A DNA stretch of 64,000 nucleotides, taken from NCBI RefSeq assembly GCF_000975115.1, contig NZ_BBRE01000001.1, positions 434,001 to 498,000 of the forward strand, read 5' to 3'. Numbering within the stretch: position 1 is the first letter of the stretch; each line of letters opens with the position of its first letter. The notes beneath the pieces are model-generated. The model made no database searches and had not been told where the DNA came from. It saw only the letters and a program-made list of their open reading frames with translations. The stretch is from Demequina oxidasica. GTDB lineage: Bacteria; Actinomycetota; Actinomycetes; Actinomycetales; Demequinaceae. Below are positions 1 through 64,000 of this stretch, piece by piece. Both the position numbers and the translations under genes were made by a program.

Positions 1-36
1 GTTGCCCTCGGGCTCGAGCTGTTCCTGGGAATCCAC
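1..36 (-). CDS. 5' end of a truncated CDS, possibly the helicase next to DUF3039
   Basis: A GTG codon at 36-34 opens a reading frame of 12 codons (M D S Q E Q L E P E G N) that runs out of the window on the minus strand. A TAGGCT hexamer at 48-43 lies 6 nt upstream, the same leaderless arrangement seen at other genes here. In actinobacteria a DEAD/DEAH helicase gene often follows a DUF3039 gene, so this may be its start. Only the first residues are visible, so the identity is inference from context. Confidence 0.35.
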   Translation of the reverse strand, partial: MDSQEQLEPEGN

Positions 37-122
37 GCTCTTAGCCTACGGCGCGGCGGCCTCACCACCCCGCATTGAGCCGATGCGTCGTTACCTGAGT
101 GGGTAAGCCGGGTCGGTTGTGA

Positions 123-419
123 CTACTCGTCGCCGTCCTGCGGGCCAAAGCGGCCGTCGATGATCTCTTTGCATTGCGGACACACCGGGAACTTCTGCGG
201 GTCGCGACCAGGGGTCCACACCTTGCCGCACAGAGCAATCACGGGCTCGCCGCTCATCGCGGACTCCATGATCTTCTCTTTGCGCACGTAGTGGGAGAAG
301 CGTTCCGCGTCGCCGGGCTCTGCTAGCTCACGTACCGTGGTGCGCTCTATCGTGGCGGTGCCGCCCTGCGGGAGGCCGGTCTCGGGTGCGGGGGTCATAG
401 GCTCGCTCATGCGCACCAT
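123..419 (-). CDS. DUF3039 family small zinc-ribbon-like protein
   Basis: A 98-residue protein with a conserved C-terminal half: a Cys in the ALCGKVW segment (about residue 65) followed by a CPQC pair (about 79-82), which looks like a metal-binding ribbon. This length and pattern match the actinobacterial DUF3039 family, whose function is unknown. An internal ATG at 410 (MSEPMT) is an equally good start; neither has a clear Shine-Dalgarno sequence. It lies downstream of the ABC exporter pair on the same strand, about 30 nt after the permease stop. Confidence 0.75.
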   Translation of the reverse strand: MVRMSEPMTPAPETGLPQGGTATIERTTVRELAEPGDAERFSHYVRKEKIMESAMSGEPVIALCGKVWTPGRDPQKFPVCPQCKEIIDGRFGPQDGDE

Positions 420-452
420 GGTACGACGTGCGCCGCCATCATGCGCGCTCGC

Positions 453-2057
453 CTACGTGACCGCCGCAAGCAGTCTGCCCGCTCGGGAGTCGTAGGCGCG
501 GCCGGCGACACGCACCCCGGCAATGTATGCGATGGGCCCCATGGCAAACCCCGCAGCGCATGCCAACCACGCCCAGCGAGGATCCACCGCCAGCGCCAGC
601 ACCAGGGGCACGATCACCAGTGGCAACAACACCACTGTGGCAGTGGAGGACACCAACTGGGCCACTAGGCCAGCACCTACGGAACCCACCTCCGCTCCGA
701 GCGGGTTCTCACCGGGTGCCGGCGCCCTGTACGGAAACAACACCGAGGACACCGCAGCTACCCCCAGCGTGAGCCCGAGCACCCCGACGCACGCTCCCAC
801 CAGCGCTGGAGCAATGTGCCACAGTCCGCTCCACATGACGATCGCGGCGCAGGCCACGAGGGTCGCGGGCAGCGCCCAGGCGACGATGGCGGACATCCTG
901 CCGCGAAGCACGTCGGTTCCGATGCGGCCTGAAACCACATCCAGCCAAAGTGCGCTCGAGTCGTAGGCCACGTCGTTGTGGCGGCCCCACCCTATGGACG
1001 CGGCGAGTAGCACCGGTGCCGCGAAAGACCAGCGGACATCCAGTCCCGTCACCGGCATCACCAGCGCTATGAACACCACTGGAAATACGAACACTCCCAT
1101 CATGTTCGCGAGGTAGCGGGGATCCGAGAACCAATAGCGCAGCAGGCGCGACCGGACGGCAGTGGCCGCGACCGACATGGGCGGAAGCACCCCACGGATT
1201 CGCGACCGCTGGGCCGAGGCAATGATCGTGTCCTCCCTGCGACGCGTTCCTGCTCCTCGAAACTTTGGATGAACCAACGCGTGCGTCACGTTTGCCCGCC
1301 ACGCGCCCCACAAAACTAGGACCCACAGCACCTGCTCACCGAGCCGCCACGCCACGCCCCACCAGTCACCCGCAGCAGCGGCATTGGGGGCAGACATCCC
1401 TGCCCCGAGCGGTGTCACGGCGGCTTGGTCGAGGAACACGACAAGATAGTTCTCCAGCACCGCATCCAAGCCGTCGCTGAAAAGCACCCAGGCCAGCGGT
1501 GCCACGAGCGCGAGTCCCACGGCGATCATGGCAATGGCCGCGCCCCGTGCGAGGCGGGATGCGAGCACCCGAGTGCTCCACATCGCTGCAACGCGGGCAA
1601 CGAACACCAGCGACAGCACGGTGAGCAATGCCCCCGCTATCGCAACGGTGACGGCTCCGGCCCCGCCGTCGCGCCACACCGAGGTCAGGATGAGGAAGAA
1701 CACGACGAAGAACGCGACAGGAATGGTGAGCAACGCCGCAACGGTAAGGCCGGCCATGATCCTGCGAGCACTCACCCCAAAGGATGCGAAGCGCCCCGGG
1801 TCGAGCGTGTCATCGAGTCCGGTGATCAGAATCGGCACGCTCACCCAGCCGAGCGTCAACAGCAGAACGACCCCCACCAGCACATCCTGCCGAAACTCCG
1901 AGCTTTCCCCTGTGAGCGCACTCGCGCCCCAGAACGTCCACGGCAACAGCACAAGCATCCAGAGTGCGCCGCCGATGACAATCAGGATTCGCCAGCGCTC
2001 TCGCTCCAGCACGTGACGCTGTGTGCGGAACTTAACCGCTAGGACTGACGCAACCAC
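453..2057 (-). CDS. ABC transporter permease, large integral membrane subunit
   Basis: A 534-residue protein with about 12 hydrophobic segments and no ATPase motif. It starts with GTG at 2057, and this start overlaps the 3' end of the ATP-binding gene by 19 nt, so the two are translationally coupled and form one exporter. The length and the two-half arrangement resemble actinobacterial membrane proteins paired with a single ABC ATPase (ABC-2-like exporters). The substrate cannot be told from the sequence. Confidence 0.75.
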   Translation of the reverse strand: MVASVLAVKFRTQRHVLERERWRILIVIGGALWMLVLLPWTFWGASALTGESSEFRQDVLVGVVLLLTLGWVSVPILITGLDDTLDPGRFASFGVSARRIMAGLTVAALLTIPVAFFVVFFLILTSVWRDGGAGAVTVAIAGALLTVLSLVFVARVAAMWSTRVLASRLARGAAIAMIAVGLALVAPLAWVLFSDGLDAVLENYLVVFLDQAAVTPLGAGMSAPNAAAAGDWWGVAWRLGEQVLWVLVLWGAWRANVTHALVHPKFRGAGTRRREDTIIASAQRSRIRGVLPPMSVAATAVRSRLLRYWFSDPRYLANMMGVFVFPVVFIALVMPVTGLDVRWSFAAPVLLAASIGWGRHNDVAYDSSALWLDVVSGRIGTDVLRGRMSAIVAWALPATLVACAAIVMWSGLWHIAPALVGACVGVLGLTLGVAAVSSVLFPYRAPAPGENPLGAEVGSVGAGLVAQLVSSTATVVLLPLVIVPLVLALAVDPRWAWLACAAGFAMGPIAYIAGVRVAGRAYDSRAGRLLAAVT

Positions 2058-2848
2058 GTCAGGTCTCGCTTATCTGCCACGTCGCCGATGAGGTCCACGA
2101 ACCGGTCCTCCAACTCGCGCCCGCCGCGCACCTCGTCGAGTGTGCCCTCGGCCAGAATCTGCCCGCCACCAATGACTGCGACCCGATCACAGAGCCGTTC
2201 GACCAGCGCCATCACATGGGAGGACATCACCACTGTGCCTCCCGACTGAACGAAGGCCGTGAGGATGCGGCGAATCGCCCCCGCGGAGACGGGGTCGACG
2301 GCTTCGAACGGCTCGTCAAGCACTAAGACTCGTGGGGCATGCACTAGAGCGCACGCGAGCGAGATCTTTTTGGTCATGCCCGCCGAGTAGTCGGTGACCA
2401 ATGTGCGCCCAGCACTATCGAGGTCGAGCGCTGCGAGCAGGTCATCGCGCCTCTCGAGTACGGTGCCGCGGTCCATGCCCCGCAGTAGCCCGGCATAGGA
2501 AATGAGTTCAGCGCCAGTCAGGCGGTCAAAGCTGTGCAGCCCGTCGGGGAGGACCCCCAGCATCCGCTTCGCCTCGTCGGGAGCGGTCCAGAGATTAACT
2601 CCATGGATATACGCCGTCCCAGAGTCCGGGGTCATCAGTCCCGTCGCCATCGACAAACTCGTGGTCTTGCCCGCACCGTTAGGCCCCACCACGCCGTAGA
2701 AGGAGCCCGCGGGGATGTCGAGGTCAATCGCGTCTACAGCGAGCGTGGCACCGAATCGCTTGGTGAGCTTGCGCAGCGCAATCGCGGGCACGGCCACCTC
2801 GGGGTTGGCGCCCGGAAGCAGGGGCGCTCCAGCGCTCTCTTGACTCAT
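2039..2848 (-). CDS. ABC transporter ATP-binding protein
   Basis: A 269-residue ABC ATPase. Walker A GPNGAGKTT is at residues 55-63, a degenerate signature YSAGMTKK at about 154-161, Walker B VLVLDEP at about 174-180 with the catalytic Glu, and a switch His in SSHVM. The weak signature is common in ABC-2 exporter ATPases. The start ATG at 2848 has no Shine-Dalgarno sequence; a TATAAC hexamer ends 8 nt upstream, suggesting a leaderless mRNA. It is the first gene of a two-gene exporter unit with the overlapping permease. Confidence 0.85.
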   Translation of the reverse strand: MSQESAGAPLLPGANPEVAVPAIALRKLTKRFGATLAVDAIDLDIPAGSFYGVVGPNGAGKTTSLSMATGLMTPDSGTAYIHGVNLWTAPDEAKRMLGVLPDGLHSFDRLTGAELISYAGLLRGMDRGTVLERRDDLLAALDLDSAGRTLVTDYSAGMTKKISLACALVHAPRVLVLDEPFEAVDPVSAGAIRRILTAFVQSGGTVVMSSHVMALVERLCDRVAVIGGGQILAEGTLDEVRGGRELEDRFVDLIGDVADKRDLTWLRQS

Positions 2849-2856
2849 GACGTCAG

Positions 2857-2862
2857 GTTATA
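2857..2862 (-). promoter_or_regulatory. -10 hexamer TATAAC of a probable leaderless promoter
   Basis: TATAAC on the minus strand ends 8 nt before the ATG of the ABC ATPase. A start point about 7 nt downstream would place +1 at or next to the start codon. A TTGTGA about 15 nt upstream could be a poorly spaced -35. Confidence 0.45.
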
Positions 2863-2870
2863 CGGCACCG

Positions 2871-3836
2871 TTAGCCAGCCGTCACAAGCAGCAACGTTGT
2901 GTAGGCAATCCAAACCACGAGCAGTACTGATCCCTCAATGCGGTTGATACGGCCGCGCCCCATCCGCCCCCAAGCGAACACCACCAACAGGATGGTCATG
3001 ATTCCGACCATGGGCAGGTCGCGCGTCAGCACCTCGCTGTCGACGGCGATGGGCGTGATCACACCGGCGATTCCGATCACACCGAGGGTGTTGAATAGGT
3101 TGGAGCCGATGATGTTTCCCAGCGCGAGGTCGTTCTCGCCCTTGCGCGCGGCCGCCAGCGATGCGGCCAACTCCGGAGCAGAGGTTCCGATCGCGACAAC
3201 GGTCAGACCGATGACGAGGTCCGACCAGCCGAGCGAGCGGGCAATCTCAACGGACCCCCACACCAGGAGCCGCGAGCCGGCAACTAGCAGTACCAGTCCG
3301 ACTACCAGCCAGGTCCACGCTGCCTTCTTGCTGAGTTTGGTCGGGTGGGTCTCGACTTCAGCCTCTTTAGCCAAGTTGTCACTGCGGTGCGCTCGCGCGG
3401 ACATTACAGACCAGGTGATAAGCACCAGCAGCAGCACTAGCAGGATCGATGCGTCGGCGGTCGAGATCGTGCCGTCCAGCATCAACAGCCATGCGACGGC
3501 GGTGGCGGCAATGAGGACGGGCAGTTCCTTACGCAGAATTCCCCGGTGAACCATGATCGGCAGGACAATCGCAGTGACACCCAGGATCAGTCCGATGTTC
3601 GCGATGTTTGACCCCAGGGCGTTACCAATGGCTAGCTCGGGATTGCCGTCAACGGCCGCAAACGTGGAGACGACCATCTCCGGGGCGGAGGTGCCAAACC
3701 CGATCACCAGCATTCCGATGAGCAGCGGGGCCATACCAAGGTAGCGAGCCACACTTGCGGCGCCGAGTACGAACTTGTCGGCGCTCCAGGCGAGAATGGC
3801 CAGGCCGCCGATGGTGGCGAGAATTGCAAAGGTCAT
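2871..3836 (-). CDS. CaCA family calcium/sodium antiporter
   Basis: A 321-residue membrane protein built of two homologous halves, each with the CaCA alpha-repeat motifs: GTSAPE at 48-53 with GNALGSN at 71-77, and GTSAPE at 217-222 with GNIIGSN at about 240-246. A hydrophilic loop (about 147-172) separates the halves. These are the ion-binding repeats of Na+/Ca2+ or Ca2+/H+ exchangers (YrbG type). I chose the ATG at 3836 because the frame upstream to 3956 is hydrophilic and atypical, while MTFAILATIGG begins the first membrane segment. Confidence 0.85.
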   Translation of the reverse strand: MTFAILATIGGLAILAWSADKFVLGAASVARYLGMAPLLIGMLVIGFGTSAPEMVVSTFAAVDGNPELAIGNALGSNIANIGLILGVTAIVLPIMVHRGILRKELPVLIAATAVAWLLMLDGTISTADASILLVLLLVLITWSVMSARAHRSDNLAKEAEVETHPTKLSKKAAWTWLVVGLVLLVAGSRLLVWGSVEIARSLGWSDLVIGLTVVAIGTSAPELAASLAAARKGENDLALGNIIGSNLFNTLGVIGIAGVITPIAVDSEVLTRDLPMVGIMTILLVVFAWGRMGRGRINRIEGSVLLVVWIAYTTLLLVTAG

Positions 3837-3960
3837 GGCAGAAGCGTAACGACACCAGGCATCGGCCGTCGGAGTGTCGTGGTTTGAGTTAGTTCGTGTC
3901 GCTTTTGCCCACGTAATTGCGTGACTTTTCCAAACCAGGCGTTCCGCACTAGCCATCTAA

Positions 3961-3976
3961 CCTACGGCACCGTAGG
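3961..3976. promoter_or_regulatory. Perfect dyad upstream of the desaturase (candidate operator)
   Basis: CCTACGG-CA-CCGTAGG is a perfect 7-bp inverted repeat with a 2-bp centre. CTAA and (A)TTAG flank it and extend the symmetry imperfectly. It lies 76 nt before the desaturase start in the divergent gap with the antiporter gene. The size fits a TetR/FadR-type dimer site; the regulator is not visible here. Confidence 0.45.
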
Positions 3977-4051
3977 ATTAGGGGAACTGAACCAAGGGTG
4001 TTCCACCCAGTCCTCGACTGAGAAGTCGTTGTCCGATATCTCAGGAGAGAC

Positions 4052-5158
4052 ATGCCGAATCAAGCCGCACCCGAAGCAGGGTTTGCTCCGACCGCGACCG
4101 TGACGTCGTGGCCGTTCCCCGTGAACTCGATCACGTCGACGTTCACCGAACTCGCCAGCACCGTCCGCGACCTCGGACTCCTCCGCCGTCACTATGCGTT
4201 CTACATTGGCTCCGCGGCCGTGCTCACGCTAGCGCTAGGCGGGATCATCACCGGTTTCATCCTGTTAGGCGACTCGTGGTTCCAGCTCTTGATGGCCGGC
4301 GCGCTGGGCCTCTGGCTCACGCAGGCCGCATTCCTCGGCCACGAGGCCTCGCACCGCGTCATCCTCGACTCGGGCCCAAAGAATGACCGCCTGGGCCGCT
4401 GGATCTCGACGCTGGCCGTGGGCATCAGTTACCAGTGGTGGATGAACAAGCACTCGCGTCACCACCAGAGCCCCAATACCAAGGGCAAGGACCCCGACAT
4501 CGAGATGGACACCATCTCGTTCGTTGATGAGGATGCTCAGAAGGCCACCGGTCTGCTCGCCGCGATCACGCGCAAGCAGGGTTACCTGTTTTTCCCGCTA
4601 CTCACCTTCGAGGGTTACAACCTTCACTACCGTTCCGTCGCGTCGCTGTTCGCGAACGGAACTACTAAGCAGAAGTGGACCGAGTTGTCGCTGATCGTCG
4701 CGCACTTCGTGATCTACCTGGTGCCCGTCTTCCTGTTCCTGCCGCTGGGCATGGCGTTCGCATTCGTGGCTGTTCAGATGGCCGTATTCGGCGTCTACAT
4801 GGGCGCTTCGTTCGCGCCGAACCACAAGGGCATGGCGATCATTCCGGCCGATGCCAAGGTTGACTTCTTCTCCAAGCAGGTTTTGACGTCGCGCAACATT
4901 CGAGGCGGCTGGTTCATGACCATCCTCATGGGCGGCCTGAACTACCAGATCGAGCACCACCTGTTCCCGAACATGGCACGCCCGCACCTGGCCAAGACCC
5001 GCGAGCTGACAATGATTCACTGCGAGACGCACGACGTGAAGTACACCGAGACCGGGCTATTCCAGTCCTACGGCATCGTCATCGACTACCTCAACCGCGT
5101 CGGCCTCCAGGCACGCGACCCGTTCGACTGCCCCATGGTCAACAAGTGGCGTAGCTAG
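4052..5158 (+). CDS. Membrane fatty acid (acyl-lipid/acyl-CoA) desaturase
   Basis: A 368-residue membrane protein with the three histidine boxes of the di-iron desaturase family: HEASH at 97-101, HSRHH at 134-138 and QIEHH at about 299-303. Two hydrophobic pairs lie at about 50-95 and 225-265. Such enzymes introduce a cis double bond into membrane acyl chains using O2 and reduced ferredoxin or cytochrome, often in cold adaptation. ATG 4052 follows a good Shine-Dalgarno AGGAGA. A 16-bp dyad lies upstream, a strong terminator downstream, and after that a decayed copy of the gene's own 3' end. Confidence 0.88.
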   Translation: MPNQAAPEAGFAPTATVTSWPFPVNSITSTFTELASTVRDLGLLRRHYAFYIGSAAVLTLALGGIITGFILLGDSWFQLLMAGALGLWLTQAAFLGHEASHRVILDSGPKNDRLGRWISTLAVGISYQWWMNKHSRHHQSPNTKGKDPDIEMDTISFVDEDAQKATGLLAAITRKQGYLFFPLLTFEGYNLHYRSVASLFANGTTKQKWTELSLIVAHFVIYLVPVFLFLPLGMAFAFVAVQMAVFGVYMGASFAPNHKGMAIIPADAKVDFFSKQVLTSRNIRGGWFMTILMGGLNYQIEHHLFPNMARPHLAKTRELTMIHCETHDVKYTETGLFQSYGIVIDYLNRVGLQARDPFDCPMVNKWRS

Positions 5159-5187
5159 TTTTTCGCGCGCATCTGCGCTGCACCAAG

Positions 5188-5219
5188 AACGGCCGCCAGC
5201 TCACGCTGGCGGCCGTTTT
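5188..5219 (+). terminator. Intrinsic terminator of the desaturase gene
   Basis: A 13-bp perfect inverted repeat (AACGGCCGCCAGC / GCTGGCGGCCGTT) with the 4-nt loop TCAC, followed by TTC. It starts 30 nt after the desaturase stop. Confidence 0.8.
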
Positions 5220-5263
5220 CGTGTTCGCGGTCGGGAGGGCGCTGGCCGTGACCTACCAGTGCA

Positions 5264-5459
5264 CGGCCTGGACTTCCAGATCGAGCACCACTTGTTCCAC
5301 CACGCGCCGCGCCCGCACCTGGTGATGCCCCACGAGCTGACAATAATTCACTGCGAGACGCACGACGCGGAGTAGACCGAGACCGGGCTATTCCAGTCCT
5401 ACGGCATCGTCCTCGACTACCTCAACCGCGTCGGCCTCCAGGCACGCGACCCACCCTAA
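5264..5459 (+). pseudogene. Decayed partial duplicate of the desaturase 3' end
   Basis: The frame reads DFQIEHHLFHHAPRPHL, then ELTIIHCETHDAE-stop-TETGLFQSYGIV and LDYLNRVGLQARDP, ending at TAA. It matches the last about 65 residues of the desaturase ending at 5158, including the third histidine box. One in-frame TAG replaces the Tyr codon (TAG for TAC), and part of the His-box region has diverged (VMPHELT for AKTRELT). The nucleotide match is near-identical over about 5380-5450. There is no start or N-terminal part, so it cannot make an enzyme. It is a remnant of a tandem duplication or of recombination with a second desaturase gene. Confidence 0.85.
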
Positions 5460-5483
5460 AAAAGGACCAAATGGTCGATATCA

Positions 5484-5512
5484 TTGCACCGGACTAAAAA
5501 GTCCACTAGTGT
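5484..5512 (+). promoter_or_regulatory. Promoter with an operator-like dyad in the spacer
   Basis: TTGCAC (5484-5489) and TAGTGT (5507-5512) are 17 bp apart, a canonical sigma-70-type spacing. The spacer holds the inverted repeat GGACT-AAAA-AGTCC (5491-5504), so a repressor could sit between the hexamers. Transcription would start near 5519, about 20 nt before the surface protein gene. Confidence 0.5.
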
Positions 5513-5538
5513 TTGAAGCACACTCACCTGGGGGACCA

Positions 5539-7326
5539 ATGCCGATGCTCAAGAGACTTACCGTGGCCGCCTGCCTTGCTGCCATCACCGGGGCCGTTGT
5601 CACGGCGCCAGTTAGCGCCGCGCCCGTCGAGACGGACGGAGGGTTCGAGTTCACCTGCGACTCGTCGGGCGACGCCAATATCACTGGCTACGTCGGCACA
5701 GACCTGGACATCACCATCCCAAACACGCTCGAGACTGCTGCGGCGGCGACGTGTGACGTCGTGTCCATCGACCAGAACGCCCTCAAGCAGATCGAACTGA
5801 ACTCAGTAGCAATCCCCGCAAGCGTGACGTTCATCGGTGGCGAAGCCTTCGCATTGAACGAACTCACGAGCGTCACCTTCCTTGCCCGCACCACCAATCT
5901 GACCGTCTACGCGGGCGCCTTTGCCGACCAGCAGAATTCCAACGGTGAAGTGACCGGTTGGCTCGACAGCGCGGGTGGACTCTTGCCGGACATTCCGCAG
6001 TCGTACCAGGCGGGCGACACGTTCACGGCGGTCTACACCCCGAACTACCTGGTCACCCTCGACTACGCGGACGGAAATCCCACCAACAGCTACCGCGTCC
6101 CTGAGAACACGCGTCTAGACGGCACCGAAGTCACCGGCCCCCTCCTCACCGGGAAGAAGTTCGACATACTGTTCGACGTAGCGATGGACCCGGACCACCC
6201 GCTTACCGGTTGGAAGACCGCTGCCGGAGCCGACTGGGATCCCACCACTCCCGTCACGAGTGACATCACCCTCACCGCGCAATACGGCGATGGCTCCACT
6301 GCCCCACCAACGGCCGACCAAGAATGGATCGTCACGTTTGATCCCGCGAACGGCGCAGGCACGTCCTGGACAACAGTCAAAAATGGCAAGCCCGTGGATG
6401 AGCTGGCAGCGCCCGCGTCTGGAGACAACGGCGAGTCGACTTTCCTGGGCTGGTTCAGTGGCGCTGGCGACCTGTGGGATTTCACCTCTGCGATCACAGC
6501 GGACACCACGTTGACCGCTCATTGGAAGCCGCCGGTAGCCACTAAACCTGTGCCACCATTCATCGTCGCCCCTAAGACCATCACCATTCCTGATGTGAAT
6601 CTAATAAGTCAGGAATCGCAGGACCTCATCCCCATGGTCCAGACCACGTTGACAATCGATGTGCCGTTCGATTTCAGCGACAAGGGCACACTCGACCTTG
6701 GCGGCGACATCGAACCCGCGCAGACTAACGGGGGGAAGGTGTCGAACGTGTGGCTATTTGGGAGAAGTCGGCAGCCTCTTGAAGTAGGTGGTTGCGCTCA
6801 GCTGCCTCGGGAGTTTGTCCCTCCTAAGGAAGGTGAGGCAGTCGATCTCAGCCAACTCCCTCAAGGTTGCCTCGACGCCATCGACGAGGCAACTGTGGTC
6901 GCCGGTCCCATGACTGACACTTATCAGGATTGCGAACCCATAGCCCACCTTGGCGCCTACTGGGCCTACCGAGGCGTATGCGTCTCCATTCGGTCTGAAC
7001 CCATGTACCTCGCAAGTTCGACGTTAGACGCGACCGGCAAGGCCACCTTCACGTTCACGCTTCCTGCGGACTTCCCACCCGGGCAACACACGCTGGTGTT
7101 CTCGGTAGCCGGCGAGGAAGTGCAGTTCCCCGTGACTGTAGCGGCCGTTCCGGCCGCGGTCACTACGGCCGCGGCACCTGAGCTCGCCCAGACCGGCCCA
7201 AGCGAGGCAATGATGCTCGGTAATGCCGCGGCGATGTCGATCGCGCTCGGTCTCTACCTGGTGTTCCTTGGACGCTCACGTAAGCCCGGCTTCGCCGGAC
7301 GCAGTAGTGGACCGGGACTGGCGTAG
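5539..7326 (+). CDS. Sortase-anchored (LAxTG) surface protein with LRR-like and InlB-type repeats
   Basis: A 595-residue secreted protein. It has a signal peptide (MPMLKRLTV... to about APVSAA), a BspA-like leucine-rich segment (about 60-130), two Listeria-Bacteroides/InlB-B-type repeats (about 170-260 and 265-335, each ending in the LTAxY/LTAHW pattern), a unique Cys-containing domain (about 360-500), and a C-terminal LAQTG motif at 549-553 followed by a hydrophobic span and an Arg-rich tail. LAxTG is the class E sortase motif of high-GC Gram-positives. ATG 5539 or 5545 follow the GGGGGA Shine-Dalgarno; the 30-nt extension upstream is not signal-like. Probably an adhesin or cell-surface interaction protein. 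Confidence 0.75.
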   Translation: MPMLKRLTVAACLAAITGAVVTAPVSAAPVETDGGFEFTCDSSGDANITGYVGTDLDITIPNTLETAAAATCDVVSIDQNALKQIELNSVAIPASVTFIGGEAFALNELTSVTFLARTTNLTVYAGAFADQQNSNGEVTGWLDSAGGLLPDIPQSYQAGDTFTAVYTPNYLVTLDYADGNPTNSYRVPENTRLDGTEVTGPLLTGKKFDILFDVAMDPDHPLTGWKTAAGADWDPTTPVTSDITLTAQYGDGSTAPPTADQEWIVTFDPANGAGTSWTTVKNGKPVDELAAPASGDNGESTFLGWFSGAGDLWDFTSAITADTTLTAHWKPPVATKPVPPFIVAPKTITIPDVNLISQESQDLIPMVQTTLTIDVPFDFSDKGTLDLGGDIEPAQTNGGKVSNVWLFGRSRQPLEVGGCAQLPREFVPPKEGEAVDLSQLPQGCLDAIDEATVVAGPMTDTYQDCEPIAHLGAYWAYRGVCVSIRSEPMYLASSTLDATGKATFTFTLPADFPPGQHTLVFSVAGEEVQFPVTVAAVPAAVTTAAAPELAQTGPSEAMMLGNAAAMSIALGLYLVFLGRSRKPGFAGRSSGPGLA

Positions 7327-7342
7327 TAGCCGCTCGTCCCCC

Positions 7343-7390
7343 ACGCGAAAGTGGCCGCCACCCCAACCGGGGTGGCGGCCACTTTCGCGT
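7343..7390 (+). terminator. Strong intrinsic terminator after the surface protein gene
   Basis: A perfect 22-bp inverted repeat (arms 7343-7364 and 7369-7390) with the loop AACC, 16 nt after the stop. It works as a hairpin in either direction. Confidence 0.8.
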
Positions 7391-7429
7391 AACAACAGGG
7401 ATGACCTGTCGCTATAAAACGACAGAGTG

Positions 7430-7447
7430 GTGGAGATGCCGGGAATC
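7430..7447. repeat. attL: 18-bp copy of the tmRNA 3' end
   Basis: GTGGAGATGCCGGGAATC is identical to 15166-15183 inside ssrA. At this copy the tmRNA-strand sequence continues as CCACCA, so this side keeps the original CCA-encoding end of ssrA. The small hairpin at about 7406-7426 (CTGTCG/CGACAG) left of the repeat may be the original ssrA terminator. This is the distal junction of the integrated element. Confidence 0.85.
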
Positions 7448-7571
7448 TCCCGCGAACACAGTTTTACCAGGGGCTTTTAGTTTTTTCGGGTTCGCCAGTC
7501 CACTCACGGACTAAAGCGCCCGCCTCGATGTTTGCGCATCGGACGGGCTGACGAGCTAATAGGAGCCCGCC

Positions 7572-7805
7572 GTGAACAAATCTACCTCGACCTCCGCCCC
7601 CACGACCAGCCGCGCCGATGAAGTCGCCGCATGGTTGATTGACGGCCACGTCGCCGCTGCGATGGACGCCCGCGACACTGCGGCCACTTTGCTAGACCTG
7701 GGCCGCTACTGCGAGGGCCTTGACTACGACCGCGACGCCGAACACCACCAGGGCATGGCGTGGATTGCGAACGCGGTCGCCACGCCCTACCGCCTCGCCG
7801 CCTAG
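7572..7805 (+). CDS. Small hypothetical protein of the ssrA element
   Basis: A 77-residue acidic, Ala-rich protein starting with GTG at 7572 after a good AGGAG Shine-Dalgarno (7560-7564). There is no signal peptide or membrane segment and no motif I recognise. The N-terminal 15 residues are Ser/Thr-rich and probably disordered; the rest is likely helical. It is the first gene inside attL and stands alone. Confidence 0.5.
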   Translation: MNKSTSTSAPTTSRADEVAAWLIDGHVAAAMDARDTAATLLDLGRYCEGLDYDRDAEHHQGMAWIANAVATPYRLAA

Positions 7806-8176
7806 CGACTCTGTATCGCTCCCTGGCGCTCTGTCAGGTGGCGGTGCAGGGCTTCTAGTCCTCGGCGCTTTCTCTACGTCTCAGCCGCCAAACGAGACGC
7901 CCGGTAAATGGAGCGTGACCGGCCTCCCGCCTCGGCGTTGTGATCGTTCCTGCAGGACGTCGCCCGGGTTCCACTAAAAACGCGTTCACTCAGTGAAGGC
8001 GCTAATTGTCGTGGGGCAGATCGGCTATGCGAATGGATGCCGGGGCAATCTTTGGGGAAGGGGACTCTCCGGGAGATTCAGGTGCGCAAGCACTCCGAGC
8101 CTTTTGTCAGTCCTCAGCAATAGACCAGAAGAACCACGTCGGGGTGGCCTCGGCGTCAACAACACATGGAGGAATC
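7806..8176. other. Intergenic stretch with no supported gene
   Basis: About 370 bases inside the element. Reading frames here lack ribosome binding sites and recognisable protein features. It should hold the promoter of the XRE-like gene that starts at 8177. Confidence 0.5.
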
Positions 8177-8680
8177 ATGAGTATTTCAGCAGAGCAGATG
8201 AAGGGTGCCCCGGAATGGGCTACACGTTACGAAATGAACGACGACGACAGCGCGGGTTGGTTCGTGCGCGACCTGACAAGGCACGTTGACATGACGACGA
8301 TAGATGGAGCCGTCGGGGGTAGCGCGCAATTGGTTCTCGAGAACGGTAGGCCGTTCGTAGTCGATGGCCCCACGGGCGAGTCGTGGGCCGACCCCAGCGA
8401 ACTTCGCAAGCTCGCCGCGCACTTGCTCAACGCAGCAGACGAGTGGGACAAGATTCGCAACGCCGAGATGCGCCGCGAAATGGCAGGCAACCTCGCACGA
8501 TTAATGGACCAGCGCGGCGTGGACGTCGCCGGCCTCGCGGACAGAATGGAGATCAACGCGGAGCGCGTCGAGGCATGGCTCGACATGTCAAAGGAACTCA
8601 ATGTCACAGAAGTCGCGATCATCTGTCACATATTCGGCGTAGACCCGAGCGAAATGCTCCCCGCGCGATTCTCGTCCTGA
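8177..8680 (+). CDS. XRE/HTH-like protein of the ssrA element
   Basis: A 167-residue protein starting at ATG 8177 after GGAGG. The longer frame from 8006 has no ribosome binding site. The C-terminal about 65 residues (RREMAGNLARLMDQRGVDVAGLADRM, then VEAWLD, then EVAIICHIFGVDPSEML) follow the layout of a Cro/CI-type helix-turn-helix, though with weak conservation in the recognition helix. The N-terminal about 95 residues are unknown. The position opposite the ImmA-type protease suggests a repressor/anti-repressor pair, as in ImmR/ImmA; this is inference. Confidence 0.55.
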   Translation: MSISAEQMKGAPEWATRYEMNDDDSAGWFVRDLTRHVDMTTIDGAVGGSAQLVLENGRPFVVDGPTGESWADPSELRKLAAHLLNAADEWDKIRNAEMRREMAGNLARLMDQRGVDVAGLADRMEINAERVEAWLDMSKELNVTEVAIICHIFGVDPSEMLPARFSS

Positions 8681-8688
8681 CACGCAAA

Positions 8689-8729
8689 AACGCCCCGCTC
8701 GTGGCCTCAACGGCTACGGGCGGGGCGTT
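8689..8729. terminator. Bidirectional hairpin between convergent element genes
   Basis: Arms AACGCCCCGC (8689-8698) and GCGGGGCGTT (8720-8729) pair, and the inner CGTGGCC/GGCTACG pairs with one G-U. On the minus strand the hairpin is followed by TTTTT (complement of 8686-8690), so it is a good terminator for the 9632-8774 unit. Confidence 0.7.
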
Positions 8730-8773
8730 GTGCATCCAGTAGTTCACAGGGGGCGGGTCTAAGGTGTGATCCT

Positions 8774-9148
8774 CTAATCGTCACGAGTATCGGGAAAGAG
8801 ATGTCGGGTGATGATCACGAGGATGCCAATCACTTGAACAACGCTGGCCGCAAACCATGCACTAATCACCGTCGGACTTGCGTTAGCGCCCATCGTCCCT
8901 AAGTAATTGCTCAAAACAATGAAACTAGCAACGATCGTGGCTACAACAACAGGAATGGTGCTCCAGAAAACGATGCGGCGCCAGAGCGTGTTCTGCTTCT
9001 CCTGCTTCGCACGCTCCTCCTTGATCTTTTCGGCGGGAGTCTTTTCGACCCTGGTTTTATCCGTGGCTTGACCCACCAGGGACTCGTCGAGTTCTATGTC
9101 CCCGCTAAGATCGTCAACTGAGTACTCGTCGCCACCCGCACTAACCAA
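8774..9148 (-). CDS. Small two-TM membrane protein downstream of the ImmA-type protease
   Basis: A 124-residue protein. The N-terminal half is charged, with a Lys/Glu-rich segment (about 35-52, coiled coil likely). Two hydrophobic spans follow at about 57-82 and 92-113. The start is TTG 9148, overlapping the protease stop by 8 nt, which implies coupled translation. I do not recognise the family. Coupling to an ImmA/IrrE protease suggests a membrane partner or target in an immunity or stress module. Confidence 0.6.
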   Translation of the reverse strand: MVSAGGDEYSVDDLSGDIELDESLVGQATDKTRVEKTPAEKIKEERAKQEKQNTLWRRIVFWSTIPVVVATIVASFIVLSNYLGTMGANASPTVISAWFAASVVQVIGILVIITRHLFPDTRDD

Positions 9149-9632
9149 TTTCTAAGCCCAGTGACCTGCAACGCTGGAGCGCTGCGGCGCGACTGACGCC
9201 GAAGATACGCATAAGGTCCCGCACTCGCGCTCCATCTTCACACTCAGCTGTAAATTCTGTTGCGGGCATGAGGAGATTTGCCGCGAAGTGCTCTGCGTAC
9301 CATTCGTGCGCGTTGCGGAGTTGGCCGCGGTGCTCGACGAAGGAGAACTCAGTGTCGCCGCGCTCCCTACGTTCCCACCAGTGCCCGAGTTCATGAGCGC
9401 AAGTGAAATTTTGTCTAGTCTCGATCTCATCGCGATTCAAGTAAATACGGGCATTCGCGTTCGCTTCTTTGACAATCTTGCCCGAGACATCCGGCCCGAG
9501 GTTCGCAGTCCACACCTCGATCTGAAGCGCCTCAGCAATTCGCATGGGGTCCACGGGAAACTCGCCGTCCCAGAAGTCGTCCAACACCAGGTCAGCTGCT
9601 TCTCTCGCAACTTCCTTAATGAGTCTCGCCAT
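9141..9632 (-). CDS. ImmA/IrrE family metallo-endopeptidase
   Basis: A 163-residue protein with the zinc-peptidase motif HELGH at 80-84 and the downstream EWYAEHFAANLLMP helix that supplies the third ligand, both diagnostic of the ImmA/IrrE (DUF955) family. In mobile elements these proteases cleave a cognate XRE-type repressor to induce excision genes. ATG 9632 follows a strong AGGAGGTG; the frame upstream to 9710 lacks one. The XRE-like gene at 8177 is the obvious candidate substrate. Confidence 0.85.
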   Translation of the reverse strand: MARLIKEVAREAADLVLDDFWDGEFPVDPMRIAEALQIEVWTANLGPDVSGKIVKEANANARIYLNRDEIETRQNFTCAHELGHWWERRERGDTEFSFVEHRGQLRNAHEWYAEHFAANLLMPATEFTAECEDGARVRDLMRIFGVSRAAALQRCRSLGLEIG

Positions 9633-10020
9633 ACGTCCACCTCCTAGAACAATGTCAACATAGCACCTGCCAACTTGATGCATGCTCACCGAATCACAGT
9701 GCACTGACATTGGGGCCCCGATCTACAGCCTTGATGACGCGCCGGAGCAACCATCTTTCTCACTTTCAAGGCCAAGGCCTCTGCGGGTAGTTGCATTTCA
9801 TCCTTCAGATTGAATCAGGGCGATTCGTGCCGCGAGGTTGTCGCGCGCGAGGTCGCAGTCTGCGAGCTAACTTCTTCGACCCCCTAGAACGGGCTCTCGC
9901 GGACTGCACCCATTGCGGTGGGGGCTTACCGAACGCCGTGCCCTCATGGGGGAACGTAGTGGTTACGGCATCGTCGGGCACTGCGTTGCTGTTTTTTTCT
10001 TGGTGGAGAGAGATTGCTTA

Positions 10021-10140
10021 GTGCCTAGGGGTGAGCGCGTGCCCCCTGGGTGGGGTACCTACCCCCTGGTGTGAGACGAATGCTCATTTCAATCTGACAT
10101 CTCCGTGTGTGAAAGTCTCAGTGCCAGGGGTGAGCGCGTG
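10021..10140. repeat. Pair of 20-bp direct repeats 100 bp apart
   Basis: GTGCC(T)AGGGGTGAGCGCGTG occurs at 10021-10041 and, without the T, at 10121-10140. The core AGGGGTGAGCGCGTG (15 bp) is identical in both. Spacing is about 100 bp. Candidate iterons or regulator-binding sites. Confidence 0.6.
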
Positions 10141-10187
10141 GCAGAGAGCGTGCGGGGAGGGTGCCCAGGGGGTCATAAGCGACCGTG

Positions 10188-10226
10188 GTGGGCGTGCCGG
10201 TGCCTGCTCAACACCAACACGCCCAC
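10188..10226 (-). terminator. Weak hairpin after the last gene of the element operon
   Basis: A 9-bp inverted repeat GTGGGCGTG / CACGCCCAC just beyond the stop at 10232 on the minus strand. The loop is large (21 nt) and no clear T-run follows. Confidence 0.35.
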
Positions 10227-10231
10227 ACTGA

Positions 10232-11023
10232 CTAGCCTTGGCTCAGTAGTCCTGGTGCGGAGGCATAGGCCTGTCGGTTGACGCGCTCTTGTTCCGCGGC
10301 GTGGCGGTTGGTGAGCGTGACCCGCAGCTCCTGGCGTTCCTTGCGTCGCTCGGCGTACTCGGTGAACGTCGCGAGGGACAAGGGTCGCGCGTGCTGGGCG
10401 GGGATCAGCGCGTCCCACTTGCCGGGGTGTGCCTCGTCCTCGTGCGGGCCGGCGAGGATCAATGCGTCATATTCTGGGCTTAGCCGCGCGAGACCGGTCG
10501 CGAGGGCTAGGTGCTTCCAGGCCGTCACGACGTCCCCCAGCGTGACGAGAGCTTCCCTTGCTTCCGTCTGGGCCTGAATGTCTCCCAGTCGAGTGGAGTG
10601 GTCGTTGGCGAAGTCCTTGATGCCCAGCGCGCTTGCCTCCTGGATCCGCGCGTCGCATTCATCCACGATTGTCGCCATGCTTGCCACGATCTCATCGGCG
10701 CTGTTGGTGAGCGCCTCGAGCCGGATGCCGACTGCCTCGGTTGCGAGGTGCGTGGCGATGTCGGGCTGTGCGAGGTCGATGCGCGTCAGTAGATCTTTTA
10801 CCGTTGCGGATTTCGCGGGGTCCTTGCCTGCTGCCATCGCGTCGGAGACTGCTCGGGCTACCTCCGCACGGGTTGGCGGTGTCGCCATGGCGGTGAGCTT
10901 GTCGGCCCGCTCGGTCGCCTCGAGGTAGGCGCTGGACATCTTGAGTCCGACGCGGCTCACGTAGCTCTCGACCACGGTGATGTTCGCGTTTACTGCGTAA
11001 GAGTTGCTGGAAGTGATGCTCAT
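10232..11023 (-). CDS. Hypothetical 263-residue protein of the ssrA element
   Basis: ATG 11023 follows AGGAGAAG, so this start is preferred over the long upstream extension, which runs antisense-like through the WhiB gene in another frame. The protein is hydrophilic, mostly helical and has no signal peptide. The C-terminal third is charged (AERRKERQELRV and AAEQERVNRQ). I do not recognise the family. It ends the long minus-strand operon. Confidence 0.6.
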   Translation of the reverse strand: MSITSSNSYAVNANITVVESYVSRVGLKMSSAYLEATERADKLTAMATPPTRAEVARAVSDAMAAGKDPAKSATVKDLLTRIDLAQPDIATHLATEAVGIRLEALTNSADEIVASMATIVDECDARIQEASALGIKDFANDHSTRLGDIQAQTEAREALVTLGDVVTAWKHLALATGLARLSPEYDALILAGPHEDEAHPGKWDALIPAQHARPLSLATFTEYAERRKERQELRVTLTNRHAAEQERVNRQAYASAPGLLSQG

Positions 11024-11073
11024 GTGATTCTTCTCCTGGTGTGTTGTGGATGGTTGTGTAAATCGTTCGCCGG

Positions 11074-11232
11074 TCATGGCCTGCTCGCCTTCGCACCCTG
11101 ATTCGCAGGGCACGACGATTCGTGTTTCACAATGACTCTCGTGCCACCCTTGGCCGTCGCCATGATTAGCTGCGTTGCTTTGCAGTGATCGCAGCCGCCT
11201 AACATGGTGAACTGCGACGTTGGGTGAGTCAT
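11074..11232 (-). CDS. 52-residue zinc-finger-like protein
   Basis: ATG 11232 overlaps the WhiB stop as ATGA, and the frame ends at 11074. The protein has a CDHC pair (residues 14-17) and a C-terminal HESSC (37-41), giving CxxC...HxxxC, a plausible single zinc site. The same HES(S/T)CP signature ends the 41-residue protein encoded at 11668-11543, so the two are probably related. The overlap, the shared motif and the lack of any other gene in this gap support it being real. Confidence 0.6.
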   Translation of the reverse strand: MTHPTSQFTMLGGCDHCKATQLIMATAKGGTRVIVKHESSCPANQGAKASRP

Positions 11233-11546
11233 GATGCGATCGCCTCCGTGCTCGTCTCACGCGAGACTTGCCGACGCTGTGCCTCATTGAGGCCTCCGTA
11301 GATTCCGACCTCTTTCGGGTGGGCAATTCCGTACCGTTGGCACGGCTCCTTGACCGGGCACCGCGCACACTCTTCGGCGGCGAGTGTGGCCTCGGCTGGA
11401 TCGTCCGATGTCCAGAACGATGGAGGCAAGACATCGCCACTACGGCACGGCACCGGCTGACGTTCATGTGTGGACTCAATGAGGGCGTTCAGACTGCGCC
11501 AATCGGCCACGAGTGCCGGGGGCATTGGTTTGGGCATGTAGGTCAC
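11229..11546 (-). CDS. WhiB-like iron-sulfur regulator
   Basis: A 105-residue protein with the WhiB pattern: a first Cys in VPCRSGD, the CARCPVKEPC cluster giving C-x2-C-x5-C, and the downstream GIYGGL turn. The four cysteines bind an Fe-S cluster that senses redox or NO in this actinobacterial family, and many members work with the primary sigma factor. The start is GTG 11546, overlapping the preceding small gene as GTGA. WhiB copies on mobile elements are known from actinophages and ICEs, where they can control element genes or alter host expression. Confidence 0.8.
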   Translation of the reverse strand: MTYMPKPMPPALVADWRSLNALIESTHERQPVPCRSGDVLPPSFWTSDDPAEATLAAEECARCPVKEPCQRYGIAHPKEVGIYGGLNEAQRRQVSRETSTEAIAS

Positions 11547-11668
11547 GAGTCACCCCTGTAATAGGGGCACGTCGATTCGTGGGCGATGGTTACCACGAAA
11601 TAGCCGGGCCGGACCTTAGGAATCGGAGCGGATGCCCCACAATCTGGGCAAGTGATGCGGTCTACCAT
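11543..11668 (-). CDS. 41-residue zinc-finger-like protein
   Basis: ATG 11668 overlaps the end of the RepA-like gene (ATGGTAG), and the stop overlaps the WhiB GTG. It has CPDC near the N-terminus and HESTCPY near the C-terminus, the CxxC...HxxxC plan shared with the 52-residue protein at 11232. Being nested between two overlaps argues for a real, coupled gene. Confidence 0.6.
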   Translation of the reverse strand: MVDRITCPDCGASAPIPKVRPGYFVVTIAHESTCPYYRGDS

Positions 11669-12750
11669 TCCGCACTCCCATCTCGCGACCCCTCTATGTG
11701 TGTCCCATCTGTCCCGTTGTCCCATTCGGGATCTAGTAGTGAATCCATTGGGACACTTGGGACAGTGGGGACACATGCATACAGGCCCCGTCCGGACTTT
11801 GTGATGCGCCCCGCCTCTGCAAGCCGCGCGAGGTAGCGGCGAGCGTCGGGGACCTTGAGCGCTTCCTCGACTTGCTTAGGAGTAACTGGCTCGGCCCGTG
11901 CCGTCACGTACTCGACTATTTCCGTGGATCTATCTCCTAGACCCTCGATCGGCTTGAGTTGCTGCGCCATACGTGCCGCATCGGCCAGGCTGTTGCCGTC
12001 GAGCGTCCATCTGCCATCATCAGTAGTGACGGCATATTCAGACTCTGGCACGTCGCGTCCAGTGACTTTGAGCGTGCCCGCATTGCCGCCTCGAGTGCGC
12101 GCCAGGGTGACCGTGAAGTCTGCCGCACCGTTGAGGCCATTGGTGCCACTGGTCGAATCCATCCAGTCCTCACCGGCAGCCCGCTTGTTGGTGTGGTGGA
12201 CGACAATCAGGCAAGTGCCCGGCGCATTGTCCGCGAGTTCTTTCAGTTGCGAGCCGATCCGATAGTCACGGTTGTATGCGCCCTCGCCCGGCAAGGCGGG
12301 CGGCATGACCTTGCCCAAGGTGTCGAGCACCACGAGCGGGTTCTCGGTGCCGTAAACCTCGAGCCATGCAGCGATTGTCGGTGTGACCATTCCTGGCTTA
12401 GCGATAGTCAGGTAATGCAGATTCGCGGGTATTGACTCGCCCTCGCCAAGGAGGTGACGGGCGCGGGACTGCAGCCGCTTCTCGCCATCCTCGAGCGCGA
12501 GCATAAGCACCGGGCGGGGGTGCCCGGTGGCAACCTTGCCGAGCGCTGGGAGTCCTCCGGCGACCGCGAGAGCGATTCCGTAGGCGGCCCAGGACTTGCC
12601 GGTTTTGGGTGCTCCGGTGAAGATCCCGAAGCCCTCTGGAAGGATGCCGTGGACGGCCCACACGAGCGGATCGAACCGCATGGCATCCAATTGGTCGCCG
12701 GTACGAATATTCGCGAGCAGGTCGTTTTCGGTTGCGCTGAGTTTGCTCAT
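11662..12750 (-). CDS. RepA-like AAA (RecA-fold) ATPase
   Basis: A 362-residue protein. Walker A GAPKTGKS is at 46-53, Walker B in ENPLVVLDTLG near 135, and a HHTNKR segment near 190 resembles the sensor region of hexameric RepA/RadA-type helicases. The C-terminal about 60 residues look like a winged helix (STEIVEYVTARAEPVTPKQVEEAL). This type is common in phages, plasmids and integrative elements, where it supports replication or primase loading. ATG 12750 overlaps the previous stop as ATGA. An unrelated member of the same broad group lies in the second element at 62169. Confidence 0.75.
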   Translation of the reverse strand: MSKLSATENDLLANIRTGDQLDAMRFDPLVWAVHGILPEGFGIFTGAPKTGKSWAAYGIALAVAGGLPALGKVATGHPRPVLMLALEDGEKRLQSRARHLLGEGESIPANLHYLTIAKPGMVTPTIAAWLEVYGTENPLVVLDTLGKVMPPALPGEGAYNRDYRIGSQLKELADNAPGTCLIVVHHTNKRAAGEDWMDSTSGTNGLNGAADFTVTLARTRGGNAGTLKVTGRDVPESEYAVTTDDGRWTLDGNSLADAARMAQQLKPIEGLGDRSTEIVEYVTARAEPVTPKQVEEALKVPDARRYLARLAEAGRITKSGRGLYACVPTVPSVPMDSLLDPEWDNGTDGTHIEGSRDGSAEW

Positions 12751-13091
12751 GCGACGCCGCCAAGTTCGCCGATCTTGATCCACCAGTCACGCATACGCCG
12801 CGGTGTGGCCTTAATCTCGACTGATCGTGTAGCGATCAATCGCACCCATGCGTCGCGATCCACCGCGATTACTTTGGACGGCCTCGAATTGAGCGCAATT
12901 ACTTGGATGGGGATGGACGGAGGCAGCTCCTCGGCCGCCCGTAGTTGCATGGCAACATCCGTACGCGATGTATCGATACACGCGGTGAATGTCGCCGTAC
13001 TGGGCGGCGGCACCTCTGGTGAGTACGGACAACCGCAAAACATGCGCCCGTAGTTGTGAACTGTGCAGTAAGTGGGGGTGCCGATGCTCAC
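12747..13091 (-). CDS. Hypothetical 114-residue protein of the ssrA element
   Basis: It starts with GTG 13091 overlapping the HTH stop as GTGA, and ends overlapping the RepA-like start as ATGA. The N-terminus has three Cys and two His (CTVHNYG...CGCP), which could bind a metal. The rest is an alpha/beta mix without a motif I know. Its place between excisionase and RepA suggests a replication or control accessory. Confidence 0.55.
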   Translation of the reverse strand: MSIGTPTYCTVHNYGRMFCGCPYSPEVPPPSTATFTACIDTSRTDVAMQLRAAEELPPSIPIQVIALNSRPSKVIAVDRDAWVRLIATRSVEIKATPRRMRDWWIKIGELGGVA

Positions 13092-13306
13092 GCGCGATCA
13101 CCCGCTGAAACGAGGTCAATGCGAGTTACTGGGCGCATTGCTCGCTCGAGGTCGCGTTTGCGGATGCGTATTAGACGCTTCCCGATGCGATAGGCACGCA
13201 AGTCACCGTCGGCGATCATGCGCCGAATGGTGTCGGGGTGGCATTCCAGGAAGTGCGATGCCTTATTAATTGAGAATGTGTCTTGCTCTGGGAGCTCTGT
13301 GGACAT
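13088..13306 (-). CDS. Excisionase/MerR-type helix-turn-helix protein
   Basis: A 72-residue protein with the HTH_17/excisionase layout: FSINKASHFLECHPDTIRRMIADGDLRAYRIGKRLIRIRKRDLERAM, i.e. two helices and a wing with the ...GDLRAYRIG...IRKRDLE pattern. Xis-type proteins of this size bend att DNA to favour excision and often double as regulators. ATG 13306 with GAGG 9-12 nt upstream. It heads the long minus-strand operon, downstream of the integrase unit. Confidence 0.75.
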   Translation of the reverse strand: MSTELPEQDTFSINKASHFLECHPDTIRRMIADGDLRAYRIGKRLIRIRKRDLERAMRPVTRIDLVSAGDRA

Positions 13307-13396
13307 GGCGAAACCTCGCGGTTCCGGCGCTCTGCACGATTCCGGCTGCCTCCACAGGCGAGCAACTATTTTCAGTGTAGCCGATTAGATGTGAAA

Positions 13397-13849
13397 TTAC
13401 ATGAGCACGGGCGCTTTGGGGTGCCCAGGAGTGATTCCGGCAACTTCGTCGAGAACGGTTTGGGCGTTGAGCGTCGAGAAAACGTGGCGGCATGCGACGT
13501 CCATTCCCGCCTCGCTACCCCATTCGGCCAGACTAGCTACTTCAAACACATGGCCGGGCCAGTGCCGATTCCCATCCAGAGTGTTCTTAACGCGCGCAGT
13601 CTCTACGGATCGTGCCGCGTTGAGTCCCGGCGAATACTTGTAGTCCTCGGTCGCACAATAAACCGTGTCGGCCACGCTGTAGATAACTGCGAGTGCGCAT
13701 CCACGCTTGCACCGATAGCGCTGCAGGGTTGCTTTGTTGAGGTATCCCCCGTCGCGCAATGCGATGTAGAGCGAATCGGCGTTCATTTGCTCAGCCTGCG
13801 CCGCCTCGGCGAGTTGCCTTATGAAGTTCGGTTCGTTTGAGGCACTCAT
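13397..13849 (-). CDS. Hypothetical 150-residue protein coupled to the integrase
   Basis: ATG 13849 overlaps the integrase stop as ATGA, so it is cotranslated with int. The protein has a Cys pair (RCKRGC) and is otherwise an alpha/beta mix with no known motif. The longer frame from 14071 runs antisense-like inside int and is rejected. It may modulate integration, or simply be an element gene using int's promoter. Confidence 0.55.
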   Translation of the reverse strand: MSASNEPNFIRQLAEAAQAEQMNADSLYIALRDGGYLNKATLQRYRCKRGCALAVIYSVADTVYCATEDYKYSPGLNAARSVETARVKNTLDGNRHWPGHVFEVASLAEWGSEAGMDVACRHVFSTLNAQTVLDEVAGITPGHPKAPVLM

Positions 13850-15015
13850 GACTGCTCCCCTAATCCAAATACGCTCATGCGCGATGTGTTGCTGCGATCC
13901 CGGTCGAGACTTGCGTGCTGGTAGCGCATCGCGACCTCTGCACTTGTGTGACCGCCGCGATACATGAGCTCGGCAAGCGTTGCGCCTGTGCGCGCGTACT
14001 CGGTGAGACCGGTATGCCTTAGCGAATGGAATCGAAAGCCGGGGCGCACGGCCTCGCGGGCGGTACGCCATGCGAGGTCAAATGAGGACTGCGAAACCGG
14101 CACCGTGGGTTTGCCTTTGCGTGGGAGCACGGGTGCGTCATCCGGCGCGGGCGTGAAGCGCTCGAGGTGGTCGCGAATCATCGGAACCAGCTCATTGGGG
14201 ATGGATAACTCGCGCGCAGATCCGGCCTTGGGCGTCGTATAAGTCGGCGGCGTGGCCTTCGCGTTCCACTGTCGCGCAATGTTCACCGTCGCCCGCGGAG
14301 CGTCCTCGAGGTGACGGAAGTCGCGGCGCTGCAAGCCGAGCACCTCGCCCTGGCGCATCGCGCACCATGCTCCAAGCATCACGGATACGCGCAACGATTC
14401 CGGCACGGCGGTCGCCAGCGCCTCAACCTCTGCGGGGGTCGCGAGGTCGGAACGGGCTAGCCCTCGGTCGCGTCGCTTTCGGGTGGATTCGATATGCGCG
14501 GCGAATGGTGACGCGGTGATGCCGCCAGCGCCCGCGGATATGGCGGCGAGGAACATGGAGCGGGTCACGCGCGCGACGTTTGTCCACGCGCCGGGCGTTG
14601 CCTTGAGCTTGCCGAGCATTGTGTCAATGTCGGCGCTTGCAACGTCCATGAGCCGCATGTGGCCGATGGAGGGGACGATGTGCGCTTTCAAGGTCGAGCG
14701 ATAGGAGCGAATGGTAGCGGGGGTACGCCCTGCACCCTCAAGGCGTTCGATCCAGTCATAGCCCCACTGTGCGACCGTGGTCGCCTCCACAAGCTCCAGA
14801 ACGTCTTGGGACGCACGATTTTGGCGCATCGCTGACGGGGGGATGAATATCCCTCGCGCCATTTCTGACCGTGCGATCGCCATCGCCGCCTTAGCGTCGC
14901 CCAGCGTGTAATAGTTGCCAATCGAGTGCTGCTTACCACGCCAGTACAAGCGCACTCGGAACATGCCCTCTGCGGACACGTTTATGCCTCGAGGCATGCT
15001 CGCGGGCTTCGCCAT
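13846..15015 (-). CDS. int: Tyrosine recombinase/integrase
   Basis: A 389-residue phage-type integrase with an N-terminal arm-binding region (1-60), a SAM-like core-binding domain (about 75-170) and the catalytic domain. Visible active-site residues are R221 (AMRQGEVLG), H330 and R333 (FHSLRHT), H356 (GGHTS) and the nucleophile Y365 (MRYQH). ATG 15015 follows GGGGAGA, better than the 15069 start. It lies 150 nt from the ssrA att site, the usual place for the integrase of a tmRNA-targeted element. Confidence 0.9.
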   Translation of the reverse strand: MAKPASMPRGINVSAEGMFRVRLYWRGKQHSIGNYYTLGDAKAAMAIARSEMARGIFIPPSAMRQNRASQDVLELVEATTVAQWGYDWIERLEGAGRTPATIRSYRSTLKAHIVPSIGHMRLMDVASADIDTMLGKLKATPGAWTNVARVTRSMFLAAISAGAGGITASPFAAHIESTRKRRDRGLARSDLATPAEVEALATAVPESLRVSVMLGAWCAMRQGEVLGLQRRDFRHLEDAPRATVNIARQWNAKATPPTYTTPKAGSARELSIPNELVPMIRDHLERFTPAPDDAPVLPRKGKPTVPVSQSSFDLAWRTAREAVRPGFRFHSLRHTGLTEYARTGATLAELMYRGGHTSAEVAMRYQHASLDRDRSNTSRMSVFGLGEQS

Positions 15016-15130
15016 GACAATCTCCCCAACTCGCCGGTCTAACGCAAGTCTAGTCAATTGCACTGACATGCGGTACTGTGCGTACTAGTGCGACTTGCAC
15101 CAACAAGTGAATGTGCTGGTAACAGGGGAA

Positions 15131-15160
15131 AGCCCCTGGTACCCGAAGGCACCAGGGGCT
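15131..15160. repeat. Inverted repeat beside attR (arm site or terminator)
   Basis: AGCCCCTGGT (15131-15140) and ACCAGGGGCT (15151-15160) form a perfect 10-bp inverted repeat with a 10-nt loop. A further copy of ACCAGGGGCT lies at 7466-7475 inside attL. On the minus strand it follows ssrA and could terminate it; as repeats flanking the core in the circular form they could be integrase arm-binding sites. Confidence 0.6.
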
Positions 15161-15163
15161 CTA

Positions 15164-15532
15164 TCGTGGAGATGCCGGGAATCGAACCCGGGTCCGCATG
15201 TTCATAGCCAGGTCTTCTCCGGGCGCAGCCTGAAGAATATTTCTCGGCCCCTCACCAACATCAGGCAAGCCGATGAGATGGGCCCAGTCATCTAAAAGTC
15301 CCGAACCTCCCGATGACGGAGAGATCCAGCAAGTTCCCTAGATGACGCCAGGAACCAGGTCGGGAACTACCCTGGGCTGACGGACTTCATTGCGCTCGCT
15401 TAAGCAGCGAGGGCGAAGTCGGTGCGCTTGGAATCGGCACCTATTAGTTTGCTGGGAGCGTTAACGAGATAACCCAACATCCTCGGCCCGCTTCCCCTGG
15501 GAAGTAAACACACGTCGAAACCGATCATCCCC
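15164..15532 (-). ncRNA. ssrA: tmRNA (transfer-messenger RNA)
   Basis: The 5' end GGGGATG (15532 downward) pairs with CATCTCC near the 3' end to form the acceptor stem, and a canonical T-arm (GGTTCGATTCC) precedes it. The reading frame after AATAGGT resumes at GCC and gives the tag ADSKRTDFALAA-stop, ending in the LAA degron recognised by ClpXP. tmRNA with SmpB rescues stalled ribosomes. Downstream of the discriminator A the DNA reads CGA instead of CCA, because the element replaced the original end, so the mature CCA must be added enzymatically. smpB lies 9 kb away. Confidence 0.93.
15166..15183. repeat. attR: 18-bp core within ssrA
   Basis: The same 18 bases as 7430-7447, forming the T-arm and acceptor end of the intact tmRNA gene. 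On the tmRNA strand the core is followed by GA rather than the CA found at attL. Confidence 0.85.
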
Positions 15533-15549
15533 TGTGCAGTTATGACTCC

Positions 15550-15576
15550 AGTCTAACTGGGACGCCCGACACGCAA
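15550..15576 (-). promoter_or_regulatory. Candidate ssrA promoter
   Basis: On the minus strand TTGCGT (15576-15571) and TAGACT (15555-15550) are 15 bp apart, about 17 nt before the tmRNA 5' end. The spacing is short, so this is tentative. TAGACT is also the -10 proposed for prfB. Confidence 0.35.
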
Positions 15577-15648
15577 CACCCCTACTCATCTAAGTGGACC
15601 TCAAGCAACGGCCGAGGCTCGGCAGCTCAAGGGTGATATGACGCGAAC

Positions 15649-17793
15649 TCACCTCGTCGCTTCCATTTTGGGTTGTCCTGGACGCAGAGCCGACGCCTTG
15701 CCCGGGCGCCACCAATTCCACTGACCTAACAAAGTCATGGTCGCAGGCAACAGCAAGCCACGAATCAAGGTCACATCAATCAAGATTGCGACCACCATCC
15801 CGATGCCGACCTCCTTCATCGCGGTCAGCGAGCCCAGCGCGAAGGCGAGGAATACGATCCCCATCGCGACAGCGGCGAGCGTCACGACGGGACCAGTCTT
15901 TGAGATTCCATCCAGGACAGCGATCCGATTGGCTTCACGCGGAGCCAAGGTCCGATCCCTCCTCCTCCACTCCTCGTTGATGCGTGCGAGCAGGAACACC
16001 TGATAGTCCATCGACAACCCAAAGGCGAGCATTCCAATGAATAGCGGCGTCGTGACGTCCAACGCTCCCCAGGGGTCAAAGCCCAGCAAGTCGCTCGCCC
16101 AGCCCCATTGAAATACCGCGACGAGAACGCCCAACGTAGCCGTGATCGTCAGTGCATTGAGCAACAGTGCCTTGAGGGGAACGACGACCGATTTGGTCAG
16201 AACAAATAGCAAGGCGAACGTCGACACAACAATAAAGAGCAGCGCGAGCGGTAACCGCTGCGTGAGATGGTCAATCGAGTCCACAACCTCGGCGGCAGGC
16301 CCGCCTACTGCAAAGGACAATGGAGAGTCGATCTGGCGAATGTCGCGCACCAGCGTCTGAGCGTCAACGCCCGTTGACGTCCCCAGAGGAGTGAACTCCA
16401 CTACCGTCACCGAGCTTGGAAGATCGGGAACCTGCCGCGCCTCATCAACTGTCCCGAATGACGCAGCCTCATCGAGAAGAGCGCGGACCTCGGGTTCCGA
16501 GACGGAGGCCTCGACGACCACGATCACAGGTTCAACTCCAAGATCCTGGAATCCATTGGTGATCGACTCGTATGCCCCTCTCTCCTCAGTCTTTGCCGGA
16601 AGTGAGTGAATGTCGGAACTGCCCAGGGTGAGAACAGCCAAGGGTGCAGCCATGATCAGCAGGGCGCCGGTGACAATGGCGGAAACGTAGATGGGGCGCC
16701 GTTGAGCAAAGGAGGTGAGCCGCCCCAATAGACCCCGCCCGCGCTGCGTTGCCAGGTCACGTCGGCGACCCCACCGTCGCTCCCCTTTTGCTGGAATTCG
16801 AGCGTGAATCACGGCGATCATCGCGGGAACGAAAGTCAGCCCCACAGCGGTCGCACCGATCACGGCCACCGAGCCGCCAATGGCCATACCGCTGAGCATC
16901 GGATCGCCCAAAACCAGCATCCCGCCGAGGGCAATGCAGACGGCGATGCCAGAGACCAGCACCGCCCTGCCTGCTTGCGCCATCGTACGACCCAGAAGCG
17001 AAACTGGGTTTGCTTGCGGGTCAAGCTCGCGTTCTTCCTGAAAGCGGGCTATCACCAGGAGACTGTAATCGACAGCCAAGCCCAGGCCCAGGATCGTCAT
17101 GATGTTGATGGCAAATTCGCTGACCGAAACCACAGTGACAGCCACTCGCATCAAGAGCAAAGCACTCGCAATCGCTACAAGCGCCGCAAGAATCGGCACC
17201 CCTCCCACTCGGAAACGCCCGAGCACGACAGTCAGCAAAATAATTAAAACTAAGATTGCGCCCGCCTCACCGATCGACGCCTCACGCACAGCTCGGTCGA
17301 CGAACTCCTGTTCGCCAAGTAGCTCTCCACCTACTTGGACCAGCGGGGCGGGCATGGTTCGGAGGATTTCCGCTACCTGATCTGCAACCTCGAGCGCTTC
17401 CTCATTTTCCAAGTCACCAGCGAGTTCGACGCTCACCAGCGAGCTTCGACCGTCGTCGCCGATGAGGCCACCGGCAGTGTAAGCATCGATCACTTCAACG
17501 ACGCCCGGCATTTCACGGATACGTTCCATGACAACGGGCGCCGCCGCGACCAAAGCTGGCGAATAGAAGTCCTCGCCAGAGATCACTCCTAGAACCGCCG
17601 GGCCCTCGGGATTGAGCTCATCCAAGTGCGCGTCGACCTGCATTGACTCAACACCCGGAGGCGCCGCGTCAATATCGACCGTCTTGTCAAAGACGGCACC
17701 ACCGAAAATTCCACCAACGAGGGCTATGACCGCCCACGCCCCGATAACGACATATGGGCGACGCGCCACTGACTTGCCGAGTCTCTCAAGCAT
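15649..17793 (-). CDS. MMPL family RND-type transporter
   Basis: A 714-residue membrane protein with the MMPL plan: one N-terminal TM, a large extracytoplasmic loop (about 45-170), five TMs, a charged linker (about 345-375) and the same order repeated, giving about 11-12 TMs. These transporters export lipids, fatty acids or drugs using proton motive force. Length (700-750) fits short actinobacterial MMPLs. ATG 17793 with GGAGAGG upstream marks the start; the 25 codons above it are not conserved-looking. Single gene between ssrA and the giant surface protein. Confidence 0.85.
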   Translation of the reverse strand: MLERLGKSVARRPYVVIGAWAVIALVGGIFGGAVFDKTVDIDAAPPGVESMQVDAHLDELNPEGPAVLGVISGEDFYSPALVAAAPVVMERIREMPGVVEVIDAYTAGGLIGDDGRSSLVSVELAGDLENEEALEVADQVAEILRTMPAPLVQVGGELLGEQEFVDRAVREASIGEAGAILVLIILLTVVLGRFRVGGVPILAALVAIASALLLMRVAVTVVSVSEFAINIMTILGLGLAVDYSLLVIARFQEERELDPQANPVSLLGRTMAQAGRAVLVSGIAVCIALGGMLVLGDPMLSGMAIGGSVAVIGATAVGLTFVPAMIAVIHARIPAKGERRWGRRRDLATQRGRGLLGRLTSFAQRRPIYVSAIVTGALLIMAAPLAVLTLGSSDIHSLPAKTEERGAYESITNGFQDLGVEPVIVVVEASVSEPEVRALLDEAASFGTVDEARQVPDLPSSVTVVEFTPLGTSTGVDAQTLVRDIRQIDSPLSFAVGGPAAEVVDSIDHLTQRLPLALLFIVVSTFALLFVLTKSVVVPLKALLLNALTITATLGVLVAVFQWGWASDLLGFDPWGALDVTTPLFIGMLAFGLSMDYQVFLLARINEEWRRRDRTLAPREANRIAVLDGISKTGPVVTLAAVAMGIVFLAFALGSLTAMKEVGIGMVVAILIDVTLIRGLLLPATMTLLGQWNWWRPGKASALRPGQPKMEATR

Positions 17794-17830
17794 GAAACCA
17801 AACCTCTCCGCTCCACTCACTAGAAGAGCG

Positions 17831-17863
17831 AGGGCCCCGGCATCGAAGCGATGCCGGGGCCCT
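17831..17863 (-). terminator. Terminator of the giant surface protein gene
   Basis: A perfect 15-bp inverted repeat AGGGCCCCGGCATCG / CGATGCCGGGGCCCT with a 3-nt loop, 14 nt after the stop at 17877 on the minus strand. No long T-run follows. Confidence 0.7.
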
Positions 17864-17876
17864 GCCACTTGTGATG

Positions 17877-20800
17877 CTAGTTAACGTGCTGGTCGTACCT
17901 GTAGAGGAACGCAGCCATGGCGTCACGTGTGGTGAGCGCGGTGGGACGGAACTCCTTAGAGCTACCCACCTGCCAACCTGTAGTGATGCCCGTGTCAGCA
18001 AGCCACGTGATCTCCTTGTAGAAGTTGCCGCCAACCTTGAGATCCTTGAACGGCGAATTCTTGGGAGCGGTCCACGAGGGACTTCCCGTGGAACGATACA
18101 AGAATGCAGCGATCGCTTCACGAGTAATCGGCTCGTACGGACGGAACTCCTTACCCTTCGGTGTCGACCAACCAGTGGAAATATCCTCCTGGTTCAACCA
18201 CACCATCTCCTTATAGAACTTAGTCTGAGGAGTGATGTCAGCAAACGGCGACCGGGCAGGCAGCTCCACCGCGGGTGAACCGGCCTGACGGTACAAGAAC
18301 GCCGCCATCGCATTGCGGTCGATCGTGCCGAATGGACGGAACTCCTTACCCTTCGGAGTCGACCAACCAGTGGAAATACCCTCGGCACTCAACCATGAAA
18401 TCTCCTTGAAGAACTTGGTCGATGCAGTGACATCGAGGAACTTCACAGGAGTGGGTTCCGGATCAGGAGTCGACTTTTTGGAGACCGTCACATTGAACGA
18501 CGTCTTGATGGACGTGTCCTGGTCGTAGGTCACCGTGAGCGTCACGTCACCAGCAGTCGACGAATCGAAGCCGGTCACGGTGAACTCGCCGTCGGTCAGA
18601 ACGTCGGTGGCCGAGTCGCTCCACGTAGACGTCACCTCCAAGCCATCGAGGTCCAGCTCATCACCCACCGTGTAACCGGTCTTGGTCGGCAACTGTGTCA
18701 CCTCGATCGACTCCACCGTGGCAGGCTCCTCGATGTCCTGGCGCTCGCCGAGCGACAGCACGTCGAAGTTGACGTTGCCGTCATCGCCCGACTCGAAGCT
18801 CAGCTTGACGGCATTGGCACCAGCGTCGAGTTCCACGTCACGGGTGACGGTCGCCCACTTGTTCCAAGCCCCGGTCCGCGGGAACACCCAGTCCCCGGTG
18901 TCCTCGCCATTGACGAACAGACTCACTGTCTTGTCGCCATCGAACGGGTTGGGCCCGTTCGCGTAGCGGACGTTCACCGGATAGGTGCCCGCCTCGTCGA
19001 CATTGACCGTGATCGTGGCGGACGAGCCCTCGTTCCAGGTGCCGCCCACATAGCCGGCTCCCGAGTAGCCACTGTGCTCGGTGTCGATGAACGCGCCAGA
19101 TGCCAGCGTGCCCTCCTCCGCCTCGTACCAGTCGCCCTCTTCGTAAACCGAGACGTCGAACGTCGTGGTGATCGACTCGTCCGCGACGTACGTCACCGTG
19201 AGCGTCACGTCCCCCGCCGCCGATGAATCGAAGCCAGCCACCGTGAACTCTTCATCAGTCAGCACCTCGCTGGCCGAATCGGGTCCGTTCGCCGTGACCT
19301 GCAGACCGCCGAGGTTGAGCTCGTCACCCACCACGTACTCCGTGGCGTTCGGGAGCTGAGTCACCTCGATCGACTCCACGACGAAGTCGGGGACCTCGAT
19401 CTCCTTGATCTGGATGTCGCGGAACGACACCGTCTCGTTGGCACCGTGGTTCTGGATGCCCACGAATCCTTGGGTGAGATCACGGGCAGGATCGGTGCTC
19501 GTGAAGTCGTTCACGAGCGTCCCATTGAGGTAGACCTTGATTTTTTGCCCGGTCACCTCGATGTCGTACGCGTTCCACTGACCCACGGGGTTCAGCGATG
19601 CCTCGACGGCGTCCGCATCGGCGCCCTGGAACGTGTAGATGGCACCGGTGGTGCGATCTGCGGCGTCCGTCGCGTCGATCTGAATCTCGTATCCCTGGTT
19701 GATTGCAACGCCCGTGTCAGTCCCGGGGTTCGGGAAACCGACGAACACGCCGGCGTTGTGGTCGGCCACGAGCTTCCAGTCGAGCTTGAGGCTGTAGGAC
19801 TCGAACTCCTGATCCTGGTACCACAGGAGGCCCAAGCCGCCCGAGGTCAAGAGGGTGCAGTCCGACTGACGTCCGAAGGAGCCATTTCCTGCGTGCCTCC
19901 ACTCCTCGAAGCTCGCCAATGTGCCGTCGAACAGCGACGTGTAGCCCTCTTCGGGGTCCACCGGGGTGCAGATGTCGAGCGTGTCTCCCACCGACAGGGC
20001 GTCGATGTTGACGTTGCCGTCGTCATCCTGGTCGTATCGAAGGGCGACGGTGTTGACGCCCGCGTTGAGCTCGACGTCCCGAGAGACCGTCGTCCAGGTC
20101 TTCCAGTCAGGCAGGCCTGGCAGTGTCCACGGTCCAACCTTCTCTCCATTGACGTACAGGGAGAGGTCTTTGTCGCCCGGAGCCGGGTTAGGGCCGCTTG
20201 CGTAGCGCAGGTGAATCGGGTGAGTACCCGCCTCATCCACGGTCACGGGGAACGATACGCCAGCGCCGACGTCCCGGATATTGTCGACGAACCCGGTGCC
20301 CGAGTAGCCGTTGTGCTCGCTATCCACCTGTGCGGTGCCGACTAGAGCCGACTCCTCAGCCTCGTACCAACCAGTGTCGGCCGGCGCCTCGTACCCTGGT
20401 AGCGAGTTGAGGGTGTACCAAGCCTCGGTGCTCCACAGCTCCTTCTCGGTCGCGGATTCAAACGGTCGCGGAGACCGCAGGTAAACCACATGTCCAGGCT
20501 GGAGGCCGTCGACGGCCAAGGTAACCGTGGCTCGGTCCTCAGACACGGTGGCGTCGGTGACGAACAGCGTCTCCTCGCCAATCTTGGGGCCGCCGTACTG
20601 AGCCGTAGGCGTGTAGCTCCACTGCTTTACGGAGTAGGAATCCGCGATGTTCGAGGCCGTCTCCTCTGAGATAGGCTCCGTGTACTCAATCTCGAAGCCA
20701 CCCTCGACGACGCGCATCTCCTTCATATCGAAGGAGTCCTCGCTGACGGGAGAGAGTTTCTGCAGGCCGAAGCGCAGCTTGCCTGACTCTCCCCAGTTGC

Positions 20801-22427
20801 CGCCCTCACCCGTGCCGCCGATGTACAGCGAACCGTCGGGACCATAGATGACGCGGTTAACGCCGACCTCGAGGCCTGCGGTGTGGCGGAAAGCCGCACC
20901 CTGGTACTCGCCGTCGACCTCTTCGATAAACGCGCGCTGCACGCCTCCGTAGGTCACGTCGCCGAACAGCATTTGACCGGAGAAGTCACCCTCCTCCACG
21001 AGCACGGGGGTGCTTGGCGAGTTGCCGATCTCATTCTGGGGCAGCCACACCACAGGCGGCGTCACCGGATTGGAGTCGAACGGTCCCGCCGGGTTTGTGT
21101 AGTGGTTGAAGAACCGGTCCTGCTCGACGTGCACGAGTTTCGAACTCGGTAGCCACCCGCCCTGGTTGTCCATGGCGAAGATCTCGCCGTCCGGTCCAAA
21201 GCCGATGCCGTTGGGCGTGCGCAGTCCACCCGCGACATACGACAGCTCTCCAGTCTCACGATCGATCGCGATCGTGGTGCCGCGATTCTCCGCAGGCTGC
21301 GGGTTGGTGGTTGCGCCACCGTTGTTGATCGCGACTGACAGGTTGACGTAGAAGCTGTCCTCGTCGTGGATCAAGCCGAACGCGAACTCGTGGAAGTTAC
21401 CGCCGTCAGGCCATTCCGCGAGCGTGGTGTGCACGTCGTAGAAGCCATCGCCGTCGGGGTCGGTCAGCTCGGTGAGTTGGTGGCGCTCCGAGACGAATAT
21501 CGAGTCTCCGATCACATCGACGCCCATCGGGTTGAGTAGGTCGGTGGCGACCTTGGTTGCGGTGACATCCTCTGGGCCGCTTGCCTCGCCCGCGCCCTCG
21601 ACAAGGAAGACCTCGCCGGGCTCTGCGTTGGGCACCCATCCACCCGAGCTCACCGAGCCGGAGGTGCTGACGAGCAACTCGCCGTCGTCGTTGAATGCCA
21701 TGCCGGTCACCTTAGGCTCGAAGCCGTCGGGACGGATGTCCACCAAGTCGTAGTTGGGGTTCACGGTGTCGAGACGGAGCCCGTCGCCCGCGGTGTCCTG
21801 AGCGCCCTCGCAGTACTTGAACCCCGGTGCGGTCACGCGAACCACGCCAGCCTCGGTACTGAGCACGCTATCGGGCACCACTTCGTACTCGCTCGCGCCG
21901 GGCGGGCTCCATTCGAGGGTGAGAACCTGGCCGTACCGGTCCTCAAAGTGTTCGACGAACATGTCGTGCGCTCCTGCTGTCAGCGAGACGCTGCCATCGA
22001 CCGTTACGGCACCGTGGAGGCCGTCATTGCTGATGATCTGCTCGCCGTCTATGTGCAGCGCCGAGCCGTCGTCGCTGGTGAGGCGGAAGTCGTAAGAGCC
22101 ATCCGTGGGGACCGTGAGGGTCGCCGAGACGTGGGTGACAAAGTGATCCGTGCCGCCAAAGTCCTCGTCGGCCTCGAGATCGATCTCGGAGATGAGCCGG
22201 TCAACGTTAGGTGTTTGGCCTGACTTCAGCGTGCATAGCTCGGTCATGCCGGGCGGCATGTGATACGTGCGCATAGTTGCGCCAGGTTCGTGCTCGGCGT
22301 CCGCCGCGGCGGGAGTGCTCAACCCAGCGACGAGCAGGCTCGCGCACAGCGCGCCCACACCGATCGATCGGGGCTTCACACCGTGGTAGTTGGTGCGCCG
22401 GTCTGGCGCTCGATGTAAGAGGGGCAT
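17877..22427 (-). CDS. Giant secreted mosaic protein: PA14, beta-propeller, CBM6-like, DUF1080, Ig-like, SLH-like
   Basis: A 1516-residue secreted protein, start ATG 22427 after AAGGAG. Domains in order: signal peptide (1-42, cut near AAADA); PA14-like carbohydrate-binding domain (about 60-190); sorbosone/glucose-dehydrogenase-type beta-propeller (about 200-600); CBM6-like domain starting WYEAEESA (about 685-815); DUF1080/LamG-like domain (about 825-1015, GYTSLFDG...); Ig-like (Big-3 type) VESIEVTQLP repeat (about 1014-1095); second CBM6-like (about 1097-1230); second Ig-like (about 1236-1315); three SLH-like repeats (about 1326-1516) with the FYKEI..W....I(S/T)TGW pattern. It probably binds and acts on polysaccharide while held to the cell wall. 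The two CBM6-Ig units look duplicated. Confidence 0.82.
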   Translation of the reverse strand: MPLLHRAPDRRTNYHGVKPRSIGVGALCASLLVAGLSTPAAADAEHEPGATMRTYHMPPGMTELCTLKSGQTPNVDRLISEIDLEADEDFGGTDHFVTHVSATLTVPTDGSYDFRLTSDDGSALHIDGEQIISNDGLHGAVTVDGSVSLTAGAHDMFVEHFEDRYGQVLTLEWSPPGASEYEVVPDSVLSTEAGVVRVTAPGFKYCEGAQDTAGDGLRLDTVNPNYDLVDIRPDGFEPKVTGMAFNDDGELLVSTSGSVSSGGWVPNAEPGEVFLVEGAGEASGPEDVTATKVATDLLNPMGVDVIGDSIFVSERHQLTELTDPDGDGFYDVHTTLAEWPDGGNFHEFAFGLIHDEDSFYVNLSVAINNGGATTNPQPAENRGTTIAIDRETGELSYVAGGLRTPNGIGFGPDGEIFAMDNQGGWLPSSKLVHVEQDRFFNHYTNPAGPFDSNPVTPPVVWLPQNEIGNSPSTPVLVEEGDFSGQMLFGDVTYGGVQRAFIEEVDGEYQGAAFRHTAGLEVGVNRVIYGPDGSLYIGGTGEGGNWGESGKLRFGLQKLSPVSEDSFDMKEMRVVEGGFEIEYTEPISEETASNIADSYSVKQWSYTPTAQYGGPKIGEETLFVTDATVSEDRATVTLAVDGLQPGHVVYLRSPRPFESATEKELWSTEAWYTLNSLPGYEAPADTGWYEAEESALVGTAQVDSEHNGYSGTGFVDNIRDVGAGVSFPVTVDEAGTHPIHLRYASGPNPAPGDKDLSLYVNGEKVGPWTLPGLPDWKTWTTVSRDVELNAGVNTVALRYDQDDDGNVNIDALSVGDTLDICTPVDPEEGYTSLFDGTLASFEEWRHAGNGSFGRQSDCTLLTSGGLGLLWYQDQEFESYSLKLDWKLVADHNAGVFVGFPNPGTDTGVAINQGYEIQIDATDAADRTTGAIYTFQGADADAVEASLNPVGQWNAYDIEVTGQKIKVYLNGTLVNDFTSTDPARDLTQGFVGIQNHGANETVSFRDIQIKEIEVPDFVVESIEVTQLPNATEYVVGDELNLGGLQVTANGPDSASEVLTDEEFTVAGFDSSAAGDVTLTVTYVADESITTTFDVSVYEEGDWYEAEEGTLASGAFIDTEHSGYSGAGYVGGTWNEGSSATITVNVDEAGTYPVNVRYANGPNPFDGDKTVSLFVNGEDTGDWVFPRTGAWNKWATVTRDVELDAGANAVKLSFESGDDGNVNFDVLSLGERQDIEEPATVESIEVTQLPTKTGYTVGDELDLDGLEVTSTWSDSATDVLTDGEFTVTGFDSSTAGDVTLTVTYDQDTSIKTSFNVTVSKKSTPDPEPTPVKFLDVTASTKFFKEISWLSAEGISTGWSTPKGKEFRPFGTIDRNAMAAFLYRQAGSPAVELPARSPFADITPQTKFYKEMVWLNQEDISTGWSTPKGKEFRPYEPITREAIAAFLYRSTGSPSWTAPKNSPFKDLKVGGNFYKEITWLADTGITTGWQVGSSKEFRPTALTTRDAMAAFLYRYDQHVN

Positions 22428-22997
22428 CGTTGCTCCTTGTCGTAGGGAAACTGAAGAATGAGGCATCATTGCCACTTTGTTCAGCACATCACTTCGCCAC
22501 GCTACACAACTTTTGCCTCAGAAACGACCACTTATGTACTTTCTTCGACAAAGGATCATAAGATCAAGTTTTGTGGGCATTTCAACATAGAAGCGCCGAC
22601 TTTTGAGTATGAGTGCACTCAAGAACTGGCGACTTTGATAACGATAGATAACGGTGACTCGGCGAAAGTTCGGTACTTGCGTATCGACTTCGTAATCTTT
22701 AGTAATCTCCCAACCATCTTTTGTATGTTGGGAATCATATCTTGGCGCGGGATCCGATGGCGCCGGGGATTCTGAGTGCTTTTGGCCGGCTCTCACCGCA
22801 GTACTTACCTCTCTCCGACCGACGTCCCCCATGTCAGAGAGGACGTTTGTCTGAGGGGATCCGCCGACCCCCTCTGCGGTCTCGCCCTGTTGTTCCTCGC
22901 GGCCACCTCGAGCGCCGCCTTGCAGTTGCGACACGGCTGCCGGAGTCGACGGGACTGCCCTACCTGCCCTTGAAGCCTTGCAGTAATAGCGTGCGGT
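22428..22997. other. 570-bp gap, AT-richer than its surroundings
   Basis: No supported gene. From about 22440 to 22740 the sequence is clearly less GC-rich than the rest of the window. It contains a tandem GATAACG repeat one helical turn apart (22637-22643 and 22647-22653). It should hold the promoter and control sites of the giant surface protein gene. The remainder, to 22997, has only frames without start signals. Confidence 0.5.
22637..22653. promoter_or_regulatory. Tandem GATAACG repeat upstream of the surface protein gene
   Basis: GATAACG occurs twice with 10-bp periodicity, 210-226 nt before the minus-strand start at 22427. Same-face repeats are typical of activator or repressor sites. 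Function unproven. Confidence 0.3.
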
Positions 22998-24839
22998 CTA
23001 CCAGCCGCCGCCACCGCCGCCAAAGGAGCCGCCACCCGAGAACCCGCCACCACCGCTGAAGCCGGAACTTCCACTGGTGCTGGGGGTGGGTGCGCTGATA
23101 GCGGAGTCGACCTGCGTCGCGAAGCTGTCCATCTGGCGTCCAAAGCCCTGGGAGGCGAGCCAGAATCCGCCAATCGCATAGCCGCCGTACCAAGCCGGCT
23201 CGGGCATCGAGTACCCCTGAGCGGCGAGCGCCTCAAACTTCTTGGACCACTTGTCCGCGATTCCGAAGGCGATCGCATACGGCAGGTAGCGGCTGAAGAT
23301 GTCCTTGCCCTCTTCAAAACGCAACTGCTCAGCATCGGCCGTCTCGAGGTACAGCTCGAAGCCTCGCGTTTGCGAGAGAACCCGGGTGCCTTCGGCGGTG
23401 CGCGCCGGCGCAGCCTTGATGGTGGCCAAAATGACGATGCCAAAGATGACGAAGGGAACAGCAAGCAGTGCGTACGTGGTTGCGGCGAACAGGACAAAGA
23501 CGGCTCCCAGGCCAAAGAGCAGCATGAACGTGCCCTTCACGCCCCACGCCATGCGCGCACTCGCGGGATTACCGCGGAACCATCCCAGATCTGTCACATT
23601 GGCGTACAGCTGGGACTGCACCACACCCATGTCCGCCGCAAAGGTGGTCTTCAGCGCCGAGAGCGTCACGCTCTCGCGACCCTCGAAGATCGCATCAAAC
23701 AGGCTGCGCTCATACGCGACCATGCGCCCGTCAGTGGGAAGCAGCTTGACGAGCGTGTAGTCGGACGGCTCGGCCTCGGGGTGCGAGGGGTCCGTCACAG
23801 GATCGATGCGCAGGAAGCCTCGAACTGCCAGGTCAACGATGGTCGCGGTGACGTCACGAGGATCCGCCTTCTCATCGATCAGCGTCCCCAGCTGTCCGGG
23901 GTGTAGGCCGGGCGGCGGCTGAAACTCGACCGCCACGGGAGCCTTCTTGTCGCGCCGAGTGACCACCGCATCGTCCCCCAGTCCGGGGCGCAGCCCAGGC
24001 GTAAGGTCCGCGAACTGGTCGTCGGTCGCCTTGCGCCGTAGCGACGGGATCAGAAGCAACAACCCACCGACGAGGATAGCCAGGCTGCCTCCCACTGTTA
24101 GCGGCGTGATCGCGACGTAGTCAGCGAAATCCTCGTGCTCCTGGAGGATGGGTGTCGTGTCAAACGTGCCCACCGGGTAGAGCGTGTCAATGGTGAAGGG
24201 CGTGTAGGCGTTGACCGTCGCCTGGCGAAAAACCGTCGTCGTACCGTTCTCGGTGACAGCGTCGCAGGGACTGTCGCCGCCCACGGCACCCGTGAAGCAC
24301 TGCGCGGCAGTCGCTTCCACCGGGGAGTTCACGGTGACTGTCATGTTCGAGATGGGAGTCCCCCACGAGTCTCCCACCACGTTGAGATAGAACTCGTCGC
24401 CAAGGCTGGACGTGTTCAGAATGCCGTCCACCGTGTAGGTCAGCTGGTACGTCTGAGTACCTGAGACGTCGTCCACGTACTCGGAGCCCACGCGCACTTC
24501 CGCCCAATTCTCGCCATAGCTCACGCTGAGGTCGTCGGGCGCCCCCGATGGGGATGTGACCGCCACATCGTCGATCGAATAGATGCGGTCGTGGTCGTCG
24601 TCGTACGCCACCCGAGTGGGAAAGGTCCAGATGACTCCGTGGCCCGGGTCGTCGCCAAAGTTGAAGTCGATCTCGGTCGTCACGTGAATCGGACCGTCAG
24701 CGGTCAGGTCGTACGTGGCATCCCAACGAGTCACCTGGCGACCGGGAAAGTCATCGGGAGCATCTGTCACGGCGGCGTGCGCCACGACGGGAACCAGCGC
24801 CGCTACCGCGGCGAGTACAAGGGAGCCAAGAATACGCAT
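22998..24839 (-). CDS. DUF2207 domain membrane protein
   Basis: A 613-residue protein: signal peptide (1-22), extracytoplasmic DUF2207 beta domain (about 25-240), a TM (about 245-265), a cytoplasmic region (about 270-420), two adjacent TMs (about 425-475), and a Gly/Ser-rich C-terminus ending in a run of Gly and Trp. This layout is typical of the family (YciQ-like), whose function is unknown. Start ATG 24839. It sits directly upstream in the reading direction of nothing coupled; smpB ends 18 nt away on the same strand. Confidence 0.85.
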   Translation of the reverse strand: MRILGSLVLAAVAALVPVVAHAAVTDAPDDFPGRQVTRWDATYDLTADGPIHVTTEIDFNFGDDPGHGVIWTFPTRVAYDDDHDRIYSIDDVAVTSPSGAPDDLSVSYGENWAEVRVGSEYVDDVSGTQTYQLTYTVDGILNTSSLGDEFYLNVVGDSWGTPISNMTVTVNSPVEATAAQCFTGAVGGDSPCDAVTENGTTTVFRQATVNAYTPFTIDTLYPVGTFDTTPILQEHEDFADYVAITPLTVGGSLAILVGGLLLLIPSLRRKATDDQFADLTPGLRPGLGDDAVVTRRDKKAPVAVEFQPPPGLHPGQLGTLIDEKADPRDVTATIVDLAVRGFLRIDPVTDPSHPEAEPSDYTLVKLLPTDGRMVAYERSLFDAIFEGRESVTLSALKTTFAADMGVVQSQLYANVTDLGWFRGNPASARMAWGVKGTFMLLFGLGAVFVLFAATTYALLAVPFVIFGIVILATIKAAPARTAEGTRVLSQTRGFELYLETADAEQLRFEEGKDIFSRYLPYAIAFGIADKWSKKFEALAAQGYSMPEPAWYGGYAIGGFWLASQGFGRQMDSFATQVDSAISAPTPSTSGSSGFSGGGGFSGGGSFGGGGGGW

Positions 24840-24857
24840 GGCCCCATCATGCCGTGC

Positions 24858-25328
24858 CTACTGGCCTTGCTTGCGCAGGCTCATCGCCCGCTGGGCCTCA
24901 CGGTTGTCCTGTTGCTCGCGCAGTGTCTGGCGCTTGTCGTGCAGCTTCTTACCGCGACCGATGCCGATTTCAATTTTTGCGCGGCCCTTCACAAAGTAGA
25001 GCTTCAACGGGACGATGGAAAAACCCTTCTCGCGGGTCTTGATCGTCAGTTCGTGAATCTGCGAGCCGTGCAACAGCAATTTGCGGCGGCGCTTGGCGGC
25101 GTGATTAGTCCACGTGCCCTGCGCGTACTCAGAAATATAGACATTCTCGAGCCATGCCTCGCCATTGTCGATCGCGACATAGCCATCGCCGATGGTGGCG
25201 CGGCCCGCGCGCAGCGACTTCACCTCGGTGCCCGTCAACATCAGCCCGGCCTCGAAGGTCTGGTCAATGAAGTAATCGTGTCGCGCGACGCGGTTAGTCG
25301 CGACGACGTTGATCTTTTCCTCGGCCAT
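24858..25328 (-). CDS. smpB: SsrA-binding protein SmpB
   Basis: A 156-residue OB-fold protein with the family's conserved stretches: NRxARHDYFI at the start, GTEVKSLRAG, then YxxGTWxNH, the RKLLLH segment, and a basic C-terminal tail (KKLHDKRQTL...) that folds into the A-site mRNA channel. SmpB carries tmRNA to stalled ribosomes. ATG 25328 follows GAGGAGGTGAG, one of the strongest ribosome binding sites here. It follows the ftsE-ftsX-M23 unit on the same strand; ssrA lies 9 kb downstream instead of adjacent. Confidence 0.95.
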   Translation of the reverse strand: MAEEKINVVATNRVARHDYFIDQTFEAGLMLTGTEVKSLRAGRATIGDGYVAIDNGEAWLENVYISEYAQGTWTNHAAKRRRKLLLHGSQIHELTIKTREKGFSIVPLKLYFVKGRAKIEIGIGRGKKLHDKRQTLREQQDNREAQRAMSLRKQGQ

Positions 25329-25431
25329 GACTCACCTCCTCGACTCGTGACGACGCATGGCTTGCGGTGCGACCTACGAGTGTATGCCCTCAGGATGACG
25401 GGGGCGGAATCGGCGGCCTGACAGTCCGCCT

Positions 25432-26817
25432 CTAATTCAGGATCGACATGGGATTTACGGTTGCGCCGTTGACGTAGACCTCAAAGTGCAAGTGGCACGC
25501 GGTGGAACTACCGGTATTGCCCGAGTAACCCACTAGCTGCCCCTTCGCCACGTGTTGCCCCGCTGACACAGCAAACTGTGAGAAGTGGTTGTAGCTCGAC
25601 ATCACCGCATTGCCGTTGATGATGCCGTGGTCAACTAAGACCTGGTTTCCGAATCCCGCTCGGTAGGTGGCCCATGCCACCGTGCCACTGGCAGCCGCAT
25701 ATATAGGGGTGCCGCAATAGGCGCGGAAGTCAGTTCCAGCGTGCAGTCTGTTGTAGTGGAAGATCGGGTGGAAACGCATCCCGTATTCGGACGTGATGTA
25801 AGGCACCTTGGTGGGGTAGTTCATCCACCCGGAGCCCACAGCTCCCTGCTTTCCGGCTTCCTCCGCAGCAGCCTCCGCCTCTTCCTTGCTCTTCTGGGCG
25901 GCGAGGGCGGCCTTGCGAGCGGCTTCCTCCCGGGCCTTCTTCTCCGCTGCGACCTTCTTGGCGGATAGATCCTTCACATCCGCGAGGAGTGCAGCCTCGA
26001 GGGCCTCCTGCTCTCGCTGGTCGTTGAGGTACTTCTGGCGTTGCGCCTCGAGGACCTCCTTCTGCTCCTTCACCTTGGCGAGCAGCTCGTCGACCGCCTC
26101 CTTTTTGCGCTTGGCTTCATCGCGAGCGGCGTCGGCGATCACGACGAGCTCGTCGGCCTGAATCTTGAGGTCACTGATGTAGTCGCGCACGGCCACCTGG
26201 CGCGTGCCGCGGTTGCGGTTCACTGCCGCAATCTCCTCGACTTCGCCCAGAGCATTGGACTCGACTCGCGACAGCGAGTGCTGCACCGTGAAGTCATTCA
26301 CGAACTCTGAGGATGTCTTGGCGCCGAACACCACCGACAGGCTGTCTTCCTGTCCCGCGCCTTTGTAAGACTCGCGGGCGAGCGCGGCGACGGTGTCCTG
26401 GAGCGCGGAGACCTTTTCGTTGTCGCTGTCGATCTCCTTGGTCAGTGCCTCGTCCTGGGCCTTGGCAGCATCAAGCTTGTCCGCGACGATGCCCTGCTGG
26501 ACGATTGCCGAGTCCAGCCGGTCTTGCGCGTCCTTGAGGTCCTTCTGCAGCGGGGGCAACTGGTCGTTGAGATCGTTTAGCTTCTCGTTCGCCTCGATGA
26601 TGCTGGCATCAGTGCCTTCCAACTCTGAGGCGAGTTCTTCTTGGCGCTCCTTAGCAGCCGCAGCCTCGTCGTTCTTCTTCTCAATCTCCTTGTCCCAATC
26701 GGTCTCCGTTCGGACGTCGTTGGGTGACGCTATTGCGGTGGAGAACGCGTAGCCGGACACCAGTAATACCAGCACGATGGCTGCGGCCAGGGCAAGAATT
26801 CTGCGGGAGATGATCAT
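25432..26817 (-). CDS. EnvC-like murein hydrolase activator/M23 peptidase
   Basis: A 461-residue protein: N-terminal TM/signal anchor (5-22), a long coiled coil (about 35-300, Ala/Glu/Lys-rich), and a C-terminal M23 (LytM) domain with HAGTD (HxxxD) and HLHFE (HxH), the zinc ligands. An intact zinc site suggests real hydrolase activity, unlike the degenerate E. coli EnvC. ATG 26817 overlaps the ftsX stop as ATGA, so it is coupled to FtsEX, which is expected to transmit ATP-driven motion to the coiled coil during septal peptidoglycan cleavage. Confidence 0.88.
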
Positions 26818-27725
26818 GCGCGCGTGTACTTTCCGAGCGTGATGAAGGAGGCGACGGCCGCAAGGCCGATGGCGATTACCAGCAACCATGGCGCGACGTT
26901 CAGGACGTCATCGCCGCCCACGTATTGGACCCAGTCAACCGACTGCTTGAGCCAGTCCTCGACCAGATACCGCACGCCAAACCAAAGGGTGACGACGGCG
27001 AGCACGGCACCGGCAGTCGCGGCCACCGCGCCCTCGAGCATGAACGGCAACTGGATGAGCGAGCGCGAGGAACCTACCATCCGCATGATGTTGGTCTCCT
27101 TGCGCCGGCTCAACGCGCTCAGCCTGACGGTGGTCGTGATCAGCAGAATGGCGGCCACCAGCATCACGATGGCGAGCCCGGCCGTCACGAGCGTCGCGGC
27201 GTCCATGAAGCGGAAAAGATCGGAGAAGATTTCCCGTTGGTCCTGCACGGTCTCCACGCCTGGCAACCCGGCCGTGGCATCGGCTACTACCTGGAACTGT
27301 TCGGGGTCCGCGAGCTTGACGCGGAAAATGGGCTGCATCTGGTCCGCGGTGAGCGAGGAGAAGACGCCGTCGGAGTCTTGCGCAATGAACTTCTCGTAGG
27401 CCTCTTCGCGCGACTCGTAGTAGACGCTCTGCACCAGGTCGCCCACGGCGCCGTTGTCGAGCACTTCCTTGATGGAGTCCTCCTGCACGGTGGTGACGGG
27501 ACCGGCGGCGCACTGCTCGGTGCGCGCGTTCTCCGGACACAGGAAGATCGACACCTCGACCTTGCCGTACCAGTCGTCCTGCAGCTGGCCCAGCTGCACC
27601 TGGATGAGCGCGGCGGAGCCCACAAAGGTGAGCGACACAAAGGTGACCAGGATGACGGACAGCGCCATCGTGGAGTTGCGGCGCAGTCCATTCCAGACCT
27701 CACCAAAGATAAATCGGAGCCTCAC
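26814..27725 (-). CDS. ftsX: Cell division protein FtsX
   Basis: A 303-residue four-TM protein: TM1 at about 20-42, a large extracytoplasmic domain (about 45-165) with two cysteines ([10 protein letters not shown]) typical of actinobacterial FtsX, then TMs near 178-200, 225-250 and 275-297. It starts with GTG 27725 overlapping the ftsE stop as GTGA. FtsX links FtsE ATPase activity to a periplasmic coiled-coil hydrolase, here the next gene. Confidence 0.93.
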
Positions 27726-28414
27726 GCGCGCTCCAATCCGTACACACCGCGGTCCTGGTCACGTACCACGTGTCCGCCCTTGAGCTCGATCACGCGCTTG
27801 CGCATCTGGTCCACGATCTCGTCATCGTGGGTCGCCATCAGGACGGTGGTACCGGTGCGGTTGATGCGGTCCAGCAGGCGCATGATGCCCACTGACGTGC
27901 CGGGGTCCAGGTTTCCCGTGGGCTCGTCGCACAACAGGATGGGCGGGTGGTTGACGAACGCGCGCGCGATCGCGACGCGCTGCTGTTCACCACCGGAGAG
28001 CTCGTGGGGCAGGCGCTTCTCCTTGCCGGCCAGGCCCACCAGTTCGAGCATCTCCGGGACAGAGGAGTTGATGGTGGCGCGGTTCTTGCCGATCACCTGT
28101 AGCGCGAACGCCACGTTTTGAAACACGGTCTTGTTGGGCAGCAGGCGGAAGTCCTGGAACACGGCGCCAATTTCGCGGCGCAGGTGAGGCACGCGCCAGC
28201 TCGACAACTTGTTCAGGTGGCGTCCCGCGACGTACACGTTGCCGGACGTAGGGCGCTCTTCGCGCAGCACCAACTTGAGGAAGGTCGACTTGCCGGAGCC
28301 GGACGAACCCACCAGGAATACAAAGTCTCCGCGCTCGATTTCGACGTCCACGCCATCGAGGGCAGGACGTGCACCACGGGTGTAAACCTTGCTTACGTTA
28401 TCTAGTCGAATCAT
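27722..28414 (-). CDS. ftsE: Cell division ATP-binding protein FtsE
   Basis: A 230-residue ABC ATPase with Walker [10 protein letters not shown] at 36-44, signature LSGGEQQR at about 134-141 and Walker B ILLCDEP near 156. Length and the [11 protein letters not shown] start are typical of FtsE. ATG 28414 begins the conserved region; the 16 codons upstream have no support. First gene of ftsE-ftsX-M23, with smpB behind it. Confidence 0.95.
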
Positions 28415-28611
28415 GTTTCCGGGCGCGAGGGGAAGGACTCGTGCCACCGGCATCGTAAGCAAGCCGCTTGGGGCACTCGGGAAGGCGCGCCGATGCGTGT
28501 CGTGTGGGGGTCGTCACACGCTCGCCTCCCGTTCAGTCACGCATTCAGGCAGACGTCGCCCGTTGATCCTGGCAGGAGCGGTGCCGGTGGCTTCTGGGTA
28601 CCGTTAAAGGC

Positions 28612-29034
28612 ATGGACGATGCCGAATCGCTACCGCAAGAGTTTGCCGCCGTGCTCGCCGACTACCCGGACGCCGTAAGGAACCAGATATTGGCCCTGCG
28701 AATACTCGTACTGGAGGTGGCATCGGCGACCAGTGGAGTGGGCGAGCTTTCCGAGGAATTGAAGTGGGGCCAGCCCAGCTTCCTCACCCGCCAGACCGGT
28801 AGCGGGACCACCGTGCGCATTGACCGTGCGAAAGGCTCCGATGACGTGGCCGTGTTCACTCACTGTCAAACGCCGCTGGTCGACGACTTTCGCGCCGAGC
28901 ATGGAGACCGGTTCCGTTACGACGGAAAACGCGCCATCGTCTTCGCCAGTGACGCACCTCTACCCGAGGCGGAATTGCGCGAGCACGTGCGCGCAGCGCT
29001 GACGTACCACTCCGCCAAGAGGGCGAGAAGCTAG
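28612..29034 (+). CDS. DUF1801 domain protein
   Basis: A 140-residue cytosolic protein. The LSEELKWGQPSF segment and the C-terminal AIVFASDAPLPEAELREHVRAALTYH match the DUF1801 (YdhG-like) fold, an SRPBCC-neighbour family of unknown function. It is lone on the plus strand between ftsE and prfB; the stop is 3 nt from the prfB stop, so the two are convergent with no room for a terminator. Confidence 0.8.
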   Translation: MDDAESLPQEFAAVLADYPDAVRNQILALRILVLEVASATSGVGELSEELKWGQPSFLTRQTGSGTTVRIDRAKGSDDVAVFTHCQTPLVDDFRAEHGDRFRYDGKRAIVFASDAPLPEAELREHVRAALTYHSAKRARS

Positions 29035-29037
29035 AAG

Positions 29038-30144
29038 TTAGGAGTCCTGGCCGCGGCGCCAGCGGATGCCAGCATCGATGAACGCGTCGATATCGCCGTC
29101 GAACACTCCCGTGGTGTTACCCGACTCGTGCTCCGTGCGCAGGTCCTTGACCATTTGGTACGGGTGCAGGACGTAGGAGCGCATCTGGTCACCCCAGGAC
29201 GCCTTGATGTCGCCTGCGAGCTCCTTCTTCTGCGCGGCCTCCTCCTGCTTCTTCAGCAGCAGCAGGCGGGACTGCAGCACACGCATGGCGGCGGCGCGGT
29301 TCTGGATCTGGCTCTTCTCGTCCTGCATGGATACCACGGTGCCGGTGGGCAGGTGGGTGATACGCACGGCGGAGTCCGTGGTGTTGACGGACTGGCCACC
29401 GGGACCCGAGGAGCGGAAAACGTCCACCTTGATGTCCGCATCGGGAATCTCGATGTGGTCGGTGCCCTCAATCAGCGGGATGACCTCGACGGCGGCAAAG
29501 GAGGTCTGGCGGCGGCCCTGATTGTCGAACGGGCTAATCCGGACCAGGCGGTGCGTGCCGGCCTCGACGGACAGGTTGCCAAAGGCGTAGGGGGCGCTCA
29601 CCTCGAAGGTGGCGGACTTGAGGCCGGCCTCTTCCGCGTAGGACGTGTCCATGACCTTGGTGGGGAACTCGTGGCGCTCTGCCCAGCGCAGGTACATGCG
29701 CAGCAGCATCGCGGCAAAGTCGGCGGCGTCCACGCCACCGGCGCCCGAGCGAATGGTGACGACCGCGTTGCGCTCGTCCCACTCCCCCGTCATCAGGGTG
29801 CGCACCTCCATCGCGGTCAGGTCCTTCTTGAGCGTGGCGAGCTCGCCCTCCGCCTCGGTGAGGGTGGCAGCGTCGTCGCCCTCGGTACCCATCTCCACCA
29901 GCACCTCAAGGTCGTCGATACGCTGCGTAAAGGATGCGAGCCGGTCCAGCTCTCCCTGCGCGTTACTGAGGGCGCTGGTCACGGCCTGGGCGTTGTCCTG
30001 GTCGTCCCACAGGTCCGGCGCGGTGGCCTGCTGCGAGAGGTCGGCGACCTTCTCGCGCAAGGCATCAGGGTTGGAGACGGCCTCGATCTGCGCGAAGGTC
30101 GAGCGCAGCGCGGAGATTTCAGCAGGAAAGTCGATGGCAGCCAC
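29038..30144 (-). CDS. prfB: Peptide chain release factor 2
   Basis: A 368-residue class I release factor with the SPF anticodon-like tripeptide (ISPFDNQGR) and the GGQ catalytic motif at 249-251 ([11 protein letters not shown]). It reads UGA and UAA. There is no in-frame UGA frameshift site near codon 25, so the classic autoregulated +1 frameshift is absent, as usual in actinobacteria. GTG 30144 has no Shine-Dalgarno; TAGACT ends 8 nt upstream, so the mRNA is probably leaderless. Divergent from the ClC gene with only a 49-nt gap. Confidence 0.95.
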
Positions 30145-30152
30145 AACGAGCC

Positions 30153-30158
30153 AGTCTA
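30153..30158 (-). promoter_or_regulatory. -10 hexamer TAGACT of the leaderless prfB promoter
   Basis: TAGACT on the minus strand ends 8 nt before the prfB GTG, the same distance as at the ABC ATPase gene. Confidence 0.45.
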
Positions 30159-30181
30159 GTCGGCGCGCGCAGTAGTGCCCG

Positions 30182-30187
30182 TATGCT
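30182..30187 (+). promoter_or_regulatory. -10 hexamer TATGCT of the leaderless ClC promoter
   Basis: TATGCT ends 6 nt before the ATG of the ClC-type gene. No Shine-Dalgarno is present. Confidence 0.4.
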
Positions 30188-30193
30188 CGACGC

Positions 30194-31483
30194 ATGAGCA
30201 GCGAAGTGGCCGAGAAGCGTATGCACCGTCAGCTCATGCGGCTGGCCATCCCGGCCGTCGTGATAGGCGTCCTGTCCGCGGGACTCCTGTGGGCAATCGA
30301 CAGCGTCGCCGAGGTTATTGAGCACGCAATCTGGGGCTCGCTGCCCGCCGCACTGGGCGCCGCTCCCGACGCGGCATGGTGGATCATCGGAGTTCTCACC
30401 GTGACGGGAGTCGCGGTCGGTGCCATCATCAAGTACGCGCCCGGCCACGGCGGGCACGACTCCGCCACTACCGAACTCATTGCCCCGGTTCTGAAGTTAA
30501 GCGCGCTTCCGGGCGTTGCCGCTGCGCTAATCCTGGGCCTCGCTGGCGGCGTCAGCCTGGGCCCCGAGAGCCCCATCATCGCCATCGCGGTCGCCCTGGC
30601 AGTGTCGTTATGCCGCAAGTTCGCGCCGCGCGTTCCCCCTGCCTATGTCCTCATGATGGCCGCCGCCGGAATGCTGGGCGCGATGTTCGGCACCCCCGTG
30701 GCGGCCGCCCTGCTGCTCACCGAGACCGTTGCCGCCGCCAAGAAGGGCGGCCTGCTGTGGGACCGGTTGTTTGGCCCCGTCGCCGCCGCCGGCACGGCTG
30801 CCCTCGTCGCTGATGCGCTCGGCATCTCCATGGCGGGCCAGGGGCTGATCCCCGACTACGGCGGCCCGGAACTGTGGCACGTGCTGGTCGCCATCCCCAT
30901 CGCACTGGTCGCGGCACTCGTCGGCATTGCCGCCGCGTGGGCGATGCCTCGCCTGTGGCACCTGTTCCGTAGCTTAAAGAATCCGCTGTTGTACGTGACC
31001 GCGGGCGGCGCCGTCCTGGGAATACTGGGAGCGATTGGCGGGCCCATCACGCTGTTCAAGGGCAGTGACCAGACCGCGGAGCTGATAGGTCGGGCCGACT
31101 CAATGAGCGCATGGGCGCTCATTGCGGTGGCGGTCATCAAGGTCGCCGCGCTCGTGGTCGCCGCCGCCGCGGGATTCCGAGGCGGCCGCATCTTCCCCTC
31201 GCTATTCATTGGCGTCGCGATTGGCCTCACTGCCAACTCGCTATTCCCCGACATCCCGCTCGCCTTGGCATTGGCGTGCGGCGTCCTAGGCATGGTGCTC
31301 GCGGTCGGGCGCGACGGGTGGCTCGCCCTGTTCCTCGCGACCGCCCTCGCCGGCGACGTGTCCATCATGTCCGTGCTGTGCATCGTCGTCTTGCCAGTGT
31401 GGCTACTGGTCACATCCGCCCCGGAGATGATCGTTCACGAGCCAGAGGAGCTGGAGGCCGAGAAGGCCGACCCGCTCCTTTAG
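30194..31483 (+). CDS. ClC-type chloride channel/ion channel family protein
   Basis: A 429-residue membrane protein with about 10-11 hydrophobic segments and the ClC-family signature in altered form: [10 protein letters not shown] (about 118-127) in place of the usual GxxxGREGP, and [14 protein letters not shown] (about 326-339) matching the GGxFxP loop. The Glu of the gate (GPESP) is kept, so it may be a proton-coupled antiporter or channel. The C-terminus is charged, without CBS domains. ATG 30194 is probably leaderless. Confidence 0.8.
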
Positions 31484-31510
31484 CCGCCACCGCCGGCCAG
31501 ACTCCGCGCG

Positions 31511-32875
31511 CTACGCGGCGGTGCGGATGAGCTTCTTGTTCACGAACTCGTCCGCGGCCAGCAGGCCCATCTCCCGTGAGGTGCCGGACCGCTTCACGCC
31601 ACCAAAGGGGAGCTCGGGGCTGTCGGCGAGCACGCAGTTGATGTAGACCATGCCCGCGTCGATGGACTCTGCGATCCGCGAGGCCTGCTCGGGGTCCGTG
31701 GTGTAGACGTAGCTGCCCAGCCCGTAGTCCGTCGCGTTGGCGAGATCCACGGCCTCCTGTTCGCTCGTCACCTTGTAGATGGTCGAGGCAGGACCGAACA
31801 GCTCCTGCCGGTAGACGTCCATTTCAGGAGTGACATCGGTCAGCACTGTGGGCGCATAGAAGGCCCCCTCGCGGGTACCTCCTAGCGCTAACGTCGCCCC
31901 CTGCGCCACGGCGTTGTTCACCTGCTCCTCAAGCCGTTCCGCCGCGAGCAATGACGAGAGCGGGCCAATGGTGCAGTCGTCAAAGCCGTCGCCCATGGTG
32001 GCGTCGCTCATCGCGGTCGTGAACTTCTCCACAAACTCGTCGTACAGGTCCTCGAGGACGATGAACCGCTTGGGCGCATTGCACGACTGGCCGGAGTTAT
32101 CCAGACGCGCCTCAACGGCCTGGTCAACCACCGAGCCTAGGTCCTCGGTCGACAACACGATAAACGGATCGGAGCCGCCCAACTCGAGCGCGACCTTCTT
32201 GAGGTTTGCCCCGGCGAGGGCCGCGACGGCGGAGCCGGCACGCTCGGAGCCCGTCACCGACACTCCCTGGACACGAGGGTCGGCGATGATGGTGGCCGCC
32301 TGGTCATTGCTGGCGTACACGTTGACGTAGACACCTTCGGGGAAGCCGGCATCCGCGTACATCTGCGCGATGGCCGCGGAGGACTCCGGGCACTGCGGAG
32401 CGTGCTTGAGGATGATGGTGTTGCCCAACACTACGTTGGGGGCGGCGAAGCGTGCCACCTGGTAGTACGGGAAGTTCCAGGGCATGATCCCCAGCAGAGG
32501 GCCGATCGAAGAGCGCTGGATGACCGCGGAGCCCGCTCCCAGAATCTCCAGCGGAGTGGCGCCCGTGAACTTGTCCCAGTTGTCGGCGTAGAACTCGGTG
32601 ATGTCTGCGGCGAACTCCACCTCGCCGGTCGCGTGTGACAGCGGCTTGCCCATCTCACGCACGATGATCGCCGCGAGGTCGTCCATGCGTTCGCGGTGCA
32701 GCTCGGCCACCTTGCGCACCATCGCGGCCCGCTCCTCGGGGGTGGTCTGACGCGCCCACGTGCGGTGTGCGGAATCAGCTGCGGCGATGGCGGCGGCGAT
32801 CTCAGCATCGGTCGCCACGGGGTATTCGGCATGGACCTCGCCCGTCGACGGGTTAGTGACTGCGTAGCTGCTCAT
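31511..32875 (-). CDS. gabD: NAD(P)-dependent succinate-semialdehyde dehydrogenase
   Basis: A 454-residue aldehyde dehydrogenase with VALELGGSDPFIVL (catalytic Glu region) and NSGQSCNAPKRF (catalytic Cys). Length near 455 and the SYAVTNPSTGEV start match GabD-type succinate-semialdehyde dehydrogenases, which make succinate from the product of GABA transamination. ATG 32875 follows GAGGAG. Last gene of the catabolic run that starts at 40356; a second, related enzyme lies just upstream, 19 nt away. Confidence 0.85.
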   Translation of the reverse strand: MSSYAVTNPSTGEVHAEYPVATDAEIAAAIAAADSAHRTWARQTTPEERAAMVRKVAELHRERMDDLAAIIVREMGKPLSHATGEVEFAADITEFYADNWDKFTGATPLEILGAGSAVIQRSSIGPLLGIMPWNFPYYQVARFAAPNVVLGNTIILKHAPQCPESSAAIAQMYADAGFPEGVYVNVYASNDQAATIIADPRVQGVSVTGSERAGSAVAALAGANLKKVALELGGSDPFIVLSTEDLGSVVDQAVEARLDNSGQSCNAPKRFIVLEDLYDEFVEKFTTAMSDATMGDGFDDCTIGPLSSLLAAERLEEQVNNAVAQGATLALGGTREGAFYAPTVLTDVTPEMDVYRQELFGPASTIYKVTSEQEAVDLANATDYGLGSYVYTTDPEQASRIAESIDAGMVYINCVLADSPELPFGGVKRSGTSREMGLLAADEFVNKKLIRTAA

Positions 32876-32894
32876 GACTCTCCTCTATTCCGCG

Positions 32895-34355
32895 CTAGTC
32901 GGCGGGGATCAGCGTGTACTTGGTGGACAGATACTCGTGAATTCCTTCGAGGCCGCCCTCGCGGCCAAGTCCTGACAACTTGACGCCGCCGAACGGCGCA
33001 GCGGCGTTCGAGACCACGCCCACGTTGAGCCCCATCATGCCCGTCTCCATGAGATCGATCATGCGGTGCCCGCGAGCAAGGTCCCTGGTATAGACGTAAG
33101 AAACGAGACCGTACTCGGTGTCGTTCGCGAGCGCGACGGCCTCCGCCTCGTCAGAGAAGGTCGCGATAGCCAGCACTGGACCAAAGATCTCGGCGGTGAG
33201 GATATCGCTACCGGGTTGCACGTTCGCCACCACGGTGGGCTCATAGAAGGTGCCCGGCCCGTCGATGGCCTCGCCGCCGGTCATGATCTGCGCGCCCTTG
33301 GCCACCGCGTCCGCCACCAGGTTGGCTGAGGTCTCTACGGCTGAGTCATTGATCAGCGGCCCGATGTTCACGCCGTCCTCGGTGCCCCGTCCCACCTTCA
33401 TGGCGGTGACGCGCTCAGTGACACGCTTGGTGAATTCCTCCGCGACGGACTCGTGAACGATGAAGCGGTTGGCTGCCGTACAAGCCTGACCGATGTTGCG
33501 GAACTTCGCGGCCATGGCGCCTTCGACAGCGGCATCGAGGTCCGCGTCTTCGAACACCACGAACGGCGCGTTACCGCCGAGCTCCATCGACACGCGCAGC
33601 ACGCGCTCCGACGCCTGCGAGATGAGCGTGCGGCCCACCTCGGTGGACCCGGTGAAGCTCAGCTTGCGCAGCCGCGGGTCCGCAATGATGGGGCCGGAAA
33701 CCTCGCGCGAATGGTGGGTGGTGATGACGTTGACGACGCCGTCAGGAACCCCCACCTCCTGCAGCACCTTGGCGAAGTAGAGTGTCGTCAAGGGGGTCAG
33801 TTCCGCCGGCTTGACCACCACGGTGCATCCGGCGGCCAGCGCGGGGGCAATCTTGCGGGTCGCCATCGCGAGCGGGAAGTTCCACGGCGTGATGAGGAAG
33901 CACGGCCCCACGGGCCGTTGTGAGACCACCATGCGGCCGGTGCCTTCGGGGTTGAGCCCATAGCGGCCGGTCACCCGCACGGCCTCCTCGGAGAACCAGC
34001 GCAGAAACTCGTTGCCGTAGGCCACCTCGCCGCGCGCCTCCGCGAGGGGCTTGCCCATCTCTAGCGTCATGAGGAGAGCGAATTCGTCCGTACGTTCGCG
34101 TACCAACTCAAAGGCGGAACGCAACAGTTCCGCACGCACGCGCGGCGCCGCCGCGGCCCACTCGTCGGCGGCCGATGCTGCGGCGTCGAGGGCTCGCAGT
34201 CCGTCCCCTACCCTCGCCGATGCGATGGTCCGGAGAGTCTTGCCAGTCGCGGGGTCGCTCACATCGAGTGTCTCGCCGCTTTCGCCGTCCCTCCACTGTC
34301 CGCCAATGAACAGCTGGTTCGGGACTGATGCCAACAGGTCCGCTTCAGAAATCAT
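32895..34355 (-). CDS. Succinate-semialdehyde dehydrogenase, second copy
   Basis: A 486-residue aldehyde dehydrogenase with VSMELGGNAPFVVF and the Cys site NIGQACTAANRF, closest in pattern to the NADP-type GabD. The real start is ATG 34355, which overlaps the aminotransferase stop as ATGA; the much longer frame to 34946 runs across that gene and is rejected. Two SSADH-type enzymes in a row suggest one for succinate semialdehyde and one for a related aldehyde such as 4-aminobutanal or malonate semialdehyde. Confidence 0.85.
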   Translation of the reverse strand: MISEADLLASVPNQLFIGGQWRDGESGETLDVSDPATGKTLRTIASARVGDGLRALDAAASAADEWAAAAPRVRAELLRSAFELVRERTDEFALLMTLEMGKPLAEARGEVAYGNEFLRWFSEEAVRVTGRYGLNPEGTGRMVVSQRPVGPCFLITPWNFPLAMATRKIAPALAAGCTVVVKPAELTPLTTLYFAKVLQEVGVPDGVVNVITTHHSREVSGPIIADPRLRKLSFTGSTEVGRTLISQASERVLRVSMELGGNAPFVVFEDADLDAAVEGAMAAKFRNIGQACTAANRFIVHESVAEEFTKRVTERVTAMKVGRGTEDGVNIGPLINDSAVETSANLVADAVAKGAQIMTGGEAIDGPGTFYEPTVVANVQPGSDILTAEIFGPVLAIATFSDEAEAVALANDTEYGLVSYVYTRDLARGHRMIDLMETGMMGLNVGVVSNAAAPFGGVKLSGLGREGGLEGIHEYLSTKYTLIPAD

Positions 34356-35710
34356 GAGATCCCCTTCAAGGCCGCGGCGACCACGTCGAGGCCCTCGTCG
34401 AGTAGTTCGTCGCTGATCGACAGCGGCGGCAAGAAGCGGACCACGTTGCCATACGTTCCACAGGTCAGCAGCACCACGCCCTGCGCGATGGCCGCCTTGG
34501 CCACGCCAATGGCGAGGGCAGCATCGGGCTCCGTGGTGCCGGGCTTGACGAACTCGGCCGCCACCATCGCGCCGCGCCCGCGCACGTCGCCGATGCGAGC
34601 ATCGGCTGCTTGGATCTGTAGGAGCCTGTCTACGAGCCTGACGCCGATCTCGCTCGCGCGCTCCACCAACCCGTCGTGCTCGAAGGCCTCGATGGACGCG
34701 AGCGCGGCTGCGCACGCGATGGGGTTGCCGCCGTACGTGCCACCCAGGCCACCCACGTGGGGTGCGTCCATGATCTCGGCACGACCAGTGACTGCTGCGA
34801 GGGGCAGCCCACCCGCGATCCCCTTGGCAGTGGCGATGAGATCCGGCACCACGCCAAACAGTTCGGACGCAAACATCGCTCCGGTGCGGGCGAATCCCGT
34901 CTGCACCTCGTCGGCAATGAAAACCACCCCGTTTGCGGTGCACCACTCGCTGATCGCTTCAAGGAAGCCATCGGCCGGGACGATGAAACCGCCCTCGCCC
35001 AGGATCGGCTCGATGATGACCGCGGCGAGGTTGCCAGCGCCCACTTGCTTCTCGATGACGGAGATCGACCGAGCCGCAGCCTCCGCGCCGCCCAGCCCGT
35101 CGTGAAACGGATAGCTCACGGGCGCCCGGTACACCTCGCCGGCAAACGGCCCGAAGCCGCTCTTGTAGGGCATGGACTTGGCGGTCAGCGCCATCGTCAA
35201 ATTTGTGCGGCCGTGATAAGCGTGGTCGAAGGCGACGACCGCCTGGCGACCGGTGAACTTGCGGGCGATCTTGACCGCGTTCTCTACTGCCTCCGCGCCC
35301 GAATTGAACAGCGCCGACTTCTTGGCGTGGTCCCCGGGAGTGAGCCTGTTGAGCGCCTCCGCGACAGCGACGTAGCCCTCGTACGGCGAGATCATGAAGC
35401 ACGTGTGGGTGAACGCGGCGACCTGCCGCGTCACGGCCTCGACGACGCGCGGGTGGGAGTTGCCGACGCCCGTCACGGCGATGCCGGAGCCCAGGTCAAT
35501 GAGTGAGTTTCCGTCGGCGTCGACAATGACGCCTCCCCCGGCGGCCACGGCGGCGATCGGCACGGTGTGCGCGACGCCCGAGGCCACCGCCTCGGCCTTG
35601 CGTGCCAGAAGTGCTAAGGACTTGGGACCCGGAATGGCGGTCACCATCCTCCGCTCCTGCGGGAGCCCTGGTCCACCTAGGACCTGATCAGACGTCATTG
35701 TGTCGGTCAT
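34352..35710 (-). CDS. gabT: 4-aminobutyrate aminotransferase
   Basis: A 452-residue class III PLP aminotransferase. Visible: GSGIAVTGVGNSHP near the start, NSGAEAVENAVKIARKFTG, the EPILGEGG segment, the FIADEVQTGF motif (Asp binds the PLP pyridine), and TAKGIAGGLPLAAVTG with the Schiff-base Lys. Pattern and neighbours (two SSADHs) fit GABA:2-oxoglutarate transamination. ATG 35710 overlaps the previous stop as ATGA. Confidence 0.87.
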   Translation of the reverse strand: MTDTMTSDQVLGGPGLPQERRMVTAIPGPKSLALLARKAEAVASGVAHTVPIAAVAAGGGVIVDADGNSLIDLGSGIAVTGVGNSHPRVVEAVTRQVAAFTHTCFMISPYEGYVAVAEALNRLTPGDHAKKSALFNSGAEAVENAVKIARKFTGRQAVVAFDHAYHGRTNLTMALTAKSMPYKSGFGPFAGEVYRAPVSYPFHDGLGGAEAAARSISVIEKQVGAGNLAAVIIEPILGEGGFIVPADGFLEAISEWCTANGVVFIADEVQTGFARTGAMFASELFGVVPDLIATAKGIAGGLPLAAVTGRAEIMDAPHVGGLGGTYGGNPIACAAALASIEAFEHDGLVERASEIGVRLVDRLLQIQAADARIGDVRGRGAMVAAEFVKPGTTEPDAALAIGVAKAAIAQGVVLLTCGTYGNVVRFLPPLSISDELLDEGLDVVAAALKGIS

Positions 35711-37092
35711 GATTTCGACCTTAGACCAGGGTTCGCGAGCGCCGCATGGTCTGCGACCTCGAGCGCCGTGTCCAGCGCGTCCAGGCCCCCGCGAAGCTCG
35801 TCCTCGGTGATCACCAGCGGCGGCGCCACGTGCATCCTGTTGAAGTGGATAAACGGCCAGACTCCGCCCCTCTTTGCTGCCGCAGCTAAAGCAGTCATGG
35901 GTGCCGCATCGGCGCCCGAGGCGTTGTACGGAACCAGCGGCTCGCGGGTGGTGCGATCACGCACCAGCTCCACAGCCCAGAACAGCCCCGTGCCTCGGAT
36001 CTCGCCCACGGACGGGTGGGTCTCGAGCCACCCCTCGAGTACCGGCCGCACGACCCGCTCCCCCAGGTCCCTCACGTGAGCCAGGATGCCGTCGCGCTCG
36101 AAGACCTCGAAGGTCGCCACGCCCGCCGCACAGGCCAACGGGTGACCCGAATAGGTCAATCCACCGGGGAAGGCGCGGTCGTCGAAGGTACTCGCGATCC
36201 GGTCGCTGATGACCACCCCACCCAGCGGGACGTACCCGGAGTTGATGCCCTTGGCGAACGTAATCAAGTCCGGCACTACCTCGTGTGCCTGGAACGCGAA
36301 CCACTCGCCCACGCGACCAAAGCCCACCATGACCTCGTCCGCGATGAAGACAATGTTGTATTTGTCGCACAGCGCGCGGACGCCGGCGAGGTAGCCGGGC
36401 GGCGGGATGAGCACGCCATTGGTGCCCACTATCGTCTCCAGCACGATCGCGCCAATGGTGGACGCACCCTCCAGGATGATGGTCTGCTCGAGGTGCTCCA
36501 GCGCGCGAGCGCCCTCCTCTGCCTCATCACTTGCGTGGAACGCAGATCGATACGCGTAGGGCCCAAAGAAGTGCACGACCGAGGGGTCCCCGGGCTCGTT
36601 CGCCCAGCGGCGCGGGTCACCCGTCATCGACATCGCAGTGGTCGTGTTGCCGTGGTAGCTCCGGTACGCCGCAAGAACCTTGCGCTTGCCGGTCGCAAGA
36701 CGCGCCATCCGCACCGCATTCTCATTCGCGTCGGCCCCACCGTTGGTGAAGAACACCTTGGTGAACGGCTCCCCAGCGACACCCACAATGAGCCGAGCGA
36801 GCTCGCCGCGCACGTCGTTCGCCACGGAAGGCTGGATCGTGGCGAGCTTGCCCGCCTGCTCCTGAATCGCTGCCACGAGGTCGGGTTGCTGATGGCCTAG
36901 GTTGAGGTTAACCAGTTGAGAGGAGAAGTCGAGGTACCGGTTGCCCTGGTAGTCCCAGAACTCAGCGCCCAGCCCACCTGCGACGGGCAGTGGGTCAATG
37001 TGGGCCTGGGCACTCCACGAGTGGAACACGTGGGCGCGGTCGTCCGCCCTGACTCGGGCCTCGGCGTCGGAGGTGGCTTCGTGTGCGGTCAT
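35707..37092 (-). CDS. Class III aminotransferase (omega-amino acid or amine type)
   Basis: A 461-residue PLP aminotransferase with NGGADANENAVRMAR, FIADEVMVGFGR (PLP Asp) and the TFAKGINSGYVPLGGV Lys site. It resembles the putrescine/beta-alanine/omega-amino acid:pyruvate group more than GabT. ATG 37092 follows GAGGAG, so the frame to 37107 is trimmed. Sits between mmsA-type dehydrogenase and gabT and is probably cotranscribed with them. Confidence 0.8.
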   Translation of the reverse strand: MTAHEATSDAEARVRADDRAHVFHSWSAQAHIDPLPVAGGLGAEFWDYQGNRYLDFSSQLVNLNLGHQQPDLVAAIQEQAGKLATIQPSVANDVRGELARLIVGVAGEPFTKVFFTNGGADANENAVRMARLATGKRKVLAAYRSYHGNTTTAMSMTGDPRRWANEPGDPSVVHFFGPYAYRSAFHASDEAEEGARALEHLEQTIILEGASTIGAIVLETIVGTNGVLIPPPGYLAGVRALCDKYNIVFIADEVMVGFGRVGEWFAFQAHEVVPDLITFAKGINSGYVPLGGVVISDRIASTFDDRAFPGGLTYSGHPLACAAGVATFEVFERDGILAHVRDLGERVVRPVLEGWLETHPSVGEIRGTGLFWAVELVRDRTTREPLVPYNASGADAAPMTALAAAAKRGGVWPFIHFNRMHVAPPLVITEDELRGGLDALDTALEVADHAALANPGLRSKS

Positions 37093-37114
37093 GATTCTCC
37101 TCGTCAATGCCGGA

Positions 37115-38602
37115 TCAGTGGTTGCTCGGAAAGCCCAGGTCGAGCTGCGACTCGCTGGGGTCGGGCCAGCGCGTGGTCACCACCTTGGAACGCGTGTAGA
37201 AGTGGATGGACTCGGGTCCATAAATGTGGGAGTCACCAAAGAGTGAGTCCTTCCATCCGCCGAACGAGTACGCACCAATCGGGACGGGCAGCGGCACGTT
37301 GATGCCGACCATTCCCACCTCGATGTCCTCCGTGAAGCGGCGCGCAGTGGCTCCGTCGCGGGTGAAGATCGCGGTGCCATTGGCGAACGAGTTCGCATTG
37401 ATCAGGTCGACCGCCTGGTCGTAGTCGTCGACCCGGACGACCGCGAGCACGGGGCCAAAAATCTCGTCGGTGTAGACGCTCATTTGCGGCGTCACGCGGT
37501 CCACTAGGCTGACGCCCAGGAAGAAGCCGTCAGAGTCGAACTCCGCGGACCGGCCGTCGAGCACGACCTCCGCGCCCTGCGAGGGGGCGTTGGCGATGTA
37601 GGACGCCACCTTGTCGCGGTGCTCACGAGTGATGAGCGGCCCCATCTGCGAGTCCGGATCCGTGCCGGCGCCGATGGTGAGGGACTCGGCGCGCTCGCGA
37701 ATTTTGGCCACCACGGCATCGGCCGTCGCGTCTCCCACCGCCACCAAGACGGAAATAGCCATGCAGCGCTCGCCGGCGGAGCCGTAGGCGGCGTTGACGG
37801 CCGCGTCCGCCGCGGAGTCCAGATCAGCGTCGGGCATCACGATCATGTGGTTCTTGGCGCCACCAAGAGCCTGCACCCGCTTTCCGTTGGCAGCGGCACG
37901 CGAATAGATGCCACGCGCAATAGGGGTGGAGCCCACAAAGCTCACTGCACCGATGCCGGGCGAGTCGAGCAGCGCGTCTACGGCCTCCTTGTCGCCATGC
38001 ACCACGTTGAAGACTCCGGGAGGCACTCCCGCCTCCTCCCACAGCCGCGCGAGGATCATCGCCGTGGTCGGGTCCTTCTCGCTGGGCTTGAGGATGACGG
38101 CGTTGCCGGTCGCGAGCGCGGAGGCACTCATCCACAGCGGCACCATCGCGGGGAAGTTGAAGGGCGTGATGCACGCGACCACGCCGATGGGCTGCTTGAG
38201 GGTGTGCACGTCGACACCCGTGGCAACTCCCGTGGAGTACTCGCCCTTGAGGAGGTTGACAAGTCCGGCGGCGAACTCGACGTTCTCAATGCCACGCGAG
38301 ATCTCACCTGCGGCGTCCGAGAGCACCTTGCCGTGCTCGGCCGTGATGGCGGCCGCGATCTGGTCGGTGTGCTCGATCAGTAGTTGACGCATTCGGAAGA
38401 ACACGCCCGCGCGCTTGACGAGTCCCATCTTCTGCCACGCGCCCTGCGCCGCCGCGGCAACCTTCACCACGTGGGCGACGTCAGCGGCCGATGCGAACGC
38501 TACCGTCGCGGTTTGCTCACCTGTTGCGGGGTTGAAGACCGCCCCAGACCGGGCTATTTCACCGTAAGGGACACCGCCCACGTGATGTTGAATGTTATTC
38601 AT
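37115..38602 (-). CDS. mmsA: CoA-acylating methylmalonate-semialdehyde dehydrogenase
   Basis: A 495-residue aldehyde dehydrogenase with the MMSDH features: PIGVVACITPFNFPAMVPLWM, GSTPIARGIYSRAAANGKRVQALGGAKNHMIVMPDADLD, and the Cys site GSAGERCMAISV. The lack of the usual ELGG Glu is a hallmark of the CoA-dependent MMSDH. In a polyamine/beta-alanine setting it would turn malonate semialdehyde into acetyl-CoA. ATG 38602 after AGGAAGGA. Confidence 0.88.
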   Translation of the reverse strand: MNNIQHHVGGVPYGEIARSGAVFNPATGEQTATVAFASAADVAHVVKVAAAAQGAWQKMGLVKRAGVFFRMRQLLIEHTDQIAAAITAEHGKVLSDAAGEISRGIENVEFAAGLVNLLKGEYSTGVATGVDVHTLKQPIGVVACITPFNFPAMVPLWMSASALATGNAVILKPSEKDPTTAMILARLWEEAGVPPGVFNVVHGDKEAVDALLDSPGIGAVSFVGSTPIARGIYSRAAANGKRVQALGGAKNHMIVMPDADLDSAADAAVNAAYGSAGERCMAISVLVAVGDATADAVVAKIRERAESLTIGAGTDPDSQMGPLITREHRDKVASYIANAPSQGAEVVLDGRSAEFDSDGFFLGVSLVDRVTPQMSVYTDEIFGPVLAVVRVDDYDQAVDLINANSFANGTAIFTRDGATARRFTEDIEVGMVGINVPLPVPIGAYSFGGWKDSLFGDSHIYGPESIHFYTRSKVVTTRWPDPSESQLDLGFPSNH

Positions 38603-38614
38603 TGGGTTCCTTCC

Positions 38615-38980
38615 TCAAGCACTCGGCGCCGCGAGGTCCGCGGCTTGGCACACATAGATCTTGCGAAGCGTTTCGTGAACGATCCAGGTGGTGCGCGTTC
38701 CTGCGGACAGTCGCACCACGTCACCCGCGGTGACCTGAAGTTGTTCACCGTCGTCGAACTCGAGGGTGGCGCTGCCGGAGACCACCACAAAAATCTCGTC
38801 CTCCTCGACGTCCATGCTGGTGCCGACACTGTGCTCCCACACCCCTACCTCGCTGCCCCCGAGCGTCGCGAGGGACACAAGTCCCGCGTGCGGCTCAGGC
38901 GCGTCTGCGGAAACGGATTCGAGCGGGATCACGACGGCGGAAGCCGACACGACTGCCCCGCTGACGAGCACATCCGTCAT
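38615..38980 (-). CDS. Small cupin domain protein
   Basis: A 121-residue single cupin with GTSMDVEEDEIFVVVSGSATLEFDDGEQLQVTAGDVVRLSAGT, i.e. the two cupin motifs in order. ATG 38980 overlaps the upstream oxidase stop as ATGA. Such cupins occur in many polyamine operons (PuuR-linked cupin-like) but the reaction here is unknown. Confidence 0.78.
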   Translation of the reverse strand: MTDVLVSGAVVSASAVVIPLESVSADAPEPHAGLVSLATLGGSEVGVWEHSVGTSMDVEEDEIFVVVSGSATLEFDDGEQLQVTAGDVVRLSAGTRTTWIVHETLRKIYVCQAADLAAPSA

Positions 38981-40356
38981 GAGTCGAACCCCATTCCGAT
39001 GGCATCCAACGTGCGCAGGAGGGCGTCGCGCCTACCCTCGCGGTGATCGGCCTTATTCAGTGAGCGGCGGGTCAGGTTGATTCCGACCGATGCGATGGGT
39101 TCCGGTGGGAACGGTCGGGGGCGGCTGCGCACCATGTCGGTTTCGGTACGCTCCGTGGGCTTCCCGTCCAGCAGGTCGAGCATGACGTTGGCGCCAAAGC
39201 GGGTTGCACCGACACCAAGTCCGGTGAAACCGAGCGAGTACGCCACCTGACCGCCGCGGGCGGTCCCGAAGAACGGGCTGAACCTGCTGCACGTGTCGAT
39301 GGCGCCGGCCCACCGGTGTGTGAACTTCACGCCGCTCAGTTGCGGGAAGGTGGTCAGGAAGTGACTTGCCAGCATCTCGTAGGTTTTACGCCGGTCCTCG
39401 TACTCGCGACGCACGCGTCCACCGGAGTGATAGATGGCGTCGTAGCCGCCAAACAGGATGCGATTGTCCGCCGTCAGGCGGTAGTAGTGGAACTGGTTTC
39501 CCATGTCGCCGATGCCCTGTCGGCCTTCCCAGCCGATGCTCGCCATTTGTGCGTCGCTGAGCGGCTCGGTGACCAGGACGTAGTCGTAAACTGCCACTGT
39601 CATAAGCCTGTTGCGCTTGAGCAGCGGCCGGAAGGCGTTGGTGCCAAGGGCCACCTGACGTGCGCGCACCGTGCCGACCTTGGTCACGAGGTTGGTGCCG
39701 TTCATCGTTTGCACCGGGGTGCGTTCGTGGATGCGCACTCCAAGTTCGGTGGCCACGCGCGCGAGCTCAGTCGCGAGCTTGTACGGGTGAACCAGCGCAC
39801 CCTCACCGTCGAACTCCCCTCCTAGGTAGGTAGGTGAGTTGACGAGCGATCGCACACCGGCACCGTCCAGCGCGCCCTCTTCCAGCCATTCGAGCTGGTG
39901 CGGCTCTACTGCCACGGTGAGGCCGCCGGTGCGCTCGAATTCGGCATCCATGTCGTAACGGGCGACCGTTGCCTCAATCTCGTCAAGGTTCTGTGAGCCA
40001 AGCGCGTCAAGTTGGTCAATCTCGTGGGGCCAGCGACTCTCGCCGTTAGCGCGGCCATGGGTCAGGCTGGGCTCACAGAATCCGCCATTACGCCCTGAGG
40101 CTGCCCCTCCGACGCGTCCACCCTCGAGCACCACCACATCCCTCTTGGGGTCGCGCTCCTTGGCGAGAATCGCAGTCCAGAGTCCGCTATATCCGCCGCC
40201 CACGATCGCCAAGTCGGCCTGAGCATCGGCTGCAAGCGGTGTGTAGCGGGGCCGCGCCACCGAGTCGATCCAGAAGGATCCGAGTTTGCTGCCCTCCAAT
40301 GCAGCGGACACGACGGAAGAGTCAGGAACGCTTCGCTCAAAAACGGTCAAAACCAC
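38977..40356 (-). CDS. FAD-dependent oxidoreductase, gamma-glutamylputrescine oxidase-like
   Basis: A 459-residue DAO-family flavoenzyme with the FAD-binding GGGYSG at 53-58 and the ASGRNGGF signature (about 85-92), typical of PuuB-like amine oxidases. The C-terminal region has WAGAIDTCSRFSPF and the GFTGLGVGATRFGANVM motif. It would oxidise an amine to an aldehyde with H2O2 release. GTG 40356 is the likely start; it faces the aminotransferase at 40499. First gene of the seven-gene minus run to 31511. Confidence 0.85.
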   Translation of the reverse strand: MVLTVFERSVPDSSVVSAALEGSKLGSFWIDSVARPRYTPLAADAQADLAIVGGGYSGLWTAILAKERDPKRDVVVLEGGRVGGAASGRNGGFCEPSLTHGRANGESRWPHEIDQLDALGSQNLDEIEATVARYDMDAEFERTGGLTVAVEPHQLEWLEEGALDGAGVRSLVNSPTYLGGEFDGEGALVHPYKLATELARVATELGVRIHERTPVQTMNGTNLVTKVGTVRARQVALGTNAFRPLLKRNRLMTVAVYDYVLVTEPLSDAQMASIGWEGRQGIGDMGNQFHYYRLTADNRILFGGYDAIYHSGGRVRREYEDRRKTYEMLASHFLTTFPQLSGVKFTHRWAGAIDTCSRFSPFFGTARGGQVAYSLGFTGLGVGATRFGANVMLDLLDGKPTERTETDMVRSRPRPFPPEPIASVGINLTRRSLNKADHREGRRDALLRTLDAIGMGFDS

Positions 40357-40445
40357 CCGTTCGCCCCCTTCGGCCGTGTTGCTCGGAACATGCGAAATCC
40401 GCAGTCAAGTATCTTCTGAACCGCGTATTTCTTTGTTGTAGGCCA

Positions 40446-40498
40446 ATACTAGCGAAGAATCTGTTGCTTTTGCGACGCCGAGGCGCGATACTAGCGAA
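40446..40498. promoter_or_regulatory. 11-bp direct repeat in the divergent promoter region
   Basis: ATACTAGCGAA occurs at 40446-40456 and 40488-40498, 42 bp apart (four helical turns). The second copy abuts the ATG at 40499 and includes the candidate -10 GATACT, so a bound regulator would block the start. Candidate site for a regulator of both divergent units. Confidence 0.5.
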
Positions 40499-41881
40499 AT
40501 GGACTACAACCAGATGCAGACTGCCGCCAAGGACAACCTGTGGATGCATTTCACCCAGCACCACCGCTACGCCGATGCTGACGTACCCATCATCGTTCGA
40601 GGCGAGGGCGCTTACATCTGGGACGTCAACGGCAAGCGCTATCTCGACGGCCTGGCCGGACTCTTTGTCAATCAGTTGGGTCACGGTCGCGAGGAACTCG
40701 CCCAGGCTGCCGCCGATCAGGCGAAGCAGCTCGCATTCCACCCACTGTGGTCGTACGCGCACCCGGGCGCGATCGAGCTAGCGCAGCGACTCGCCGAGGC
40801 CGCTCCCGGTGAACTCAACCGCGTCTTCTTCACCACAGGTGGGGGTGAGGCCGTCGAGACGGCGTGGAAGCTCGCCAAGAACTTCTTCAAGCTCACCGGC
40901 AAGCCAATGAAGACCAAGGTCATCTCGCGCGCCGTTGCTTACCACGGCACCACGCAGGGTGCGCTGTCCATCACGGGCATCCCCGAGCTCAAGCAACAGT
41001 TCGAGCCCCTCGTGCCGGCCACGTTCCGCGTGCCGAACACGAACATCTACCGTGCGGGTGAGGTCACCGGCGGGCTTCTCGACGGCTCGGACCCTGAGGC
41101 CTTTGGCCGGTGGGCCGCGGACCAGATCGCGATCGCCATCGAGAACGAGGGCCCCGACACCGTGGCGGCTGTCTTCCTCGAGCCCGTGCAGAATGCGGGG
41201 GGCTGCTTCCCTCCGCCTCCCGGATACTTCCAGCGGGTGCGCGAGATCTGCGACAAGTACGACGTCCTCCTGGTCTCCGACGAGGTTATTTGCGCGTACG
41301 GACGCCTAGGCACCATGTTTGGCGCGCAGCGATTCGACTACGTTCCCGACATGATCACCACCGCCAAGGGCCTTACCTCGGGGTATTCGCCTCTGGGCGC
41401 GGTCATGATTGCGGACAGGCTCATGGAGCCCTTCCTCGAGCAGAGGGTCGCCTTCGCCCACGGCTACACGTTTGGAGGACACCCGGTCTCGACGGCTGTG
41501 GCGCTGAAAAACCTGGACATCTTCGCCGACGAACAAATTTTTGAGCATGTCAACGACAACAAGAATGCGTTCCGCGCGGTGCTCGAGTCATTGCGCGATC
41601 TGCCCATCGTTGGCGACGTGCGCGGCGACGGCTACTTTTACGGCATCGAGTTGGTCAAAGATAAGGACACCCGGGAGACGTTCAGCGACGACGAGTGCGA
41701 GCGCATCCTCCACGGCTACCTCTCGGGCGCGCTGTACGAGGCCGGGCTCTACTGCCGCGCCGACGACCGCGGCGACCCCGTCATCCAGCTGTCCCCGCCA
41801 CTCATCATCGGCCAGGCCGAATTCGACGAGATTGGCAGCATTCTGAGGGAAGTACTCACCGAGGCGTACGCGCGTCTGTAG
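40499..41881 (+). CDS. Class III aminotransferase, putrescine/beta-alanine:pyruvate type
   Basis: A 460-residue PLP aminotransferase with GLAGLFVNQLGHGREEL near the N-terminus, TTGGGEAVETAWKLAK, LVSDEVICAYGR (PLP Asp) and TTAKGLTSGYSPLGAV with the Lys. Pattern matches SpuC-like amine:pyruvate transaminases. ATG 40499 has no Shine-Dalgarno; GATACT ends 6 nt upstream, so probably leaderless. Divergent from the amine oxidase at 40356 and followed by a strong terminator. Confidence 0.85.
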   Translation: MDYNQMQTAAKDNLWMHFTQHHRYADADVPIIVRGEGAYIWDVNGKRYLDGLAGLFVNQLGHGREELAQAAADQAKQLAFHPLWSYAHPGAIELAQRLAEAAPGELNRVFFTTGGGEAVETAWKLAKNFFKLTGKPMKTKVISRAVAYHGTTQGALSITGIPELKQQFEPLVPATFRVPNTNIYRAGEVTGGLLDGSDPEAFGRWAADQIAIAIENEGPDTVAAVFLEPVQNAGGCFPPPPGYFQRVREICDKYDVLLVSDEVICAYGRLGTMFGAQRFDYVPDMITTAKGLTSGYSPLGAVMIADRLMEPFLEQRVAFAHGYTFGGHPVSTAVALKNLDIFADEQIFEHVNDNKNAFRAVLESLRDLPIVGDVRGDGYFYGIELVKDKDTRETFSDDECERILHGYLSGALYEAGLYCRADDRGDPVIQLSPPLIIGQAEFDEIGSILREVLTEAYARL

Positions 41882-41890
41882 TACTTGCGG

Positions 41891-41939
41891 AACGAGTGAG
41901 ACCCCAGCCGCACGGTGCGGCTGGGGTCTCACTCGTTTG
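41891..41939. terminator. Bidirectional terminator between aminotransferase and transporter genes
   Basis: A perfect 22-bp inverted repeat with a 3-nt loop CGG (arms 41891-41912, 41916-41937) ending in TTT. It serves the plus-strand aminotransferase and the minus-strand potC. Confidence 0.85.
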
Positions 41940-41949
41940 TGACTAGTTG

Positions 41950-42768
41950 CTACCGCTGGGCGAGCATCTTCGCCCGGCGACGAGCGCCGATCTCACCGGC
42001 CGCAACGATGACGAGAGAGATGAGGAACATCGCGGTGCCGATCACGTTCACCTGCATCGGGATCCCACGCTGAGCGGAGCCCCACACGAACATGGGGAAT
42101 GTGACGGTCGTGCCAGAGTTGAGGTTGGTGATGATGAAGTCGTCGAACGACAGCGAAAACGCTAAGAGGGCGGCCGCGAGGATTCCGGGGAACACGAGCG
42201 GGAATGTGATGCGCCAGAACGTCTGCCATTCATTCGCATAGAGATCCATCGCGGCCTTCTCGAGGTTCGAGTCGAGACCAGCGAGGCGCGTCCTGACGGT
42301 GACCACCACGAATGACAGGCAGAACAGAATGTGAGCGATCAGGATGGTCACGAACCCCAGGCTGCCCCCCATGCCCGCGGCGACAAAGAGGGCCAAGAGC
42401 GAGGAACCCATCACGATCTCAGGGGTTGCCATCGGCAGGAAAATGAGGAGGTTCATCGTGGAGCGCCCCTCAAAGCGGTGGCGAACCAGCGCGAACGACG
42501 CGAGAGTGCCCAGGATCGTCGCGACGATCGTGGCTACCAGTGCAATCTCCACACTGACCCTAAGCGACTCACACATGCCGTTCGGCTCACATGGATTAAG
42601 CCAATTGTCCCAGGTAAAGGCCTGGAACTGGTAGAGATTCCTGGAGCCTGACGAGTCATTGAACGACATCAATGCCACGACAAAGTTGGGGATGTACATG
42701 TAGATCAGCACCAGGATGCCGAGCGTGATCATCAGGTGCTTGCCGATCCAGTTGCCAGCGCGGTGCAT
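41950..42768 (-). CDS. potC: Polyamine ABC transporter permease PotC-like
   Basis: A 272-residue permease with about six TMs and the EAA-type loop (AAMDLYANEWQTFWRITFPLVFPGILAAALLAF) that contacts the ATPase. ATG 42768 overlaps the potB stop as TGATG. With PotB it forms the membrane channel for spermidine/putrescine uptake. Confidence 0.83.
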   Translation of the reverse strand: MHRAGNWIGKHLMITLGILVLIYMYIPNFVVALMSFNDSSGSRNLYQFQAFTWDNWLNPCEPNGMCESLRVSVEIALVATIVATILGTLASFALVRHRFEGRSTMNLLIFLPMATPEIVMGSSLLALFVAAGMGGSLGFVTILIAHILFCLSFVVVTVRTRLAGLDSNLEKAAMDLYANEWQTFWRITFPLVFPGILAAALLAFSLSFDDFIITNLNSGTTVTFPMFVWGSAQRGIPMQVNVIGTAMFLISLVIVAAGEIGARRRAKMLAQR

Positions 42769-43631
42769 CACAGTAGTTCCTCCGTTCCGGCGCGGCGAAC
42801 ATAAACCAGGACCATCACCAGGATCAGCACCATCAGGATCACCGATAGCGCAGACGCGTGTGGGTAGTCGCCTGCCGTCGTGAACAGGGCCTGAATCTTG
42901 TTACCCACCATTTGAGTGTTCGGATTTCCGAGCAGGGACGCATTGATGTAGTCCCCGGATGCGGGGATGAAGGTCAGCAGCGTGCCGCCCACCACGCCGG
43001 GGATCGACAGTTTCCACGTCACGCTCCAGAACCCCTTCCATGGACTCGCGTAGAGATCCTGAGAGGCCTCGAGCAGTTGAGGGTCAATCTTCTCCAGGCT
43101 CGCATAGAGAGGGAGGATCATGAAAGGCAGGAAGTTGTAGGTCAGACCCGCAATCACCGCAAAGGGCGTCGCGAGGAGTCGGCCGTCCTCGCCCAACACA
43201 TGCAGCCACTGCAAGGACTCCACCACGAAGCCGTTGTCCGCGAGGATGAGTTTCCATGACAGCGTGCGCACCAGGAAGGATGTGAAGAAGGGCGCAATTA
43301 CCAGCACCAACATGACGGTCTTCCATCGCCCTGCCTTGAATGCGATCGCGTAGGCGAGTACATACCCCAACACAAGACAGAGCACCGTCGCTATACCCGC
43401 GTACACCAGCGAGCGCACAAAGTAGGGCCAGTAATCCGCGATCACGTCGACGTAGTTAGCGAACCGTCCGGCGAAGCGGTAGCCCGCGATGGGATTGCCC
43501 GACGGATCCGACAGTGAGGTCGTGAACAGGGACAGCAGCGGCACTAGGAAGAACAGTCCGAGCCACAGAGCAGCGGGGGCTATCAGCCAGTAGCCAACGT
43601 TCTTGCCGAACACTCGCTGCAGCGAAGTCAC
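42768..43631 (-). CDS. potB: Polyamine ABC transporter permease PotB-like
   Basis: A 287-residue permease with about six TMs and the EAA-type loop (ASQDLYASPWKGFWSVTWKLSIPGVVGGTLL). GTG 43631 lies one base after the potA stop, with the Glu-rich end of potA (GAGGAGGAG) serving as ribosome binding site. The longer frame to 43820 lies across potA and is rejected. Confidence 0.83.
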   Translation of the reverse strand: MTSLQRVFGKNVGYWLIAPAALWLGLFFLVPLLSLFTTSLSDPSGNPIAGYRFAGRFANYVDVIADYWPYFVRSLVYAGIATVLCLVLGYVLAYAIAFKAGRWKTVMLVLVIAPFFTSFLVRTLSWKLILADNGFVVESLQWLHVLGEDGRLLATPFAVIAGLTYNFLPFMILPLYASLEKIDPQLLEASQDLYASPWKGFWSVTWKLSIPGVVGGTLLTFIPASGDYINASLLGNPNTQMVGNKIQALFTTAGDYPHASALSVILMVLILVMVLVYVRRAGTEELL

Positions 43632-43632
43632 G

Positions 43633-44781
43633 CTACTCCTCCTCGCGCCCGGCCTGGGCGTCTTGCGAAGAGTCGAGGAGGAAGACGTATTCCTGACGCC
43701 AGGACACGTCAACCTTGGTGCCGAGCTCAACAAGACCACCGCGGACTCCACGGTTCTGCTCAAAGCACATGAGTTCTTGTCCCCACGGCATCTTGAGCAC
43801 GTACTCCGTAGAGACACCAAGATAACTTGCCCCGATGACGACGGCGCTCGAGAAGTGGTTACCCGGGTCGGCGAGCGACGTACCCTCTGGCTGGATCAGC
43901 AGCTTCTCGGGGCGAATGCCGATCCATCCCTCCGTGGAGTCCGTGTGCACCCGGCCCTGCTTGATCGAGACCACCGTTCCGTACATGTCGACCTTGACCA
44001 CGGCATCGGCGCCAGAGCCTTCGCGCCCGACTACGGTGCCCTTAATGAGGTTCGAGCGGCCCAAGAAGTTCGCGACGAAGGTGGTCTGCGGGTTGGTATA
44101 GAGCTCATACGGTGAACCCAACTGCTCGATCTCACCCTGGTTCATGACCGCGACGGTGTCTGCCATGGTCATGGCCTCCTCCTGGTCGTGCGTCACGTGG
44201 ACGAACGTCAGCCCCACCTCTTCCTGGATACGCTTGAGCTCGCCCTGCATCGAACGACGCAGCTTCAGGTCCAGCGCACCAAGGGGCTCGTCGAGTAGCA
44301 GCACCTCGGGGCGGTTGATCAGCGCCCGCGCGAGCGCCACTCGCTGCTGCTGGCCTCCCGACAACTGCGCCGGCTTTTTACCCGCCTGCTCGGTCAACTC
44401 GGTCAGTTCAAGTATCTCTTTCACCTGCGACGCAGACTCCTTAACTCCGCGACGTTTGGGCCCGAACTCGATGTTCTCCGCGATCGTGAGGTGTGGGAAC
44501 AGCGCGTAGTTCTGGAAAACCGTATTGACGGGCCTTCGGAACGGCTTCTCGCCTGTGATGTCCTGGTCGCCAATTTTTATGGTTCCCGCGGTCACCTCTT
44601 CGAGGCCCGCCACCATGCGCAACGTGGTGGTCTTGCCGCAACCGGACGGACCCAACAGGGCAAAGAACGAACCCTGGGGGATCACGAGATCCAGCGACTT
44701 CACCGCGGTGAAGCCGTTGGAGTAGCGCTTGTGTAAACCGCTCAGGCGCAGGTCGCGCCGTGGCTCGCTATCCGATGACAC
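43633..44781 (-). CDS. potA: Polyamine ABC transporter ATP-binding protein PotA-like
   Basis: A 382-residue ABC ATPase: Walker A GPSGCGKTT at 44-52, signature LSGGQQQR, Walker B LLLDEPL, and a C-terminal TOBE-like domain (about 290-365) characteristic of the spermidine/sulfate/maltose-type importers. GTG 44781 starts inside the potD 3' end (14-nt overlap). Confidence 0.87.
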   Translation of the reverse strand: MSSDSEPRRDLRLSGLHKRYSNGFTAVKSLDLVIPQGSFFALLGPSGCGKTTTLRMVAGLEEVTAGTIKIGDQDITGEKPFRRPVNTVFQNYALFPHLTIAENIEFGPKRRGVKESASQVKEILELTELTEQAGKKPAQLSGGQQQRVALARALINRPEVLLLDEPLGALDLKLRRSMQGELKRIQEEVGLTFVHVTHDQEEAMTMADTVAVMNQGEIEQLGSPYELYTNPQTTFVANFLGRSNLIKGTVVGREGSGADAVVKVDMYGTVVSIKQGRVHTDSTEGWIGIRPEKLLIQPEGTSLADPGNHFSSAVVIGASYLGVSTEYVLKMPWGQELMCFEQNRGVRGGLVELGTKVDVSWRQEYVFLLDSSQDAQAGREEE

Positions 44782-45952
44782 TCGTGTATTCCTTCTCGAG
44801 TACTGCCCGCTCCGCATCCGTGATCGCCTTGAAGCCGTGAGTCTTTGACAAGTACTCGGCCGTGGGGAAGATCAACGGGTTGTCCACGAGCGATGGGTCG
44901 ATCGACTCCATCTCCTCCCTGGCACCCTCAACCGGGCAGACGTACCAGACATAGGCGGCCAGTTTGGCGGCGACCTTGGGATCGTAGTAGTTATTGATCC
45001 ACTTCTCCGCGTTCGCCTTGTGCAAGCCCTGAACTGGCACCAGCATGTTGTCGGACCAGATCATCATGCCTTCCTCCGGCGGCAGGAAGACTAGATCCTC
45101 GTTGTCGGCGGCGGCCACGTCGCCGGACCACGCCACGCACGCCGCGATGTTGCCTGCGGCCAGGTCGTTGATGTATTCGTTACCGGTGAAGGCGCGAATC
45201 TGGCCTTCTGCACGCGCCTTCGACAACTTATCGAGGGCCGCCGAATACTGGGCGTCAGTGAAGTTCTCCGGATCCGCTCCGTCCGAGAGCATCAGCAGGC
45301 CCATCGTGTCTTCCATCTCCGTCAGCAAGGTGACCTTGCCCTTGAGGTCGGCACGCGTCAGCAGCTCGTCCATGGTGCGCACCTCTGGCACGAGCGCCCT
45401 GTTGTATGCGATACCAGTGAAGCCCGCCTGCCACGGTGCGGAGTAGTCGCGGTTGGGATCCCAGGTGGGCCCGCGCAGGGAGGAGATGAGATTCTTGTCG
45501 AGGTTCGGCACGTTGGCCTTGTCGAGCTTCTGCATCCAGCCCGCCTGCACCATACGCGCGGCCATCCAATCCGTCAGTACGAACAGGTCCCGACCCGTCG
45601 GCTGGCAGGCGCCCAGCTGGTTGCGCACCTTCGCGAAGAACTCGAGGTTGTCGTTTACGTCTGGGGTGTACGTCACCTGAAGTCCGGAGTCCTCCTGGAA
45701 CTGGGTCAACGTGGACACATAGTCGCCGTCATCGACATCGATGTACTCAGGCCAGTTCGACACTGCGAGCGTGGGCTCCGAGGCCGACATGTCGGTCGTG
45801 ATGCAGTCTGCGGTGGTACTGACGCCACCACTGCCGCGACTACTCAGGAACGCGAAGGCCGCGATACCGGCCACACCCGCCGCGCCTCCGATCAGCACAC
45901 CTCTTCGCGAGACGCCTTTCTTGCTGCTTTCCTCCGGCGAGACTTCAGACAC
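44768..45952 (-). CDS. potD: Polyamine ABC transporter substrate-binding protein PotD-like
   Basis: A 394-residue binding protein with a twin-arginine type signal (SRRGVLIGGAAGVAGIAAF) and the SBP_bac core (LAVSNWPEYID, then AKVRNQLGACQPTG...). GTG 45952 follows AGGAGG; the 18 codons above it lack support. No lipobox is evident, so it may be secreted folded by Tat and stay attached by its membrane span. First gene of potDABC, divergent from the AsnC gene. Confidence 0.83.
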   Translation of the reverse strand: MSEVSPEESSKKGVSRRGVLIGGAAGVAGIAAFAFLSSRGSGGVSTTADCITTDMSASEPTLAVSNWPEYIDVDDGDYVSTLTQFQEDSGLQVTYTPDVNDNLEFFAKVRNQLGACQPTGRDLFVLTDWMAARMVQAGWMQKLDKANVPNLDKNLISSLRGPTWDPNRDYSAPWQAGFTGIAYNRALVPEVRTMDELLTRADLKGKVTLLTEMEDTMGLLMLSDGADPENFTDAQYSAALDKLSKARAEGQIRAFTGNEYINDLAAGNIAACVAWSGDVAAADNEDLVFLPPEEGMMIWSDNMLVPVQGLHKANAEKWINNYYDPKVAAKLAAYVWYVCPVEGAREEMESIDPSLVDNPLIFPTAEYLSKTHGFKAITDAERAVLEKEYTSVIG

Positions 45953-46208
45953 GTCAACCTCCTGATGGTCAATTCCAACGAAGGCGAACCTAGAGGTCCG
46001 CCTCACTCCGATGTGTGCACGGATCCTGCGTCAGCGGGATTCTGAAATTGATACTGGCACGAAAATTCCCTCCTGGCGAGCATTTACTTGGAAAAAGGGG
46101 ACTTTCGCCACGAATCCAGCGTAAGTATTTACAAGATTGTAATGAAACCGTAGGACTGAACCGCCTGGCGGGTTGACCGGACCCTCGGGTGCGACCACAC
46201 TGCTAACC
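45953..46208. promoter_or_regulatory. Divergent promoter region with a palindrome
   Basis: The gap between potD and the AsnC gene is AT-rich for this genome and contains the perfect palindrome TTACAA-GA-TTGTAA (46129-46142). This is the natural place for the Lrp/AsnC protein to bind and control both sides. Confidence 0.45.
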
Positions 46209-46685
46209 ATGAACAATGCCGATTCCGCAAAGAACACCAGCCCGCTCGACCCCGTGAATAAGGTCATCATCGAGCAGTTGCAGCACGACGGTCGACTGTC
46301 CTACGCGGCTATCAGCAAGGTGGTGGGGCTGTCCGAGGCCGCCGTGCGCAGTCGGGTCCAGCGACTCATCGACACCGGCGTGATGCAGATCATCGCTGTC
46401 ACCAACCCCGTCGAGATGGGATTTGCGCGCCAAGCCATGGTGGGCATCAAGGTATCCGGGCCGCCAGAACCCGTCGCCGATGCGCTGGAATCGATTGACG
46501 AGGTGGACTACGTTGTCATCACCGCTGGGTCCTTCGATCTTCTTGTCGAAGTGGTGTGCGAGTCCGACGCACACCTGTATTCGCTGATCAGTAGGCAGAT
46601 CAGGTCCATTCCTGGCGTGGTCACCACGGAAACCTTCGTCTATCTCGAACTGCGCAAACAAACCTATTCATGGGGGGTGAAGTGA
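46209..46685 (+). CDS. Lrp/AsnC family transcriptional regulator
   Basis: A 158-residue regulator: N-terminal winged HTH (about 12-60, LDPVNKVIIEQLQHDGRLSYAAISKVVGLSEAAVRSRVQRL) and C-terminal RAM/AsnC domain (about 70-150). Such proteins sense amino acids and related compounds; with these neighbours polyamines, GABA or beta-alanine are likely cues. ATG 46209 chosen; the 12 codons above are not conserved-looking. The stop overlaps the next oxidase start. Confidence 0.85.
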   Translation: MNNADSAKNTSPLDPVNKVIIEQLQHDGRLSYAAISKVVGLSEAAVRSRVQRLIDTGVMQIIAVTNPVEMGFARQAMVGIKVSGPPEPVADALESIDEVDYVVITAGSFDLLVEVVCESDAHLYSLISRQIRSIPGVVTTETFVYLELRKQTYSWGVK

Positions 46686-48055
46686 CCGCACCTCCACCCT
46701 CACTGTGGCTGGACGGACTCGACTCTCCCATTACTCCCACCCGCCCCCTCGCGCGCGACATCGACGTTGACGTCGCGATCGTGGGGGCCGGCTTCACCGG
46801 ACTGTGGACCGCGTACTACCTCAGGCGCGCGCGGCCCGAAGCGCGCATCGCCATCGTCGAAAAGGAATTCGCGGGATTTGGCGCCTCGGGGCGCAATGGC
46901 GGGTGGGCATCGGCCCTCCTACCCACTTCACTCGCCACCCTCGCGAGGGAGCACGGCCGCGACTCGGCCCTCGCGTTCGATGCCGCGATGCGGGCCTCGG
47001 TGGACGAACTCATCACCGCAGCACGCGACATCGGCACGGACGCCCACATCGCCAAGGGCGGCACGGTAGTCGTGGCGCGCACCGCCCTTCAATGGGAGCG
47101 CGCGAGGGCGGAGGTGCGCGAGGCGAACGAGTTCGGGCTCGGCGATCACCTTCAACTCCTAGACCGTGACGCCGCTGCAAAACGACTCAATGCCACCGGA
47201 ACACTGGGCGGCACCTTCACCCCGGACTGTGCTGTCATTCAACCAGCACGTCTGGTGCGGGCACTGGCGGCGGCCGTGTCCGGCCTGGGCGTGGATCTGT
47301 ACGAGGGCACGCCCGCGACGGCCATCAGCCCGCACAAGGTGATTACACCCGGCGGTGAAATCACTGCCACGCACGTCATCCGCGCCACCGAGGGCTACAC
47401 GGCCGGGCTGCCGGGCTACAAGCGCGCCGTCGCGCCGGTCTACTCACTCATGATCGCAACGGCGCCGCTGAGCGATGCCCAGTGGCAGGAAATCGGCCTC
47501 GCTCAACGCGAGACATTCAGCGACTATCGCCACCTCATCGTGTACGGGCAGCGCACGGCGGACGGTCGAATGATCTTCGGCGGGCGGGGTGCGCCGTATC
47601 ACTTTGGATCTGCGACCCGGCCCGAGTTCGATACCCACGCCAAGGTGTTCACCAAGTTGCACGCCAGCCTGGCGGAGATGTTCCCCACGCTCGCCAACGT
47701 TGCTATCACCCACCGCTGGGGCGGTGCGCTCGGGATAGCTCGAGACTGGCACGCCTCTGTGGGGCTTGACTCCCACACGGGCCTCGGCTGGGCAGGCGGC
47801 TATGTGGGGGACGGCGTGACCACGACCAACCTCGCGGGCCGCACCTTGCGCGACTTGATCCTGGGCGAGGATACCGCCTTGACTCGCTTGCCCTGGGTGG
47901 GGCACCAGTCCCGGCGCTGGGAGATGGAGCCCCTGCGCTGGATCGGCGCCAACGCGGGGCTGGCCGCAATGAGCGTCGCCGACGCTGAGGAGCACCTCAC
48001 CCGCCGCCCATCAATGATCGCACGGGCGCTGTCTCCCCTGGTAGGCGGGCACTAA
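46682..48055 (+). CDS. FAD-dependent amine oxidoreductase, second PuuB-like
   Basis: A 457-residue DAO flavoenzyme with GAGFTG at 35-40 and GASGRNGGW (about 68-76), and the C-terminal GLGWAGGYVGDGVTTTNLAGRTL motif. GTG 46682 overlaps the AsnC stop as GTGA and has the GGGGGTG ribosome binding site. It is only distantly like the oxidase at 40356, suggesting a different substrate. Confidence 0.82.
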   Translation: MTAPPPSLWLDGLDSPITPTRPLARDIDVDVAIVGAGFTGLWTAYYLRRARPEARIAIVEKEFAGFGASGRNGGWASALLPTSLATLAREHGRDSALAFDAAMRASVDELITAARDIGTDAHIAKGGTVVVARTALQWERARAEVREANEFGLGDHLQLLDRDAAAKRLNATGTLGGTFTPDCAVIQPARLVRALAAAVSGLGVDLYEGTPATAISPHKVITPGGEITATHVIRATEGYTAGLPGYKRAVAPVYSLMIATAPLSDAQWQEIGLAQRETFSDYRHLIVYGQRTADGRMIFGGRGAPYHFGSATRPEFDTHAKVFTKLHASLAEMFPTLANVAITHRWGGALGIARDWHASVGLDSHTGLGWAGGYVGDGVTTTNLAGRTLRDLILGEDTALTRLPWVGHQSRRWEMEPLRWIGANAGLAAMSVADAEEHLTRRPSMIARALSPLVGGH

Positions 48056-48179
48056 TAACGCCCGCACCCTAAATCTGGGCCTAGGGCACACATTTGTGCA
48101 CGAGCGTTTCACGGAGCGGGCGACTAGGGGTGCGGACGTAGCGCGCATGAGGCGAATCGCCAGGCGGTGTGGCACCAAG

Positions 48180-48211
48180 ACGCCCCGACCTCTTTGCAGA
48201 GGCCGGGGCGT
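48180..48211. terminator. Bidirectional terminator between oxidase and adhE
   Basis: ACGCCCCG-A-CCTCT, loop TTGC, AGAGG-C-CGGGGCGT: a 13-bp stem with one A/C mismatch. It lies between the convergent genes ending at 48055 and 48258. Confidence 0.75.
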
Positions 48212-48257
48212 GGTGGTCCGCCGGAGTGTCCCCGTTCCGACGGAGATCTAGGGGTTG

Positions 48258-50984
48258 TCAGGCCTTAGCCTTGCGGTCGCCCTTCTTTGCGCTGGGGGCC
48301 GACTCGGTGACCACGCGGCCGCGGACCTCCTCATACCGCGCCCCGTAGTACGCGGACTCCATCATGATCTTCATGTCGTCCAGCATGGGCAGGCGGGGGT
48401 TCGCCGGTGCGCACTGGTCCTCGTAGGCGTTCATGGCCAAGGTGTCGAGGCTAGACATGAACGCCACCTCGTCCACTCCCACCTCCTGGAAGGAGCCCTC
48501 GATGCCGACCTTGACCCGCAACTCCTCTACCGCCGTGGCGTAAGCCTCGACAGCGATCTCCGGTGTCTCGTGGGCCAGGCCCAGCATCTTGGCAATCTCC
48601 TGGAAGCGCTCAGGGGCGACGTAGGTCTCCTGCTTAGGCCACGACGTGGGCTTGGTGGGCACCTTGCCGTTGTAGCGGATCACGTGCGGGAGGTAGATCG
48701 CGTTGGTGCGGCCGTGGGCGACGTGGAACATCGAGCCGGTCACGTGCGACATGGCGTGAACCAGTCCAAGGAACGCGTTACCGAAGGCCATCCCGGCAAT
48801 GGTCGCCGCGTTATGCATCTTCTCGCGAGCCTTGACCGCGGTGCCACCAACGGTGACAGACTCTTCGATGTTCTCGAAGACCAGGCGGATGGCCTGCAGG
48901 GCCATGCCATCGGTGAAGTCGTTGGCGTAGACAGAGACGTACGCCTCGGTGGCGTGAGTCAGGGCGTCGAAGCCGGAGTCCGCGGCCACGCGGGACGGCA
49001 GGTTGGCCGTCAGCACGGGGTCGATGATCGCGACCGTGGGGGTCAACGCGTAGTCGGCGAGCGGGTACTTGCGGCCCGTCTCCGTGTCCGTGATGACCGC
49101 GAACGGAGTTACTTCCGCGCCGGTGCCCGACGTCGTGGGAATGCAGACCAGCTTGGCTAGTTCGCCCAGCTTGGGGAAAGTGAAGGCTCGCTTGCGAACG
49201 TCGAAGAACTTTTCCTTGAGGTCGGAGAAGTCGACCTCGGGGTGTTCGTAGAGCAGCCACATCACCTTGGAGGCGTCCATCGGCGAGCCACCGCCCACGG
49301 CGATGATCGTGTCGGGCTTGAAGGCGCGGAGCGTCTCGGCGCCGGCCTTGACTGTGGCGATCGAGGGCTCGGGCTCGACGTTGTCGATGATCTGCAGCGC
49401 CACGTTGTTGTTGCGGCGGCGCAGGACGTCGATGACGGTGTCCACGACCCCGATGCGGGTCATGGTGGCGTCGGTGACGATGGTCACGCGGTCGACGTCT
49501 GGCATGTCGCGCAGGTACTGGATCGCGTTCGGTTCGAAGTAGACCTTGCTGGGCACCTTGAACCACTGCATGTTGTTGTTCCTGCGTCCGATTCGCTTGA
49601 CGTTGATGAGATTCACTGCAGTCACGTTATTGGAGACTGAGTTGTGGCCGTAAGAGCCGCAGCCCAGCGTCAGTGAGGGCAGGAAAGCGTTGTAGATGTC
49701 GCCGATTCCTCCGTGGCTTGAGGGCGAATTGCAGATGATGCGAACCGCCTTGACGCGACGCCCGAATTCCTGAATCAGCGCATCGTCCGTCGCGTGGATG
49801 GCAGCGGAGTGGCCGAGTCCGTTGAACTCCACCATCTGCTCGGCGTAGGTCAGGCCCTGCTCGGTGCTCGTGGCGCGCAGTACGGCGAGAACGGGACACA
49901 GCTTCTCACGGGTGAGTGGCTCGCCCTCCCCTACCTCGGCGACCTCGGCCAGAATGATGGACGTCTCGTCGGGCACGGAGAATCCGGCCTGCTCGGCGAT
50001 CCACTGCGGCGACTTGCCCACCACAGCGGGATTGAGCTTGGCGCCGGCGCAGTTTGAGCCGTCGGCCGCGACTCCAAAGATGAACTCTTCGAGCTTGGTC
50101 TTCTCTGCGGGGGTGACACGGTACGCGTGGAGGCGGTCGAACAGGCCGAGCGCCTCGTCGTAGATCGCGTCGTCCAGGATCACCGCCTGCTCCGAGGCGC
50201 ACACCATGCCGTTGTCGAAGGCCTTAGAGATCACGATGTCGTTGACAGCGCGACCCACCTTGGCGGATGTGTGAATGTACGCGGGCACGTTGCCGGCGCC
50301 CACTCCGAGCGCGGGCTTGCCGCACGAATACGCGGCCTTCACCATGGCATTGCCGCCGGTGGCGAGGATCAGCGCGACGCCGGGGTGGTTCATGAGCAGT
50401 CCGGTCGCGTCGAGTGAGGGGGTCTCGACCCACTGCACGCAGTTCTCAGGCGCGCCGGCGGCGACGGCGGCATCGCGGACGATGCGGGCTGCGGCCACGG
50501 AGGACTGCTGAGCGTTCGGGTGGAACGCGAACACGATGGGGTTGCGAGTCTTGATCGCGATGAGCGACTTGAAGATTGCGGTCGAGGTGGGATTGGTCAC
50601 CGGGGTGACGCCACATATGACGCCCACGGGCTCGGCGATCTCCGTGATACCCAGGATCGGGTCCTCGTTGATGACGCCCACTGTCTTCATGGGGCCCATC
50701 GAGTGAGTCACGTGTTCGCAGGCGAAGATGTTCTTCACGGCCTTGTCCTCGAATACGCCACGACCGGTCTCCTTGACCGCGTGAACTGCGAGCTCGCCGT
50801 GGTGATTGAGCGCAGCGACCGAGGCCTTCTTGACGATGTGGTTGATCTGTTCCTGGTCGAAGGCGTCGTATTCCACGAGTGCGGTCTGCGCCTTTTCAAC
50901 GAGGGTGTCGATGGCGGCAGCAACGTCAACGACGGCGCCTTCCTTCGAACTGGTGGTAGTCACGTCGGGGTTCGTGGTGGTCAT
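48258..50984 (-). CDS. adhE: Bifunctional acetaldehyde-CoA/alcohol dehydrogenase
   Basis: A 908-residue fusion. Residues about 25-455 are an acylating aldehyde dehydrogenase (GVTPVTNPTSTAIFKS; catalytic Cys in NGMVCASEQAV at C262). Residues about 470-885 are an iron-dependent alcohol dehydrogenase (GGGSPMDASK; FDALTHATEAYVS; GLVHAMSHVTGSMFHVAHGRTNAIYLPH with the metal-binding His). It makes ethanol from acetyl-CoA. The C-terminus has an extra Lys-rich tail. ATG 50984 follows GAGGAG. Slightly longer than the usual 870-890. Confidence 0.93.
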   Translation of the reverse strand: MTTTNPDVTTTSSKEGAVVDVAAAIDTLVEKAQTALVEYDAFDQEQINHIVKKASVAALNHHGELAVHAVKETGRGVFEDKAVKNIFACEHVTHSMGPMKTVGVINEDPILGITEIAEPVGVICGVTPVTNPTSTAIFKSLIAIKTRNPIVFAFHPNAQQSSVAAARIVRDAAVAAGAPENCVQWVETPSLDATGLLMNHPGVALILATGGNAMVKAAYSCGKPALGVGAGNVPAYIHTSAKVGRAVNDIVISKAFDNGMVCASEQAVILDDAIYDEALGLFDRLHAYRVTPAEKTKLEEFIFGVAADGSNCAGAKLNPAVVGKSPQWIAEQAGFSVPDETSIILAEVAEVGEGEPLTREKLCPVLAVLRATSTEQGLTYAEQMVEFNGLGHSAAIHATDDALIQEFGRRVKAVRIICNSPSSHGGIGDIYNAFLPSLTLGCGSYGHNSVSNNVTAVNLINVKRIGRRNNNMQWFKVPSKVYFEPNAIQYLRDMPDVDRVTIVTDATMTRIGVVDTVIDVLRRRNNNVALQIIDNVEPEPSIATVKAGAETLRAFKPDTIIAVGGGSPMDASKVMWLLYEHPEVDFSDLKEKFFDVRKRAFTFPKLGELAKLVCIPTTSGTGAEVTPFAVITDTETGRKYPLADYALTPTVAIIDPVLTANLPSRVAADSGFDALTHATEAYVSVYANDFTDGMALQAIRLVFENIEESVTVGGTAVKAREKMHNAATIAGMAFGNAFLGLVHAMSHVTGSMFHVAHGRTNAIYLPHVIRYNGKVPTKPTSWPKQETYVAPERFQEIAKMLGLAHETPEIAVEAYATAVEELRVKVGIEGSFQEVGVDEVAFMSSLDTLAMNAYEDQCAPANPRLPMLDDMKIMMESAYYGARYEEVRGRVVTESAPSAKKGDRKAKA

Positions 50985-51127
50985 TTCCGGACTTCTCCTC
51001 AAGAGGGAACTCGGCTCGGGATTCGGGTCGATGAACTACTTCCACGCTATGCCCGCCCTTGGCGGTTTCCTCGGGCCCTTGGTCCCGACTTGTCGGCGGT
51101 CTTGGCGGCCGCCTGGAAAAGCCGGCA

Positions 51128-51147
51128 CCAGCATCGGCCGATGCTGG
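51128..51147. promoter_or_regulatory. 20-bp perfect palindrome upstream of adhE
   Basis: CCAGCATCGGCCGATGCTGG is fully symmetric and lies 144-163 nt before the adhE start. Candidate redox or fermentation regulator site; it does not match the Rex or FNR consensus. Confidence 0.5.
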
Positions 51148-51154
51148 GGACAGC

Positions 51155-51194
51155 AAAATCGACCGGCACCATGTCCCGTGGGCCGGTCGATTTT
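51155..51194. terminator. Terminator after pflA
   Basis: AAAATCGACCGGC (51155-51167) pairs with GCCGGTCGATTTT (51182-51194), 13 bp with a 14-nt loop. On the minus strand it lies after the pflA stop and is followed by T-rich sequence. Confidence 0.7.
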
Positions 51195-51240
51195 GTGTAT
51201 TCCTAGGTGAGCGAGTCGACTCGCCTAGAAGTCTGAGGTC

Positions 51241-52050
51241 CTAAAAAACGGTGAGTCCGCGGCGAGAGAACTGAGCGCGCACGCGCGCTAGGAGTTCGTC
51301 CGATGGCGGCTCGGTGTCCGCCAGCGCGTAGGCCTCGTCGAGCTCGGCCCACTTGTCCTTACCCATCTGGTGGAAGGGCAGCACCTCCACGCGCTCGACA
51401 GTGTCGAGGCTAGCGATGTACTCCGCAACCGCCTCGACGTTGTCTTCGCCATCGGTCAAGCCGGGCACCAGTACAAAGCGGGCCCAGATCTTCTTGTTCT
51501 GCGCAGCCAGGCGGCGACCGAAGTCGAGCGTCGGCTGAAGCGGGCGGCCTGTGGCCTTGCGGTAGACGTCCGGCAGACCGGACTTCACGTCCAGCAGCAC
51601 CAGGTCGGTGTCGTTGAGCAGTCGATTGGACGCACGGCCGCCCAGGAACCCCGAGGTGTCCAGGGCCGTGTGGAGGCCGAGCTTCTTGCACTCCGCAAAG
51701 ATGCTCTCCACGAACTGGGCCTGCAGCAGCGGCTCGCCACCTGACAGGGTGACTCCCCCGCCAGTTGCCTTGAGGACCGGCGCGTAACGGCGTACCTTGG
51801 CCATGACATCGTCGAGCGTGTGACGCTCACCGCGGCGCATCTGCCAAGTGTCGGGATTGTGGCAGTACAGGCAGCGCAGCGGGCAGCCGGCCAGGAAGAT
51901 AGTCAGTCGACTACCTGGACCGTCAACCGAGGTGACTATCTCCCACGAGTGGATGGAGCCTGCCTCGCCAGGGTTGCGGAGCGAGTGACGAAGGTCCTCG
52001 TCGGCGACTGAGATTGACGGTGACTTGATGAGATCCGCGGCGATGCTCAT
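51241..52050 (-). CDS. pflA: Pyruvate formate-lyase-activating enzyme
   Basis: A 269-residue radical-SAM enzyme with the CxxxCxxC cluster motif at C56, C60 and C63 (AGCPLRCLYCHNPD) and GGVTLSGGEPLLQ for SAM binding. It installs the glycyl radical on PflB. ATG 52050; the ribosome binding site AGGAG overlaps the pflB stop region, 10 nt away, so the two are coupled. Confidence 0.95.
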   Translation of the reverse strand: MSIAADLIKSPSISVADEDLRHSLRNPGEAGSIHSWEIVTSVDGPGSRLTIFLAGCPLRCLYCHNPDTWQMRRGERHTLDDVMAKVRRYAPVLKATGGGVTLSGGEPLLQAQFVESIFAECKKLGLHTALDTSGFLGGRASNRLLNDTDLVLLDVKSGLPDVYRKATGRPLQPTLDFGRRLAAQNKKIWARFVLVPGLTDGEDNVEAVAEYIASLDTVERVEVLPFHQMGKDKWAELDEAYALADTEPPSDELLARVRAQFSRRGLTVF

Positions 52051-52059
52051 GATGTGCTC

Positions 52060-54369
52060 CTAGAGTCCTGCGTGGAAGGTGCGGGAGAGGACGTCGAGCT
52101 GCTGCTCGCGAGTCAGGCGCACAAAGTTGACGGCGTATCCGGAGACGCGGATGGTGAGCTGCGGGTAGTTCTCAGGGTGCTCCATTGCGTCCTCGAGGGT
52201 TGCTCGGTTCAGAACGTTGATGTTCAGGTGGAAGCCGTCCGAGATGTTGTACGCGTCCAGGATTCCGACCAGGTTCTTGACCTGCTCGGCCTTGTCGCGC
52301 CCAAGGCCCGTGGGGACCACAGTGGTGGTTAAAGAAATGCCATCCTGAGCATCGGCGTATGGCAGTTTGGCTACTGACAAAGCCGACGCGATGACTCCGT
52401 GGTTGTCGCGTCCGTTCATGGGGTTGGCGCCGGGGGCGAAGGGCTCGCCGGCGCGGCGGCCGTCCGGGGTGTTGCCCGTGGCCGTGCCGTAAACCACGTT
52501 GGACGTGATGGTCAGCACGGACTGCGTGTGCTTCGCATCGCGGTACGTGGGCTGCTGGCGAATCTTGGCCATGAAGCGGTGGACCAGGTCCACCGCGATG
52601 TCATCGACGCGGTCGTCGTCATTACCGAAGGTGGGGTACTCGCCGTTGACGTTGTAGTCGACGACCAGGCCTGTCTCGTCACGCACGGGGCGTACGGTCG
52701 CGTACTTGATGGCGGACAGCGAGTCAGCTGCCACCGACAGGCCGGCGATTCCGCAGGCCATAGTGCGCAGGACGTTGCCATCGTGAAGCGCCATCTCGAT
52801 GCGCTCGTAGGCGTACTTGTCGTGCATGTAGTGGATGCAGTTGAGCGCGTCCACGTAGGTCTGGGCGAGCCAGTCCAGCTGGGCGTCGAAGGCCGCGAGG
52901 ACCTCGTCGTAGTCCAGGACCTCATCGGCGAGAGGTGCGGAGACCGGCGATACCTGCTTGCCGGAGACCTCGTCGCGGCCGCCGTTGATCGCGTACAGGA
53001 GGGCCTTGGCGAGGTTGACGCGAGCTCCGAAGAACTGCATCTGCTTGCCCACCTCCATGGCGGACACGCAGCACGCGATGGCCGCGTCGTCGCCGCACTG
53101 AGAGCGGATTAGCTCGTCGGACTCGTACTGAATCGCGGACGTGTCGATCGACACCTGGGCGCAGAAGTCCTTGAATCCCTGAGGGAGCTTTTCGGACCAG
53201 AACACCGTGAGGTTCGGCTCGGGCGCGGGGCCCAAGTTGTACAGCGTCTGGAGGAAGCGGAACGAGTTCTTGCTGACCAGCGGGCGGCCGTCGTTTCCGA
53301 TGCCACCAATGGACTCGGTCACCCACGTCGGGTCACCTGAGAAGAGGTTGTCGTACTCGGGGGTGCGCAGGAAGCGGACGATGCGCAGCTTGATCACGAA
53401 GTCGTCAATGATCTCCTGAGCCTCACCCTCGGTGAGTACTTCGCCGTCGAGGTCACGCTGAATGAAGATGTCCAGGAAGGTGGAGGTACGTCCCAGCGAC
53501 ATCGCCGCGCCGTTCTGCTCCTTGACGGCCGCGAGGTACGCGAAGTACAGCCACTGAACGGCCTCCTTGGCGTTGCTGGCGGGGTTGGAGATGTCGAAGC
53601 CGTAGCTGGCAGCCATCGTCTTCAGTTCCTTGAGCGCCTTGACCTGCTCGGAGTTTTCCTCGCGGTCGCGGATGATGTCCTCGGTGGAACGCTCCATGTC
53701 CAGGCCCACTCGCTCAAGCTTCTTGGCTGCGATGAGCGCGTCAACCCCGTAGAGCGCCACGCGGCGATAGTCACCAATGATGCGGCCGCGGCCGTACGCG
53801 TCGGGCAGCCCGGTGACGATGTGGCTGGAGCGCGCAGCGCGCACGTCCGGCGGGTAGGCGTCGAACACGCCGTCGTTGTGGGTCTTGCGGTAGTTGCTGA
53901 AAATGTTCTCGAGCTCGGGATCCACCGCGTACCCATAGGTCTCCAGCGCCTTGGCGACCATGCGCCAGCCACCGAAAGGCATGATGGCGCGCTTGAGCGG
54001 GGCATCGGTCTGGAGGCCAACGATGACCTCCGCGTTGCGGTCGATGTAGCCGGGCTTGTGCGCGGCAATAGACGATGGCGTGGTGGCGTCGACGTCGTAG
54101 ACGCCCTTCTCGCGCTCCTCAGGGAAGAGCTTGGTGATCTCCTCCCACACGTGAGTGGTGCGCTTGGTGGCACCGGCGAGGAAGTCAGCGTTGCCCTCGT
54201 ACGGGGTGTAGTTGCGCTGAATGAAGTCGCGCACGTCGATCGCGTCACACCACGGGCCGGGGGTGAACGTGGCCCACTGGGTGGGCTGCTCGTTCGCGGC
54301 GGTGGAGTTGCTGGCGCCGGCGGTGTCGTTGTTTGCGGCGGCCGGTGCGGCGGGGGTGTCGATGCTCAT
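52060..54369 (-). CDS. pflB: Formate C-acetyltransferase (pyruvate formate-lyase)
   Basis: A 769-residue glycyl-radical enzyme. Active-site cysteine pair C433-C434 (IACCVSAME) and the radical-carrying glycine at about 744 (RVSGYAV) near the C-terminus. It splits pyruvate to acetyl-CoA and formate under anoxia. ATG 54369 with GAGGAG 11 nt upstream. An Ala/Asn/Thr-rich leader of about 25 residues precedes the conserved part. Confidence 0.95.
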
Positions 54370-54535
54370 GGTGGTGTGCTCCTCTTGCTCGCCGTAAGGA
54401 TGATGGCGAGCTCCCTGTGCGCCGGGTCCGGGTTGGGCCAACGCGATGGTTCAACGCTACGTCTGGCCAATCGCCATGAACCGGGACCAAGGGCCCTCAT
54501 CGCGGGTCGCAACGCATGGGGTTCAGGGATTGCGG

Positions 54536-55036
54536 CTAGGACGCCCTTGCGGTACCAGTCGCGGTGAGGTTCACACCGCTGAGAAAAGGCAAGAGGCCTT
54601 CAGCCCCGAGCATCGGGTGCACGGTGAGACCCACCGTTACTACGGCGCTCTGGCCGTCCGGTGTCGCCACTGAGATCACCCGAACGCCCGCCAGCCTAGG
54701 GCCGGAGGCGGCGACGCGATCAGCAACTGCGCGCTGCATCGCCTCACTCGACAGCACTACGCCGTATTCACCAGCCAAGATCTCCTCAGCTTCCCCCGTG
54801 AAGTAGGCGTCGAGGTCCGCGGCGTCGGCAGCATCGAGGGCCAACTCGTCGGCGATGGCGGCGAGGCGCAGGTGCTGGGTATGCACCGTCGTCGCCGCAG
54901 AGACCACCAGGATCAAGGCCAAGGCGAGCACTGTCATGCCCAAGGTGAGCAGCCCTATGGTGCCTTCGTCACTGCGCGGACCCGATGCATCGGCTGCCAG
55001 CCGTTTGGCGAGCCTTCTCATGGCCCGACGTGTCAT
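54536..55036 (-). CDS. TadE-like protein of the helicase/secretion neighbourhood
   Basis: A 166-residue protein with one N-terminal TM (about 25-48) preceded by a basic segment, then an Ala-rich extracytoplasmic domain; it matches the Rv3654c/TadE-like group. ATG 55036 overlaps the previous stop as ATGA. Last gene of the tad operon; the DEAH helicase gene that usually follows is absent. Confidence 0.7.
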   Translation of the reverse strand: MTRRAMRRLAKRLAADASGPRSDEGTIGLLTLGMTVLALALILVVSAATTVHTQHLRLAAIADELALDAADAADLDAYFTGEAEEILAGEYGVVLSSEAMQRAVADRVAASGPRLAGVRVISVATPDGQSAVVTVGLTVHPMLGAEGLLPFLSGVNLTATGTARAS

Positions 55037-55551
55037 GGCGCGCCCACCGCGAGCCACTGTTCCCCGCCAATGCCGTCAACCGGCGAGGCAGCGTCCGCGC
55101 TCACCGTCACTGCCAACGGAACTGCGTTACGCAGAAATGCTGGCACGCCAGGAAGTGGCACTGTCACACTCACGCGTGAAGTGACTTCGCTTCCAGGGGT
55201 GAAGCAAGGATTCTCAGTGCAGCCCAATTCGATCGAGTGGGTCGCAGCTTCACCCAGGCCAAAGTCCGTGATCGCGACGGCGCTTGCTGCGTGGGCGTAG
55301 CCGTCGGCGATCGCGAGCGCATCCGCTTCCGTCCTTCCATCCTCCAGTGCGGCGACTCCGGCGACGACGGCACCTCGAGCCGCGTCTCGCGCGCTCGCTT
55401 CGGCTGCGAAAGTACCCGCCTGGACTTGACCCAGCGCGATGACTAGATAGACCAAGGGCACGAGCAGCAGCAGGGTGAGCGCGATGAATTCGAGGCTCGC
55501 GCTGCCCTCGTCGCTCAACGTGCGCAGACGTGCGGGGCGCAGCCTACCCAC
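55033..55551 (-). CDS. TadE/TadG-like pilus assembly protein
   Basis: A 172-residue single-TM protein (TM about 18-40, ASLEFIALTLLLLVPLVYLVIAL) with the TadE-type EF motif after a short N-terminal tail. A pilin-like minor subunit. GTG 55551 overlaps the preceding tadE stop by 8 nt. Confidence 0.75.
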   Translation of the reverse strand: MGRLRPARLRTLSDEGSASLEFIALTLLLLVPLVYLVIALGQVQAGTFAAEASARDAARGAVVAGVAALEDGRTEADALAIADGYAHAASAVAITDFGLGEAATHSIELGCTENPCFTPGSEVTSRVSVTVPLPGVPAFLRNAVPLAVTVSADAASPVDGIGGEQWLAVGAP

Positions 55552-55942
55552 GAGGCACCTCCGCGAGCGCGTGGGCGGTGATGTGCTGCTCGCCGGCGCC
55601 CCACATGCCGATGAGGGGGACTCGAGCCGACACCGTCATTTCAACAGCCGGCATGCCGTCAATGACGGTCTGCTGCGCGGCAAAGTTTGCGGGGACTCCA
55701 CCCAAGGAGCCGTGCAGAAGGACCTCGGCACGGGCCTCGCCGTCGTCGAGAGATTTGTCCGCGAGCGCCGCATACTGGGCGCCCTCGTGCGCGCTGGAGA
55801 TCAGGATGTTGCGCACGTGGAGTGCTATCGCCAGCTGGATGACCCCGAGCGCGACTGCCACCACCAGGACGGAGACGAGTAAAAATTCAACCGTCGCGCT
55901 GCCGACGTCGCGGACTCGCCTAGCCCCCGGTGACGGAGTCAA
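55544..55942 (-). CDS. TadE-like minor pilin
   Basis: A 132-residue protein with GSATVEFLLVSVLVVAVALGVIQLAIAL, the TadE pseudopilin TM preceded by the conserved Glu. The start is most likely TTG 55942, overlapping the Flp pilin stop by 23 nt; a later in-frame start cannot be excluded. Confidence 0.72.
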   Translation of the reverse strand: MTPSPGARRVRDVGSATVEFLLVSVLVVAVALGVIQLAIALHVRNILISSAHEGAQYAALADKSLDDGEARAEVLLHGSLGGVPANFAAQQTVIDGMPAVEMTVSARVPLIGMWGAGEQHITAHALAEVPRG

Positions 55943-56108
55943 TGGCCGAGGTAAACACGTCGGCGAGTCGGGGTCCGGCGATACCCCAAATTAAGGCAAC
56001 CAGACCGGCGGTCATGAGCGTGATGAGCACCCAGCCAGGAACGTCTCCACGGTCTGACGGGCCACTCTCGTCGCGCAGTTGGCGCAGATACCTCTGAAAT
56101 GTGGTCAT
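55920..56108 (-). CDS. DUF4244/Flp pilin-like small protein
   Basis: A 62-residue protein: short basic N-terminus, one TM (about 28-48, GWVLITLMTAGLVALIWG), small C-terminal tail. ATG 56108 follows AGGAGGAG, which rules out the longer frame to 56216. It has the size and layout of the major Flp-type pilin of actinobacterial tad loci. Confidence 0.78.
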   Translation of the reverse strand: MTTFQRYLRQLRDESGPSDRGDVPGWVLITLMTAGLVALIWGIAGPRLADVFTSAIDSVTGG

Positions 56109-56139
56109 GTGATCTCCTCCTGATTGGTTGACACGGGGC

Positions 56140-57054
56140 CTAGCCGCCCAGGTCGATGGCAATGAGTCCTGGAAAGACTGCGAAGACGATGGTGATGGGC
56201 AAGATGAGAAACACAACCGGGACCATCATCGCGATCTCCTTCTTGCCTCCCTGTTCCATGAGGTCGCGCCGACCCGCCGAACGCGCGTCCTGGGCCTGCG
56301 CCCGCAACACTGCGGCGAGTGGGGTGCCGCGGTCGATCGCGGTGGCCGTCGCATCGGCAAAACGCCTCACTCCGCTTGCGCCAGTGCGCTGAGCCAGCCC
56401 ACGTATTTCCTCACTGAGCGGCGAACCGCCGCGCACCTCCGCGAGGGTCTGCGACAGCTCACGCGCGAGCTCGCCCGACGTAGTGGCGACCACCCGCTCC
56501 AGCGCCCCGAGGGCTCCCTCGCCCGCGCCTACCGAGAGCGCGAGGAGCTCGGCGATGGTCGGCAACTCCGCGGCCATCGCGGATTCGCGGCGGGCGACGT
56601 CACGGGTCAGCATGTAGTCCCTGGCTGCGAATGCGACCCCGCCCAGTACCACCGTCAGCACCAGCAACACAAGTGGCGACGAGGCGCGAGTGGACGCCAG
56701 AATGCCCGACAACACCAGACCCGCCACCAGACCGGCGATGGCCCACACCACCTGCTCCGCGCGGAACTGGTCGACACTCAGGTTTGACCCCGCCCTGCGC
56801 AGACGTACTTCAAGTTCCTTGGTAGGCGCACCCCATTTAGCGACCACGCCAACCCCGTCCCGTAGTGCCGGCGCGAGAAGCCGCTCGACGACCGAGCGCT
56901 TGGACACCCTGCCTCCGCGGGCGACTGGACCGTGTTCGCGCAACTGAGGCGCCACTCGTTGCTCAAGGGTCGCTCGGCGCGCGCCTAACCACGACGCGAC
57001 CAATACCAGGCCCAGCCCCAGCGTCAATCCCCATACAATCGCGGCAGGCGTCAT
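56140..57054 (-). CDS. tadC: TadC-like type II secretion F-family membrane protein
   Basis: A 304-residue protein with TMs near 5-22, about 120-150 and 265-300, and the GspF domain between them (ARRESAMAAELPTIAELLALSVGAGEGALGALERVV). Start ATG 57054 overlaps tadB by 4 nt (ATGA). Confidence 0.82.
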   Translation of the reverse strand: MTPAAIVWGLTLGLGLVLVASWLGARRATLEQRVAPQLREHGPVARGGRVSKRSVVERLLAPALRDGVGVVAKWGAPTKELEVRLRRAGSNLSVDQFRAEQVVWAIAGLVAGLVLSGILASTRASSPLVLLVLTVVLGGVAFAARDYMLTRDVARRESAMAAELPTIAELLALSVGAGEGALGALERVVATTSGELARELSQTLAEVRGGSPLSEEIRGLAQRTGASGVRRFADATATAIDRGTPLAAVLRAQAQDARSAGRRDLMEQGGKKEIAMMVPVVFLILPITIVFAVFPGLIAIDLGG

Positions 57055-57911
57055 CGGAGCACCCGCACTTCCTCCGGTAGTCGGCCAATTCGCACCATGA
57101 GCCGGTACGCCACCACTGTCACCGCTCCGCCTACCGCGAGCACCATGAGGCCCGCAGGGCTATTGAATGCGGCCGTGTTGCTTGGCTGGCTACTGAGCAG
57201 TGCGAGCACCACCCACGGAGCCGCGACTGCGAGCCGTGCTGCGTTGACCGTCCAGCTCTGGCGCGCTTCAATCTCTCCCCTCGCCCGAGCGTCGTCCCTA
57301 AGAAACTCGGCGAGGGTGCGCAACACATGCCCCACGTCGGAGCCACCCACGTCGCGGGTGATGCGGATCGCTTCAACGATGCGGTCGGCCACTGGATCTG
57401 CGACGCGGGCCTTAAGGGCATCCAGGCTGTCCGCGAATCGGCCGGTGGCACGGTAGTCCTGGGCGAATTCCTCGAAGGCTGGACGCACTTGCTCGGGGCC
57501 AGTCTCTCCTACCCGGGAGAGGGCCTCAGCAAGCGGAAGCCCCGCCCGAATCCCCGACGCGAGGTTGTCCACCACGTCGGGCCAGACCGTACGCATCGAT
57601 TCGCGTCGCCCACGGGCACGCATCGCCACAAGGGCGCTCGGTGCGCGGCCCGCAAGGATGCCGAAGCACAGGCCGATCGGAAGAGATGTAGCCAGGCCAC
57701 CCACAGTGAGCGCGACGAGGCCACCCGCAATGACCGAGGCTGCGACGAGTGCGCCCGGCGTGACATTCGGCATCCCGGCCTGGACAAGGGAGTCGGCGAC
57801 GTTGGCCCGCCAACGCGAGAAACGCGGATGCGCGGCCCGCTCGCCGGCCCACATCGACCGCCAGACCAGGAATAGTCCTGCACCAAGGCACAGCCCCCAC
57901 ACAGTGGTCAC
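57051..57911 (-). CDS. tadB: TadB-like type II secretion F-family membrane protein
   Basis: A 286-residue protein with TMs near 3-18, about 55-95 and 215-270 and the GspF domain (RRESMRTVWPDVVDNLASGIRAGLPLAEALSRV...). GTG 57911 overlaps the cpaF stop as GTGA. With TadC it forms the inner-membrane platform of the pilus. Confidence 0.82.
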   Translation of the reverse strand: MTTVWGLCLGAGLFLVWRSMWAGERAAHPRFSRWRANVADSLVQAGMPNVTPGALVAASVIAGGLVALTVGGLATSLPIGLCFGILAGRAPSALVAMRARGRRESMRTVWPDVVDNLASGIRAGLPLAEALSRVGETGPEQVRPAFEEFAQDYRATGRFADSLDALKARVADPVADRIVEAIRITRDVGGSDVGHVLRTLAEFLRDDARARGEIEARQSWTVNAARLAVAAPWVVLALLSSQPSNTAAFNSPAGLMVLAVGGAVTVVAYRLMVRIGRLPEEVRVLR

Positions 57912-58600
57912 GATGCAGCACCGCCCAACAGTTGCATCAGGTCGAGGCCGCGGTGAGCAAACCTTTCCTCATGCGGCGGGAACCCGGTGCCGCGAACCAA
58001 GCCGCCGTTCTCAGCCTTGAAGATGTCCGCCACCTCAACCACGCCGTCCTCGACGCGACCTGATAGCCCAATGATCTCGCGCACGTGGCGCTTACCGCGA
58101 TGGTCGAGGTCAAGGTGAATCACTAGGTCGATCGCCGATGCGACGGTGGGCACCACGAAGCGGTCGGACACGTTCTCTCCCGCCAAGAGTGGGAGGGTAC
58201 AGAGTTTCACGACGGCGTCTCGCGCCGAGTTCGCGTGGATGGTTGCCATCCCTGGAATGCCGGCATTGAGCGCGACAAGCATGTCGAGACATTCGGCCTC
58301 GCGGACCTCGCCAATGATGATGCGGCTGGGGCGCATGCGCAGCGCCTCCTTGACGAGCCGGCGCAAGGGAATCTCCCCTGTTCCTTCGAGGGACGGCTGG
58401 CGGCACTGGAGGCCCACCACGTCACGTTGCGCAATCTTGAGTTCGAAAACCTCCTCGCACGTGACGACCCGTTCGCGAGGTGGAATGCATCCCGCCAGCG
58501 CGTTCAGCATCGTGGTCTTGCCAGCCTGAGTACAGCCGCACGGAAACCAGTACGTTGCGCCGGTTGCCTCCCTGCTTCACTGCGTAGGCGCACGGCCCAC
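57908..58600 (-). pseudogene. cpaF: Broken pilus assembly ATPase gene, 5'-truncated
   Basis: The C-terminal two-thirds of a CpaF/TadA secretion ATPase is intact: after TTMLNALAG come VVTCEEVFEL, QCRQPSLEGTGEIPLRRLVKEAL (Asp box), GEVREAECLD (Walker B), ATIHANSARDAV (His box) and the C-terminal domain. Upstream, the P-loop is out of frame. KQGGNRRNVLVS is read in one frame and GCTQAGKTT in another, and removing four bases (GTGC, 58538-58541) would join them into NVLVSGCTQAGKTT. The N-terminal half is missing altogether, replaced by element DNA. No functional ATPase can be made unless the rest lies beyond the element and is rejoined by excision. Confidence 0.75.
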
Positions 58601-58605
58601 GCGCG

Positions 58606-59619
58606 TCACAATGGGGGAAGCGTGTAGCGGTAGCGAATGGCGTCGAGCCCGCCTTCCTCCGCCGCCCAGTCCCTCCACCACCGCACGTCACCGCCGCCCG
58701 CCTTCACGGCACCGTCTGGCTCACGCCACCACTGGATGCCGTCCACGACGTAGAGGTCGGTCGGGCTCCACTTGCGGGAGTTGCGGACCTCCCCGATGGT
58801 GAGTTCCACGTGCACGGCAGCACCGGACGAGCCCTTGACCTCGACCCGGCGTTCCTCGCCCCGTTTCGTGGCGACCAGGTCGTACGGCTGCGAGGAGCCG
58901 GTGTACTCAACCTCGTACCCCTCGGCTTTGTACGCCTCGACCGCGAGGTTTACTGCCCGCCACTCGATCGCGCTCCGGACTGCCGAGTCGGCGATATAGC
59001 CGCTGCCGCCTCGCTTCGCGGCTTTGCCCTTGGGCGGCGCGGCCGTCGGGCCGGTCGCCCCGCCGGGTTCGTCGAGCGAGAGAAGGGCCACCATCTCCCG
59101 TGGGAACTTGACGAAGTACGTCTGCTGAGCCCGAAGCTCCCGCTTGTCGCTGAACTGGAAGGGGGCATATAGCCTGCCGTCGGGGTACAGCTCCTCCAGC
59201 TCCGCCTGAGCCGCGCGAAGCGGTCCCTCAAGCGCCCGGACCTGCGTGATCAACACCGGGTTCACCAGCGGCGTGTAGTTGAGCAGCGGCATCCGCCACG
59301 CCGGACGTTGCGCAAGTGTTCCGCGAGCGCGGCCGACCGTGCCGTGCGCCTGCCAAGAAATGTCTGTGTCCTCGTACGCGCCTGTCGCCCGGGACCACCC
59401 GACGATGCCGGGCTCGCCAGCGAGCGTCTTGTGCCAGTGGAATACGACATCGCCCGGCTGGACGTAAGTGACCAGCTCGTACCCCCAGTACGAACGTCTA
59501 CTGCCGTCTGTCGTCGGAGCGAAGAGATCGGCACCAAGATCTTCGCGGTCGGTGATCTCCATCCAGAAACGCTGATCCGGGTCCGCCACCCACCACTCGT
59601 TGATCGCCACGAGCGACAT
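58606..59619 (-). CDS. EVE/PUA-like plus DUF3883 nuclease-like protein (candidate modification-dependent restriction)
   Basis: A 337-residue protein. The N-terminal half has a PUA/EVE-like layout (GDVVFHWHKTLAGEPGIVGWSRA, about 56-78, followed by WQAHGTVGRARG). The C-terminal part is DUF3883-like with a PD-(D/E)xK-type core: D247 in PYDLVATKRG and E260-K262 in RRVEVKGSSG. EVE domains recognise modified bases, and fusions to nuclease domains are known in type IV-like restriction. It sits at the element's edge, a common cargo position. Function is inference. Confidence 0.6.
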   Translation of the reverse strand: MSLVAINEWWVADPDQRFWMEITDREDLGADLFAPTTDGSRRSYWGYELVTYVQPGDVVFHWHKTLAGEPGIVGWSRATGAYEDTDISWQAHGTVGRARGTLAQRPAWRMPLLNYTPLVNPVLITQVRALEGPLRAAQAELEELYPDGRLYAPFQFSDKRELRAQQTYFVKFPREMVALLSLDEPGGATGPTAAPPKGKAAKRGGSGYIADSAVRSAIEWRAVNLAVEAYKAEGYEVEYTGSSQPYDLVATKRGEERRVEVKGSSGAAVHVELTIGEVRNSRKWSPTDLYVVDGIQWWREPDGAVKAGGGDVRWWRDWAAEEGGLDAIRYRYTLPPL

Positions 59620-59674
59620 CTTGCCAGGATTGAGCGCCCGTCGTGACTAGGCCAGCCGCGCGGCATCCAGAGCG

Positions 59675-60352
59675 TTAAAGAGGCATCGCCTCGGACCCGT
59701 CCGGAGCGCTGGTGACCCCGGTCTTTTTCGCTTCGCGAGCCTGCTTCACGCGCTCCAGCCGAGCGGGCGACTGGTAGACCTCGTCCAGAACCTCGGACAT
59801 GAGCGCGATGATTTCCTCGGCGTCTTCCTTGCTCACGGGCTTCGTGAAGTCGCCGTGGGCCATGCCGTTGCCGAAGTGCCGGACCTCGTGCGCCTGATCC
59901 TTGGTGTGCTTCCGGATGTGCTCCGCGTCGGCCAGGGCCTCGATGCGCTTGTAGAGGTCCTTGCCCTCCGCGCCCTTATCCTTCGCTGTTGCCTCGATGA
60001 CGGCGCGGGCGAGCGCGCCGACCGCGCGGTAGGCACCAGCACTGAAGCAGAGGGTCGCCTCGGTCGCGGCCAGCCCGATGTGCTCCGGCACGTCGGGGTA
60101 CGCCTCCGAGTCCCGATGGTCAGGGATGAACGTCGGGTTGCCCCAGTTCCGGGACTGCGCCGTGTCCTTGTCGGCTACTCCTGTGTACTGCCCGGCGTAC
60201 TCCCAGACGACGACCATGCGCTCGCAGTTCGGGCACTTGTACGCAGCCTGGGTCACCTTCGGTCCCTCCGGAGAGGGAACCGTCAAGAGCGGCGACACCG
60301 CTTCCAAGTGGACGAGCCGCCCACACCATCCACAGTCTGTGCTCGTTGCCAT
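59675..60352 (-). CDS. DUF4145 domain protein with N-terminal zinc ribbon
   Basis: A 225-residue protein: CGWC...CPNC zinc ribbon in the first about 45 residues, then the helical DUF4145 domain (about 95-195, SAGAYRAVGALARAVIEATAKDKG... HEVRHFGNGMAHGDF). DUF4145 is frequent near restriction systems and on mobile elements. ATG 60352. Confidence 0.78.
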   Translation of the reverse strand: MATSTDCGWCGRLVHLEAVSPLLTVPSPEGPKVTQAAYKCPNCERMVVVWEYAGQYTGVADKDTAQSRNWGNPTFIPDHRDSEAYPDVPEHIGLAATEATLCFSAGAYRAVGALARAVIEATAKDKGAEGKDLYKRIEALADAEHIRKHTKDQAHEVRHFGNGMAHGDFTKPVSKEDAEEIIALMSEVLDEVYQSPARLERVKQAREAKKTGVTSAPDGSEAMPL

Positions 60353-60398
60353 ACTCAGAGACTACTAACCAGCACCGACACGACGTGCGGCATGGAAA

Positions 60399-60432
60399 GA
60401 GCCGGGCACCCCATCCCCAGGGTGCCCGGCTC
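60399..60432 (-). terminator. Terminator of the 61105-60466 unit
   Basis: A 13-bp inverted repeat GAGCCGGGCACCC / GGGTGCCCGGCTC with an 8-nt loop; on the minus strand it is followed by TCTTTCC. Confidence 0.75.
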
Positions 60433-60465
60433 AGCCGCTCGCTGGCCCCGCCAGCCTGCTGACTG

Positions 60466-60783
60466 CTACCTCTCGGAGTCGCTCGCCTTCTCGATGCGGC
60501 GGGACTCGGCGGCTGCGATCAGCAACGAAGCGACCATCCAACCTGCCCCGCCGATGAGGAGGAGCAGACCGGCGACCCACCCCGCGAACACAGCGAATCC
60601 GAATGCTGCCGCGTTGCCGCCGGGGTCGCCGATCACGTACGAAGACGAGTTCGCGTCGATCAAGAACCCGATGACCGCGAGTACGAACGACCCGATGCCG
60701 ATCTGGAACGTGGACTTGTACCGGTCGCGCAGGCGCACAATCGGGGTGCGCGCGTCCCGTTGATTTGCGACGTCTTTTGACAT
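60466..60783 (-). CDS. Small two-TM membrane protein
   Basis: A 105-residue protein with two hydrophobic spans (about 28-50 and 62-92) and charged ends. ATG 60783 with AAGGGG upstream; the frame to 60921 is not supported. Unknown family. Confidence 0.55.
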   Translation of the reverse strand: MSKDVANQRDARTPIVRLRDRYKSTFQIGIGSFVLAVIGFLIDANSSSYVIGDPGGNAAAFGFAVFAGWVAGLLLLIGGAGWMVASLLIAAAESRRIEKASDSER

Positions 60784-60835
60784 TGCTACCCCTTCGTAAT
60801 CCGACAGTGAGACAACTGTGACAGGCGCTCGTCGA

Positions 60836-61105
60836 TCACAGCGCGACACGCACGTAAGTGGCGGAGCGTTCGACGCCGTTGCCCGCCTTGACCCATGCGG
60901 CCACCTGCTCCTTGGAGCCACGGACGTCGGCGTAGCCGCCGTTGACGTAGATCGCGCCGGTGTCCGTCTTGACGGCCTTGCCCAGGCCGGGGAACTCGGT
61001 CACGTCCGTCTTGATGCCGAGCAGGCGGGCGACCTTCTTCACGTCGGCCATGCCGCGCTCGACCTTCTTGGACTTCACGGGGGTGGTGGTGATGGTGGTG
61101 CTCAT
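60836..61105 (-). CDS. Hypothetical 89-residue protein
   Basis: A basic-then-acidic small protein (MADVKKVARLLGIKTDVTEFPGLGKAV...), mostly alpha/beta, no known motif. ATG 61105 follows GAGGAG, so the longer frame is rejected. It heads a minus unit facing the plus-strand genes from 61400. Confidence 0.6.
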   Translation of the reverse strand: MSTTITTTPVKSKKVERGMADVKKVARLLGIKTDVTEFPGLGKAVKTDTGAIYVNGGYADVRGSKEQVAAWVKAGNGVERSATYVRVAL

Positions 61106-61399
61106 TGCGGTCTCCTCGACCTCAGTGCGGGGGTGCCTTACCCCTGCGGGTAGGCAAAACCATGCCTGAATGGTGATCCGCATCACAAACCGTCTGGTAG
61201 TCCGTCACTTGCCGCCGCTTGACTCATTCGACTGTTCGGAGCGAGCACTTTGGGTTTAGGTTGGGTACCAGCTCGGCCAGTGGCACGGTCGGGCAAGAGC
61301 CGAGAACACGTTGACCGCTCCGGGGCACAGACGCCCGAAGGGAGCAGAGGGAGCCCGCCAGGGCTGGGCCTCAGTCGCTACACATGACTGGAGCACAAC
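61106..61399. other. Divergent intergenic region of the second element
   Basis: About 290 bases between divergent units, likely holding two promoters. No gene is supportable. Confidence 0.4.
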
Positions 61400-61618
61400 G
61401 TGAACAAGCCCATCCCGGACGTCCTCAGCGCGAGGTCGATGCTCGGCGTCGTCACCCGGCGCAAGGAGAGCACGTCCGAACAGGTGCGCCGCGCCCGCTG
61501 CGACCTGAACGCCGCCGTAATCGCGAGCCACATCACCGACCGGACGCAGAAGGGCGGCATCACTGCCGCCGCTGCCATCGCGCTGAAGTCGCTGATCGAC
61601 ATGGCGGTGACCCGATGA
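61400..61618 (+). CDS. Hypothetical 72-residue protein
   Basis: GTG 61400. A small helical protein (SARSMLGVVTRRKESTSEQVRRARCDLNAAVIASHI) without a known motif. The stop overlaps the next start as ATGA, so it opens a coupled run of small genes. Confidence 0.5.
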   Translation: MNKPIPDVLSARSMLGVVTRRKESTSEQVRRARCDLNAAVIASHITDRTQKGGITAAAAIALKSLIDMAVTR

Positions 61619-61869
61619 CTGCCACTGCCGACAAGGCCCGCGCGACGGTCCTGGCCCTCGCCCAAGCCTCAGCGAAGTTGGCTACTGCCGAGAGGCATGG
61701 CGATGGCCCCGCCGTCGCCGCTGCCGAGGAGCACGTCGTCGCGCTCCGCCACGAGATCAACGCGCAGGTACTCACCAAGGAGATCCTGTACCGGATCGAC
61801 AGGGGTGGCCTCGCCGCCGCCGACCTCCCCGCCCTCATGACACTCCTGGCCTCGGCGGTGACCGAATGA
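61615..61869 (+). CDS. Hypothetical 84-residue helical protein
   Basis: ATG 61615 overlaps the previous stop as ATGA, and the end overlaps the next tiny gene as ATGA. An Ala-rich amphipathic helical protein; no known motif. The frame extending upstream to 61384 is unsupported. Confidence 0.5.
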   Translation: MTATADKARATVLALAQASAKLATAERHGDGPAVAAAEEHVVALRHEINAQVLTKEILYRIDRGGLAAADLPALMTLLASAVTE

Positions 61870-61937
61870 GCACCGACCTCGTACTCGCTACCGTCACCTG
61901 GATCTTCTGGATGTCCGCCTGGGCGGTGTCGCGATGA
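61866..61937 (+). CDS. 23-residue membrane peptide
   Basis: ATG 61866 to TGA 61937 encodes a 23-residue hydrophobic, Trp-rich peptide (VTWIFWMSAWAV core). Both ends overlap neighbours by 4 nt (ATGA), so translation coupling is built in. Too short for a family; could be a small membrane regulator or a spacer that keeps coupling. Confidence 0.45.
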   Translation: MSTDLVLATVTWIFWMSAWAVSR

Positions 61938-62182
61938 GCACCGCCGCGACCAACACCTGCGCCCGCTGCCACGCGCTCGTCGTGATCAGCGCGACCGACG
62001 TCGAGAACCTGGCCGCGCTCCCCTGGGTCTCGGGCAATGAGAACGCGCTCGACCTCGTGCTGGCGAACGTCGTTTGCGACGACTGCTCGTCCTGGTACGA
62101 CGCCGAGGTCTGGCACCGCACTGAGGACATCGAGTACGCGCTCGCGAAGGAGACGCAGGAGGCGCTCGATGACCTCATCTGA
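61934..62182 (+). CDS. Small CxxC-type zinc-finger-like protein
   Basis: An 82-residue protein with two Cys pairs, CARC (9-12) and CDDC (48-51), suggesting a treble-clef or zinc ribbon. ATG 61934 overlaps the 23-residue gene as ATGA; the 3' end overlaps the RepA-like start by 14 nt. Unknown family. Confidence 0.55.
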   Translation: MSTAATNTCARCHALVVISATDVENLAALPWVSGNENALDLVLANVVCDDCSSWYDAEVWHRTEDIEYALAKETQEALDDLI

Positions 62183-63401
62183 ACCGTCCTTGTGGGAGCG
62201 AATCAGGGAGGCCCGCGAAAACGGCACCGTCAGCGCGCGCGTGATCGCCGAAGCCCGGCTGCTCCTGGACGAGACGCGGGCCAGTTCCGACGCGCGGCTC
62301 TCGGCACTCGCCGCGGAGGTGATCCCGACCGCCGCCCCGGACCACTTGGTCCGCGAGGCCCTGGTCCAGATCCAGATCCGTGAGGAGGCGAAGCGGCGCT
62401 ACGCGGAGGCCGTCAAGCCGCCCATGGAGCCGTTCGACCTCGGCACGCTGGAGGACCTGCTCGCCCGCCCCGCGCCTCCGAAGGACCGGATCGCCGGTCT
62501 CATCCCGTGGGAGGCGGGAACGTCCATCGTCGCCCAACGCAAGACGGGAAAGACGACGTTCACGCTCAACTTGGCGCGGTCGCTCATCACGGGCGACCGG
62601 TTCCTCGACCGGGACGTCCGCAAGATCGACGGCAACGTCGGCGTCCTCAACTTCGAGGTCAGCGGCGCTCAGTTCGGTCAGTGGGCTGGTGACGTAGGCG
62701 TGCAGCACGACCGCATGGTCGTCGCCAACCTGCGAGGCCGGGCCAACCCGTTCACCCATCCCGACCACCTGGAGTCACTGGCCGCTGCGCTGCGGAAGCA
62801 CGAGGTGGAGACGCTCCTCGTGGACCCGTTCGGCCGGGCGTTCGCGGGCACCGACCAGAACAGCAACTCCGAGGTCGGGCGGTGGCTACAGGAACTGGAC
62901 CGGTTCGCTCGGGAGATGGTCGGCGCGCTGGACCTCGTGCTGGTTGTCCACGCGGGCTGGAAGGACTCGGGCCGGTCCCGTGGTGCGTCGGCGCTGGAGG
63001 ACTGGCCGGACTCGATCATCACACTCACCCGTGGGCGCAACGACGTCCGGCAGGTATCGGCTGACGGGCGCGACGTCGAGATGGAGCCGTCAGAGCTGAT
63101 CTACGACACCGACACCCGGACCCTCTCGCTGGGCGGCCAGGTCACCCCGAGCGGTGGTGACGAGGACCTGCTCGCCGCCGTGGTGGACCTGGTCAACCTG
63201 GAGGACTACGAGCCCGTCAAGGTCGGGGACATGGAGCAGGCCGTGCGCGACACGGCGGGCCTCCGAGTGCCCAAGGGCGGGCTCAAGAAGGCCCTCGCGC
63301 TGGGCGAGCAGCGCGGACTCCTGGCCGTCCAGGCCGGTGCCCGCAACGCGAAGTTCATTCACCGTGGCGGGCCGTCGTACGACTTCGGGCCGCTGGGCTA
63401 G
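62169..63401 (+). CDS. RepA-like AAA ATPase of the second element
   Basis: A 410-residue protein. N-terminal about 85 residues unknown, then a RecA-like core: Walker A AQRKTGKTT at 122-130, Walker B (VETLLVDPFGRAF) near 220, and the VVHAGWKDSGRSRGASALEDWPDS segment typical of RepA/RadA-type hexameric helicases in phages. ATG 62169 with AGGAGG; the N-terminal frame from 62037 is out of phase with the gene and rejected. Confidence 0.78.
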   Translation: MTSSEPSLWERIREARENGTVSARVIAEARLLLDETRASSDARLSALAAEVIPTAAPDHLVREALVQIQIREEAKRRYAEAVKPPMEPFDLGTLEDLLARPAPPKDRIAGLIPWEAGTSIVAQRKTGKTTFTLNLARSLITGDRFLDRDVRKIDGNVGVLNFEVSGAQFGQWAGDVGVQHDRMVVANLRGRANPFTHPDHLESLAAALRKHEVETLLVDPFGRAFAGTDQNSNSEVGRWLQELDRFAREMVGALDLVLVVHAGWKDSGRSRGASALEDWPDSIITLTRGRNDVRQVSADGRDVEMEPSELIYDTDTRTLSLGGQVTPSGGDEDLLAAVVDLVNLEDYEPVKVGDMEQAVRDTAGLRVPKGGLKKALALGEQRGLLAVQAGARNAKFIHRGGPSYDFGPLG

Positions 63402-63583
63402 GTGTGGGGACTCGGGTGTGGGGACTCATCAGGGTAAAAGCCCAGGTCAGATGACGTATCCCCACAGTTCCCCACAGTCCCCACACCAGCACCCACACCC
63501 AGTCCCCACAGTCCCCCGCCCCCTTAGGGGGACTGGGGACAGGGGACTCGGCACACCAACATCACGTTCGTAAGGAGAAGCAG
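63402..63583. repeat. Array of inverted and direct GTGTGGGGACT-type repeats
   Basis: GTGTGGGGACT occurs at 63402-63412 and 63416-63426; its inverse AGTCCCCACAC at 63476-63486 and near-copies around 63501. A separate hairpin AGTCCCCC / GGGGGACT at 63510-63534 could terminate the RepA-like gene. Cluster between RepA-like and HNH genes. Confidence 0.6.
63510..63534 (+). terminator. Hairpin after the RepA-like gene
   Basis: 8-bp inverted repeat AGTCCCCC / GGGGGACT; no T-run. Confidence 0.35.
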
Positions 63584-64000
63584 ATGCCGAAGGGCAGAGC
63601 AGCATCGCTCCCCGCCAAGGGCTCCACCATCGCGTGGAGGGGGGCCGCCGTGGCGAAGGCCAGGGCGTACATGAAGGGGGGCACCTCCTGGCCTACCCCC
63701 TGCGGCCAGTGTGGGCGGGGGGTGTCCCTGGACCAAGACTGGGTCGTCGGCCACATCAAGGCGCGGGCGACTCACCCGCAACTGACGTGGGACGCGGCGA
63801 ACTGGCGGATCGAGCATCGCAAGTGCAGCGACCGGACGGGTCAGTCGGTTGTGATCGAGAAGGCGAAGATCGCGGGAGCGCGGCAGGCTCACGCGCAGAC
63901 GTCCTCTCGTCCGTCGTCTCGTCCGACAGTGACAACGACGACGACAAATGGACGCGCTACTCACGCGAAGACATCCGAGCGTGAGGAATTTCCCTCGTCA
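63584..64000 (+). CDS. HNH endonuclease-like protein, truncated by the window end
   Basis: ATG 63584 after AAGGAG; 139 codons without a stop. Cys pair CGQC (about 40-43) followed by WVVGHIKARATHP and NWRIEHRKCSDRTG is the HNH pattern with zinc ligands (C, C, H, and a later C). Such HNH proteins accompany packaging genes in phages and satellites, which supports the phage-like nature of the element. The C-terminal 35 residues are Ser/Thr/Arg-rich. Confidence 0.65.
   Translation, partial: MPKGRAASLPAKGSTIAWRGAAVAKARAYMKGGTSWPTPCGQCGRGVSLDQDWVVGHIKARATHPQLTWDAANWRIEHRKCSDRTGQSVVIEKAKIAGARQAHAQTSSRPSSRPTVTTTTTNGRATHAKTSEREEFPSS

What the first reader, a model, noticed from the sequence alone, without database searches (positions are those of the whole stretch)
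7430..15183. A 7.7-kb element integrated at ssrA with a RepA-like ATPase, WhiB and an ImmA-type module
Seen: the 18-bp tmRNA 3' end is repeated exactly at 7430 and 15166, with a full tyrosine integrase beside the intact ssrA. Known: ssrA is a classical target of tyrosine integrases. Inference: a compact integrative or satellite-like island. Its operon chained by 4-nt overlaps, the tiny zinc-finger proteins and the WhiB regulator together are a gene set I do not recognise as a described system.
Basis: partly seen in the sequence, partly recalled or inferred. Interest (0 to 1): 0.75.

Follow-up and report, generated by a model that had tools for sequence, protein, structure and literature searches.

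The report
Minimal phage-satellite-like island at ssrA
A 7.7-kb mobile DNA element sits in the tmRNA gene of a Demequina-like bacterium and carries the excision and replication genes of a family of phage hitchhikers, but none of the packaging genes that many of its relatives carry.

Summary
The last 18 bp of ssrA occur exactly twice in the 2.62-Mb genome (7430 and 15166) and bound a 7,736-bp insertion with an intact tyrosine integrase. Sister genome G003 holds the empty site: its flanks meet exactly at the 18-bp core. Related integrases sit at ssrA in three further genomes of the genus and in one of another family. The chain Int, Int-overlapping gene (g12), HTH_17 excisionase, g10, AAA_25 RepA-like ATPase, zinc-ribbon, WhiB, zinc-ribbon, g5 is not a stray set. 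Of 20 RepA loci outside the conjugative (TraB) clade and not cut short, 13 have terminase, portal, capsid or tape-measure genes nearby and none has TraB. A 10.2-kb relative assembled as a circle. Best reading: a minimal, packaging-gene-less phage satellite or its direct descendant; an ImmA-like protease/membrane-protein pair and an XRE protein lie downstream of g5, where some relatives carry TerS. Published PICI, cf-PICI, PICMI and AICE definitions each fail on at least one tested feature. The element also brings a hairpin that could replace the displaced ssrA terminator. Present mobility, helper, packaging site and cargo function are inferred, not shown.

The parts
7430..7447 (.). att core, distal copy (displaced ssrA 3' end)
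   Evidence: junction with the empty site
15166..15183 (.). att core inside intact ssrA
15166..15532 (-). ssrA (tmRNA), target gene, intact
7343..7390 (.). native hairpin downstream of ssrA, now displaced outside the element (22-bp perfect inverted repeat)
   Evidence: also lies downstream of ssrA in the G003 empty site
15129..15162 (-). element-borne hairpin directly after ssrA; candidate terminator and/or integrase arm site
   Evidence: RNA fold z -5.1; present in 4 of 4 ssrA elements of the genus
7465..7477 (+). 13-bp TACCAGGGGCTTT, exact inverted copy of 15129-15141; candidate arm site
13846..15015 (-). tyrosine integrase (g13)
13397..13849 (-). g12, 150 aa, overlaps int by ATGA; family shared with L099, L135, L136
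13088..13306 (-). g11, HTH_17 excisionase/AlpA-like
   Evidence: PF12728 43 bits; phrog_66 excisionase 1.9e-5
12747..13091 (-). g10, 114 aa, no family
11662..12750 (-). g9, RepA-like AAA_25 ATPase
   Evidence: AAA_25 88 bits; phrog_6357 2.6e-43
11543..11668 (-). g8, small CxxC/HxxxC protein (longer start at 11776 possible)
11229..11546 (-). g7, WhiB-like
   Evidence: PF02467 47.5 bits
11074..11232 (-). g6, small CxxC/HxxxC protein
10232..11023 (-). g5, 263 aa, all-helical; precedes TerS or a tape-measure gene in 5 relatives
10020..10175 (.). patch with 4 CCAGGGG/CCCCTGG words and a 15-bp direct repeat; candidate cis site
9141..9632 (-). g4, ImmA/IrrE-like metallopeptidase
   Evidence: PF06114 61.8 bits; PADLOC capP 2.1e-28
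8774..9148 (-). g3, 124 aa, membrane-protein-like (by eye), overlaps g4 by 8 nt
8177..8680 (+). g2, 167 aa with C-terminal Cro/C1 HTH
   Evidence: PF13443 25.3 bits over 22
7572..7805 (+). g1, 77 aa, no family

Best explanation
It is a 7.7-kb integrative element that entered the 3' end of ssrA by tyrosine-integrase recombination, and by descent it is a phage satellite of the minimal kind. Shown: a precise insertion with an 18-bp duplicated core, intact int, xis-like and rep-like genes, an empty site in a sister genome, and kinship of the cassette with elements that carry phage packaging or virion genes. Inferred working model: phage infection, or loss of repression by the XRE protein g2 helped by the ImmA-like protease g4, turns on the leftward operon; Int, with the overlapping g12 and the HTH_17 excisionase, cuts out a circle; RepA (with g10) replicates it; WhiB and the zinc-ribbon proteins set timing or interfere with helper transcription; g5, which precedes TerS in relatives, acts in packaging or capsid choice; the DNA enters the helper's particles through a cis site, because no terminase gene is carried. 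g3/g4 and g2, downstream of g5 where some relatives carry TerS, are most likely exclusion or defence cargo, or the induction switch. The element brings a hairpin that can stand in for the displaced ssrA terminator, so that insertion need not disturb tmRNA.
For: Insertion. Same integrase family at ssrA in G012, G020, G039 and in another family, G127, where an exact 18-bp repeat bounds 9.5 kb holding Int, Xis, an AAA_25 ATPase and g5. TerS (phrog_1496) lies within 3 kb of RepA in G019, G027, G341, G363: 4 of the 6 hits in 24 genomes. MCP (phrog_10) lies within 5 kb of RepA in G008, G019, G121, G125, G372: 5 of 13 hits. TerL, portal, tape-measure, MCP or TerS profiles match in L096, L097, L099, L101, L102 and L015, L017, L020. 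Locus table: 13 of 20 loci outside the TraB clade and not cut short have a virion/packaging gene, 0 of 20 TraB (with 44, 45). Tree: the window pairs with TerS-bearing L015 (100/99) in a 9-row clade (100/99), apart from the TraB clade (100/98). g5: 10 of 10 examined loci hold an integrase; TerS follows in L015, L136, L137, a tape-measure protein in L099, L134. A relative, L169, is a circular 10.24-kb contig with Int-Xis-RepA-WhiB and TerS-TMP. int / ATGA-overlapping gene / HTH_17 / replication gene order as in PICMI (PMC10803314, passages; overlap).
Against: No packaging or virion gene in the element: no such PHROG match in its 13 proteins, and the best tblastn of relatives' proteins is E 0.18 for TerS and 0.017 for a small protein after TerS. 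No helper marker in the host genome: 0 hits for the one TerS, one MCP and one TerL family tried; other families were not tried. No excised form of this element could be sought (no reads held). Scans of viral contigs with this RepA alone, this Int and the G012 Int found no relative. The two ssrA sisters whose cargo could be read (G012, G020) carry defence-type genes, and no RepA was found in them. The window's 9-row RepA clade also holds elements without a virion gene seen (L014, L016, L018). The RepA family also serves conjugative-type elements (7 loci). g5's role rests on position alone; its model matched no fold.
Confidence: 0.62

Rival explanations
1. A satellite or satellite-like element that lost its packaging genes and is now a domesticated, immobile island kept for its cargo (g2-g4).
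For: No packaging gene; no TerS, MCP or TerL match in the host genome; ssrA sisters G012 and G020 carry defence-type cargo; nearest RepA relative L015 still has TerS.
Against: Both att cores are identical and int, xis, repA and the overlap chain are open, so decay is not visible; g5-bearing elements without a recognised packaging gene recur in L135, L138, L139, L140 (only part of their genes scanned).
Confidence: 0.2
2. A small AICE-like or mobilizable element moved by conjugation, with the transfer function supplied in trans.
For: Int-Xis-Rep set; related RepA proteins lie beside TraB-like proteins in 7 loci (L103-L109).
Against: No FtsK/Tra or relaxase family among the 13 proteins; the TraB rows are a separate clade.
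Confidence: 0.08
3. A decayed ordinary prophage.
For: Integrase and some other genes have phage relatives.
Against: Compact, gap-poor, with matching att cores and the same gene order as intact 9-10-kb relatives; no virion-gene remnant.
Confidence: 0.05
4. A stand-alone anti-phage or regulatory island in which the ImmA/XRE/membrane-protein genes are the main function and mobility is secondary.
For: g4 matches capP 2.1e-28; g2/g4 weakly match the candidate pair PDC-M69A/B.
Against: These are 3 of 13 genes; no relative of g1-g4 was found at E 1e-3 in the relatives' gene calls; PDC-M69A match only E 1.1e-3.
Confidence: 0.05

Closest known systems
PICMI (phage-inducible chromosomal minimalist islands, Vibrionaceae; PMC10803314, passages)
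   Same: Very small; int with a gene overlapping it by ATGA, an AlpA/HTH_17-type gene and a replication gene; no TerS, capsid-remodelling or known packaging gene.
   Different: Actinobacterial host; AAA_25 ATPase instead of a DUF3987/DUF5906 primase; no Fis; adds WhiB, zinc-ribbons, g5 and an ImmA pair. g12 was not compared with the iolg families.
Candidate actinobacterial PICIs and cf-PICI-like satellites (PMC10654092, PMC10690885, passages)
   Same: Tyrosine integrases at tRNA/tmRNA genes; RepA relatives sit in roughly 10-kb contigs with terminase, portal and capsid genes.
   Different: No capsid, portal, terminase or head-tail gene here.
Canonical PICI (SaPI type; layout recalled, packaging passage in PMC10690885)
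   Same: Integrase, AlpA/Xis-like HTH, replication ATPase, cargo at the far end.
   Different: No TerS; int is co-directional with the rep operon, without a divergent repressor at that end.
AICE (pSAM2 type; PMC3218068, passages)
   Same: Int, Xis, Rep, small size; a related RepA clade sits beside TraB-like proteins.
   Different: No FtsK/SpoIIIE Tra protein; Rep not of the Pfam types listed there.
ssrA-integrated islands (Dehalococcoides vcr islands, PMC3146451, search listing and abstract start; M. abscessus prophages at tmRNA, PMC10654092, passage)
   Same: Insertion at the tmRNA gene.
   Different: Other hosts and cargo.

Membership tests
Tyrosine-integrase element at ssrA | Direct repeat of the ssrA 3' end at both ends, adjacent integrase, empty site in a relative | tested here: met
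Phage satellite (general) | Excision and packaging driven by a helper phage | not testable with these tools
   no reads or strains; kinship only
PICMI | Integrase (PF00589) | tested here: met
   50.7 bits over 27.1
PICMI | AlpA-type HTH (PF05930 or PF12728) | tested here: met
   PF12728 43 bits over 27
PICMI | Primase with PF13148 and PF19263 | tested here: not met
   g9: AAA_25 is the only family over cut-off, neither primase family at E 0.1
PICMI | Fis (PF02954) | tested here: not met
   no match in the 13 proteins at E 0.1
cf-PICI | Own capsid, portal, connectors and terminases | tested here: not met
   no such PHROG match in the 13 proteins (one sub-threshold tape-measure match of g3, E 0.065, taken as chance)
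Canonical PICI | TerS or other packaging-redirecting gene (recalled) | tested here: not met
   TerS: phrog_1496 0 hits in the genome; an unknown redirecting gene such as g5 is not excluded
Canonical PICI | Divergent stl-type repressor at the int/xis end (recalled) | tested here: not met
   int, g12, xis, g10, repA all on the minus strand
AICE | FtsK/SpoIIIE Tra (PF01580) in the element | tested here: not met
   no match in the 13 proteins; the 4 of 5 G000 hits in view lie elsewhere
AICE | Rep of RepSA, RepAM (PF12307) or Prim-Pol (PF09250) type | tested here: inconclusive
   PF12307 and PF09250 not matched by g9; no RepSA profile was available
WhiB-like (g7) | PF02467 over cut-off | tested here: met
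   47.5 bits over 23.6; four-Cys pattern by eye
CBASS capH/capP module (g2, g4) | CapP and CapH with a cyclase and an effector | tested here: not met
   g4 hits capP 2.1e-28; no CapH hit for g2 and no cyclase among the 10 of 13 proteins scanned; no cyclase family in Pfam for all 13

The most novel reading that the evidence does not exclude
The window element represents a widespread, so far unnamed family of actinobacterial phage satellites marked by g5, an all-helical protein of about 260 aa without a recognised fold match, and an AAA_25 initiator. The family runs from elements with their own capsids, through TerS-only and TerS-plus-tape-measure types, to ones with no packaging gene that use a cis site (candidate 10020-10175). 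A sister clade of the same replication protein serves conjugative AICE-type elements. Members at ssrA carry defence-type cargo in place of packaging genes and bring their own ssrA terminator.
Probability: 0.33. Interest if true: 0.7.

Novelty: new variant of a known kind. Interest (0 to 1): 0.52.

Why it matters
[quoted passage not shown] This element and its relatives give a defined set of loci, with att sites, an empty site and candidate excision, replication and packaging genes, that makes satellite biology in this phylum testable. The RepA family spans packaging-type and conjugation-type elements, so it also shows how one replication module can serve two vehicles. The element-borne hairpin at ssrA is a small, checkable case of an integrating element that may protect an important host gene from its own insertion.

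Tried and rejected
Searched the element and its flanks (7000-15600) for a TerS or virion-gene remnant with relatives' proteins: best E 0.18 for TerS, 0.017 for a small protein that follows TerS in L100; rejected as chance. DNA fold of 9860-10235: z -1.2, no special structure. Consensus scan of 7300-15700: 1 promoter-like and 2 terminator-like sites, against means of 2.3 and 6.3 in shuffles; it did not flag the ssrA-side hairpin, whose T-run is short, which counts against calling it a classical intrinsic terminator. g5 structure: first model pLDDT 74.4, second (11 rows) 87.7; Foldseek against PDB (both models) and BFVD (second) gave no match at E<=0.001; VIA rows (best Z 6.0) look like generic helical bundles; a known fold is not excluded. 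Spacers of the G012 array (20 tested) had only four 15-16-nt matches in held loci, E 0.005-0.02, taken as chance. g5 and g12 against phages, g3 against plasmids: no match. RepA against phages: 120 records, none covering 80% of it, most of them Microbacterium phages. CBASS was dropped for want of a cyclase.

Three RepA loci are cut short near RepA (L021, L110, L142) and are not among the 20; L020, L099, L100 and L143 also reach a contig end but were kept. L144 has a 1,228-aa tape-measure-looking protein that no profile tested and was counted as having no virion gene. MCP, TerS, TerL or tape-measure calls in L141, L143, L145 and L134 rest on phmmer matches to the other loci's proteins, not on PHROGs. 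TraB was detected by similarity to one protein (L103), itself an FtsK match of only E 1e-6. Of 12 genomes with a g5 hit, the two weakest hits (G223, G028) were not fetched. Of 80 viral-contig loci kept, 38 were annotated; L167 and L168 are pieces of one contig, and 3 of the 38 showed no recognised gene. L014's g5-like protein is borderline (E 0.0014) and was not counted. Only 10 proteins of L135, L138, L139 and L140 were scanned with PHROGs.
Full report
1. The observation. The 18-bp 3' end of ssrA is repeated exactly at 7430-7447 and 15166-15183, its only two copies in the 2.62-Mb genome (chance expectation about 8e-5). tmRNA is intact.

2. The insertion is real and precise. In sister genome G003, window 7035-7447 maps to L068 7407-7030 and window 15166-17897 to L068 7047-4318: the flanks overlap by exactly the 18-bp core with nothing between them. 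Of 47 genomes searched (all with a tmRNA match, 46 over the cut-off), 11 have an Int relative at E<=1e-20, and in 4 it lies beside ssrA: the window's own, G012 (79% identity), G020 (59%) and G039 (57%). G012 has one core variant at both ends, 18.3 kb apart; G020 has a distal copy 21.1 kb away (3 mismatches to our core); the G039 contig ends inside its element. In a genome of another family, G127, an Int (E 4e-60) beside tmRNA is bounded by an exact 18-bp repeat 9.5 kb apart, and the element holds Xis, an AAA_25 ATPase and g5.

3. ssrA keeps a hairpin. In nearly all loci printed a GC-rich inverted repeat follows ssrA (judged by eye; not seen in L029). The insertion moves the native one (7343-7390) 7.7 kb away. 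The four ssrA elements of the genus each carry, just inside their end, a hairpin in the ssrA sense: loops UUCG, UACG, CUCG, UUCG, energies -28.2 to -33.0 kcal/mol, z -4.4 to -5.2, with changes on both sides of some pairs between elements (by eye). G127's element also shows an inverted repeat there (sequence, not folded). Against this: the U-run is short and a rule-based scan did not call it a terminator. [quoted passage not shown]

4. Gene content. The leftward chain is int-g12 (ATGA overlap), then xis-g10-repA-g8-whiB-g6 (overlaps 4, 4, 7, 4, 4 nt), then g5 after 50 nt. Families over cut-off: Phage_integrase, Phage_int_SAM_3, HTH_17, AAA_25, WhiB, Peptidase_M78, HTH_26. g4 and g3 overlap by 8 nt; g3 and g2 converge across an inverted repeat at 8689-8729.

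5. What the cassette is kin to. A RepA profile matched 20 of 396 genomes of the order at E<=1e-30 and 13 of 394 of the class at 1e-60. I examined 30 RepA loci: the window, L014-L021, L096-L111, L141-L145. Three are cut short (L021, L110, L142). Seven (L103-L109) have a TraB-like protein and none of the virion genes sought. Of the other 20, 13 (L015, L017, L020, L096, L097, L099-L102, L111, L141, L143, L145) have at least one of TerS, TerL, portal, MCP or tape-measure protein nearby and none has TraB. The 7 without are the window, L014, L016, L018, L019, L098, L144. Genome-wide, 4 of 6 TerS hits and 5 of 13 MCP hits in 24 genomes lie within 3 and 5 kb of RepA. In a 30-row tree the TraB rows are one clade (100/98); the window pairs with the TerS-bearing L015 (100/99) inside a 9-row clade (100/99) with L017 (TerS, MCP), L096 (TerL), L097 (MCP, portal, TerL), L141 (MCP) and three rows without virion genes. 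Long branches make the place of L137, L110, L145 and L111 unsure.

6. g5 and g12. A g5 profile matched 12 of 396 genomes. In the 10 loci examined an integrase is always present. Seven of them (L134-L140) were found through g5 alone. TerS is the next recognised gene in L015, L136, L137, and a tape-measure protein in L099, L134; the window, L135, L138, L139 and L140 have neither by these tests. A RepA-type ATPase is present in 7 of 10. g12 has homologues in L099, L136 and L135 with a shared KYSP..N / NTxDG..HW core. The ATGA overlap with int recurs in L136, and in G020 for a gene that the g12 profile does not match. In PICMI such an overlapping gene is needed for excision (PMC10803314, passages), so I propose that role for g12.

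7. Forms of relatives. A RepA scan of viral contigs gave 118 relatives, 80 kept. Of 38 annotated loci, 29 have a virion gene and 23 an integrase; the collection was chosen as viral, so this is biased. L169 (10,366 bp) ends in a 127-bp exact direct repeat, 1 of 25 full-length contigs tested, meaning a 10.24-kb circle or concatemer with TerS-TMP-Int-Xis-RepA-WhiB order. L168 holds two copies of a 10.2-kb unit (92.7% alike over 4.1 kb), and L163 is a looser case (91% over 1.0 kb, 79% over 1.7 kb). This is the window's order plus TerS and a tape-measure gene. It shows that such cassettes occur as circles or in tandem, not that this one does.

8. Cargo. Downstream of g5, where some relatives have TerS, this element has g4-g3 and, convergent, g2. 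g4's best PADLOC model is capP (2.1e-28); g2 and g4 also match the candidate pair PDC-M69A/B weakly (1.1e-3, 1.3e-5). The ssrA sisters carry Cas3e and Cas7e (type I-E) with 22 exact repeats (G012) and an Orf5/HEC-06 match (G020). An exclusion or defence role is likely but untested; g2/g4 as an ImmR/ImmA-like induction switch (recalled from ICEBs1) is the alternative.

9. Host and helper. The TerS, MCP and TerL families tried have no match in the host genome, so a helper, if any, probably comes from outside. Other terminase and capsid families were not tried.

10. A possible cis site. All seven CCAGGGG/CCCCTGG words of the element lie either in its two ends (3) or at 10043-10171 (4). None of 200 simulated sequences had four within 130 bp. 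Replication origin, packaging site or protein-binding patch are all open.

11. Comparison and literature. PICMI, cf-PICI, PICI and AICE definitions each fail on at least one tested point (membership table). Eight paper searches listed no description of this gene set. Papers seen as passages: PMC10690885, PMC10654092, PMC10023795, PMC10803314, PMC3218068; PMC3146451 in a search listing only. The library lacks most subscription papers, and a satellite survey I wanted (PMC10085698) was not held, so absence from print is not shown.

12. Verdict. Integration at ssrA: near certain. Satellite descent: likely (0.62). Present mobility, helper, packaging site and cargo function: open. New variant of a known kind.

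Noticed in passing
L064/L065 (genome G012), joined 16038-34315: An 18.3-kb sister element at ssrA with an identical core at both ends carries type I-E cas genes (Cas3e and Cas7e by profile, others by eye) and an array with 22 exact repeats.
   Followed up: partly
L066/L067 (genome G020), joined 1074-22200: A 21-kb sister element at ssrA carries a PADLOC Orf5/HEC-06-type protein and a PDC-S41-like protein among unnamed cargo.
   Followed up: partly
window 10020-10175: Four of the element's seven CCAGGGG/CCCCTGG words cluster here; the other three are at the two element ends. Candidate cis site.
   Followed up: partly
L163, L168, L169: Viral contigs with the same cassette as a circle (L169) or head-to-tail copies of about 10 kb (L168, less clearly L163); neighbouring copies differ by several percent or more.
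   Followed up: partly
L103-L109 versus L014-L020, L096-L102: One RepA-like ATPase family lies both beside TraB-like proteins and beside virion genes, the TraB rows being one clade.
   Followed up: yes
L017, L018, L097, L134: Integrases of RepA or g5 elements end next to a glutamine-synthetase-like gene (named by eye), perhaps another attachment site.
   Followed up: no
window 5509-7326: Large surface-protein-like gene beside the insertion, with a C-terminal LAQTG sortase-type motif (by eye) and a sub-threshold BspA-type LRR match.
   Followed up: no
L018 10456-16642 (genome G010): A RepA element without virion genes seen carries SNF2-type and Helicase_C/NOV_C proteins, defence-like cargo.
   Followed up: no
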